Shown here: in pieces, positions 1 through 39,048 of the stretch
Layout: every line of letters starts with the position of its first letter
Numbering within the stretch: position 1 is the first letter of the stretch
Origin: a bacterium
Lineage (GTDB): Bacteria > UBP6 > UBA1177
Direction of reading: 5' to 3'
DNA: 39,048 nt
Assembly: GCA_016290135.1 (NCBI GenBank)
Contig: JAEESW010000021.1
Location: forward strand, 1 to 39,048
The notes under the pieces: generated by a model
Told to the model about the DNA's origin: nothing
Database searches by the model: none
Seen by the model: only the letters and a program-made list of their open reading frames with translations
Made by a program: the position numbers and the translations under genes

Positions 1-2841
1 GACGTTCCTCTTTCCAACAGGCAGCTCAGAAAGGAAGATGTCATGAATTCGATCGTCTGCCTTCTTGAACTTACCGACGGCAGAGGAAAGATCGACGATA
101 TCGACCATTTGGGCAACAGAAGGGTCCGCCTTGTCGGAGAGCTTCTCGAAGATGTCTTCAAGACCGGTCTCCTCAAGATGTCGCACAGCATCAAAGAAAA
201 GATCGCGGGAAGCGGCACGCTCGACAACCCGACGCCTTACGATGTCATCAGCTACAAGCAGGTCTCCGCGGTCCTGAAGGAATTCTTCGCGGGCGGTCAG
301 CTCAGCCAGTTCATGGATCACACGAACGTCCTTTCTGAGATGACCCACAAAAGAAGACTTTCTGCACTTGGTCCCGGCGGTCTGACGCGTGACCACGCAG
401 GCTTCGATGTCCGTGACGTCCACAGAACGCACTACGGCCGAATCTGCCCGGTAGAAACTCCCGAAGGTCCGAACGTAGGTCTTATCGTTTCTCTTACGAC
501 TTTTGCAAGGATCGACAAATTCGGATACATCGAGACTCCCTACAGGATCGTCAGAAACTGCAAAGTCACAGATGAGATCGTCTACCTCGACGCGATAAAG
601 GAAGAAAATGAAGTCATCATGCCCAGTTCGGTAAAACTTGATGAAAACGGCATGATCATGGACGAGATCGTCAACGCGAGAGTTGTCGGCGAAGTTGCCA
701 GAGTCCCGAGAGAAAGCGTTACTCTGGTCGACCTCGTTCCGGTCCAGCTCGTTTCGGTCTCGGCTGCACTTATTCCGTTCCTTGAGCACGACGACGCAAA
801 CAGAGCCCTGATGGGTTCGAACATGCAGCGTCAGGCTGTTCCGCTTATCAGAACAGACGCTCCGCTCGTAGGAACAGGTATGGAAAAGTATGTCGCGAGA
901 GACTCGGGCTATACCCTTTTCGCACAGCGTGACGGCACGGTCGTAAAAGTCGACTCGAGCAGGATCGTCGTAAAAGTCGAAGAGGACAACAATGTCGATG
1001 TCGATATTTATAACCTTATAAAATTCAAACGTTCCAACCAGAACACGGCGATCAACCAGCGTCCGGTCGTTTCTGTCGGCGACTTCGTCAGAAAGGGCGA
1101 CGTCATTGCCGACGGTCCGGCGATCAACCGCGGCGAACTTGCGCTCGGCAAGAACGTTCTTATCGCTTTCATGCCTTGGAACGGCTACAACTACGAGGAC
1201 TCCGTTCTCATCAACCGCAGACTCCTCAAGGATGACTATTACACTTCAGTCCACATCGAAGAGTTCATCTGCGAAGCAAGAGACACAAAGAGAGGTCCTG
1301 AAGAAATCACTGCCGATATCCCGAACGCGTCCGACGAGATTTTGAGAAAACTCGACGAGAGCGGCATCATCAGGATCGGTCAGAAGATAAAACCCGGCGA
1401 CATTCTCGTCGGCAAGGTCACACCGAAGGGCGAAACGGTCCTTACTCCTGAAGAAAAGCTCCTCAGAGCTATATTCGGCGAAAAGGCCGGCGATGTAAAA
1501 GACAATTCGCTCTATGTCCACCCGGGCACTGAAGGAGTAGTCATCGATACAAGGATCTTCTCGAGAAAGGGTGTCAAGAAAGACAACCGCATGAAAGAGC
1601 AGATGCAGGAGCAGATGGATGCCGTCAAGAGGAACCGCGACGACGAAGTCCGCATCATCGAGAAACACACCTACGAACTTGTCAGGAAGATGTTTGTCGG
1701 CAAAAAGACCGACGCTGATCTCAAAAATGAAAAGGACGCTGTCATCGTCAAGAAAGGAGCGACGCTCACCCAGGAAGTCCTCGACGGCATTCCTGAAGGT
1801 GTTCTCGGCGCAATCAGCGTAAAAGACAGAGATATCCTCAAGACCGCGAAAGAACTTATCCTCAACATGAGAAGAAAAGTCGACACGGTCAAAAAGATCT
1901 ACGACAACAAGCTGAAACAGATCTCGAGAGACGACGATCTCACTCCAGGCGTTGTAAAATCGGTCAAAGTTTTTGTCGCAGTCAAGAGAAAACTTTCGGT
2001 CGGCGACAAAATGTCGGGCCGTCACGGAAACAAAGGTGTCGTTTCGATGCTTCTTCCGGAAGAAGACGTTCCTTACATGGAAGACGGCAGAACGGTCGAC
2101 ATCGTCCTCAACCCGCTCGGCGTCCCCAGCCGTATGAACATCGGACAGATCTTCGAAGTCCATCTCGGCCTCGGCGCAAGAAAGCTCGGCGAGCAGATCA
2201 ACCGCTATCTCGAGGAGAACTACGGCGTTGACAAGCTCAGAGCGAAACTCAAAGAAGTCCTCAACCCGAGCAAGGAAGTCGCGAAACTCATCGACGAAGC
2301 TGATGAAGACGATGTCCGCAACTTCATCAAATCGATGAAAGGCGGTATCTATACGGCGACCCCTGTTTTTGACGGCGCGCAGGAATCGGAGATCAGAGAC
2401 ATTCTCAAAAAGACCGGCGAACGCGAAAACGGCAAGATGATACTTTTCGACGGCAGAACAGGCGAGCCTTTCGAATCTGATGTAACCGTCGGCGTCATGT
2501 ACTTCCTTAAGCTCCACCACCTTGTTGACGAGAAAGTCCATGCAAGAAGCACCGGTCCTTACTCGCTCGTCACCCAGCAGCCTCTCGGCGGCAAGGCGCA
2601 GTTCGGCGGCCAGAGACTCGGTGAGATGGAGGTTTGGGCACTCGGCGCTTACGGCGCAGCTTACTGTCTGCAGGAATTCCTTACCGTAAAATCGGATGAT
2701 GTCGAAGGAAGAAAGAAACTCTACGAAGCGATCGTCCGCGGCAAGACCAAATACGAAATGGGGATCCCGGCGTCGTTCTCCGTCCTTGTAAAAGAAATGC
2801 AGAGCCTCTGCCTTAATGTAAATTTGATTGAAGATAGATAG
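1..2841 (+). CDS. rpoB: RNA polymerase beta subunit, 5'-truncated by window edge
   Basis: The reading frame is open from base 1, so the gene begins upstream; 946 residues are visible and the N-terminal part is missing. It is the beta subunit of core RNA polymerase. The rifampicin-pocket region lies near 290-370 nt ([20 protein letters not shown]), followed by the conserved ETPEGPN block, the lysine/histidine region [12 protein letters not shown] (about nt 2005-2040) and the C-terminal clamp-connecting block with [10 protein letters not shown] (about nt 2587-2620). The Asp, His and Ser usually altered in resistant mutants are in the susceptible-type state, while the serine pair just before QLSQ is replaced by two glycines. 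It ends with TAG 10 nt before rpoC, and its last stop-codon base is also the first base of the rpoC ribosome binding site GGAGG, so the two are clearly co-transcribed. Confidence 0.99.
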
Positions 2842-2850
2842 GAGGATACC

Positions 2851-7161
<4,311 letters not shown>

Positions 7162-7185
7162 TTCCTATCCTCATTGTTGTTGTGC

Positions 7186-7210
7186 GACCCCGCTCCGGCG
7201 GGGTCTTTTT
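7186..7210 (+). terminator. Intrinsic terminator of the rpoBC operon
   Basis: A perfect 8-bp G+C-rich stem (7186-7193 pairing with 7198-7205) with the loop TCCG is followed by five T residues. It lies 25 nt after the rpoC stop codon. Confidence 0.95.
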
Positions 7211-7231
7211 ATTTCTCAGCCAAATGACCAC

Positions 7232-7260
7232 TTGTTTTTGATCCGTCTTTTTATTATAGT
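7232..7260 (+). promoter_or_regulatory. Probable sigma70-type promoter of the TPR lipoprotein gene
   Basis: TTGTTT at 7232-7237 and TATAGT at 7255-7260 are separated by 17 bp. It lies just after the rpoC terminator and 51 nt before the chosen start codon. This is a consensus match only. Confidence 0.5.
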
Positions 7261-7311
7261 CGTGTGTCTGACTTGTAGTTGAGGAATATAACGGACTTAT
7301 TGGCAGATAAA

Positions 7312-8430
7312 ATGAACCGAATTTTCCCGATCTTGATCGTTTTCTGCATGATTTTTGTTTCGTGCGCGACTGCTCCAGAGCAAAAGGCAGAGGAAATACC
7401 GCAGCAGGCTGCGCCAAGTCATGTCGAATCGGAATACGGGATCCGCGTGACCCCGAAAAGTGTCGAGATCTATGAAGTCTCCAAAGCGGCTGACGAGGAT
7501 CTTGACAAACTTTTTGCTGAAGCGAACCGCCTTTTCGACGAAAACAAGCTTGACGAGGCGGAGCGGCTCTACACAAGGATCGCGGAAACGGCTCCCGAGT
7601 ACACTCTTGCGCCCTCATGCCGTTACAATGCTGGGCTGATTGAGATCAAGCTCAAAAACTGGGAAGCTGCCGAAAAGAATTTTTTCCGGGCTTACGAAAC
7701 GATGCAGAAGCCTGAAGACAGGCGCGACGCCCTTCTAAACTGGCTCGAAGCGGCAAGAAATACCGGAATTTGGGAAAAAATCTCCGAAATCAGCGGTAAG
7801 ATCATCGGCAGCTTTCCGGCTCACAGCGAATTTAAGGAATCCGACAGGCGCGAGATCTCGCTGCGTTATGCCGAATCGCTCATAATGACCGGGAATGTCG
7901 AAGAAGGACGCCGGCTTGCGGATTACTGGAGGATGACGATTTTAAGGGAAACTCCGCGTCACGAAGCGGTCTACATCCCGGAACTTGCGCTCGCCTATTT
8001 CGTTCTTGGCAGAAGTTTCGTCAAGGAATTCAAGGATCTGGATCTCGGAGACTCGACCGAAAGCCTTGAAGAAAAGTGCAAAAAGATTGTCGAAGCGCAG
8101 ACTCAGTTTTTAAAAGCGATAAATGTCGGAGTCATCTTTTGGACAAACGCATCGGCCTTCGAAGCGGCAAAACTCTACACCGATCTATACGCGGAAATGG
8201 AGGCAAGACCCGCTCCCGAAGAGCTCACTGACGAAGAAAAATCGGTCTATACCTGCGAACTTTGGAAAAAGATCTCGATCCTTCTGAAGAAATCGCGCAA
8301 GACCTTGGTCAAAAGCACCGAAGCAGCCAAGAAGATCGGTGAAGAGAACGAATACACCGAAAAAAGTTTTGAAATGGTTGAAGAAATCGACCGTATCTAC
8401 GAAGAAAAAGAGAATATTTGCGGGAATTAG
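7312..8430 (+). CDS. TPR-repeat-like outer lipoprotein
   Basis: A lipoprotein of 372 residues of unknown role. The start is set at ATG 7312 because it gives a clean type II signal peptide with lipobox FVSC (lipidated Cys18); an upstream in-frame TTG at 7279 would add 11 unlikely residues. Mature residues about 55-180 are helical repeats of tetratricopeptide type (for example DKLFAEANRLFDENKLDEAE, then a second and third helix pair), resembling tol-pal/BamD-like periplasmic TPR proteins. The remainder is helical without a recognised domain and ends in a charged, Glu/Lys-rich stretch. TPR lipoproteins usually scaffold envelope complexes; the specific partner cannot be read from the sequence. 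It converges with the DUF1566 lipoprotein gene, the two stop codons being only 6 nt apart, with no obvious terminator between them. Confidence 0.85.
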   Translation: MNRIFPILIVFCMIFVSCATAPEQKAEEIPQQAAPSHVESEYGIRVTPKSVEIYEVSKAADEDLDKLFAEANRLFDENKLDEAERLYTRIAETAPEYTLAPSCRYNAGLIEIKLKNWEAAEKNFFRAYETMQKPEDRRDALLNWLEAARNTGIWEKISEISGKIIGSFPAHSEFKESDRREISLRYAESLIMTGNVEEGRRLADYWRMTILRETPRHEAVYIPELALAYFVLGRSFVKEFKDLDLGDSTESLEEKCKKIVEAQTQFLKAINVGVIFWTNASAFEAAKLYTDLYAEMEARPAPEELTDEEKSVYTCELWKKISILLKKSRKTLVKSTEAAKKIGEENEYTEKSFEMVEEIDRIYEEKENICGN

Positions 8431-8436
8431 CTTCGC

Positions 8437-10347
8437 TTATCTCACGCAGCGGACATATTTGGAATCAAATGATGACTTTGAACTGGAGAATATTCCTCCG
8501 GATCTGAAGTCAGCGATCCATGCAGAGCTATTTAGATAGTTGGAAGAAGACCACAATATCTTTGCGTCTCCCAACTTGCTGAAATAACCGTTCATAATAA
8601 CATAATTATTGGGCGCACAATCACTGCTTGTGTAGCAATCCGATTCAAGACAGCTGTCGGTAACACCGCATGCACCGCCTGTTTCCGTCTCCGAACAGTT
8701 CTGGATCAGTGTTCTGAGCTCGTTTATAGTCGGCAGATGCCAGTCGGAATATCCGCAAGCAGTCAGATTTTCGCAATAATTTGTGGCGTTTTGCCAGTTC
8801 ATATTCGCATCATAAATTGTTTCTGTAGCCAACGGCGACCACATTTTTCCTTCCACATTGTGACAGACATCTTTGCATCTTCCCGTTGACGGCTCACATT
8901 CTCCTTCGCAATTTTTGATTTTCCAATGACCTTTTTTGCAATATCTGGATTTTGTCGAAGGATTTCCTTCTCCACAGCTGTATTCGTCCGAAACACATTC
9001 TGCCTCGAGGCATTTTCCTGTCGATGGATCACAAGTGTAGTCGCAGTATTCTTCCGGAATCCAAAAACTATCCTCGCAGTGCAGCGATTGGGAGTTTATG
9101 CACTTGTCTTTACCTGACATACAGCCTTCGTCGCTGATTTCGTCCTCGGAATATTTTCTGACGCACCGGTAAAAATATTCAGTGTAAGTTCCCGGCGAAC
9201 CACTGGCAACTGTGCCGTAAATGAAGTTGACATACCAATCGTCGCTGGAGTAATCGGCTTGTGCGGAAGAAGAAAAAAGCACATCAATGTCACCGAGTTT
9301 GCTGTATTTGCCGCTTGAATCACGAGGACAGGAAGAACATACATTTTGCGCCCAGCAATCCTTTTTTGAAAGGCACTCATCTGTAACTCCGCATTCTCCA
9401 CCCGTCACAGTGCCTTCGCAGTTCCGTATCAGTGTCCGGAGTTCATCGATCGTCGGCAGATGCCAATCGCTGAATCCGCACTCTGTCAGACTGTCGCAAC
9501 TATTTCCCCAGAAAAATTTTTTTGATGACCACATATTGCCGTCAACAACATTACATCCGGTATTTGTGTTAAAACCGTCAATTTTTCGAACGCACCGGAC
9601 TCCGCCTGAATTCGTACAAGCATTACGACCTACTGCACCGTAATTAAAGTCAACACCGTATGCAAAACCCGGATCATCCACAGCAAATGTTTGGGAAAAA
9701 CCAGAAGATGACCAGTACCAGCCTTTGTCTTTGAATTTGCTGTAATTGCAGCCTGGATTGCAAACATAAGAATAGCAGTCGTCAGCATTCCAGCAATCAG
9801 TGAGGATCAGACAACTGTCTGAAAGTTCGCAATTTCCGCCCGTCTCAGTATTCGGACAGTTCTTGATCAGAGTTCTGAGTTCACTTATCGAGGGCAGCCT
9901 CCAGTCATCATAGCCGCAAGCTGTCAGGTTATAGCAATAATTGGATGCATCAGTGTGTCCCATATTGCCGGATGCGCGCGGTGCCCACATATTGTCATTG
10001 ATTATTGCACAGCTGTCGTCTTTGATCGGTTCACTGTCGTCATTGTCGCAGGCACTATCGTCTTCATCATATACTATAATTTCTTCTAAATCAGTTGTCT
10101 CGCCAGAGTCAAGATCAGGAAGTTTTTGCCATGAATCCGCATCTTCGGTTTCGTCAGAGTCGGCATCCATCTCCGAATCTTCAGGATCAGCGTCGGCATC
10201 AACATCGCTATCCGCTGCAATGTCATTGTCGACATCCGTTACGGCATCGCTCTCTGCTGTTTCCTTTTTTGAACTGCCGCAGCCCGTCATCAGCACAAAA
10301 AGCGCCAGAACGGCAAAAACATAAAAAACTGTCGTGATTTTCTTCAT
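8437..10347 (-). CDS. Lipoprotein with three DUF1566 (Lcl C-terminal) domains
   Basis: A secreted lipoprotein of 636 residues. The signal peptide ends in lipobox MTGC (Cys23). Residues about 30-105 are an extremely acidic Asp/Ser/Glu-rich spacer. Three DUF1566-type domains follow: about 108-255, 258-395 and 500-636. Each contains the hallmarks W(R/H)LPxxxELRTLI and a closing RCVRK-like or RCVR motif. Between the second and third is a Cys-rich stretch (about 405-500) with EGF-like spacing. The family is common on cell surfaces of deltaproteobacteria and some other gut or aquatic bacteria; the fold is related to C-type-lectin-like/formylglycine-generating-enzyme-like modules, and binding rather than catalysis is the likely role. 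The start ATG has GAGG upstream. A second member of the same family lies at 15521-17266 on the other strand. Confidence 0.9.
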   Translation of the reverse strand: MKKITTVFYVFAVLALFVLMTGCGSSKKETAESDAVTDVDNDIAADSDVDADADPEDSEMDADSDETEDADSWQKLPDLDSGETTDLEEIIVYDEDDSACDNDDSEPIKDDSCAIINDNMWAPRASGNMGHTDASNYCYNLTACGYDDWRLPSISELRTLIKNCPNTETGGNCELSDSCLILTDCWNADDCYSYVCNPGCNYSKFKDKGWYWSSSGFSQTFAVDDPGFAYGVDFNYGAVGRNACTNSGGVRCVRKIDGFNTNTGCNVVDGNMWSSKKFFWGNSCDSLTECGFSDWHLPTIDELRTLIRNCEGTVTGGECGVTDECLSKKDCWAQNVCSSCPRDSSGKYSKLGDIDVLFSSSAQADYSSDDWYVNFIYGTVASGSPGTYTEYFYRCVRKYSEDEISDEGCMSGKDKCINSQSLHCEDSFWIPEEYCDYTCDPSTGKCLEAECVSDEYSCGEGNPSTKSRYCKKGHWKIKNCEGECEPSTGRCKDVCHNVEGKMWSPLATETIYDANMNWQNATNYCENLTACGYSDWHLPTINELRTLIQNCSETETGGACGVTDSCLESDCYTSSDCAPNNYVIMNGYFSKLGDAKILWSSSNYLNSSAWIADFRSGGIFSSSKSSFDSKYVRCVR

Positions 10348-10461
10348 CTGGAACCTCGCTAAGTTTCAATTCCAAAAACACTATATTTTACAAAAACTCA
10401 ATAAAAACACCAGTTTTTTAAATTTGTCCCAGGAGACAGTTGCAAAAATTGAAGAAAAAAC

Positions 10462-10489
10462 TTGACATTCAAATGTTTCTGACTATCTT
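10462..10489 (+). promoter_or_regulatory. Promoter of the tRNA operon
   Basis: A perfect -35 TTGACA (10462-10467) is followed after 16 bp by TATCTT (10484-10489). The first tRNA starts 14 nt downstream. This is a good reference for the ordinary housekeeping promoter of this organism, and it differs clearly from the GTCAAC-N17-CTTAT motif of the island. Confidence 0.75.
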
Positions 10490-10502
10490 GTCGCCTGCCA
10501 GA

Positions 10503-10577
10503 GCGGGAATAACTCAGTGGTAGAGTGCTACCTTGCCAAGGTAGACGTCGCGGGTCCGAATCCCGTTTCCCGCTCCA
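10503..10577 (+). tRNA. tRNA-Gly (anticodon GCC)
   Basis: The acceptor stem GCGGGAA pairs with TTCCCGC. The anticodon loop within CCTTGCCAAGG gives GCC. The T-loop GGTCCGAATCC is canonical, the discriminator is T and CCA is encoded at 10575-10577. Confidence 0.98.
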
Positions 10578-10616
10578 TTTTTTTATGTCCTTTTTCAATC
10601 GAAATTCTTTTTGGTC

Positions 10617-10690
10617 GGCACCTTAGCCAAGAGGTAAGGCAGAGGTCTGCAAAATCTCCATCTCCGGTTCGAATCCGGAAGGTGCCTCCA
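10617..10690 (+). tRNA. tRNA-Cys (anticodon GCA)
   Basis: The acceptor GGCACCT pairs with AGGTGCC. The anticodon stem-loop GAGGT-CTGCAAA-ATCTC exposes GCA. The T-arm CCGGTTCGAATCCGG is perfect and CCA is encoded. It lies 39 nt after tRNA-Gly in the same transcript. Confidence 0.98.
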
Positions 10691-10708
10691 TTTTTCCTAA
10701 ATTGATCC

Positions 10709-10796
10709 GCCGGAGTGGCGGAATTGGTAGACGCAAGGGACTTAAAATCCCTCGGGATAACCTCCTGTACCGGTTCGAGCCCGGTCTCCGGCACCA
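10709..10796 (+). tRNA. tRNA-Leu (anticodon TAA)
   Basis: A class II tRNA of 88 nt. The acceptor GCCGGAG pairs with CTCCGGC, the anticodon stem AGGGA-CTTAAAA-TCCCT gives TAA, a long variable arm follows, and CCA is encoded at 10794-10796. It is the last gene of the tRNA cluster. Confidence 0.98.
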
Positions 10797-10873
10797 TTTT
10801 GTCACTTGTTTGAGTTTTTACCCTGATTTTGCGGATCAGTGGAATAGTCGGTTGATTTTTTCAGGAGGTCCTT

Positions 10874-12027
10874 ATGGTATCAAAGAGCAGATTTTTCCCC
10901 GAAATACACGGAAACCTGGGGTTCGGCTGCATGAGGCTGCCGATGAACGGCGAAAAAGTCGATTTCCAGGAATTCGGGAAGATGATAAAAGCCTTTATCG
11001 ATGCGGGTTTCAACTATTTTGACACCGCGCACGGATACATCAACGGGCTCTCTGAAACGGCGATACGCGACTGCCTCTCGACAAAGTATGAAAGAAGCCG
11101 CTTCCTGCTCACCGACAAGCTCACGGATCCGTATTTCAAGTGCCGGGAGGATATCCGCCCGTTTTTTGAAAAGCAGCTTTCCCTGTGCGGAGTCGATTAT
11201 TTCGATTTTTACCTCATGCACGCCCAGGACAAAAACAACTATCTTAAATTCAAGGAGTGCAGGGCTTATGAAACGGCTTATAAATTCAAGGAAGAAGGGC
11301 TGATCCGCCATTTCGCATCTCCTTCCACGACAAAGCCGAAGTTTTGAGGCAGATACTTTCGGAACATCCCGAGATTGAGCTTGTCCAGATCCAGTTCAAC
11401 TATGTTGATTACGATGATGCTTCGGTTGAAGCCCGCAAAGTATATGAAGTATGCGAGGAATTCGGCAAGCCTGTTGTCGTCATGGAGCCGGTCAAAGGGG
11501 GCTGTCTCGTAAAACTTCCCGAAGAAGCGGACAAAATTTTCAGAAGTCTGAACGGTGGAAGCAACGCAAGCTATGCTGTCAGATTTGCCGCATCCTTCCC
11601 GAATATGGCGGTCGTTCTTTCGGGGATGAGCAATATGGAGCAAATGAACGACAATATAAACGCGATGGCGGATTTCAAACCGCTTGACGGGCGTGAAATG
11701 CAGGCTGTCAAGGAAGTCTGCGGCATATTCAGAAGTATCGGTCTCGTTCCATGCACCTCATGCAGATACTGCATCGAGGAGAACCACTGCCCGAAAGAGA
11801 TACTCATTCCCGATCTTTTTGCATCGCTGAACTCAAAGAGCATCTTTCACAGCTGGAATACCGACTTTTATTACAACAACGTCCTCACCAAAAACGGGCA
11901 CGGAAAGGCGTCGGACTGCATAAAATGCGGAATGTGCGAACGTGTCTGCCCGCAGCATCTGGATATCAGAGAGCTTCTTGAAAAAGTCGCTGCCGAATTC
12001 GACAAAAAGGGAGAGCCGGTCGGCTGA
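10874..12027 (+). pseudogene. Aldo/keto reductase with C-terminal ferredoxin domain, broken by one frameshift
   Basis: Two consecutive frames together make one intact family member. The first (from ATG 10874, with AGGAGG 5 nt before it) has the aldo/keto reductase N-terminal half with the complete catalytic tetrad Asp50, Tyr55, Lys82 and His116. It runs off-frame after Phe147. Reading one base over from 11317, the expected sequence ISFHDKAEVL continues immediately and runs to 12027. This half ends in a two-cluster 4Fe-4S ferredoxin domain (CTSCRYC...CP and CIKCGMCERVCP). The break is therefore a single missing base around 11315-11316, where a Gly codon should be. Family members with this Fe-S tail are oxidoreductases typical of anaerobes. 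It could be a real recent pseudogene or an assembly/sequencing error; all other residues look well preserved, which favours very recent loss or error. Confidence 0.88.
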
Positions 12028-12070
12028 GAAAGCCTTTTTGCGGAAAAACTAAAAGTTCAATAGTATTTCT

Positions 12071-12097
12071 TTGCTTTCTTAAAAAAATAAATATAAT
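12071..12097 (+). promoter_or_regulatory. Possible promoter of the Cys-rich lipoprotein gene
   Basis: A perfect TATAAT (12092-12097) sits 55 nt before the start codon. The best -35 candidate is TTGCTT (12071-12076), at a short 15-bp spacing, so the -35 assignment is uncertain. Confidence 0.45.
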
Positions 12098-12152
12098 CGT
12101 CGCCGGGTAAGTAGTGTGCCCTGTTTTTATTTACATTTTTTTGAGGTATGAG

Positions 12153-13946
12153 ATGAAAAAGATCGCATTTCTATTAGTGGGTTTGGTTGCGGCTTTGTTT
12201 GTTTCCTGCGGCGGGGACAAAAAAGAGAAGCCGGAATGCGTCACAAATTCCGACTGCGGCAGCGGCCGGGAATGTATTGAAGGCTCCTGTTTTGACAAAG
12301 AGCCGGAAGAAGAAGTAAAGCCGGAATGTGTCACTTCGGAAGACTGCACGGACGGCAAAGAATGCCAGAATGGTTCTTGTGTAACTGTTCCGCCCTCTGA
12401 ATACTGCGGCGATGCTGTTGTCAACGGAACAGAACAGTGCGATGACGGCCAGGAAGCGAACGACGGCCATTATGGCGGCTGCAATGAAGACTGCACATTG
12501 GCAGGATACTGCGGCGATGCTATTGTCAACGGCGAAGAAGCCTGCGACAAAGGAACAGAAGGAAACGTCGGCGGCTACAACGGCTGCAAGGCAGACTGCA
12601 CGCTTGATGAACGCTGCGGCGACGGCGTCAAAAACGGCACTGAAGAGTGCGACGACGGCGAAAACAACGGCGTTTACGGATACTGCAACGCTCTTTGCAC
12701 GGGTGTAGGCGACTACTGCGGCGACGGTGTCAAAAACGGCGAAGAAGCCTGCGATGACGGCGAAAACAACGGAAAATACGGCAAGTGCAATACTGAATGC
12801 ACCGGTCTCGGCGACAGATGCGGCGATGCTGTTATTCAGAAAGCAGTATGCCCGGAACCTGCGGCAGAAGAAAGCGATGCCGACACTGAGACCCCCGACA
12901 CCGAAACTCCTGATAACGAGACTCCGGATACGGAAACTCCCGACACAGAAGTTCCTGATACCGAGACTCCCGACACTGAAGCTCCCGAAACTCCGGCTGA
13001 AGAGTGTGTCGTAAAGGAAAACGCAAACGAAGACTGTGACGAAGGCGAACTCAACGGTGTTTACGGACACTGCAACGCTGAATGCACCGGCTTCTACGGC
13101 TGCGGTGACGGTGTTCTTCAGGAAGACCAGGGCGAAGAGTGCGATTACGGCATAAACAACGGGACCGAATACTGCAAATACGGTGAAGAAGGGGAAGAAG
13201 GCGTTCCCTGCAAACGCTGCACTTCCGAATGCAAACTCTCCGAAGAAGATGCGACCCTCAACTACTGCGGCGATGCGGCTATAGTCGAGCTTAACGGCGA
13301 AGTCTGCGATGACGGCAAAGCTACGAACGGAACGATCTACGGACAGTGCAATGCAGAATGCACGAGCCTTATGGTCTGCGGTGACGGAGTCACTCAGCGT
13401 GCAGGCTGCTCCGGTTACGACAACTGTGTCGAAGTTACAAATGCAAACGAGATATGCGACAGCAACACCAAAGCATGCAATACTCTCGCGCTTGTTTATT
13501 CGGCAGAGAGCGAGGCTCTGTGCAGCGAATGTTCTTCATGGGATGAGTCGACCTGCCAGTGCGCTGAACACTACTCAGGAACCGACTGCCTTGTCTGCGA
13601 CGGTGCTCATTTCTGCAACGGACACGGAACATGCACGGCTGACAAAAAGACCGCAAAGACGACTTGTGAATGCAAAGATCATTTCACAGGTCCTAATTGC
13701 AACGAATGTGAAGACAAATACCACCTTAACGATGCAGGCACCATGTGCATCAAAGATTGCGACTCGTCATGCGGACAGGCAAGCTTCCTCATCAACCCGG
13801 CAAGCCACGGTCATTGTGACTACTCAGGTGAAAAAGGAGTATGTGTCTGCGATCCATGCTGGGTAACAACCGGTGTCGCACTTGTTCTGCCGACATTCGA
13901 AACTCCCGAGTGCGCACAGTACACTCCGAACGTCCCCGGCTGCTAA
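12153..13946 (+). CDS. Lipoprotein with Myxococcus-type cysteine-rich repeats and EGF-like C-terminus
   Basis: A surface lipoprotein of 597 residues. ATG 12153 is chosen (GAGG 6 nt upstream) because it starts a perfect lipoprotein signal with lipobox VSC (Cys19); an upstream in-frame ATG at 12114 would put 13 residues before it. After two short Cys motifs of the type ECVTxxDC come many copies of the repeat CGDGVxNGxExCDDG...CNxxC, recognisable as the Myxococcus cysteine-rich repeat family (TIGR02232). A linker of repeated PDTET units interrupts them (12880-12996). The last third has EGF-like modules (for example CSSWDESTCQCAEHYSG and CNGHGTC). It ends without a visible sorting or anchor domain. 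The role is probably structural or adhesive on the outer surface; no catalytic motif is visible. It is monocistronic, with its own promoter-like sequence. Confidence 0.92.
   Translation: MKKIAFLLVGLVAALFVSCGGDKKEKPECVTNSDCGSGRECIEGSCFDKEPEEEVKPECVTSEDCTDGKECQNGSCVTVPPSEYCGDAVVNGTEQCDDGQEANDGHYGGCNEDCTLAGYCGDAIVNGEEACDKGTEGNVGGYNGCKADCTLDERCGDGVKNGTEECDDGENNGVYGYCNALCTGVGDYCGDGVKNGEEACDDGENNGKYGKCNTECTGLGDRCGDAVIQKAVCPEPAAEESDADTETPDTETPDNETPDTETPDTEVPDTETPDTEAPETPAEECVVKENANEDCDEGELNGVYGHCNAECTGFYGCGDGVLQEDQGEECDYGINNGTEYCKYGEEGEEGVPCKRCTSECKLSEEDATLNYCGDAAIVELNGEVCDDGKATNGTIYGQCNAECTSLMVCGDGVTQRAGCSGYDNCVEVTNANEICDSNTKACNTLALVYSAESEALCSECSSWDESTCQCAEHYSGTDCLVCDGAHFCNGHGTCTADKKTAKTTCECKDHFTGPNCNECEDKYHLNDAGTMCIKDCDSSCGQASFLINPASHGHCDYSGEKGVCVCDPCWVTTGVALVLPTFETPECAQYTPNVPGC
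12880..12996 (+). repeat. Low-complexity PDTET-coding tandem repeat
   Basis: An in-gene array of roughly 15-18-bp units, coding for variants of ETPDTETPDNETPDTE, forms a negatively charged extended linker between Cys-rich modules of the lipoprotein. Such runs expand and contract by slippage, and the length may vary between strains. Confidence 0.85.
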
Positions 13947-13985
13947 CAGCAACTGACGACCATCACGTTTTTCATTCATAAAAAA

Positions 13986-14013
13986 TTGTCAAAAATCTCT
14001 TTTGTCTTAAAAT
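13986..14013 (+). promoter_or_regulatory. Possible promoter of the MoxR-like ATPase gene
   Basis: TTGTCA (13986-13991), a 16-bp spacer and TAAAAT (14008-14013) lie 37 nt before the start codon. This is a consensus match only. Confidence 0.5.
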
Positions 14014-14050
14014 CACAAGGTTTTTTAAACATTTTCTTGTGAGGCAGGCT

Positions 14051-15055
14051 ATGGAAAACAACAAATCAGGAGAACAAAAAACATTGTCCGGCACTGAAAT
14101 GCACAGCCGGATCAGAACTCTTCTTGCGTATTTGAACCGGAACCTCAGCGGCAAAGAGGAGGCCCTCCGGCTTTCGCTGCTTTCCGCTGTTTCTGGTGAA
14201 AGCATCATTCTTCTCGGCCGGCCCGGTCGCGACAAGAGCCTTGTAAGCCGCTGCGTTGCAAGTGCATTCCGCGATTTTTACAAAGACGGCGTGTTCAAGC
14301 TCGAGCACGGCGGCTATGTTGAATATTTTATGAACGGAACGGAAGACGGGACCGAATTCGGGAAAGCGAAGATCCTTTTTCTTGATGATATCTGGTCGGG
14401 CAACGCGGCCGTTTTGAACAAACTTCTTAAGATCATCAATAAAGAAGATGATCCCGCCAAGCCGGCATTTGTTATGGCAGGTTCGTCGGAAGCGGATCCC
14501 TACAAAGCGGCGGAAGAGAGAAGATTCGAGGCGCTGCGTGAAAGTTTTGCCCTTCATGTCGGCATAAAACCGATTTCAAATGACGATGATTTCTTTGAAT
14601 TCGTAAACAGCACCGGGAAGGTTCCTCAGCCGGATGAAGATCAGAAAACCGCATTGCTCAGCTTTGACGAAATAGAAAGCTGGCAGCCGATGATCGATCA
14701 GGTCAGACTCAGTGAAGAAACCAAAAATGTCATCTCAGAGATCAGAAGGAAGTGCTTTGACTACTATGTGAGCGATTCCCGCTGGAAAAAGATCGTTCAC
14801 GTCATTAAGACATGCGCTTTCCTCAACGGCAGAAGCGAAGTCGACCTCATGGACTGCTCACTCATCGACTATGCCATCCCGAACCGTTTTGTCGAAGAGA
14901 TCCTGAAACGGTACGCTGTTGACTGCAAACTCGACGGCAGACAGCATGTCCAGTACAAAATGAACATCTTCGCACGCCAGAAATACTACGAGATCCTACG
15001 CGCTTCGATCGATGATACAAAGCTCAAACTTGAGCATAAGGACGGGTTGTACTAA
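14051..15055 (+). CDS. MoxR/RavA-like AAA+ ATPase
   Basis: An AAA+ protein of 334 residues of the MoxR/RavA group, whose members are chaperone-like ATPases that usually activate or remodel partner complexes carrying von Willebrand A domains. ATG 14051 is chosen over a GTG at 14039 because GAGG lies 6 nt before it. The Walker A is GRPGRDKS (residues 56-63) and keeps the invariant G-x4-GKS-like pattern as G-x-P-G-x-x-K-S, but RD replaces the usual small residues. The Walker B is ILFLDDIWSGNAAVLNKLL, with Asp in place of the usual catalytic Glu. The region resembles RavA (LDEIW, AILN). The C-terminal ~120 residues are helical. No VWA-domain gene (ViaA-like) is adjacent, which is unusual for the family. 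It appears to be transcribed alone. Confidence 0.8.
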   Translation: MENNKSGEQKTLSGTEMHSRIRTLLAYLNRNLSGKEEALRLSLLSAVSGESIILLGRPGRDKSLVSRCVASAFRDFYKDGVFKLEHGGYVEYFMNGTEDGTEFGKAKILFLDDIWSGNAAVLNKLLKIINKEDDPAKPAFVMAGSSEADPYKAAEERRFEALRESFALHVGIKPISNDDDFFEFVNSTGKVPQPDEDQKTALLSFDEIESWQPMIDQVRLSEETKNVISEIRRKCFDYYVSDSRWKKIVHVIKTCAFLNGRSEVDLMDCSLIDYAIPNRFVEEILKRYAVDCKLDGRQHVQYKMNIFARQKYYEILRASIDDTKLKLEHKDGLY

Positions 15056-15130
15056 ACCCACAATAAACTTCTGAATATATTGGCCTTTTTCTTTGAGGGC
15101 TAAAAATTTTTCTCAAAAAACTCATTTTTC

Positions 15131-15160
15131 TGTCAACTCGGAAGTTTTCCACCGCTTATA
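15131..15160 (+). promoter_or_regulatory. Island promoter motif, copy A (upstream of first zinc-ribbon gene)
   Basis: GTCAAC (15132-15137), 17 bp, then CTTATA (15155-15160), with TTTTCC inside the spacer at 15145-15150 and an A/T-rich run upstream. The same arrangement occurs at 17300, 24919 and 26557, always just before a gene in the same direction. A -35/-10-like layout at fixed 17-bp spacing suggests recognition by a sigma factor other than the housekeeping one. Confidence 0.75.
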
Positions 15161-15188
15161 TGTTGTGTAGGCAGTTTGATTGACAACA
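15161..15188 (+). promoter_or_regulatory. Inverted repeat TGTTGT-N16-ACAACA in the leader of the first zinc-ribbon gene
   Basis: TGTTGT (15161-15166) and ACAACA (15183-15188) are perfect inverted copies separated by 16 nt, directly after the CTTATA element. The same leader sequence is found unchanged at 26586-26613. It spans the expected transcription start, so an operator is as likely as an RNA hairpin. Confidence 0.5.
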
Positions 15189-15201
15189 AGAGGAGGGAAA
15201 G

Positions 15202-15495
15202 ATGAAAGACGAGTTCGAAAGAGAGATCAGATGTGAAAGCGAGGGAAAGATCTGTTACACAGAAAGAGAAGCGGGAAACGCTATCAACGGCGCGAAGCAT
15301 CACGGCAACAGAGCAAAAAAGATTCCGCATAGAAAATATTTCTGCAAAGAGTGCGGCTGCTTCCACCTGACAAGCCAGAAATCAAAGAAAGGCTGCTGTT
15401 CAAAACAGGCTTACGATCAGAAGCGGAACAAGATCATCGCTTTAGAATATAAGAAACTCTGGCGCGAAGAATATCGCTTTCTTTGCGCTGCATAA
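15202..15495 (+). CDS. Small zinc-ribbon-like protein (97 aa), paralogue of 26629-26922
   Basis: A 97-residue basic protein. ATG 15202 is preceded by GAGGAGGG. It has a putative metal site built on CKECGCFHLTS (residues about 49-59), with two further Cys near the N-terminus (IRCESEGKICY) and others after residue 65. The pattern K-I-x-Y near the N-terminus followed by C-x2-C-x2-(W/F)HLTS is seen in small phage- and mobile-element-borne zinc-ribbon proteins. Nucleic-acid binding is plausible but not proven. The C-terminal third is Lys/Arg/Tyr-rich. It is preceded by island promoter copy A and followed after 25 nt by the DUF1566 lipoprotein, so the two are probably co-transcribed. The paralogue at 26629 has the same length and most residues identical. 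Confidence 0.85.
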   Translation: MKDEFEREIRCESEGKICYTEREAGNAINGAKHHGNRAKKIPHRKYFCKECGCFHLTSQKSKKGCCSKQAYDQKRNKIIALEYKKLWREEYRFLCAA

Positions 15496-15520
15496 CACAA
15501 CGACCCTAACAGGAGGAGAA

Positions 15521-17266
15521 ATGAAAGATCTTTCAATGATTTTACACCTTTGTGTGATTGTGTTCTGTATTGTGCTTTGCAGTTGTTCTTCAAAAGAAGA
15601 AAAAGAGGAATCAACAAATCAGGCGACTACAGAAAGTATGATTCTGATTCAACCTGAAAATGATCCCGATCCAGTCATACGGCACGAGACGCAGTCTAGT
15701 GTAACAACCGATGCCGCATCGAATCTGATGTGGTCGCAGCCCTCTCCCGGACCGATGTATTACGATAGTACCGCAGAATACTGCGAAGAGTTGCGCGAAG
15801 GCGGTTTTTCCGACTGGAGACCGCCGACAACCGAGGAATTGAAATCAATAATGAAAGATTGTTCAGGATTCAAGGAGGGAAGCGGCATATTCTACACAGA
15901 AAAAGAGGCGGACACATTGCGGACTTATGTCAACGGATTTTACCTTTACGACAGCTGTTTCTGGTCTTTTAACGAAAAGGAAAATAACCAGAACTGGTTT
16001 AACGGTTACGGGATGGTTAGCGGAAAAAGCTGCCTTGCCGATCCTGACTGGCATCCGTGCCGCCCGTGTATGCGGGATCTCTGCAATGTTGCGTGCGTCA
16101 GGGAATCTTCCCCGAAAGATTTTGCCGCAGAGAAAAAAATTGAAATAGAAAAAGCAATCGATCCCGACAAACTGCAGTGGTCTGAAAGCACGATGTCGAA
16201 AAAGAAAAATTACACAGCAACGCTGCTTGCAGAGCGGCACATTATGTACTCCGCAGCAAAAAAACTTTGCGATGAAAGCTGGATCTGTGAAGAAGACGAA
16301 GAACGGGAAATTCCCTGCGGATACCTGTATCGTGACTGCATGGACGATACTTTCGGGGTGCATGATGCCTATGCATACTGCGAATCTTTAAGAGAAGGAG
16401 GCTTCGACGACTGGCGCCAGCCGACGATTGAAGAATTGAGATCGCTGAACAAAGATACCAAAAAACTGGAAAAAGACGGGAACGAAAGTTTTTTCCTTGC
16501 TGCAAGAAGCACTCACGGGATAAGGGCTCTCACGGCGAACTCGATATGGGACGGCTCTAATGCGAGACCTGACCGGTTCGGCTGGACATACAGTCCGGTG
16601 CTCGACCTCGCTCTTTATGTGCCGGTGATAAACCACGATACAGATGTGATCTGCGTCCGCGACAGAAAAGATGACGATTTCAAGGTTAAACCTAAAAGGA
16701 AACCTGAGAAATCATTACCGAATCCCAAGTCTTTGAAGTGGTCGTCCGTTGCAGCCGATCCGATGACATGGGAAGAAGCACAAAATTACTGCTCAAACCT
16801 TGCAGAAAACAACCATTCCGACTGGCGCCTGCCAAACATCGATGAATTGCGCACGCTCATTCAAAACTGCGACAAAACCAAAGCGGGAGGCAGGTGCAGG
16901 ATCAGCGAAAACAGACAGTGCCTCGATGAAAAATGCTGGAGCAAAGATTGCAACGGGTGCGGTAAAATCAACACTCTGACGGCAAAAACGGAATACTACG
17001 AGCTCGAAGAAGAAACCCGAAAACAACTCTTGGAAGAAATAAACGATCCCAAATTCAGCAAAATCAAATCAAAAGAGGCTTTCTGGTCGTCAACTCTCGA
17101 CCCGGAAAACACTAAAGAAGCATGGGGCGTTGACTTCTTGAATGCAAGAGTCGGTCACATGACGATGCTTGTTGACGCATACGATCGCGGAGGAGCGCAT
17201 TCGGCAGATTTTCCCTACATTCTCGACTATAAACTCAAAGTTGTATGTGTAAGAAATAACCAATAA
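15521..17266 (+). CDS. DUF1566-domain lipoprotein
   Basis: A 581-residue secreted lipoprotein. The start ATG follows AGGAGG. The signal segment ends at Cys22 (LCSC, a slightly unusual lipobox with Cys at -2). Three DUF1566-like modules are present: about 60-195, 215-385 and 400-581. They are marked by SDWRPPTTEELKS, DDWRQPTIEELRS and SDWRLPNIDELRTLI, each closing with a CVR motif. The third is the most canonical and the first two are diverged. It is the same family as the minus-strand gene at 8437-10347 but without the acidic spacer or EGF-like part. It lies 25 nt after the small zinc-ribbon gene, so it may be driven by island promoter copy A. The function is unknown; surface binding is the family expectation. 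Confidence 0.85.
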   Translation: MKDLSMILHLCVIVFCIVLCSCSSKEEKEESTNQATTESMILIQPENDPDPVIRHETQSSVTTDAASNLMWSQPSPGPMYYDSTAEYCEELREGGFSDWRPPTTEELKSIMKDCSGFKEGSGIFYTEKEADTLRTYVNGFYLYDSCFWSFNEKENNQNWFNGYGMVSGKSCLADPDWHPCRPCMRDLCNVACVRESSPKDFAAEKKIEIEKAIDPDKLQWSESTMSKKKNYTATLLAERHIMYSAAKKLCDESWICEEDEEREIPCGYLYRDCMDDTFGVHDAYAYCESLREGGFDDWRQPTIEELRSLNKDTKKLEKDGNESFFLAARSTHGIRALTANSIWDGSNARPDRFGWTYSPVLDLALYVPVINHDTDVICVRDRKDDDFKVKPKRKPEKSLPNPKSLKWSSVAADPMTWEEAQNYCSNLAENNHSDWRLPNIDELRTLIQNCDKTKAGGRCRISENRQCLDEKCWSKDCNGCGKINTLTAKTEYYELEEETRKQLLEEINDPKFSKIKSKEAFWSSTLDPENTKEAWGVDFLNARVGHMTMLVDAYDRGGAHSADFPYILDYKLKVVCVRNNQ

Positions 17267-17299
17267 TTTAACAGCTTTAAGCTTTTTGCGCAGATTTTT

Positions 17300-17329
17300 T
17301 GTCAACTCGGAAGTTTTCCGACGCTTATT
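17300..17329 (+). promoter_or_regulatory. Island promoter motif, copy B (upstream of nrdG operon)
   Basis: GTCAAC (17301-17306), 17 bp, then CTTATT (17324-17329), with TTTTCC at 17314-17319. The first 20 bases from TGTCAAC are identical to copy A. The nrdG start lies 33 nt downstream of the motif end. Confidence 0.75.
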
Positions 17330-17362
17330 AGAGTGTTGCTGGCTGCTGAAAGGAGAGATCAA

Positions 17363-17809
17363 ATGACGGCAAAGACAATTAGAATCGCTTCAATTAAAGA
17401 AAGTTCTCTTTGTGACGGTCCAGGGTGCAGAACCGTCCTTTTTCTGCAAGGATGCGACATTCATTGCGATGGTTGCCACAACCAGAGCACATGGGATCCG
17501 AACGGCGGCACAGAATACGACATCGATGATCTGTGTTCTGAAATCAGAGCCAAAAGCTGCTGCAACAAACTGACGATCAGTGGTGGAGAACCTCTGTTGC
17601 AAAAGGATGCGGTTCTCGAACTCTGCAAGGCTCTGCAGGATTTTGACCTGTGTCTTTACACCGGACACGATTCTCAAGAGATTCCCGAAGAACTGCTTAA
17701 ATACGTTCGTTATGTGAAATTCGGTCCGTTTGAGAAAAAGAATATTCTTTATACTGGCTATTACGGCTCTTCAAATCAAACATTCATGGAGGTGAAGAAA
17801 GATGCTTAA
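17363..17809 (+). CDS. nrdG: Anaerobic ribonucleoside-triphosphate reductase activating protein
   Basis: A radical-SAM enzyme that installs the glycyl radical on NrdD using S-adenosylmethionine and a 4Fe-4S cluster. It has 148 residues, normal for NrdG. ATG 17363 has AAAGGAG upstream; an earlier in-frame codon at 17333 has no such site. The cluster ligands are Cys31, Cys35 and Cys38 (CDIHCDGC, the C-x3-C-x2-C signature), followed by the SAM-binding SGGEPL motif. It is the first gene of a five-gene operon and overlaps nrdD by 8 nt. Activator-before-reductase order and strong overlap are common in phage and mobile versions. The presence of class III reductase implies growth without oxygen. Confidence 0.95.
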   Translation: MTAKTIRIASIKESSLCDGPGCRTVLFLQGCDIHCDGCHNQSTWDPNGGTEYDIDDLCSEIRAKSCCNKLTISGGEPLLQKDAVLELCKALQDFDLCLYTGHDSQEIPEELLKYVRYVKFGPFEKKNILYTGYYGSSNQTFMEVKKDA

Positions 17810-19496
17810 TCAGAACAAAAATGACAATGCTGCAAACCGCATAAGTTATGTCGGTGAAAACTACAACTGTGGAGAAAAGGTAAAAAAAGAAGAAATCCTT
17901 ACTTCGCTTCCTCAGGAATGGGCAGATCTTCACAAGCAGGGATACATACACATCCACGACCTTGATGCCTACGGTATGACCTACAACTGCCTGACATTCG
18001 ACATTAAAAACGCCTTTCCCTATGAAAGATTCTCAGGTCTCGACGAAACCAAAATCATCATCTGGGTCTTTGATTTCATAAAAGAGATCTTTGCAAAAAT
18101 GGGCAACGAGCAGGCCGGAGGAATGGCATTCGCGAATTTTGACAAAGATTTTGCGGAAATATTTACAAAACTCGGAGTATCATTCGAAGGAAATGAGAAA
18201 ATTTTCAAAGCATCAATAGGATCTCTCATCATGTGGTGCAACGACATGCACACCAGAATGGGACAGACCAGCTACTATGTAACGTTCAATACCGGACTCG
18301 GAACCGACGAATTTTCCCGTTTTCTCACATTTACTCTCATTGACGAATTCGAAAACGCCGGAGATCTGGTGTACAAACCGAATATTGTCTTCAAGGTTCA
18401 CAAAGGCGTCAACCGCTCGAAAGGCGACCCGAATTTCAATCTGTACGAAAAAGCTCTGCACTGCACATCCAAGAAAATGCTTCCGACCTACCTTCTCTGC
18501 GACTGTGAAGAAGACAAAGATACAGATCCGGAAAGATTATCGGTAATGGGCTGCAGAACAAGAGTCGTCAGCGATATTTTCGGCAAGACCGGAGCTATAG
18601 GACGCGGCAACATAACGAACATTTCTGTCAATCTTCCACGTCTTGCGCTCGAAGTTATGAAAAACCATCCTGAAAAGAGCGATTCGGAAAAGATCGAAGA
18701 GCTGAAAAAACGCTGGATCGAAATTGCAGAGCCGACAGCTCAAATTCTGCTTGACAGATACAAAAAGACCATTGATGCAGATCCGACTCTGTTCCCGACA
18801 AACCACGAATATAAATTCTGGTGCGAAGATATGAACACATCCGGCTTAGAAGGAACTTTCAAACACGGAACTCTTTCGATAGGATTCATCGGCTTAAGTG
18901 AAGCCATCGAAATCCTTACCGGATGCAAATACTGGGAAAATGAAAACGCTTACAGACACGCTCTCGATTTCGTCGCTTTTATGCGGGACTATACAGATTC
19001 TTTAACCACAAAACATCATCTGAATTTCTCGCTACTGGCAACAAGCGGAGAACTGATCAGCGGCAGATTTACCGAAATCGACAAAAAGACCTTCAACCAT
19101 CAGGCACTTGAAAAAGGGTTTTATACGAACTCGTTTCATGTCAATGTCGACAGTAAACTTCCTGCACACAAAAAATTGGAAGCTGAAGGATCTTTCCACA
19201 AGTTCGCAAACGGCGGTTCCATTTCCTACATCGAACTTGAAGAAGCACCTCTCAGCAACACTGAAGGACTCGCCGATTTAACGGAAATAGCCATCAAGAG
19301 CGGAGTCCGCTACCTTGGATTCAATTTTCCCAAAGACAAATGCAACGACTGCGGCACTTCAGGAGTATTCGATATCTGCCCGAAATGCGGAGGGAAAAAC
19401 ATTACAAGAATCAGGAGAGTCTCGGGTTATCTTGAAATTTTGGACGGTTTTACTAAAGGCAAAAAAGCGGAAGAAAAACACAGGAGAGCAAACTGA
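17802..19496 (+). CDS. nrdD: Anaerobic (class III) ribonucleoside-triphosphate reductase
   Basis: It reduces ribonucleotides to deoxyribonucleotides with a glycyl radical. The protein has 564 residues, shorter than typical chromosomal NrdD (about 600-700), and the N-terminal ATP-cone regulatory domain is missing, so allosteric activity control is probably absent. The C-terminal zinc site is complete (Cys514, Cys517, Cys526, Cys529), followed by RRVSGYL with Gly542 as the radical glycine. The body keeps the HIHDLD block near residue 46 and an NFSLLATSGE block corresponding to the usual NxSLLATPAE region. It starts inside nrdG and its TGA overlaps the next ATG by one base. A compact NrdD lacking the ATP cone resembles virus- or plasmid-borne enzymes; whether another copy exists in the genome cannot be seen. 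Confidence 0.94.
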   Translation: MLNQNKNDNAANRISYVGENYNCGEKVKKEEILTSLPQEWADLHKQGYIHIHDLDAYGMTYNCLTFDIKNAFPYERFSGLDETKIIIWVFDFIKEIFAKMGNEQAGGMAFANFDKDFAEIFTKLGVSFEGNEKIFKASIGSLIMWCNDMHTRMGQTSYYVTFNTGLGTDEFSRFLTFTLIDEFENAGDLVYKPNIVFKVHKGVNRSKGDPNFNLYEKALHCTSKKMLPTYLLCDCEEDKDTDPERLSVMGCRTRVVSDIFGKTGAIGRGNITNISVNLPRLALEVMKNHPEKSDSEKIEELKKRWIEIAEPTAQILLDRYKKTIDADPTLFPTNHEYKFWCEDMNTSGLEGTFKHGTLSIGFIGLSEAIEILTGCKYWENENAYRHALDFVAFMRDYTDSLTTKHHLNFSLLATSGELISGRFTEIDKKTFNHQALEKGFYTNSFHVNVDSKLPAHKKLEAEGSFHKFANGGSISYIELEEAPLSNTEGLADLTEIAIKSGVRYLGFNFPKDKCNDCGTSGVFDICPKCGGKNITRIRRVSGYLEILDGFTKGKKAEEKHRRAN

Positions 19497-20062
19497 TGAT
19501 TTATTACATCTCTGACACCCACTTTAAAGACCAGAAAATCTTCGACAAGTGCAGCAGACCTTTTGCTTCACTTGATGAAATGGAAAAAACAGTTGTCGAG
19601 AAGTGGAACAAAAAGGTTAAGAATGGCGACACCGTTTATGTTTTAGGCGATATCGGCAAAGATGACGATCCGTCAACCATCCTGATATTCAGCAGATTAA
19701 ACGGCCTCAAACATTTGTTAGTCGGCAATCACGACCATGAAATGCTGGAAGAAATTAAAAAATCCGGCATGTTTGAATCAGTCAAATTCATTGATTTGAT
19801 CGAAGATTCAGGCTTCAAAGTCTGTTTGTGCCACTATCCGCTGATGGATTGGATGGAATTTAACAGAAGCGGTCTGCTGGTCTACGGTCACATTCACAAC
19901 AAAACCGAAAAAAACGGACATGCCTACAAACTGATGAAAGAATACTATCAGAATCTGCCGGCTTATAACTGCGGAGTTGATGTCACGGATTTTGAACCTA
20001 AAACCCTGGAAGAACTGATCAACCTTAAAAAGGAGAAGGAAAATGAACCATATATCCATTGA
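19496..20062 (+). CDS. Calcineurin-like metallophosphoesterase
   Basis: A 188-residue single-domain enzyme of the calcineurin-like phosphoesterase superfamily. All dimetal-binding motifs are in order: Asp7 and His9 (SDTH), Asp52 (GD), Asn78-His79-Asp80 (GNHD), His113 and Gly131-His-x-His134 (GHIH). The compact size and the start MIYYISDTHF are typical of a small subgroup frequent in phage and mobile elements that hydrolyse phosphodiesters or nucleotides. The ATG overlaps the nrdD stop by one base. Sitting between a ribonucleotide reductase and a nucleotide kinase suggests a role in nucleotide or nucleic-acid end processing. The substrate cannot be deduced. Confidence 0.9.
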   Translation: MIYYISDTHFKDQKIFDKCSRPFASLDEMEKTVVEKWNKKVKNGDTVYVLGDIGKDDDPSTILIFSRLNGLKHLLVGNHDHEMLEEIKKSGMFESVKFIDLIEDSGFKVCLCHYPLMDWMEFNRSGLLVYGHIHNKTEKNGHAYKLMKEYYQNLPAYNCGVDVTDFEPKTLEELINLKKEKENEPYIH

Positions 20063-20624
20063 AGGAATGGACGGTGTCGGAAAATCAACAGTATGCGCAA
20101 AGCTGGCGGAAAAACTCGGATACAGATTCGTTGAAAAATCACTTCACTATCTTATGGATGATTCAGAAGACGATGTGTCTCAGTACCAGAAAGTCGCCAA
20201 ACGAGTAAATTCCAATCCTGACAGAAACTTTACGGCATGGTACTACGGACTGAACAATATCTACACCTACACACAATTCCAGGGTGAAAACATTGTCACA
20301 GACAGGCACATCGTCTCGAACTACTGCTGGAGCGGCACAGAAGACAACAGCGACATCTACGATCTCATTCTGAAAAAAATCGGAAAACCTACTCTTACGG
20401 TTATCCTGTATGCAAAACCCGATGCGATTTTAAAACGTCTTAAAAACCGAAATCCGGAAGATCCGGATATAGCCAAAGTTGAAAAATCTGAAAAAGCCTA
20501 TGAAAAAATGATCCGATTCTGCAAAGAAAGAGAGTTTAACTACATTGTAGTTGATTCTTCGGAAAAGAGTCCGAATGAAATCGTTGATGAAATCTTGAAA
20601 AAAGGGGATTTAAACCATGCCTAA
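20043..20624 (+). CDS. Thymidylate/deoxynucleoside-monophosphate kinase-like P-loop protein
   Basis: A 193-residue P-loop kinase related to thymidylate kinase and deoxynucleoside kinases. The Walker A is GMDGVGKST (residues 8-16) and the substrate-site DRH motif is at 87-89. A lid-like Arg/Lys-rich segment lies near residues 135-150 (LKRLKNRNPEDPD). The start overlaps the phosphoesterase gene by 20 nt, with an internal AAAAGGAGAAGG ribosome binding site. With nrdGD it would complete a small pathway from NTP to dNDP/dNTP precursors. It is diverged from housekeeping Tmk, so its base specificity may differ and cannot be read here. Confidence 0.85.
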   Translation: MNHISIEGMDGVGKSTVCAKLAEKLGYRFVEKSLHYLMDDSEDDVSQYQKVAKRVNSNPDRNFTAWYYGLNNIYTYTQFQGENIVTDRHIVSNYCWSGTEDNSDIYDLILKKIGKPTLTVILYAKPDAILKRLKNRNPEDPDIAKVEKSEKAYEKMIRFCKEREFNYIVVDSSEKSPNEIVDEILKKGDLNHA

Positions 20625-23076
20625 ATACTCAATTCAGGAAATAAATTCCATTGCAAAAGATATGAAATACGAAGCTCTTTACTGGGCTTTGGGGTTCGAA
20701 AAAAAAGACTCCGGCGTTTTTAAGAAACAGTATGCCGAAGGCTGTTCCGGAGAAATTGATTCAGAAAAACAATCCGCCAGTTTTGACGGAATAGACAAAA
20801 CTATCGCGCTGAAGACTCACGAATCTTTCGTCGTGCTCGAATGTCTGGACAAACTTCTCTCCATGGGGTATCAGCCGGAAGAAATCTCTCTGTTTTCGGA
20901 GACCGGTTTCGATATTCAGTGTTCCGATTTGAAAATCGCATGTTTCGAATGGAATCACATCGAAAAAAATATCAAACAAACCCCGGTTTTCCCAAAGACC
21001 AAACTCATCCATTATCAGTCAAGGCTCGTGAGCGGACTTATCGAGCGGGAATATTTTGTAAAAAATCACGAAAACAAACTCTATACTTCAGGCATTTTTG
21101 AACTGGAAGAAAAAGCAGAAGAATACCGCCTTGCCAATCCTAAAGCTGTAAAATCAGAGGATTTTATCATCAAAGGAACAAAAGTTCTGGAATATACCGG
21201 TCACAAGAAACACGTCATCGTTCCCGAAGGAGTAACGGATCTTGCATCATGTCTTTTCTGGGACAATCAGGAAATAGAAGAAGTGATGCTACCGGAATCT
21301 TTGGTAAACATCGGCGGAGACACTTTTTACAACTGCAAAAATCTGCTGAAGGCAAACATTCCGGCCCATGTGAAAGTTATGGGGAACAATCCTTTTGCCG
21401 GATGTCCCAAAATCAAAATCACAAATAATTCAAGTAGCTTTCAAATGGAAGACGGGGTTTTGTACGACAAAAATTTCTCCAAACTCATCTACTATCCGGT
21501 CTCCAGAAAAGAGAAATCCTACCAAATAAAATCCGGCACAAAGATCATAGGCAAACATTCGTTTTTCCTATGCAGCAATCTTACCGAACTTACGATCCCC
21601 GAATCTGTAATAAAGCTAGAGAACAACCCTTTTTCCGGCTGCGACAAGCTGAGCATTGACAACAGGTCGGCTTCATACAAAATCATCGACAAAGTTATTT
21701 ACGACAAGGATTTTTCTTCCGTTATCGGATGCCTGAATTCTATAAAAATAGAGGAACTGCGTTTAAGAAATGTGAAAAAAATCTGCCGCAACTCTTTCTG
21801 GAACTGCAAAGGAATCAAAAAAATCATCCTTCCGGAAACTTTGGAAACCATCGGCTACAATCCGTTTGTCGGATGCTCTGGAATCGAATTCGTGTCAGAA
21901 TCGGAAAATTTCGTGGTCGAAAACGGTCTTCTTCTTTCAAAAGACAGAAGCAAACTGATCTGCTGTCCGGCAAAATTCGCCATCGGAGAAATTCATATCC
22001 CGGACAGTGTCACGAATCTGGAGCGGGGAGCATTCTCGGGATGCGGCAAAATGACCTCGATAAACCTTCACAATGTTTCCATCATAGGCAAAACCTGCTT
22101 CACGAACTGCGATTCCCTGAAAACCGTTTACTGCTCCGATCTTGTTGCCTATATCGGGGAGTGGGCTTTCGCTCATTGCAGAAACTTGTCGGAAATTTCA
22201 GTTTTCCAAGAGTGCTTCATCGACAAAAATGTTGTTTCCAACACTCCTGCAAAAATTACTCTCAGAAACATCCGTTCAAATTATGTGATCGAATCAGACA
22301 ACCTTTTTACGCTGAAATCCATGATAAAAAACTACGAAGGCAAAATAAAAGCGATACTGATCGACCCTCCTTACAACTCGCACATAGACTACATCGGTTA
22401 TAAAGATGAATACGAGGGCTCCGGATACGAAAAATTTATGGAAGAGCGTGTCGAACTTAGTAAAAAACTGCTTTCGGAAGACGGTTTCCTGGTCATAAAT
22501 ATTGACGATAACGGTTTGGACGACATCGTGAAAGTATGCAAACGAATTTTCGGCGAAATGAATGTCTCTGTCAAAAAATGGAAGAAAAAGCATGAGTTTT
22601 TTGATGTCAACAGAGTTGTTTTAAATCCCAACAAAATCCAGACCGATTACGAATTTATAATTTTTGTGAGAAAATCGGAGAAATCTGTTCTGAACAAAAT
22701 CATGCAGCCTTATCTCGAAAACGGTAAACTGAAAGAAACACTATCCGGTGTGCCTGAGATCTTCGACTGTTTCGGAACGACTTCTTCCGCAAAAGATGAA
22801 ATCGCGGAAATTTTCGGCAGGAGAGATTATTTCTCGACCCCTAAGCCTGTGAAATTAATGAAAGAACTTGTCCGTGCCACAACAAAGAGTGATTCCATAG
22901 TCATGGACTTTTTTGCAGGAAGCGGAACTACCGGACAGGCAGTTTTTGAACTAAACAGGGAAGATAACGGAAACCGGCATTTTATCCTGATTTCGAACAG
23001 CGAATCCGATATTTGCAGAAATATCACAATGAAACGGATGGATAGCATCGGTGCTGAATACACCGCGTTATACTGA
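20617..23076 (+). CDS. Fusion of leucine-rich repeats with a Mod-type DNA methyltransferase
   Basis: An 819-residue protein with three parts. Residues 1-190 show no clear family; residues 60-115 resemble the N-terminal nuclease-like region of some restriction-modification proteins but lack a full catalytic set. Residues about 195-545 are BspA-type (LRR_5) leucine-rich repeats (for example VIVPEGVTDLA, EVMLPESLVNIGGDTFYNC, KIILPETLETIG and IHIPDSVTNLERGAFSGC). Residues about 555-819 are a beta-class DNA adenine methyltransferase like Mod of type III systems: DPPY at 583-586 (catalytic motif IV), SEDGFLVINIDDN, a target-recognition stretch at about 645-735, STPKPVKLM, and FAGSGTT at 766-772 (AdoMet-binding motif I). 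It is the last gene of the nrdG operon and overlaps the kinase gene by 8 nt. No Res helicase/nuclease partner is present. BspA-type repeats are normally extracellular, so their fusion to a cytoplasmic DNA-modifying enzyme is odd; there is no signal peptide. Confidence 0.9.
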   Translation: MPKYSIQEINSIAKDMKYEALYWALGFEKKDSGVFKKQYAEGCSGEIDSEKQSASFDGIDKTIALKTHESFVVLECLDKLLSMGYQPEEISLFSETGFDIQCSDLKIACFEWNHIEKNIKQTPVFPKTKLIHYQSRLVSGLIEREYFVKNHENKLYTSGIFELEEKAEEYRLANPKAVKSEDFIIKGTKVLEYTGHKKHVIVPEGVTDLASCLFWDNQEIEEVMLPESLVNIGGDTFYNCKNLLKANIPAHVKVMGNNPFAGCPKIKITNNSSSFQMEDGVLYDKNFSKLIYYPVSRKEKSYQIKSGTKIIGKHSFFLCSNLTELTIPESVIKLENNPFSGCDKLSIDNRSASYKIIDKVIYDKDFSSVIGCLNSIKIEELRLRNVKKICRNSFWNCKGIKKIILPETLETIGYNPFVGCSGIEFVSESENFVVENGLLLSKDRSKLICCPAKFAIGEIHIPDSVTNLERGAFSGCGKMTSINLHNVSIIGKTCFTNCDSLKTVYCSDLVAYIGEWAFAHCRNLSEISVFQECFIDKNVVSNTPAKITLRNIRSNYVIESDNLFTLKSMIKNYEGKIKAILIDPPYNSHIDYIGYKDEYEGSGYEKFMEERVELSKKLLSEDGFLVINIDDNGLDDIVKVCKRIFGEMNVSVKKWKKKHEFFDVNRVVLNPNKIQTDYEFIIFVRKSEKSVLNKIMQPYLENGKLKETLSGVPEIFDCFGTTSSAKDEIAEIFGRRDYFSTPKPVKLMKELVRATTKSDSIVMDFFAGSGTTGQAVFELNREDNGNRHFILISNSESDICRNITMKRMDSIGAEYTALY

Positions 23077-23090
23077 GTTCTGCTATAACC

Positions 23091-24851
23091 CTATATTCTG
23101 GTTTTTTTGATGCATTCGAGCAGATATTTGCAGCAGTCGAGAGTTTTTTCCTTATATTCCTCTTTCAGAAGTTCATCATTGTTATGCTGATAAGGGTTTC
23201 TCGCCCTTTTCAAATGATCGGCTGCTTTTTTAAATTTGTCGTATTCTTCAAATATTTCTCCTAAATTCAGATTGAAATACTCCAATTCACACAGCAAAAA
23301 CAAACCTCTGGTATTTATCGCTTCAAGAATGGTGATTTCTGCGTCAGGTTTCATACTGGCTGAATTCTTCATCTTATCTTTCAGCTTTATTGCTTCTTCT
23401 AAACAATATGAAAGAGAATATTCCTCCATTGTGTAAGTTTTACCCGTATTTTTATCTGTACAAGGCTTAGCGTTTTTTCTCGGAATGTCGTTTGGATAGA
23501 AATAGTTTTGCATTTTCTGCCGAGTCTTTTCAGAGATTTTCAAAATATACTTTTCAGCAATCCTTTTTTCCCAATCTTCTTCGGAATATACTTTTTTCAA
23601 TCGGGATTTCAGAATAGCTCTCATTCCGGTCTCCGTATCGTGCCAGAGCGGGAAGAAATTTATATCCCGTTCTTTCATTTTCATGTATTCATACAGTTTC
23701 CCGGAGATAATTTTCGGATTTTTTCTGCCATCAAGAATTCCGTAATCATATAAAGTGTCAATATCGATCTGAGTGCACTTTTCATCCATAGGACCGAAAA
23801 CTATCTGATATAGCTTGTTCTTCAGCTCTTCTCCCAACAAATTAAGTATTGCCTCAAATTCAGGATATATAATTTTTGCTTTTTCCCTGAATATTGTCTC
23901 CATATCCGCAGGTTTGCCATCGTCTTTTTCCGCTTTATACTCTGCCAGAATAATATCTGACCAGTACGGATGACCTCCGGTAAAACATTTAAGAAGAGCT
24001 CGTTCTTCATCATTCAGTTCAATACCTAAAGTTGCGTTGCAACGATAATAATTGACGAGTTCTTTATCAGAAAATCCTCGAAGATACAGTTTGTTGTCAC
24101 CGATGAAATCCAGATCCTCCACTGATGTTTCAGATACAATAACAAAAGTTGCATCGTATTTCGGATTAGTCACCAATTCTTTGAGAACAGTAAAAAAACG
24201 TTTGCGATTTTTAAACAGTTCTGAAGACTTATAAAAATCATCGACAATACATAGGACCCTTTTTTTATAACTTTTTATTGTGTCGAAAAATTTGCATAAA
24301 GTATCTTCCCCGTCATTTTCTATATTTTCGCTTTGGATTTTTTCATTTAATCGAAACAGATTGCTACTATAACCCCAAGAACTATTTTCTCTTTTAATGA
24401 TTTCACAAATTTTTTTAGCCATATTTTTGAAAAATATATCAGCAGAATCTGAGATACCGGCCAATATTTTTACTACTATGATATTATTGTTTTGGTAATA
24501 TTCTTCAGTTTTAGACTCAAACACATTGTAAATCAGAGAGGATTTCCCGATTTTCCGCATTCCGACTACATTCACAGAACGACACTGCCTGATCGTTCTG
24601 GCAAACAATTCCTTTTCTATTTCTTTTCTTTGGATATAGGCTTTTCCCTCCATAATATTACCGACATTTTTAAATCGGCTTTCTTCTTCTCCGGAAATTT
24701 TTTCAGAGATTTGCTTTTTACGTGATTGTGATTTTTTCTCGAACAGGCGTCCCAAAAAGAATGCAATAATAGCAGATATAGCAGCTACTACTATGCCGAA
24801 AAAAACGGGAGAACCACCGTTACTGTTTCCAATTTTTTTCCTTTCCGCCAT
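23091..24851 (-). CDS. Membrane-anchored STAND-like NTPase with C-terminal HEPN motif
   Basis: A 586-residue protein. ATG at 24851 is preceded by GGGAG; a GTG at 24866 is less likely. Residues 15-34 form a single transmembrane helix, leaving the rest presumably in the cytoplasm. The P-loop NTPase domain has Walker A GMRKIGKS (98-104 region), Walker B VLCIVDD (199-205) and TGGHPYW (291-297), a signature of AAA-like/STAND ATPases. A winged-helix-like middle part follows. The C-terminal ~120 residues are helical and carry RNPYQH (Arg551...His556), the R-N-x3-H motif of HEPN RNases. STAND ATPases joined to HEPN are known among antiviral and abortive-infection systems; a threat-activated RNase is inferred here. 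It is transcribed divergently from the CARF-sigma pair and converges with the LRR-methyltransferase gene. It is noticeably A+T-rich compared with the surrounding genes. Confidence 0.78.
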   Translation of the reverse strand: MAERKKIGNSNGGSPVFFGIVVAAISAIIAFFLGRLFEKKSQSRKKQISEKISGEEESRFKNVGNIMEGKAYIQRKEIEKELFARTIRQCRSVNVVGMRKIGKSSLIYNVFESKTEEYYQNNNIIVVKILAGISDSADIFFKNMAKKICEIIKRENSSWGYSSNLFRLNEKIQSENIENDGEDTLCKFFDTIKSYKKRVLCIVDDFYKSSELFKNRKRFFTVLKELVTNPKYDATFVIVSETSVEDLDFIGDNKLYLRGFSDKELVNYYRCNATLGIELNDEERALLKCFTGGHPYWSDIILAEYKAEKDDGKPADMETIFREKAKIIYPEFEAILNLLGEELKNKLYQIVFGPMDEKCTQIDIDTLYDYGILDGRKNPKIISGKLYEYMKMKERDINFFPLWHDTETGMRAILKSRLKKVYSEEDWEKRIAEKYILKISEKTRQKMQNYFYPNDIPRKNAKPCTDKNTGKTYTMEEYSLSYCLEEAIKLKDKMKNSASMKPDAEITILEAINTRGLFLLCELEYFNLNLGEIFEEYDKFKKAADHLKRARNPYQHNNDELLKEEYKEKTLDCCKYLLECIKKTRI

Positions 24852-24918
24852 TGAATTCTCCCGCACCTCGAACCAAAACGGGGAAATATAAACAATCCGA
24901 AAAAAATTGAAAAAATTT

Positions 24919-24948
24919 TGTCAACTTCACTTTTTTTCGCCGCTTATA
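24919..24948 (+). promoter_or_regulatory. Island promoter motif, copy C (upstream of CARF-sigma operon)
   Basis: GTCAAC (24920-24925), 17 bp, then CTTATA (24943-24948), with a T-run ending TTTTC at 24938. It lies 85 nt before the CARF start codon, inside the divergent region shared with the STAND-HEPN gene. If the downstream sigma factor recognises this motif, the operon is self-activating. Confidence 0.75.
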
Positions 24949-25033
24949 TATAGCGTGAATGGTTCTTTTAGTTGCGAAAAATTTACAAACTTATAAAAAC
25001 AGACAGATTTATTTGTCTATTTGAGGTGAAAAA

Positions 25034-25654
25034 ATGAAAAAAATCTTATTTGTAACACTTCCGCTTAAAGGAAATTTGGAAAAACGCATCTACCCGGTTG
25101 ACGGCAACTCTCTGCTTGAGATCAAGGAGCCGATCTGTTTTGCAGCAACAGCTGCTCTGGTCAGCAAACTTAAAGCTGATGACGAAGTGAAAATCATACT
25201 TATCGAGACAAAAGGCGGCGAAAACGCAGGAAGCGAAAACGCAAAACTTTTTATCGATGAATTGAACCGATTCAACAAATCCGGCGCAAAAATCACCAAA
25301 GAGATCATTCCGACGGCGTTCGATCCTTCAAAAACCAATTTTCAGTTTCTCTTCAAAGCTTTGCTCAAAGAGCTGGAACATGATGCCGAAATTTATGCGG
25401 ACATAACATTCGGTCCGAAAACTCTGACCATGCTTCTGTTTTCTGTTTTTCAGTTCGCCGAGAAATTTTTCAACTGCTCCATAGGTTATATAGTTTATTC
25501 CAAGGTCGAATTCCAAAAGGGTGAAATTGTTAAAGGTTCAGAAATGATCTATGATGTAACTCCTATCTATCTCATGAACACTTTAACTAATTTAATGGAA
25601 GCTCCCGACAGTGACAGTGCGATCAGAACGCTTGAAGCATTGTTTGAGGAATAA
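25034..25654 (+). CDS. CARF-like sensor protein without an effector domain
   Basis: A 206-residue protein that looks like a stand-alone CARF (CRISPR-associated Rossmann fold) domain. It has a Rossmann beta-strand start (KKILFVTLP), a long mid-section, and the motif ADITFGPKTLTM (residues 122-133). The Asp-x-Thr-x-Gly-x-Lys core matches the ligand-site motif of Csm6/Csx1-type CARF proteins, which bind cyclic oligoadenylates. No HEPN, nuclease or HTH domain follows. The start has GAGGTG upstream. It lies 2 nt from the sigma-like gene, so the two are translated together, and the natural reading is that the CARF protein holds or activates the sigma-like protein in response to a nucleotide signal. 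No cas or cyclase gene is in view. CARF assignment rests on the motif and secondary-structure pattern and needs profile confirmation. Confidence 0.7.
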   Translation: MKKILFVTLPLKGNLEKRIYPVDGNSLLEIKEPICFAATAALVSKLKADDEVKIILIETKGGENAGSENAKLFIDELNRFNKSGAKITKEIIPTAFDPSKTNFQFLFKALLKELEHDAEIYADITFGPKTLTMLLFSVFQFAEKFFNCSIGYIVYSKVEFQKGEIVKGSEMIYDVTPIYLMNTLTNLMEAPDSDSAIRTLEALFEE

Positions 25655-25656
25655 CC

Positions 25657-26538
25657 ATGGACGAAATTTCCAACAAAATCAATGAACTTTATGAAGAATA
25701 TGCAAATATTTCAGATGCAGAAAATGCAGAAAAAGAAAAATTGGGGAAACGGCAGAAAATCATTGCTATTGTGTGGCAGTCCAAAAAAAATTACAAAGAG
25801 CGCTCTTTGGAAGTTGTTAAAACGGTCATAGATTCTCTGAAAGACTTTCCTGATTCCGATGACTGCAAAAAAGAAGGAGTGTTGTTCAGCCAGTATCTCA
25901 TATTTTCATTAAACAAGGTGATCAACACGGCAAAAGGCGAAGAAGCTTTAGAGCAAAGAACAGGCCTGTCTATTTCTGACTCGGATCACAGAAAAATACG
26001 CAGAATAAACCATTGCATCAAAGTTTTGCTTAGAATGAACCCTCTTCTGGAAGGAAATGCGATAATTGAGAAAGTAGCTGCAACACTAAAAGAGGACAAA
26101 TCCGAGATAAGAAGTCTTATAAGGCTGGCAAAAAGCGCATCTCTCGAACTTGAAATCCATAATGATGAAGATGATGAAACTGTCCTTGTGGAAGAAACCC
26201 ACGGGGATATGGTTGAAAAAAATCCTGTTGAAGAGATTTGCATTTTGCATGAAAGAGCGGAAAAAATCCTTTCGTACATAGATTCCGAGTGGAAAAAGAA
26301 ATCCGATCCGATGCTTTCGGAACTGCTTACAGTCTTTATTCTTAAACAGGATTTTAACGTTAAAGATTTGGTGAAATATGCTTTCATTGACAAAAAAATT
26401 TGTGCCGCCTATTCCAAAGATCCCAATCATAACCTTCCGCAAGATCAGGAAATCGCTAAGAAATATGAAAAAGACAAATCAATAGCAAGCCGTGCTCGTA
26501 AAGAGTTTCTAACAAAAATAGCTAAATCCAATCTCTGA
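25657..26538 (+). CDS. Divergent sigma70-family-like transcription factor
   Basis: A 293-residue protein laid out like a sigma factor with regions 2-4. Residues about 50-120 resemble region 2 and region 3 start: LFSQYLIFSLNKVINTA corresponds to the FSTYA...I..AI core, then IRRIN. Residues 125-205 resemble region 3: KVAATLKEDKSEIRSLIRLA, then SLELE, an acidic run, and NPVEE, like SLDxP...ED...SPEE in sigma70. Residues 262-290 form a C-terminal helix-turn-helix (QEIAKKYEKDKSIASRARKEF) like region 4. It is too diverged for a confident subgroup. It has an acidic linker at 165-190. The gene follows the CARF gene by 2 nt and is under island promoter copy C. The inference is that it directs RNA polymerase to the GTCAAC-N17-CTTAT promoters; an alternative is a sigma-like DNA-binding regulator that does not bind polymerase. 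Confidence 0.65.
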   Translation: MDEISNKINELYEEYANISDAENAEKEKLGKRQKIIAIVWQSKKNYKERSLEVVKTVIDSLKDFPDSDDCKKEGVLFSQYLIFSLNKVINTAKGEEALEQRTGLSISDSDHRKIRRINHCIKVLLRMNPLLEGNAIIEKVAATLKEDKSEIRSLIRLAKSASLELEIHNDEDDETVLVEETHGDMVEKNPVEEICILHERAEKILSYIDSEWKKKSDPMLSELLTVFILKQDFNVKDLVKYAFIDKKICAAYSKDPNHNLPQDQEIAKKYEKDKSIASRARKEFLTKIAKSNL

Positions 26539-26556
26539 AAAATTTTAAAAAATTCC

Positions 26557-26585
26557 GTCAACTCTCCCGTTTTTCACCCCTTATA
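26557..26585 (+). promoter_or_regulatory. Island promoter motif, copy D (upstream of second zinc-ribbon gene)
   Basis: GTCAAC (26557-26562), 17 bp, then CTTATA (26580-26585), with TTTTTC ending at 26575. From CTTATA onward the 35 nt are identical to copy A, while the spacer differs, so the two leaders are related but not a very recent copy of each other. Confidence 0.75.
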
Positions 26586-26613
26586 TGTTGTGTAGGCAGT
26601 TTGATTGACAACA
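26586..26613 (+). promoter_or_regulatory. Inverted repeat TGTTGT-N16-ACAACA in the leader of the second zinc-ribbon gene
   Basis: TGTTGT (26586-26591) and ACAACA (26608-26613) are an exact repeat of the arrangement at 15161-15188. The identical loop sequence suggests selection on the element or gene conversion. Confidence 0.5.
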
Positions 26614-26628
26614 AAAAAGGAGGAAAAC

Positions 26629-26922
26629 ATGAAAGACGGTTTCGAAAAAGAGATCAGATGCGAAAGCACTGGAAAGATCTGTTACAGGGAAAAAGAGGCG
26701 AGAACAACTCTCAACGGGGCAAAACATCATGGCAACAGATCAAAAAAGATCCCTAAAAGAATGTATTTATGCAAAGAATGCGGTTATTACCATCTCACAA
26801 GCCAGAAATCCGAAAACATCAGTTGCTCGAAACGCAATTACAATCAAAAGCGGAACAGAATCATCCTTTTTGAGTATAAAAAACTGTGGCGCGAAGAACG
26901 CTCCCTTTTTTCGGCCGCATAG
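26629..26922 (+). CDS. Small zinc-ribbon-like protein (97 aa), paralogue of 15202-15495
   Basis: 97 residues, the same length as its paralogue at 15202, with most positions conserved (for example IRCES-GKICY, NGAKHHGNR, LCKECGYYHLTSQKS, EYKKLWREE). ATG 26629 is chosen because AAAGGAGG lies 6 nt upstream and the paralogue starts at the same residue; an in-frame codon at 26605 falls inside the inverted repeat. The C-x2-C plus His pattern suggests a single small metal-binding site. It follows the CARF-sigma genes by 90 nt but has its own copy of the island promoter. It is likely controlled together with the paralogue; nucleic-acid binding is conjecture. Confidence 0.85.
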   Translation: MKDGFEKEIRCESTGKICYREKEARTTLNGAKHHGNRSKKIPKRMYLCKECGYYHLTSQKSENISCSKRNYNQKRNRIILFEYKKLWREERSLFSAA

Positions 26923-26965
26923 CATTTTTTTCGCCGCAAACACCTCAGAAAATCCCTTCCTGATC

Positions 26966-27076
26966 GGAATTTTGTGAAAAATTGCTCTAAAACAGCAGGA
27001 ATTTTGTGAAAAAACAGCAAAAAATAACTGGAATTTTGTGAAAATTGTGGTAAAAACTATCGGAATTTTGTGATGG
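26966..27076 (+). repeat. Four direct repeats of GGAATTTTGTGA at exactly 32-bp period
   Basis: Copies begin at 26966, 26998, 27030 and 27062. The first three extend to GGAATTTTGTGAAAA and the last reads GGAATTTTGTGATGG. The intervening A-rich sequences are only loosely alike. The period is close to three helical turns, so all copies face the same side of the DNA. The array ends 10 nt before the ATG of the AAA_14 ATPase, so it covers the promoter and leader of that gene. Confidence 0.9.
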
Positions 27077-27086
27077 AGTTGCGTAA

Positions 27087-28442
27087 ATGACTGAAATACT
27101 TCATAGAAAAATTGATGACTTTCTTCTTGATTGGAAAAATGACCTAGAGAGGCTCCCGCTTATTGTCAAGGGTGCGCGTCAGGTGGGAAAAACTTTCTCG
27201 ATCAGACGTTTCGCTGAAACTTATAAATACTTTGTCGAGATCAATTTTATCGAGGAACCGAAATACAAAAGTATTTTTGCGGGCGGTTATTCGCCTGATT
27301 CGGTAATAAAGGAGATAAGTTTCATAAATCCCGCTTTTAAGTTCGTTCCGAAAGAGACTTTGATTTTTTTCGACGAGATGCAGGCCTGTCCCGACTGTGC
27401 TACTTGCCTGAAATTCTTCAAGATCGATGGTCGTTATGACGTGATCTGCTCAGGTTCGATGCTCGGAATAAACTATAATGAAGTGACTTCCGTCAGCGTC
27501 GGCTACAAGAAGGATTTCGAGATGCATTCTCTCGATTTCGAGGAATTTCTGTGGGCAAAAGGCTTCGGGAAAGATCAGATAGCAACTATTTTCCTACACA
27601 TGAAAAATATTGAGCCTTTTAACGCCAACGAACTCGCGGTGTGGCAGGAAAACTTTACTGAATATATGACTCTCGGCGGTATGCCGGCAGTTGTCAGGAT
27701 GTTTGCGGAGCAGAAAAACTTTTCGGGAACTCTTGAAGCGCAAAGGCAGATCCTTGCCGCATACAAAGAGGACATAACAAAGTATGCTACAGGCCTTGAC
27801 AAAGGAAAAATCACCAATGTTTATGATAACATACCTGTGTTTCTCTCAAAGGAGAACAAAAAATATCAGGTGTCAAAAATCGCGACGGGAGCAAGAAACC
27901 GCGAGTATGCCGGAACGGTCGAATGGCTCCGCGATGCCGGAATAATCAATACTTGTCACTGTCTTGAAAGGCCGGAACTGCCGCTGAAAGGCAACTACAA
28001 GGCGAACGATTTCAGAATTTATTTCCGTGACACGGGGCTTTTGATTGCTTCACTTGACGAGGAGGCTCAGGAAGATCTGCGCCGGAACAAAAATTTCAAT
28101 ATCTACAAAGGCGCAGTTTATGAAAATGTCATAGGCGACATTCTCGCAAAGCAGGGATACGACCTTTTTTACTACAAAGATGAAAAATCGACTGTCGAGA
28201 TGGATTTCTTCGTGCGTGATGCCGATTCCCTTGTTCCGGTCGAAGTCAAAGCGCAGGACAGCGCGACTGCGTCACTGAACAGCCTTATAGAAAAAGAGAA
28301 ATATCACGACATAAAATACGGCATAAAATTCTGTGGCAAAAACATAGGATTCAACGGAAAATTCTACACTTTCCCGCATTTCTGCGCCTTTTTGCTGAAA
28401 AAATGGATTTTTGAGACGAAAATCGCGTCCGATGTGCACTAA
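27087..28442 (+). CDS. AAA_14 / DUF4143 family ATPase
   Basis: A 451-residue P-loop ATPase of the AAA_14 plus DUF4143 architecture, which is widespread, often multi-copy in gut and rumen bacteria, and functionally uncharacterised. The Walker A is GARQVGKT (29-36) and the Walker B IFFDEMQ (93-99), followed by the family motif CSGSMLG and the phrase SLDFEEFLWA. The DUF4143 part covers about residues 190-390 and contains a nuclease-like VEMDFFVRD...PVEVKA (the D...ExK pattern of PD-(D/E)XK folds). There is no strong ribosome binding site before ATG 27087; GGAG lies 11 nt upstream, overlapping the last upstream repeat. Such genes move and duplicate readily. It stands alone, with its own repeat-rich control region. 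Confidence 0.92.
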   Translation: MTEILHRKIDDFLLDWKNDLERLPLIVKGARQVGKTFSIRRFAETYKYFVEINFIEEPKYKSIFAGGYSPDSVIKEISFINPAFKFVPKETLIFFDEMQACPDCATCLKFFKIDGRYDVICSGSMLGINYNEVTSVSVGYKKDFEMHSLDFEEFLWAKGFGKDQIATIFLHMKNIEPFNANELAVWQENFTEYMTLGGMPAVVRMFAEQKNFSGTLEAQRQILAAYKEDITKYATGLDKGKITNVYDNIPVFLSKENKKYQVSKIATGARNREYAGTVEWLRDAGIINTCHCLERPELPLKGNYKANDFRIYFRDTGLLIASLDEEAQEDLRRNKNFNIYKGAVYENVIGDILAKQGYDLFYYKDEKSTVEMDFFVRDADSLVPVEVKAQDSATASLNSLIEKEKYHDIKYGIKFCGKNIGFNGKFYTFPHFCAFLLKKWIFETKIASDVH

Positions 28443-28466
28443 AATCACCGCCAACCACTCAAAAAT

Positions 28467-28494
28467 TTGCCCGTCTCTGCGAATTTTATATACT
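28467..28494 (+). promoter_or_regulatory. Probable promoter of the ABC-2 permease gene
   Basis: TTGCCC (28467-28472), 16 bp, then TATACT (28489-28494), 31 nt before the start codon. It is of ordinary sigma70 type, unlike the island motif. Confidence 0.5.
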
Positions 28495-28524
28495 TTTCAG
28501 CTTTTGATTTTTTGAGGGTGACCA

Positions 28525-29379
28525 ATGAGCGGATCAAAAAACGAAAACTGGACGACGGTGATAACCCCGAAAGACAAGCTTTTGCGTCTGAATCTGCGCG
28601 AACTTTGGCAGTATCGCGACCTGGTAACATCGTTCGTAAAAAGAGACATAACTTCAGTCTACAAGCAGACGATCCTGGGGCCGCTCTGGTTCTTCATCCA
28701 GCCGATATTCACGACTTTGATGTTTCTCTTAGTATTCGGAAACATTGCGAAAATCCCGACTGACGGCGTGCCGCAGATCCTTTTCTACATGAACGGGATC
28801 ATTCTCTGGAACTACTTTTCGTCATGCCTCACTTCGACTTCGAACACTTTCGTAAGCAACGCCTACATTTTCAAAAAAGTCTATTTTTCGAGGCTTGCGC
28901 TGCCGGTTTCCCAAGTGATCTCGGCGCTTGTGAAATTCTCGATCCAGTTTCTGCTCTTTTTGATAATGCTGCTTGCCTACTGGATCGCGGGTTCCGCCGT
29001 TTCCCCAAGCTGGGCGCTCCTCGCTGTTCCGCTCTTTGTCCTTCAGATGGCGATGCTCGGGCTCGGAGTAGGGCTCATCGTCACTTCTCTTACCACAAAA
29101 TACCGTGATATGGCGCACTTAGTCACTTTTGCGGTGCAGCTTTGGATGTATGCGACTCCCATCGTCTACCCCCTTTCGATGGTGCCTGAAAAATGGCGCT
29201 CGCTTTATATGCTAAACCCCGTCGTTCCTGTTCTTGAAGGTTTCAAACACGCATTTTTCTCAACCGGAATGCCGAGTTTTGCCGAATACGGGATCAGCAT
29301 CGCGACGACTTTCATCCTGCTTTTCGGCGGTATCCTCGTTTTCAATTTGGTCGAAAGAAATTTCGTCGATACGGTTTAG
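28525..29379 (+). CDS. ABC-2 type permease for polysaccharide export (Wzm-like)
   Basis: A 284-residue inner-membrane protein of the ABC-2 transporter family, as in O-antigen/teichoic-acid/capsule exporters. It has a cytoplasmic N-terminal segment with the typical LWQYRDLVTSFVKRDI block (residues about 29-45), then six hydrophobic segments between about 55 and 275, and ends with the charged tail LVERNFVDTV typical of Wzm-type permeases. The start follows GAGGGTG. The partner ATPase (Wzt-like), normally the next gene, is not here; the gene that follows is a major-facilitator transporter. Either the ATPase is encoded elsewhere or the pair was split by rearrangement. Confidence 0.88.
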   Translation: MSGSKNENWTTVITPKDKLLRLNLRELWQYRDLVTSFVKRDITSVYKQTILGPLWFFIQPIFTTLMFLLVFGNIAKIPTDGVPQILFYMNGIILWNYFSSCLTSTSNTFVSNAYIFKKVYFSRLALPVSQVISALVKFSIQFLLFLIMLLAYWIAGSAVSPSWALLAVPLFVLQMAMLGLGVGLIVTSLTTKYRDMAHLVTFAVQLWMYATPIVYPLSMVPEKWRSLYMLNPVVPVLEGFKHAFFSTGMPSFAEYGISIATTFILLFGGILVFNLVERNFVDTV

Positions 29380-29409
29380 AGATCACATATTTTTGATAAG
29401 GAGCAGACT

Positions 29410-30903
29410 ATGAGTTTCAAATCACAAGTCACAGGATTCCAGAGGAATTTTTGGATCGCAAACATCATGGAGATGTTTGAGCGGCTCGCGTTCTTCTCTG
29501 TCCGTGCTGTCCTTCCGCTCTGGATGATAGCGACTGCCGACAAGCACGGTCTCGGACTTACTTTCACTGAAAAAGGGCTTATTTTCGGTGTCTGGGCGGC
29601 GTGTCAGAGCCTTATTCCGATGCTGAGCGGTTCTTTTGCCAACTATTTAGGCTACCGCAAAAGTCTCTACATCGCTTTTACGACCAATGTTTTCGGCTAC
29701 ATTCTGATGGCGAACGCGGCGGGTTTCTGGAGCATGATGCTTGCCGGTATCGCGGTCGGGACGGGAACAGCCATCTTCAAGCCGCCGATACAGGGAACGG
29801 TCGCAAGTTCGGTAACTGAGGAAAACAGCTCGGTCGGCTACGGCATTTTCTACTGGGTCGTAAACATCGGAGGTCTTCTTGCTCCTCTCATGGCGAGCAC
29901 TCTGCGCGGAAACGACACCGACGGCTATACATGGAGCTATGTTTTCTACGCGGCTGCGGCAGTCACGGCTTTCAACTACATTCCGGCAACTTTCTTATTC
30001 AAGGAGCCCGAGAAACTGAAAGCCACAAAGTCCGCAAAAGACGCGCTCAACGACACATGGACCGCGCTCAAAGACAAGGATTTTATGATATTCCTCCTTA
30101 TTTTCAGCGGTTTCTGGCTCATGTTCATGCAGCTTTGGGATCTTTACCCCAACTTCATCGACCAGTGGACCGACAGCCGCGAACTGGCGAAGATCCTTCC
30201 GTCGTTTATGACCGACAACGGCAGCGTCAAAGCGGAACAGTTCATCAACATAAATTCGCTCTGCATCGTCCTTTTCGTCGTTCCGTGGAGCGTGGTCACA
30301 GGCAAATTCCCGCGTCTTGTTGCGATAACCGCCGGAATATGCCTCACAACAATAGCCTTTTTCTGCGCTGGGATCACGATGGCGGGTGTTGTGACTGCAA
30401 TCTGCATCGCGTTCTTCAGTTTAGGCGAGATGACCTGCTCGCCCAAATTCAGCGAATACATCGGAGTCAACGCGCCGGCTGACAAAAAAGCGCTTTACAT
30501 GGGGCTTTCAAACATTCCTTTCGCGGTAGGCTGGATCGTCGGAAACGTCGTTTCAGGGCCGCTTTACGATGCTTTCGCGAACAAACTTCAGATAACGAAA
30601 CAGTATCTTCTTGATGTCAAAAAGGTTCCGCTTGAGACACTTGTAAAAGTCGTTGACGACTACAAATCGGCGAACCCGGACAATCTTCTTCCTGAAACCA
30701 TCGCGAAAATGAATATCGACACCTTCGATTTCTTTCCGTATTTTCAGGAACTTACAGGACTTGACAAGTATGCGGCCAACCAGCTTCTCTGGGATGCGTA
30801 CTCTCCCTGGAAGATCTGGATAGTCCTTTCGTCTTTCGGCATTCTTTCGATCGCGGCGATGCTCCTCTACAACCGCCACAAGAGCAGAACAAGCGCAAAA
30901 TAA
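29410..30903 (+). CDS. POT/PTR2-like major facilitator transporter
   Basis: A 497-residue membrane protein with about 12 hydrophobic segments. The early motif MEMFERLAFFSVRAVLPL (residues about 22-39) matches the ExxERFxYY region of proton-coupled oligopeptide transporters, and GTGTAIFKPPIQGTVA matches the next conserved block. The part between helices 6 and 7 carries a charged loop (EPEKLKATKSAKDAL), and a larger insertion near residues 390-450 (charged and Asp-rich) separates the last helices. Peptide or other small-solute uptake is likely, but the substrate is not fixed by the sequence. The ATG has AAGGAG upstream, 30 nt after the ABC-2 permease, so co-transcription is plausible. Confidence 0.82.
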   Translation: MSFKSQVTGFQRNFWIANIMEMFERLAFFSVRAVLPLWMIATADKHGLGLTFTEKGLIFGVWAACQSLIPMLSGSFANYLGYRKSLYIAFTTNVFGYILMANAAGFWSMMLAGIAVGTGTAIFKPPIQGTVASSVTEENSSVGYGIFYWVVNIGGLLAPLMASTLRGNDTDGYTWSYVFYAAAAVTAFNYIPATFLFKEPEKLKATKSAKDALNDTWTALKDKDFMIFLLIFSGFWLMFMQLWDLYPNFIDQWTDSRELAKILPSFMTDNGSVKAEQFININSLCIVLFVVPWSVVTGKFPRLVAITAGICLTTIAFFCAGITMAGVVTAICIAFFSLGEMTCSPKFSEYIGVNAPADKKALYMGLSNIPFAVGWIVGNVVSGPLYDAFANKLQITKQYLLDVKKVPLETLVKVVDDYKSANPDNLLPETIAKMNIDTFDFFPYFQELTGLDKYAANQLLWDAYSPWKIWIVLSSFGILSIAAMLLYNRHKSRTSAK

Positions 30904-30995
30904 ACTCAAAATAGATCTTAAAAACTCTGGAAAATCACTCTCTTTTGTGGTAATGGAGAAGTGTTTTTTTGTTTGCGGATGAAACGGAGCGGGAA

Positions 30996-32219
30996 ATGGA
31001 GATCAAGATCACGGAACAGGAGATTTTGAGCGGCGATATTTCGCAGGTGAAGGCAGTTGTTGAAAAACTTGCGCTCGACAGCGGGCTTTCGGCTGACAAT
31101 GAAGATAAAGTCGTGATAAAATTTGGCACTTCCCGTCCGCTCGACCTTTCCAGAAAATTGCAGGACCAGCCTTTCAGAGCTTGGTTCAGGAAACTTGACG
31201 GCGAATTCCCTTATCTTCCGTTTTTTTTAAGCAGACAGTCGGCGACACTGATGTTCTTCATCATGGGGAACACCGATTTTTCCATAGACGATCAGAACAC
31301 CGTCAACTTTGTCGAGACGTCGAAACAGCACTATATCAGCCGCAAAAAGTCGTCGATCAAGGCGTTCTGTCTTTCTCACAACATCGATCCGAGAGCCGCG
31401 CTGCAGAGACTCAATTCGTTCGAGCCGAAACAGCATAAGGCCTCCACGCAGAAGATCAGGATAGAGGAGCAGCTGAACCAGTACGGTTCCGTAGCGTATA
31501 TGACGGAGCAGCGGGAATATGTCATTTCTATCCTCATAAAGGAGATCCCGCAGGATATCAAGATCAGCGGGACTTATTACACCGAAAAGAACTGTCCGCA
31601 GCCGTTTTTTACGGTCTTCATGGAAGAGGACGGTGTAAAGAACCAGTATACTGTCTTTTCGCAGATCTCCCAGCGTGAGACCGAAGACTACCTAAGGCAG
31701 AACCCTTACGCCAGGATCCTCATCGTTTTTAAGCAGGACGGGCAGCTTGCCGCCTTCCCGAAGATAACGGCAAAAGTAGCTGTCCTGACTTTAGAGGAGC
31801 TTGAGGAGCAGAAAAGGCTTTTTTCCGCATCCGGGCCCGTTGCCGCGGATGATGCAGAGGATGAAGCCATGACAGAGGAAGAGGCTTCGGTGCCGGAAGA
31901 TCACGCTGAGTCTGAAGAAGCGGCTGACGATGCCGACGGATCCGGCGATCTTGACAAAACGCTTCCGATCGCGGATGTCGAAGAAACTCCCGAGTTGTCT
32001 GAAAATATCGCGGCGGAAAAGAAGCCGGTACAGGACGACGAGCCTTATTACGACGTGCCGGAAAACGAGACTGTCCATGAAAAAGTGATCCGGCTTGAAA
32101 AGGAGATACTGCGCCTCCGCGACAAAGTGGTCTCGCAGAAAAAACTCATTGAAGCTTTGGAAACAGAGATAAACAAGAAACGCTCTTTTTGGAGTGTTGT
32201 CAAAGGGATGTTCAAGTGA
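30996..32219 (+). CDS. Uncharacterised protein with acidic linker and C-terminal coiled coil
   Basis: A 407-residue protein of no family I recognise. ATG 30996 has GGAGCGGG upstream; a TTG at 30969 is possible but less likely. Residues 1-260 look like a compact alpha/beta region with repeated hydrophobic strands (for example LPFFLSRQSATLMFFIMG). Residues about 270-350 are an acidic Glu/Asp/Ala-rich disordered linker. Residues about 360-398 are a coiled coil (VIRLEKEILRLRDKVVSQKK), and the tail KKRSFWSVVKGMFK is basic and amphipathic, so it could touch the membrane. It has no signal peptide. It is the first gene of the operon ending in pgi and galE and overlaps the next gene by 4 nt. Its role may relate to envelope or sugar metabolism, by context only. 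Confidence 0.72.
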   Translation: MEIKITEQEILSGDISQVKAVVEKLALDSGLSADNEDKVVIKFGTSRPLDLSRKLQDQPFRAWFRKLDGEFPYLPFFLSRQSATLMFFIMGNTDFSIDDQNTVNFVETSKQHYISRKKSSIKAFCLSHNIDPRAALQRLNSFEPKQHKASTQKIRIEEQLNQYGSVAYMTEQREYVISILIKEIPQDIKISGTYYTEKNCPQPFFTVFMEEDGVKNQYTVFSQISQRETEDYLRQNPYARILIVFKQDGQLAAFPKITAKVAVLTLEELEEQKRLFSASGPVAADDAEDEAMTEEEASVPEDHAESEEAADDADGSGDLDKTLPIADVEETPELSENIAAEKKPVQDDEPYYDVPENETVHEKVIRLEKEILRLRDKVVSQKKLIEALETEINKKRSFWSVVKGMFK

Positions 32220-32977
32220 CGACTGTGATTTTCAACGGAACGGGCTCATCCACCGGAGTCCCGCAGCTTTTCTGCAACTGCGATATTTGCAGACTTACCG
32301 ACGAACGCAACCGCCGCACACGCTTTTCGATGACATTGATCGAAGATGACACAGTCCTTCAGATAGATTTTCCCTACGAAATAAGGCAGCAGCTTCTGAG
32401 ATCGGGAGTTCCGCATGTCGACGCAGGATGGCTGACGCATGCGCACAGTGACCATTTTGCAGGGATCGACGACATGAGGATGGCTTCCTTCAGAAAAGAA
32501 GAGCCTCTCCCGTTTTTTTTGAGCCGTGAGACTTTTGAGATCGCTACCCAGCGTTTTCCTTATCTTTTTTTTGAGAACGAATATCTGCCGCGTCCTTTTC
32601 TGAAGCCGGTCTTTGTCGAAAAGGATCCTGTCAGGTTCAAAAACATGACGATCATGCCGATACGGCACAAGCACGGCGAGACTGTTGTCACAAGTCTCCG
32701 TTTCAAGGATTTTGCCCTTCTTGCCGATATAAATTCGATAGAACCGGCGGAACTCGACAAGGCAAAAGATGTAAAAGTCCTTGCGATCTCGGCAACTGTC
32801 CAGAAAAAGCACCCCACGCACTTCAGTTTTGAGGAGATACTCGGACTGATAAAGTATCTTGCACCCGAAAGAGCCTACCTCACCCACATGAACCACACTT
32901 TCGACTACTCGGAGACCTTGAGGAAGCTGCCGGAAAATGTCATGCCGGCTGTAGACGGACTGAAAATAGAGGTTTAA
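32216..32977 (+). CDS. PhnP-like metallo-beta-lactamase-fold hydrolase
   Basis: A 253-residue hydrolase. The start is set at GTG 32216, overlapping the upstream stop (GTGA), because it aligns with the family start TTVIFNGTGSSTGVP; upstream in-frame codons lie inside the preceding gene. It has the early Cys pair CNCDIC, as in PhnP, the metal motif HAHSDH within GWLTHAHSDHFAGID (residues about 70-84), a second His (RHKHG) and the closing THMNH. PhnP-type enzymes are cyclic-phosphate or phosphodiester hydrolases; many relatives of this kind have unknown substrates. No C-P lyase genes are nearby, so phosphonate use is unlikely to be its role here. Confidence 0.88.
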   Translation: MTTVIFNGTGSSTGVPQLFCNCDICRLTDERNRRTRFSMTLIEDDTVLQIDFPYEIRQQLLRSGVPHVDAGWLTHAHSDHFAGIDDMRMASFRKEEPLPFFLSRETFEIATQRFPYLFFENEYLPRPFLKPVFVEKDPVRFKNMTIMPIRHKHGETVVTSLRFKDFALLADINSIEPAELDKAKDVKVLAISATVQKKHPTHFSFEEILGLIKYLAPERAYLTHMNHTFDYSETLRKLPENVMPAVDGLKIEV

Positions 32978-32978
32978 A

Positions 32979-33815
32979 ATGCTGAACTGGCTTTCCGGAG
33001 GAGTCGTCAATCTGGCGCGCTATGTCACTCCTTTCCTTTTTGCGCTCGATCTCCTGATCTGGTTTTTTATGGTGAAAAGGAGCACCAATATCCGTAAAAA
33101 CAGAATGATCCTGATAAAAACAGGGCTGATATCCCTTGCCGGAGCAGCGCTCGCACCGCTTTTGATAATCATTGTTTCGGGCAATCTTTTTCCGTTTCTT
33201 TCGGCATCGTGGAAAATGCTCGGAAAGATTGACAGTTTTTCCACTTTGAAAAATGTTTTCAACACCGCGTTCAAAGGTTTTTCGATAACTGGAGGCCTTT
33301 TGATCCTGACTCTCGTGACGGTTTTCATCCGGAAAGAGGCGAAAAAACTGACATTCGCGATACTTTGGCCGTTTCCTCTGTTCGCTGCCCTGTCGAGGAT
33401 AAACTGTCTCCTGGAAGGATGCTGCTTCGGCAGGCTTTACGACGGGATCTTTGCGATAACATATCCGCCGGCGAGCATTGCTTCAAAGCAACACTACTTA
33501 AGAAGGCTCCTTCCGTCGCGCTATGTCGGATCCCTTCCTGTGCATCCTGCGCCGCTTTACATCATTGTTTCGATGTTTCTGCTTTTCTGCGTGATACTGA
33601 TCATGAAAAAGTTGAATGTGAAGAAGAACATCATTGCCGGAACAGTCCTTTCGGGCTACGGATTTTTTAATTTCGTGATAGAGTTTTTCCGTGAAGAGCC
33701 TCTTGTATTCAAGTTCGTCACTATGGGGCAGATCATGGAAGCGATTCTTTTCATCATAGGTCTTTACCTCATTTTCAAGGTGAAGGAAAAAGATATCTCA
33801 GAAAGTGAAAATTAA
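32979..33815 (+). CDS. Prolipoprotein diacylglyceryl transferase (Lgt)-like membrane protein
   Basis: A 278-residue integral membrane protein of the Lgt superfamily, with about seven hydrophobic helices. Recognisable blocks are SRINCLLEGCCFGRLYD (residues about 137-153), LPVHPAPLYI and FNFVIEFFR, equivalent to the Arg/His-containing active region of Lgt. The Gly-Arg-x-Gly-Asn-Phe signature of classical Lgt is replaced by a Cys-rich version seen in a diverged subgroup, so the substrate could be different from prolipoprotein. The ATG lies one base after the PhnP-like stop and has GAGG before it. At least four lipoproteins in this window need an Lgt activity, but whether this gene is that enzyme is uncertain. 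Confidence 0.75.
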   Translation: MLNWLSGGVVNLARYVTPFLFALDLLIWFFMVKRSTNIRKNRMILIKTGLISLAGAALAPLLIIIVSGNLFPFLSASWKMLGKIDSFSTLKNVFNTAFKGFSITGGLLILTLVTVFIRKEAKKLTFAILWPFPLFAALSRINCLLEGCCFGRLYDGIFAITYPPASIASKQHYLRRLLPSRYVGSLPVHPAPLYIIVSMFLLFCVILIMKKLNVKKNIIAGTVLSGYGFFNFVIEFFREEPLVFKFVTMGQIMEAILFIIGLYLIFKVKEKDISESEN

Positions 33816-36496
<2,681 letters not shown>

Positions 36497-36500
36497 ATCT

Positions 36501-37232
36501 CTATTTTTTAGGCTTGAATCCGCACAAGATCCTTGCGGCATTGTATTCTGCCGTGTGATTTCCGGCTTCGTCGCGCATCGTCAAAGTCTCCGTGACAGAT
36601 CCCTTGTCTGAAAACGATGCAGAAAATATCGAGATGAGCGGAGGCTTTCCTGCTTTCGGAATGAAATCGACCCTCGAATTTATGAACATCCCGCAATTTT
36701 GGGCCGCATCATAGACCCTTTTATTATATGTATAGGGATAAACTGTGATGAAGACGCCGTTTCGGCTCAGATGTTTTGCCGCAGCCTTAAAGTAGTCGTC
36801 GATGTTTCCGTTGAGTTCAAAGCGTGCTGCCGCCTTGTCGTCGTTTCCGCTCAAAGGCCCTTCACTGTTTTGGTAGTAAGGCGGGGTCGAAGTTACAAGG
36901 TCAAATCTTTCGTCAAGAGCAAGCTCCCGCAAGTCGCCGTGGATTATGTGAAATCTCCCGGTCAGACCGTTGGTCTCAAGCGATCTTTCGGCAAGTTCGT
37001 AGCGGTTGGGCCTGATCTCGATGCCGGTCCCGCTCAAGTTCGGGAATTTCCATAAAACTATCATCGGAACGCTGGCCAGTCCGCTTCCGAGGTCTAAAAA
37101 ACGCGCCGGCGGATCGTCTGAAACGCATTTTACCGCAAACCATGCAGTCAAAAGGTCGTCTGTGCTGTAACGCTGCCCGTTTTCAGGCTGAAAAATTTTG
37201 AAATCGCCGGATAAAGTGTCGCATCTTATCAT
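36501..37232 (-). CDS. TrmN6-like tRNA adenine-N6 methyltransferase
   Basis: A 243-residue class I AdoMet methyltransferase of the group that modifies A37 of tRNA1(Val) (TrmN6/YfiC). The start ATG at 37232 gives the family N-terminus (DFKIFQPENGQRYSTDDLLTAWF); an in-frame GTG at 37274 would overlap the preceding gene. Motif I is LDLGSGLASVPM, followed by GIEIRP, and the catalytic motif is TPPYY in place of the more usual NPPY. It lies 10 nt downstream of the FHA-AAA+ gene on the same strand. Thr in place of Asn also occurs in some close relatives, so activity is probably kept, but target specificity is not certain. Confidence 0.85.
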   Translation of the reverse strand: MIRCDTLSGDFKIFQPENGQRYSTDDLLTAWFAVKCVSDDPPARFLDLGSGLASVPMIVLWKFPNLSGTGIEIRPNRYELAERSLETNGLTGRFHIIHGDLRELALDERFDLVTSTPPYYQNSEGPLSGNDDKAAARFELNGNIDDYFKAAAKHLSRNGVFITVYPYTYNKRVYDAAQNCGMFINSRVDFIPKAGKPPLISIFSASFSDKGSVTETLTMRDEAGNHTAEYNAARILCGFKPKK

Positions 37233-37242
37233 GTGAGACCCG

Positions 37243-38655
37243 TCAGAACTGAAGATCGCCGCTTCCGAGAACACTCTTGCCCGAGTAGGCGAAGCGCGTT
37301 ATCACGCTTTTGAGTTCACGTATATTGCCGGGCCAGCTGTATGAAAGCAGTTTCTTTACGGCGGAGTCTTCGATCTCGAGCTCCCTGCCGCTGAGAGCGC
37401 GGTAAAGATGTTTCGCAAGCGGAACGATGTCGGCTTCATGGTCTCTGAGCGGCGGTATTTTTACGTGAAGAGTCGAGATCCTGTAAAAAAGGTCCTTTCT
37501 GAAAGTCTGTGCCGCGACCGCGTTTTCAAGATCTTTGTTCGTGGCAAGCACAAGGTTGACATCAACTTTTCTTCCGACACCGCTCTCTCCGACTTTGCGG
37601 ACATTCCAGTCCTCGAGGACACGGAGAAGTTTTGACTGCAGAGTCACAGGGATCTCCGCGATCTCATCAAGGAAAAGTGTGCCGCCGTCAGCCAGCATGA
37701 AGGCCCCGTCACGCTCTTCGGCGCCGGTGAAACCGCCTTTCGCAGTGCCGAAAAGTTCGCTCTCAGCCAGAGTTTCGGGGATGCTTGCCGCGTTGTAGGT
37801 GATGAAAGCTCCTTTCCGACCGCTTGTTTTGTGGATGAATTCAGCGAAGACCTCTTTGCCCGATCCGCTCTCGCCCGAAAGAAGGATTATCGGATGGTTG
37901 CGGAAGAGCACGGGCTGGTTGAGCCAGTTCTCTATCTGCTCGAAATATGGTGAAAGCGACCCAGAGAGGAATGTCTCGCTCGTTTTTTCCTTGTTGATTT
38001 TTATCGTGACATCATGCCTGCCGGCGATCGAGAAGCGGTATTTGCCCTCTTCGAGTATGCCGTTGTTTATCCTGACGCCGTTCACCCATGTGCCGTTTTT
38101 TCCTTTGTTGAGGAAAAGGATCCCCCGTTCGCTCATCTCGAGGATGACGTGTTCGCTTGAGACCTCGTCGAAAGCAACTGAAATATCGGCGTTTTTGCGC
38201 CCGATCACGATCCTGCGGCCAGGTCTGAAAACAAATGTTTTGTGGATGCCGCCGAAAGTTGTCTCGATGTTCTTGAATTCTGTGGGTTCATCCTCGATGA
38301 CCAGCGTGTTGCCTGCTTTGGAGGAAGGCTCGTCAGACATCGACGGGACCAGGTTCGATGTGGGGGAGAACGAAAAAGAGAAGTCGTTGAGCGAGAAGAC
38401 ATCGGAACCTTCGAATATCTCGCCGCCTGAAATTTTTCTGCCGTTAAGTTTGAACTCGCCCGAGACAGGGTAAAGACTCCAGGAGTAGTCCTTTTTCTCG
38501 AAGTTGAACTCCTTGCGCATCGAAAGCTCGCATTCGCGCATCTCATCAGGGAAGAGTATGTCGCCTTCGCTTCCGCCGATGACGATTTTTTTCCGGGCAC
38601 TGTTTATATAAAAGGAAAAAAGATGTTTCGAGCCCCTGTAAATAAGAAGATACAT
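37243..38655 (-). CDS. Protein with two FHA domains and a sigma54-activator-type AAA+ domain
   Basis: A 470-residue protein. ATG 38655 has GAGG upstream; an in-frame codon at 38685 has none. Residues about 15-95 look like a diverged FHA domain. Residues about 138-220 are a clear FHA domain (IGRKNADI, SSEH, NKGKNGTWVNG), which binds phosphothreonine peptides. Residues 235-470 are the sigma54-interaction AAA+ domain: Walker A GESGSGKE (261-268), the loop GGFTGA (307-312) instead of GAFTGA, Walker B GGTLFLDE (324-331), the arginine-finger region FRKDLFYR (385-392) and WPGNIREL (441-448). It ends soon after, with no Fis-type helix-turn-helix, so it cannot bind DNA in the usual way. FHA-linked activators are typical of Myxococcota, acting downstream of Ser/Thr kinases. 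Confidence 0.9.
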   Translation of the reverse strand: MYLLIYRGSKHLFSFYINSARKKIVIGGSEGDILFPDEMRECELSMRKEFNFEKKDYSWSLYPVSGEFKLNGRKISGGEIFEGSDVFSLNDFSFSFSPTSNLVPSMSDEPSSKAGNTLVIEDEPTEFKNIETTFGGIHKTFVFRPGRRIVIGRKNADISVAFDEVSSEHVILEMSERGILFLNKGKNGTWVNGVRINNGILEEGKYRFSIAGRHDVTIKINKEKTSETFLSGSLSPYFEQIENWLNQPVLFRNHPIILLSGESGSGKEVFAEFIHKTSGRKGAFITYNAASIPETLAESELFGTAKGGFTGAEERDGAFMLADGGTLFLDEIAEIPVTLQSKLLRVLEDWNVRKVGESGVGRKVDVNLVLATNKDLENAVAAQTFRKDLFYRISTLHVKIPPLRDHEADIVPLAKHLYRALSGRELEIEDSAVKKLLSYSWPGNIRELKSVITRFAYSGKSVLGSGDLQF

Positions 38656-38942
38656 GGCAAACCTCACCTCACCCTGACATCTCACCGTAGAGCCGCAGTA
38701 TTGTGATGTCTCTACACTAAAACCGCGATATTATAATCAGATTTTTTTTAAAAGCGAGTTGCGGCGCCGGTATTGGTTGAGATCTCCGCGTTGCCGGCGT
38801 GATCCGGCTGCGGTGCTTCCGGATTCCGGTCTTTTCCTGCCGTATTCGGGAACCAGGTAAAAAAACGCAGTGTTAAGCAAAAAAAATCTCCCAGTAAAAT
38901 CGGCGTGTTATGCAAAAAGATGAAAAAAGTGAAAAAAATAAT
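38656..38942 (-). other. Intergenic stretch without a gene
   Basis: I see no credible gene here. It must hold the promoter of the FHA-AAA+ gene; a minus-strand TATAAT (complement of 38730-38735) is the only element close to consensus, and no matching -35 is convincing. Runs of A and T near 38740-38750 and 38870-38885 are unexplained. Confidence 0.5.
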
Positions 38943-38970
38943 TTGACTTTCGGTTTTGAATCGCTAAGAT
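38943..38970 (+). promoter_or_regulatory. Probable rRNA-operon promoter
   Basis: TTGACT (38943-38948), 16 bp, then TAAGAT (38965-38970), followed directly by the G+C-rich discriminator ACGCCCCGC typical of growth-rate-controlled stable-RNA promoters. No protein start codon with a ribosome binding site follows before the window ends. Confidence 0.55.
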
Positions 38971-39048
38971 ACGCCCCGCTTTTTTGAGAGGTCATTGAAA
39001 ACTGAGCAGCAGAAATGAGACACACAGCGAATAATTGGGTCTTTAAAT
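38971..39048 (+). other. Probable leader of a 16S rRNA operon, cut by window edge
   Basis: The sequence ATTGAAAACTGAG (38994-39006) and the final GTCTTTAAAT (close to boxA-like antitermination elements) resemble the leader just before 16S rRNA in many bacteria. The rRNA itself would lie beyond base 39048, so this is a prediction from position and style only. Confidence 0.4.

Follow-up and report, generated by a model that had tools for sequence, protein, structure and literature searches.

The main find of this analysis is a promoter-like motif repeated along a gene island within a 39,048-nt stretch of bacterial DNA (the window), and with it a CARF-linked, putative sigma factor gene that appears to be served by an island-wide private promoter, a combination that sequence comparison presents as a new element. 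On the opposite strand, the island carries a gene for a membrane-anchored NTPase with a HEPN-like C-terminus, which is most likely (we put the probability at about 0.6) a stand-alone module of abortive-infection type in an island run by the CARF-linked sigma factor. Direct support is available for the NTPase gene, its motifs, their conservation and the NTPase fold class, as well as for the promoter motif and the way in which it accompanies the CARF–sigma pair.

The CARF–sigma-like pair and the island promoter motif

The features of the forward strand that define the putative switch are as follows.

25034..25654 (+): standalone CARF protein, 206 aa (PADLOC CARF2--CARF, E 2.7e-73)
25657..26538 (+): divergent sigma-70-like protein, 293 aa (PDB profile search, hhalign)
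24918..24948 (+): CARF-operon motif TTGTCAACT-N7-TTTTCGCCGCTTATA, at 67 nt from the ATG of the NTPase gene
15130..15160 (+): motif copy upstream of a 97-aa gene (15202-15495)
17299..17329 (+): motif copy upstream of the NrdG-NrdD-phosphoesterase-dTMP kinase-DNA methylase operon (17333-23076)
26555..26585 (+): motif copy upstream of a 105-aa gene (26605-26922)

Eight genomes carry both the CARF gene and, directly behind it, the gene for the 293-aa protein. The original prediction had spoken of a CARF–sigma pair, and its sensor half stands, a standalone CARF being recognized by PADLOC, while the sigma half needs qualification, as the 293-aa window protein is matched by no Pfam sigma model. When its profile was compared with the entire PDB, only four matches were returned, three of them sigma factors (SigA, E 0.008; SigA, E 0.045; RpoD, E 0.33), and hhalign aligned the protein with the genome's own RpoD/RpoH-type pair across regions 2-4 at a probability of 93%. 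Sigma70_r4_2 matches one member of the family (E 0.0099). Because the protein is so divergent, its assignment rests on profile comparisons; a divergent sigma factor would agree with the evidence from the protein as well as with that from the promoter.

The motif was first spotted as a conserved block in aligned CARF upstream regions, where it is kept irrespective of which gene lies further upstream. In the 2.47-Mb genome, TTGTCAACT-N7-TTTTCnCCGCTTATA has four copies of 31 bp each (15130, 17299, 24918 and 26555; ≤3 mismatches), all located in the island and in one orientation; the reversed motif used as a control gave zero matches in the same genome, and zero copies are expected in shuffled window sequence. 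Elsewhere in the islands, it precedes a protein kinase-SF1 helicase gene, members of the 97-105-aa family, a Lcl-type lipoprotein gene, the F11 family and a vWA gene. The core is TGTCAAC-N15-CGCTTATA, its two boxes standing 15 nt apart in 38 of the 47 matches, and an A/T-rich tract lies 5' of the motif. Most copies are followed by a gene within about 135 nt, and all 37 of those on CARF contigs are on the CARF strand. Since it is restricted to the island, its reading as an ordinary housekeeping promoter was rejected.

Among 28 genomes of the phylum, four to six copies are present in each of the eight CARF–sigma genomes, one each in G005 and G014, and none in the remaining 18. The association between motif and pair has a Fisher p of about 3e-7 across the phylum and 1.6e-4 within the genus, values that overstate independence because the genomes are related. 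As the pattern was derived from the eight CARF genes, its presence there is by construction, which does not apply to the extra copies, to the genome-wide absence of the motif outside the island or to its absence from genomes lacking the pair. A search of viral contigs did not recover the exact motif. The lone copies (G005:C5:19840 and G014:C6:9747), for which no CARF–sigma pair was detected, are possibly remnants.

Several other features of the islands were recorded. The DNA methylase of the operon at 17333-23076 is a BspA-LRR DNA methylase, and four copies of GGAATTTTGTGA in 32-bp steps occupy window positions 26966-27073, just upstream of an AAA_14-DUF4143 gene (27087). The island of G013 (L020:8264-8294 and 11761-18917) contains vWA, protein kinase and very large genes and resembles MoxR-vWA-type conflict systems.

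A putative CARF–sigma switch recurs in a second phylum, in Treponema, as judged from homology and gene order. On plasmid pTS2 of Treponema saccharophilum, a CARF gene (39% identical) is followed by a sigma-like homologue (hhalign 96%) and then by an F11-family gene (40% identity, RNKITH retained), a bpMoxR ATPase and a vWA gene. Within about 123 kb examined in Treponema, AAAAAGCGTCAAC occurs twice. One copy, paired with an exact CGCTTATA at spacing 15, precedes the gene in front of CARF by 51 nt; the other, whose second box is degenerate, precedes the MoxR gene by 52 nt. The conserved companions of the Treponema pair are the F11 family and the MoxR-vWA genes, and no NTPase-HEPN homologue was found beside it. 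The F11 family comprises proteins of about 500 aa without a clear Pfam match, in which RN[RK]xTH is invariant (L016:7813-9336, L017:10868-12403, L018:10875-12392, L019:8203-9687 and L088:14723-16309); in four genomes its gene immediately precedes CARF, and in Treponema it comes just after the pair. By its sequence and placement, F11 appears a better candidate than the NTPase for a conserved RNxxxH partner of CARF–sigma.

The NTPase and its HEPN-like C-terminus

The reading frame of the NTPase extends from an ATG at 24851 to a final codon at 23094, with the stop at 23091-23093; an alternative in-frame GTG start at 24866 would add 5 aa. Its features are listed below.

23091..24851 (-): membrane-anchored STAND/AAA+-type NTPase with a HEPN-like C-terminus, 586 aa
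24741..24806 (-): N-terminal hydrophobic (transmembrane-like) helix, residues 16-37 (Kyte-Doolittle 19-mer 2.69)
24540..24563 (-): Walker A, GMRKIGKS, residues 97-104
24237..24257 (-): Walker B, VLCIVDD, residues 199-205, with D204 invariant in 8/8 homologues
23961..23981 (-): TGGHPYW, residues 291-297, where the lid/winged-helix region begins
23094..23660 (-): all-helical HEPN-like C-terminal domain (Pfam HEPN matches below cut-off; AF2 pLDDT 88.8)
23184..23201 (-): RNPYQH (RNxxxH), residues 551-556, candidate HEPN active site

The description of this gene in the original prediction is borne out. The single transmembrane helix that it proposed corresponds to the hydrophobic stretch listed above, and the AlphaFold model places a helix at residues 16-45; GMRKIGKS, VLCIVDD and TGGHPYW, which it named, are present, its numbering of Arg551 and His556 is correct, and the gene is indeed A+T-rich (34.9% GC against 46.5% for the window and 49-50% for the flanks), within a variable and likewise A+T-rich island (41% over 14-27 kb). 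Eight homologues are available, including the window's own, from seven genomes of a single genus, with identities of 42-91%. The P-loop, the Walker B aspartate, GG-x-PYW and RNxxxH are kept in all or nearly all of them, and invariance in 8/8 extends to G97, G102, K103, S104 and S105 of the Walker A region, to G292, P295, Y296 and W297 of TGGHPYW and to R551, N552, Y554 and H556 of RNPYQH.

The prediction of a membrane-anchored STAND-like NTPase also held, on the N-terminal helix together with the evidence on fold. Pfam AAA_35 matches the window protein above cut-off (E 6.7e-8) and all eight homologues. The AlphaFold model of the full protein (pLDDT 68.5) has Foldseek matches to 1w5t, 2qen, 2fna, ORC/Cdc6 proteins including ORC2, CED-4 and Roq1, the matches including archaeal Walker ATPases (2qen, 2fna), ORC/Cdc6, CED-4 and plant resistosome NB-ARC proteins, at E-values of 1e-5 to 1e-3 and TM-scores of just 0.3-0.5. 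Walker A, Walker B and a fold with a C-terminal helical/winged-helix extension, as expected of STAND/AAA+ proteins, are all present. A Pfam scan of the window protein detected no repeat sensor (TPR, LRR or WD40), its tail being the HEPN-like domain, and a profile search of the PDB gave no relatives of the whole protein.

A phylum-wide profile search of 28 genomes yielded no homologue outside the genus, and none was found in plasmids, phages or viral contigs; with these latter searches empty and the profile search finding it in one genus only, the HEPN alignment is shallow. Two named records match NTPase loci, a MAG labelled uncultured Spirochaetales and a yak-rumen bacterium. The homologues come in two forms. 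Those with the N-terminal helix (the window's genome G000, G015, G013, G008 and G011 C48) all lie inside CARF–sigma islands, the G013 copy having an in-frame stop after the helix, and those without it (G007, G018 and G011 C68) directly follow a second STAND-type ATPase gene. At L013:6144-10639, L014:5662-10787 and L015:8533-12014, the gene in front of the helix-less NTPase is the larger of the two (614-1146 aa), and the two may form a two-gene defence unit.

That the C-terminus is a HEPN domain, as the original prediction proposed, is probable from its sequence, the motif and the family resemblance having stood and a match at cut-off or in structure having not. Retention of RNxxxH in close homologues was checked, and it is kept in 8/8, down to 42% identity. 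Among the ORFs of the neighbourhoods (75,048 aa), RN...H occurs 14 times, eight of these in the NTPase homologues, four in one other family and two elsewhere, and its occurrence in the NTPase homologues exceeds chance. When the C-terminal 189 residues are searched alone, the best support goes to two Pfam families, HEPN_Swt1 and HEPN_Apea, both below cut-off; the former is found in 4/8 members (best E 3e-4) and the latter in 3/8, and the window tail scores 17.3 bits (cut-off 27.5) and 17.0 bits (cut-off 24.4), respectively. These matches cover RNxxxH and end near the C-terminus. A separate AF2 model of the tail is confident (pLDDT 88.8) and all-helical, with a long final helix after the motif, and its pLDDT minimum falls exactly on RNxxxH. 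For this model, Foldseek gave no match at E<0.4 in either the PDB or BFVD, and hence no HEPN structure. A relationship to NlpI was discarded, the PDB profile matches being weak and implausible. Elsewhere in the same phylum, L061 has a weak HEPN_Swt1 match.

Linkage of the NTPase to the CARF–sigma pair and alternative explanations

The divergent intergenic region between the NTPase and CARF genes, predicted at about 180 nt, measures 182 nt (24852-25033). The divergent adjacency itself is found at three of the eight NTPase loci and three of the eight CARF loci (G000, G008 and G011); the NTPase lies about 2.5 kb from the pair in G015 and about 17 kb from it in G013, and different neighbours flank it in different islands. 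Because adjacency varies and presence is not consistent, the NTPase and CARF–sigma are best regarded as separable modules of one island, and evidence for a functional coupling between them is weak. Some link remains, as the membrane form is limited to CARF–sigma islands among the genomes searched (5/8, against 0/20 other genomes).

The original prediction made the NTPase a toxic effector of the local system, coordinated with the CARF–sigma genes through their shared divergent region. An NTPase-HEPN acting as a dedicated toxic effector of the switch, co-regulated in this way, now seems improbable, although the divergent arrangement in three genomes and the confinement of the membrane form speak in its favour. 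The conserved element of the region is the promoter of the CARF operon, and the regulon motif is absent from the NTPase strand in 8/8 homologues (best score -8.5 bits, against 34-48 bits upstream of CARF); a search for a canonical sigma-70 promoter in front of the NTPase gave a single match, at chance level. In the divergent cases, the TTGTCAAC box reads GTTGACAA on the minus strand, where the upstream box is GTTGACA, so that competition or a shared element at this promoter region is possible, which would suit a co-regulated effector. Each partner nevertheless occurs without the other: the pair lacks the NTPase in G006, G012 and G017, the NTPase has no CARF nearby in G007, G018 and G011 C68, and the Treponema pair keeps company with F11 and MoxR-vWA instead.

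Two other explanations bear on the tail and on the motif. The C-terminus could be a helical sensor, an adaptor or an inactive HEPN-derived domain, which would make the protein a membrane-associated signalling NTPase; we regard this as unlikely, though less so than the effector role just discussed, given that the sub-threshold HEPN profiles, the Foldseek result and the N-terminal membrane helix are what it would lead one to expect, whereas the motif keeps its Arg, Asn, Tyr and His in all eight homologues, helix-less ones included. The repeated motif, for its part, might be a site of cassette exchange or recombination, or the binding site of another regulator. The order of modules near motif sites varies among genomes, and G005 and G014 have single copies without the pair, both of which this explanation accommodates; set against them are the position and uniform strand of the copies, the two-box layout with its fixed spacing and upstream A/T-rich tract, and the fact that the motif travels with the sigma-like gene in two phyla, and we consider such a site quite improbable.

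Proposed function, known systems and significance

According to the preferred reading, a stand-alone abortive-infection-type module, the protein would be a membrane-tethered STAND/AAA+-type NTPase whose HEPN-like C-terminus acts as a metal-independent RNase. Nucleotide-dependent assembly of the NTPase may, on the model of other NTPase-HEPN defence proteins, be set off by an infection cue, and assembly would pair the HEPN domains, leading to RNA cleavage and to growth arrest or abortive infection. The NTPase-HEPN would be an exchangeable module within the island; transcribed against the regulon, it would have its own promoter and not be a regulon target. The other operons of the island would probably be transcribed by the dedicated sigma factor through the private promoter TGTCAAC-N15-CGCTTATA, and the standalone CARF sensor, co-transcribed with the sigma factor, presumably gates it, in response to a putative ligand.

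STAND-HEPN fusions of bacteria have been described in which STAND modules follow a HEPN at the N-terminus (PMC3710099). With the Swt1/Abi2 STAND-ATPase/HEPN fusions, which are predicted RNase effectors (Anantharaman et al. 2013, PMC3710099), the present protein shares a P-loop STAND-type NTPase and, probably, a HEPN on one polypeptide, but there the HEPN is N-terminal, while here a HEPN-like domain is C-terminal, behind an N-terminal membrane helix, is divergent enough to score below the HEPN cut-offs and is found in one genus only. The co-occurrence of CARF and a HEPN-like domain at a single locus recalls the Csm6/Csx1 CARF-HEPN effectors; here, in contrast, the two are encoded by separate divergent genes with inconsistent linkage, in a genome without detected Cas10. 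Within the genus, Cas10 palm domains were found above cut-off in G005, G013 and G016, and Cas10 was undetected in seven of the eight CARF–sigma genomes including G000, the exception being G013, with completeness at 84% for G006 and 97-99% for G000, G008, G011 and G012 and some assemblies incomplete. Matches to Csm1 in most genomes were dismissed, none reaching cut-off and nearly all spanning only the first stretch of the model.

The CalpL-CalpT-CalpS system (SAVED-Lon protease, anti-sigma, sigma; PMC11229360) likewise ties a nucleotide-sensor family to a sigma factor, but here a standalone CARF adjoins the sigma-like gene, the island promoter is repeated and seven of the eight genomes lack detectable Cas10; no Lon/SAVED or anti-sigma gene was matched among the scanned window proteins. 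In PMC10910872 (2023), a CARF gene is paired with a transcription component or found with MoxR/vWA ternary systems, which resembles the present arrangement, but those systems adjoin type III CRISPR loci, and UAS-58 enters this comparison by name only.

More tentatively, a CRISPR-independent CARF may gate a dedicated sigma factor whose private promoter unites an exchangeable conflict island, with modules (kinase-helicase, MoxR-vWA, NrdDG-methylase and the RNxxxH protein F11) joining by carrying that promoter, and with the antisense membrane STAND-HEPN staying outside as an independent effector or guard.

Taken by itself, the NTPase-HEPN adds one fairly divergent protein to an established class of predicted abortive-infection proteins, and its surroundings outweigh it: CARF, a nucleotide-sensor domain met chiefly in type III CRISPR, here seems to be coupled with a sigma factor and a private promoter, in genomes mostly without Cas10. 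This coupling raises the questions of how defence islands may be switched on as units, how new modules join them and what signal a CARF reads without CRISPR.

Follow-up and report, generated by a model that had tools for sequence, protein, structure and literature searches.

What an exactly periodic direct repeat does at the start of a gene for an AAA_14–DUF4143 protein is the question raised by this locus, which lies in a window of 39,048 bp (the whole stretch of DNA analyzed here), contig C36 of a 2.47-Mb genome that is 98% complete. The 12-bp core GGAATTTTGTGA occurs there in four exact copies (26966-26977, 26998-27009, 27030-27041, and 27062-27073) at spacings of 32, 32, and 32 bp, the three spacers are unlike one another, and the ATG (27087-27089) falls inside the fourth 32-bp unit (27062-27093), so that the description given in the initial annotation held; Tandem Repeats Finder reports the array at 26965-27073, with a period of 32 and a score of 101. 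A coding repeat, which that annotation had already excluded, can indeed be ruled out, since the period is not a multiple of 3 and the array lies outside the ORF. The array is beyond chance, because the best-repeat score of the window’s upstream region is 16, above the 99% quantile of 12.5 obtained from 269 further upstream regions in this genome. In the whole genome, GGAATTTTGTGA is found seven times, that is, four times in the window array, twice in a gene-less array (C5:29336/29368, 32 bp apart), and once as a solitary copy, and the reversed reading of the pattern occurs once. The core is thus nearly unique in its own genome and serves no large regulon, a candidate that we ruled out on the grounds of the single exact core outside arrays genome-wide. 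The features of the locus are collected in Table 1.

Table 1. Features of the locus, in positions of the window, and the basis of each assignment
Feature	Position	Strand	Basis
Direct-repeat array, four GGAATTTTGTGA cores, period 32	26966..27073	+	Sequence; Tandem Repeats Finder; core conservation over spacers
Putative extended -10-like element TGGTAAAAA, between cores 3 and 4	27048..27056	+	Inferred from sequence and six-ortholog alignment; no transcription data
Putative Shine-Dalgarno-like GGAG, directly 3' of core 4	27075..27078	+	Inferred from sequence
ORF of 451 aa, AAA_14–DUF4143 protein, PADLOC PDC-S01 (PDLC04786, E 3.4e-148)	27087..28442	+	Pfam and PADLOC profiles
AAA_14 ATPase domain, residues 24-155	27156..27551	+	Pfam; invariant residues in alignment
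Predicted winged-helix region, residues about 236-315, inferred DNA-binding part	27792..28031	+	Secondary structure of AlphaFold2 model; whole-model match to 2qen and 2fna
C-terminal domain, residues 312-451, PD-(D/E)XK nuclease-like	28020..28439	+	E371, D/E373, E386, K388; fold matches weak
Conserved unit, array plus ORF	26966..28443	+	Found in orthologs at unrelated genomic positions
Segment lacking at the syntenic position in relative G008 (97/105-aa gene plus unit)	26575..28455	.	Genome comparison

Our comparison of upstream regions shows that the window array is one case of a family-wide rule, with two to four direct copies of a core, 32 to 33 bp apart, preceding nearly every gene of the clade to which the window protein belongs. 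A best-direct-repeat score was computed on the 200 bp upstream of 104 DUF4143 genes (130 profile hits, of which 15 without a usable Walker A motif or start were removed to leave 115, and a further 11 were dropped as duplicates or for having less than 150 bp of upstream DNA) and of 269 control ORFs (the longest nonoverlapping ORFs of at least 150 aa in 400 kb of the window’s own genome, with 9 family members removed). The best period was 31 to 34 bp in 72 of the 75 genes of the AAA_14–DUF4143 clade of the window protein, compared to 22/269 controls, 3/29 other DUF4143 genes, and 154/1,500 dinucleotide shuffles; when a score of at least 11 was also required, 65/75 clade genes remained, compared to 1/269, 3/29, and 9/1,500, respectively. 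These loci are related by descent and the counts are not independent, the 75 genes falling into 35 clusters at 60% identity (33 representatives with the period, 30 with a score of at least 11) and the 134 units into 40 clusters. A second set, 60 loci picked from the match list of 41 genomes (mostly of the same genus, and likewise not independent; one had no upstream DNA), gave 56/59 units with the period and 54 with a score of at least 11. Among 19 hand-chosen named records (18 of 60 from a plasmid collection and 1 of 12 from a phage collection), the period was present in 14 and a score of at least 11 in 13, the latter including Fusobacteriota, Bacteroidota, Gammaproteobacteria, Actinomycetota, Bacillota, and Chlamydiota; in Runella, the period was present only at a chance-level score. 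The 12 phage-collection records with relatives are all unannotated fecal clones, a scan of IMG/VR with the window protein returned no confirmed relative, and no Archaea appeared among the organism tallies and rows returned by two plasmid searches.

The period is narrowly distributed, being 33 bp in 79, 32 bp in 33, and 34 bp in 6 of the 120 strong repeats, and the copy number is two in 32 units, three in 73, and four in 14. The period was missed at L133, L146, and L147 in the first set (at L133 by the algorithm, although three GGAAWWWTGTG-type sites are present), at L216, L217, and L219 in the second, and in Ruminococcus albus, Fusobacterium vincentii, two Vibrio records, and Bacteroides thetaiotaomicron among the named records; upstream of the B. 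thetaiotaomicron gene, two copies 66 bp apart are visible by eye. These data bear on several claims of the initial annotation. It had held that its reading would be refuted if no homologous gene had such repeats and if protein binding and copy-number change were also absent; the first part of this did not come about, as repeats precede nearly all genes of the clade. The reading of the spacing as about three helical turns, with the sites on one face of the DNA, held comparatively, in that the same spacing of about three turns is found across the clade. A phase-variable leader is unsupported as a general function, given copy numbers of two to four, periods of 32 or 33 bp in 112/120 repeats, and arrays that lie outside the ORF. 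As a separate observation, the other DUF4143 genes (mostly about 380 to 430 aa), only 3/29 of which have 33-bp arrays, are often preceded by palindromes, which reach a score of at least 8 in 14/26 nonredundant genes compared to 8/269 controls and are long and private at L161, L169, L021, and L025; these may represent a second operator style, and some may be terminators. The genome of the Dialister record (G045, locus L133) holds 28 DUF4143 matches in 2.1 Mb, an unusually dense expansion.

Each protein lineage has its own core sequence, which is conserved across phyla together with the protein. The window’s own genome contains 23 DUF4143 matches, and most of their upstream regions, by our reading, have their own repeated words, which differ from one gene to the next (for example, TCTTGATTTGGTGT, AAAACTCGCTTGAAAAA, GTCCAAAAATATGCA, and GGAGATTTTGTGA). 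A search with the window protein in 41 genomes (its own and 40 others) gave matches in 26, and we read the upstream regions of 30 retrieved loci (one holds only a gene fragment and has no upstream DNA); orthologs at least 82% identical keep GGAATTTTGTGA at 32 to 33 bp, and the DNA further upstream diverges. Contig collections added 26 loci from records labeled Treponema/Spirochaetales, Prevotella/Bacteroidales, Bacilli, Lachnospiraceae, Tyzzerella, Dialister, and others. GGAAWWWTGTG sites (at most two mismatches) form a 32/33-bp series in 19/21 upstream regions of proteins 59 to 100% identical, with 43 of 47 spacings equal to 32 or 33 bp, and the remaining two regions, both Prevotella-type, carry the variant CGAAAATGTGA at 32 bp, so that this core has been conserved with its protein across several phyla (orthologs 59 to 95% identical). 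Similarly, Vibrio and Acinetobacter proteins that are 70% identical have a common TTTTATGCGCATAAAA-type core.

Across 2,346 pairs drawn from 69 genes, the more alike two proteins are, the more alike are their cores (Mantel rho 0.31; 0/2,000 permutations as high); the correlation in close pairs exists on the same strand only, and for proteins less than about 40% identical, core similarity hardly exceeds the chance level. Within six close orthologs, 44/48 core columns are invariant compared to 30/60 spacer columns (Fisher P = 1.9e-6), and the core is therefore conserved beyond its spacers, which supports the suggestion, first made from the unlike spacers, that it is under selection. Core similarity correlates best with identity in the winged-helix-turn-helix region (0.306) and little less with that in the AAA domain (0.267), and no residue column exceeded the permutation null in our search for specificity-determining residues (best, 0.194; null 95%, 0.235). 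The DNA-binding part is therefore not located by this analysis. A motif search in 30 cluster representatives found a weak common theme, an A-tract with variable flanks (6.6 bits compared to 4.1 to 4.4 in column-shuffled nulls), whose register is uncertain and from which we draw no claim.

The encoded protein is a member of PDC-S01 by profile, with PDLC04786 covering residues 5-440, that is, most of its length, and with Pfam matches to AAA_14 (E 4.2e-21) and DUF4143 (E 4.3e-29) that are both above the cutoff. In 33/33 aligned proteins, G29, R31, G34, K35, D96, and E97 are invariant, and so are E371, E386, and K388 of the nuclease signature, residue 373 being D or E in all 33. The AlphaFold2 model (pLDDT 87.4; 83.2 for the C-terminal domain alone) predicts an AAA+ core and a winged helix with the overall fold of STAND/archaeal-type ATPases. 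It aligns best in the PDB with the archaeal ATPases 2qen (Z 16.5, rmsd 4.3, 265 residues aligned) and 2fna (Z 15.3, rmsd 3.9, 263 residues aligned), in both of which we take a winged helix to be present; CED-4 and plant NLRs follow, and Avs5 is also among the best aligned. Foldseek with the whole model additionally returned ORC/Cdc6, the maltose-system structure 8bob, and Avs proteins. For the C-terminal domain, its top matches included McrC, DdmD, Can2, and a UPF0102 protein, with E values of 0.003 or weaker and none at or below 0.001, and the match to YraN is weak. Published work describes PDC-S01 as ATPase domains fused to PD-(D/E)XK and as the fourth most common defense system across prokaryotes, with experimental validation pending for most PDC candidates (PMC12988326), and counts 10,358 occurrences in rumen genomes, where it is the most frequent single locus (PMC13356809); PDC-S01 also features in PMC12733099 and DUF4143 in PMC4406477. 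An antiphage role of the window protein remains unproven.

The cores are located in or beside promoter-like sequences. Of 11 loci from Bacillota-type hosts in the window-type ortholog group (related loci and not 11 independent cases), 9 have a core wholly within the −35/−10 spacer of the best promoter-like pair, and in Bacteroidota, a core overlaps a TAnnTTTG box or lies within 15 bp of it in 8/9 loci, the exception being Segatella copri L183; we take these boxes to be the promoters of the Bacteroidota loci, in keeping with what is generally known of these groups. For the window itself, only a weak promoter is predicted, and TGGTAAAAA, as inferred from sequence alone, would be its likeliest −10 element. 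Core 4 ends 13 nt before the ATG; within one ortholog group, the distance from the beginning of the last core to the start codon ranges from 20 to 60 nt. The promoter geometry could fit an activator as well as a repressor.

Taken with the lineage specificity of the cores, the arrangement leads us to propose that the array is a private multisite operator of the gene that follows it. That the encoded protein recognizes the array is well supported by comparative evidence, there being no binding data, and the earlier suggestion of an operator bound by the ATPase/DUF4143 protein is to this extent supported. An operator with autorepression is the probable form, again without binding or expression data; we favor autorepression because the cores sit in or beside promoters, and in the absence of expression data we lean only slightly toward repression as the main effect. 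In this model, two to four cores spaced by three helical turns would present their sites on one face of the DNA, and the AAA+/STAND-like ATPase with its winged helix and PD-(D/E)XK-like domain would bind the copies side by side, one asymmetric core per protomer. The bound protein would cover the promoter or the transcription start and shut down its own gene, the ATP state or a trigger such as phage DNA may release or reassemble it, and private specificity would keep the many paralogs of one genome from cross-regulation.

The array and the ORF have been inherited and transferred as one unit, the mode of movement being untested. Among orthologs at unrelated places, homology begins at 26963-26966, at the first core, and stops close to the stop codon (28429-28443 in comparison with the closest two); at 90 to 94% nucleotide identity, flanks carried along would still show. 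The copies in genomes G009 and G014 lie near the same gene and may trace to one insertion. Relative G008 has the syntenic place without the window segment, and one exact insertion could be resolved, a unit of 1,503 bp in G014 compared to the empty single-copy site in G006, with about 48 bp of target, taken from the 3' end of the preceding gene, directly duplicated at its two edges. Flanking direct repeats with a score of at least 15 were found in 14/131 units compared to 2/1,041 swapped-flank pairs, and with a score of at least 20 in 6 units compared to none; lowering the threshold to 14 gives counts of 18 and 4, with some of these rows being orthologs of each other. The duplications vary from 15 to 66 bp, most units lack one, and no flanking direct duplication was found at the window unit. 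The core is not repeated at the 3' end of units either, the mean percentile there being 0.52 on the same strand and 0.58 on the reverse, compared to 0.5 expected. Whether the array is a recombination site, as the initial annotation had considered, is unresolved, since array and gene move as a unit and the array has not been shown to drive the movement.

In four genomes, an array without the gene sits at the 3' end of the same conserved gene (ybaK-like by eye), and in a fifth, one lies beside a RelE-like gene (named by reading). The gene-less arrays of the window type, at L001 1501-1544 (G000:C5:29336), L105, L106, L107, and L109, abut the 3' end of another gene and carry two cores, or three in L109, and four of these sites look syntenic. 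A gene-less array of the L009 family at L087 17333-17381 (G000:C25:57333), about 4 kb from the L009 array, may be a remnant or a second target. At L015, TTCAACCTGCTTTTT is present on either side of the unit, to the left of its array and to the right of its stop; this sequence is similar to the core of another family, L047/L121, and the unit possibly was inserted into an array of that family.

These transfers raise an alternative, in which array plus ORF constitutes a minimal single-gene mobile element, the array being the end recognized by its own AAA+/nuclease protein and regulation being secondary. Homology that begins with the first core and gives out near the stop codon, the exact insertion in G014 with its target duplication, the excess of flanking repeats over swapped flanks at both the 15 and the 20 threshold, and the persistence of gene-less arrays at several sites speak for it. 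We nevertheless consider it unlikely, as the 3' end has no matching site, duplications are variable in length and missing from most units, the window’s included, cores in or beside promoters better fit regulation, and homologous or illegitimate recombination could equally move the unit. A bolder version, equally doubtful, sees a self-mobilizing single-gene element whose ATPase/nuclease recognizes its own 33-bp-phased array as the element end; it would insert close to the ends of genes, leave target duplications that are long and of variable length, and repress itself through the same sites; were it true, one of the commonest candidate defense genes would at root be a selfish-gene family, each member with a private DNA code.

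Other readings start from the protein, the transcript, or the repeat itself. The array may be a DNA platform that holds the ATPase inactive, or assembles it, until it is titrated off by phage or foreign DNA, on which the nuclease then acts. PADLOC places the protein in a candidate phage defense family, the best-aligned structures include the oligomer-forming STAND proteins CED-4, plant NLRs, and Avs5, and the nuclease signature is conserved; however, the literature searched contains no defense assay for PDC-S01, and titration and nuclease action are without evidence, which leaves this model improbable. Repeats that act in the 5' leader of the mRNA, as binding sites for the protein or a small RNA, would suit the window, where core 4 is so close to the ATG that it may be in the leader, but the last core of the Bacillota orthologs sits within the promoter spacer, so that transcription from that promoter would not include it, and the variable distance to the start codon within one ortholog group also argues against a model that we regard as very improbable. 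Recent tandem duplication without function finds some support in L015, L036, and L122, where whole 33-bp units are identical, spacers included, which indicates that arrays can grow by duplication. Yet the same period in dozens of unlike cores, the conservation of core over spacer, and the conservation across phyla make a functionless origin hardly tenable.

Several known systems resemble the private operator that we favor. The literature on PDC-S01 likewise describes an ATPase fused to PD-(D/E)XK, and the sections bearing on it mention neither upstream arrays nor the joint transfer of array and gene and leave the defense role unproven. MalT and related STAND regulators, which bind tandem boxes, are alike in having a STAND-like ATPase and tandem asymmetric sites, and 8bob is among the Foldseek matches. 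Unlike MalT boxes, the sites studied here precede the protein’s own gene, each paralog has its own sequence, and a nuclease-like domain takes the place of the sensor repeats; with regard to MalT-type activation of other promoters, one GGAATTTTGTGA exists outside arrays in the genome (a sequence count, without expression data). Archaeal Orc1/Cdc6 proteins share the AAA+ and winged-helix architecture (2qby is among the fold matches), and their origin boxes adjoin the initiator’s own gene and are paralog specific. They are not known to have a C-terminal nuclease-like domain, and the window array, in the absence of replication data, shows no sign of an origin. Iteron replicons have direct repeats of about 20 to 22 bp beside an autoregulating rep gene, whereas the window array has shorter cores at longer spacing, and its contig carries rpoB/rpoC-like genes (by eye) and no match to a Rep family. 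Classical insertion sequences have a transposase, terminal inverted repeats, and target duplications of fixed length; with regard to gene content, core position, and duplication length, the units contain only the array and the AAA_14–DUF4143 ORF, do not repeat the core at the 3' end, and have variable duplications. A CRISPR array was ruled out on the basis of the 12-bp core, the two to four copies, and the fixed position before one gene family; the stand-alone CARF gene nearby is not a cas operon.

We found no report of upstream arrays of AAA_14–DUF4143/PDC-S01 genes in the literature searched, which mostly excluded subscription papers, and novelty is therefore unproven; as far as this search goes, what is likely to be new is the three-turn array, family-wide in occurrence and lineage-specific in sequence, together with its transfer alongside the gene. 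A private array offers a predicted DNA ligand for each PDC-S01 protein that can be read from sequence alone, and the many natural protein-site pairs provide material for a recognition code. The array also makes it testable whether these proteins are defense switches, self-repressed nucleases, or small mobile elements. Elsewhere in the window, the stand-alone CARF protein is encoded at 25034-25651 (PADLOC CARF2--CARF E 2.7e-73, Csx1 E 1.9e-41) and is directly followed by a 293-aa ORF (25657-26538) without Pfam, PADLOC, or NCBIfam match, and the two could form a signaling module. Finally, a small gene family (97/105 aa) without family matches is represented at 15202-15495 and 26605-26922 and has several copies in the genome and the genus, one of which accompanies the unit in the segment absent from G008.
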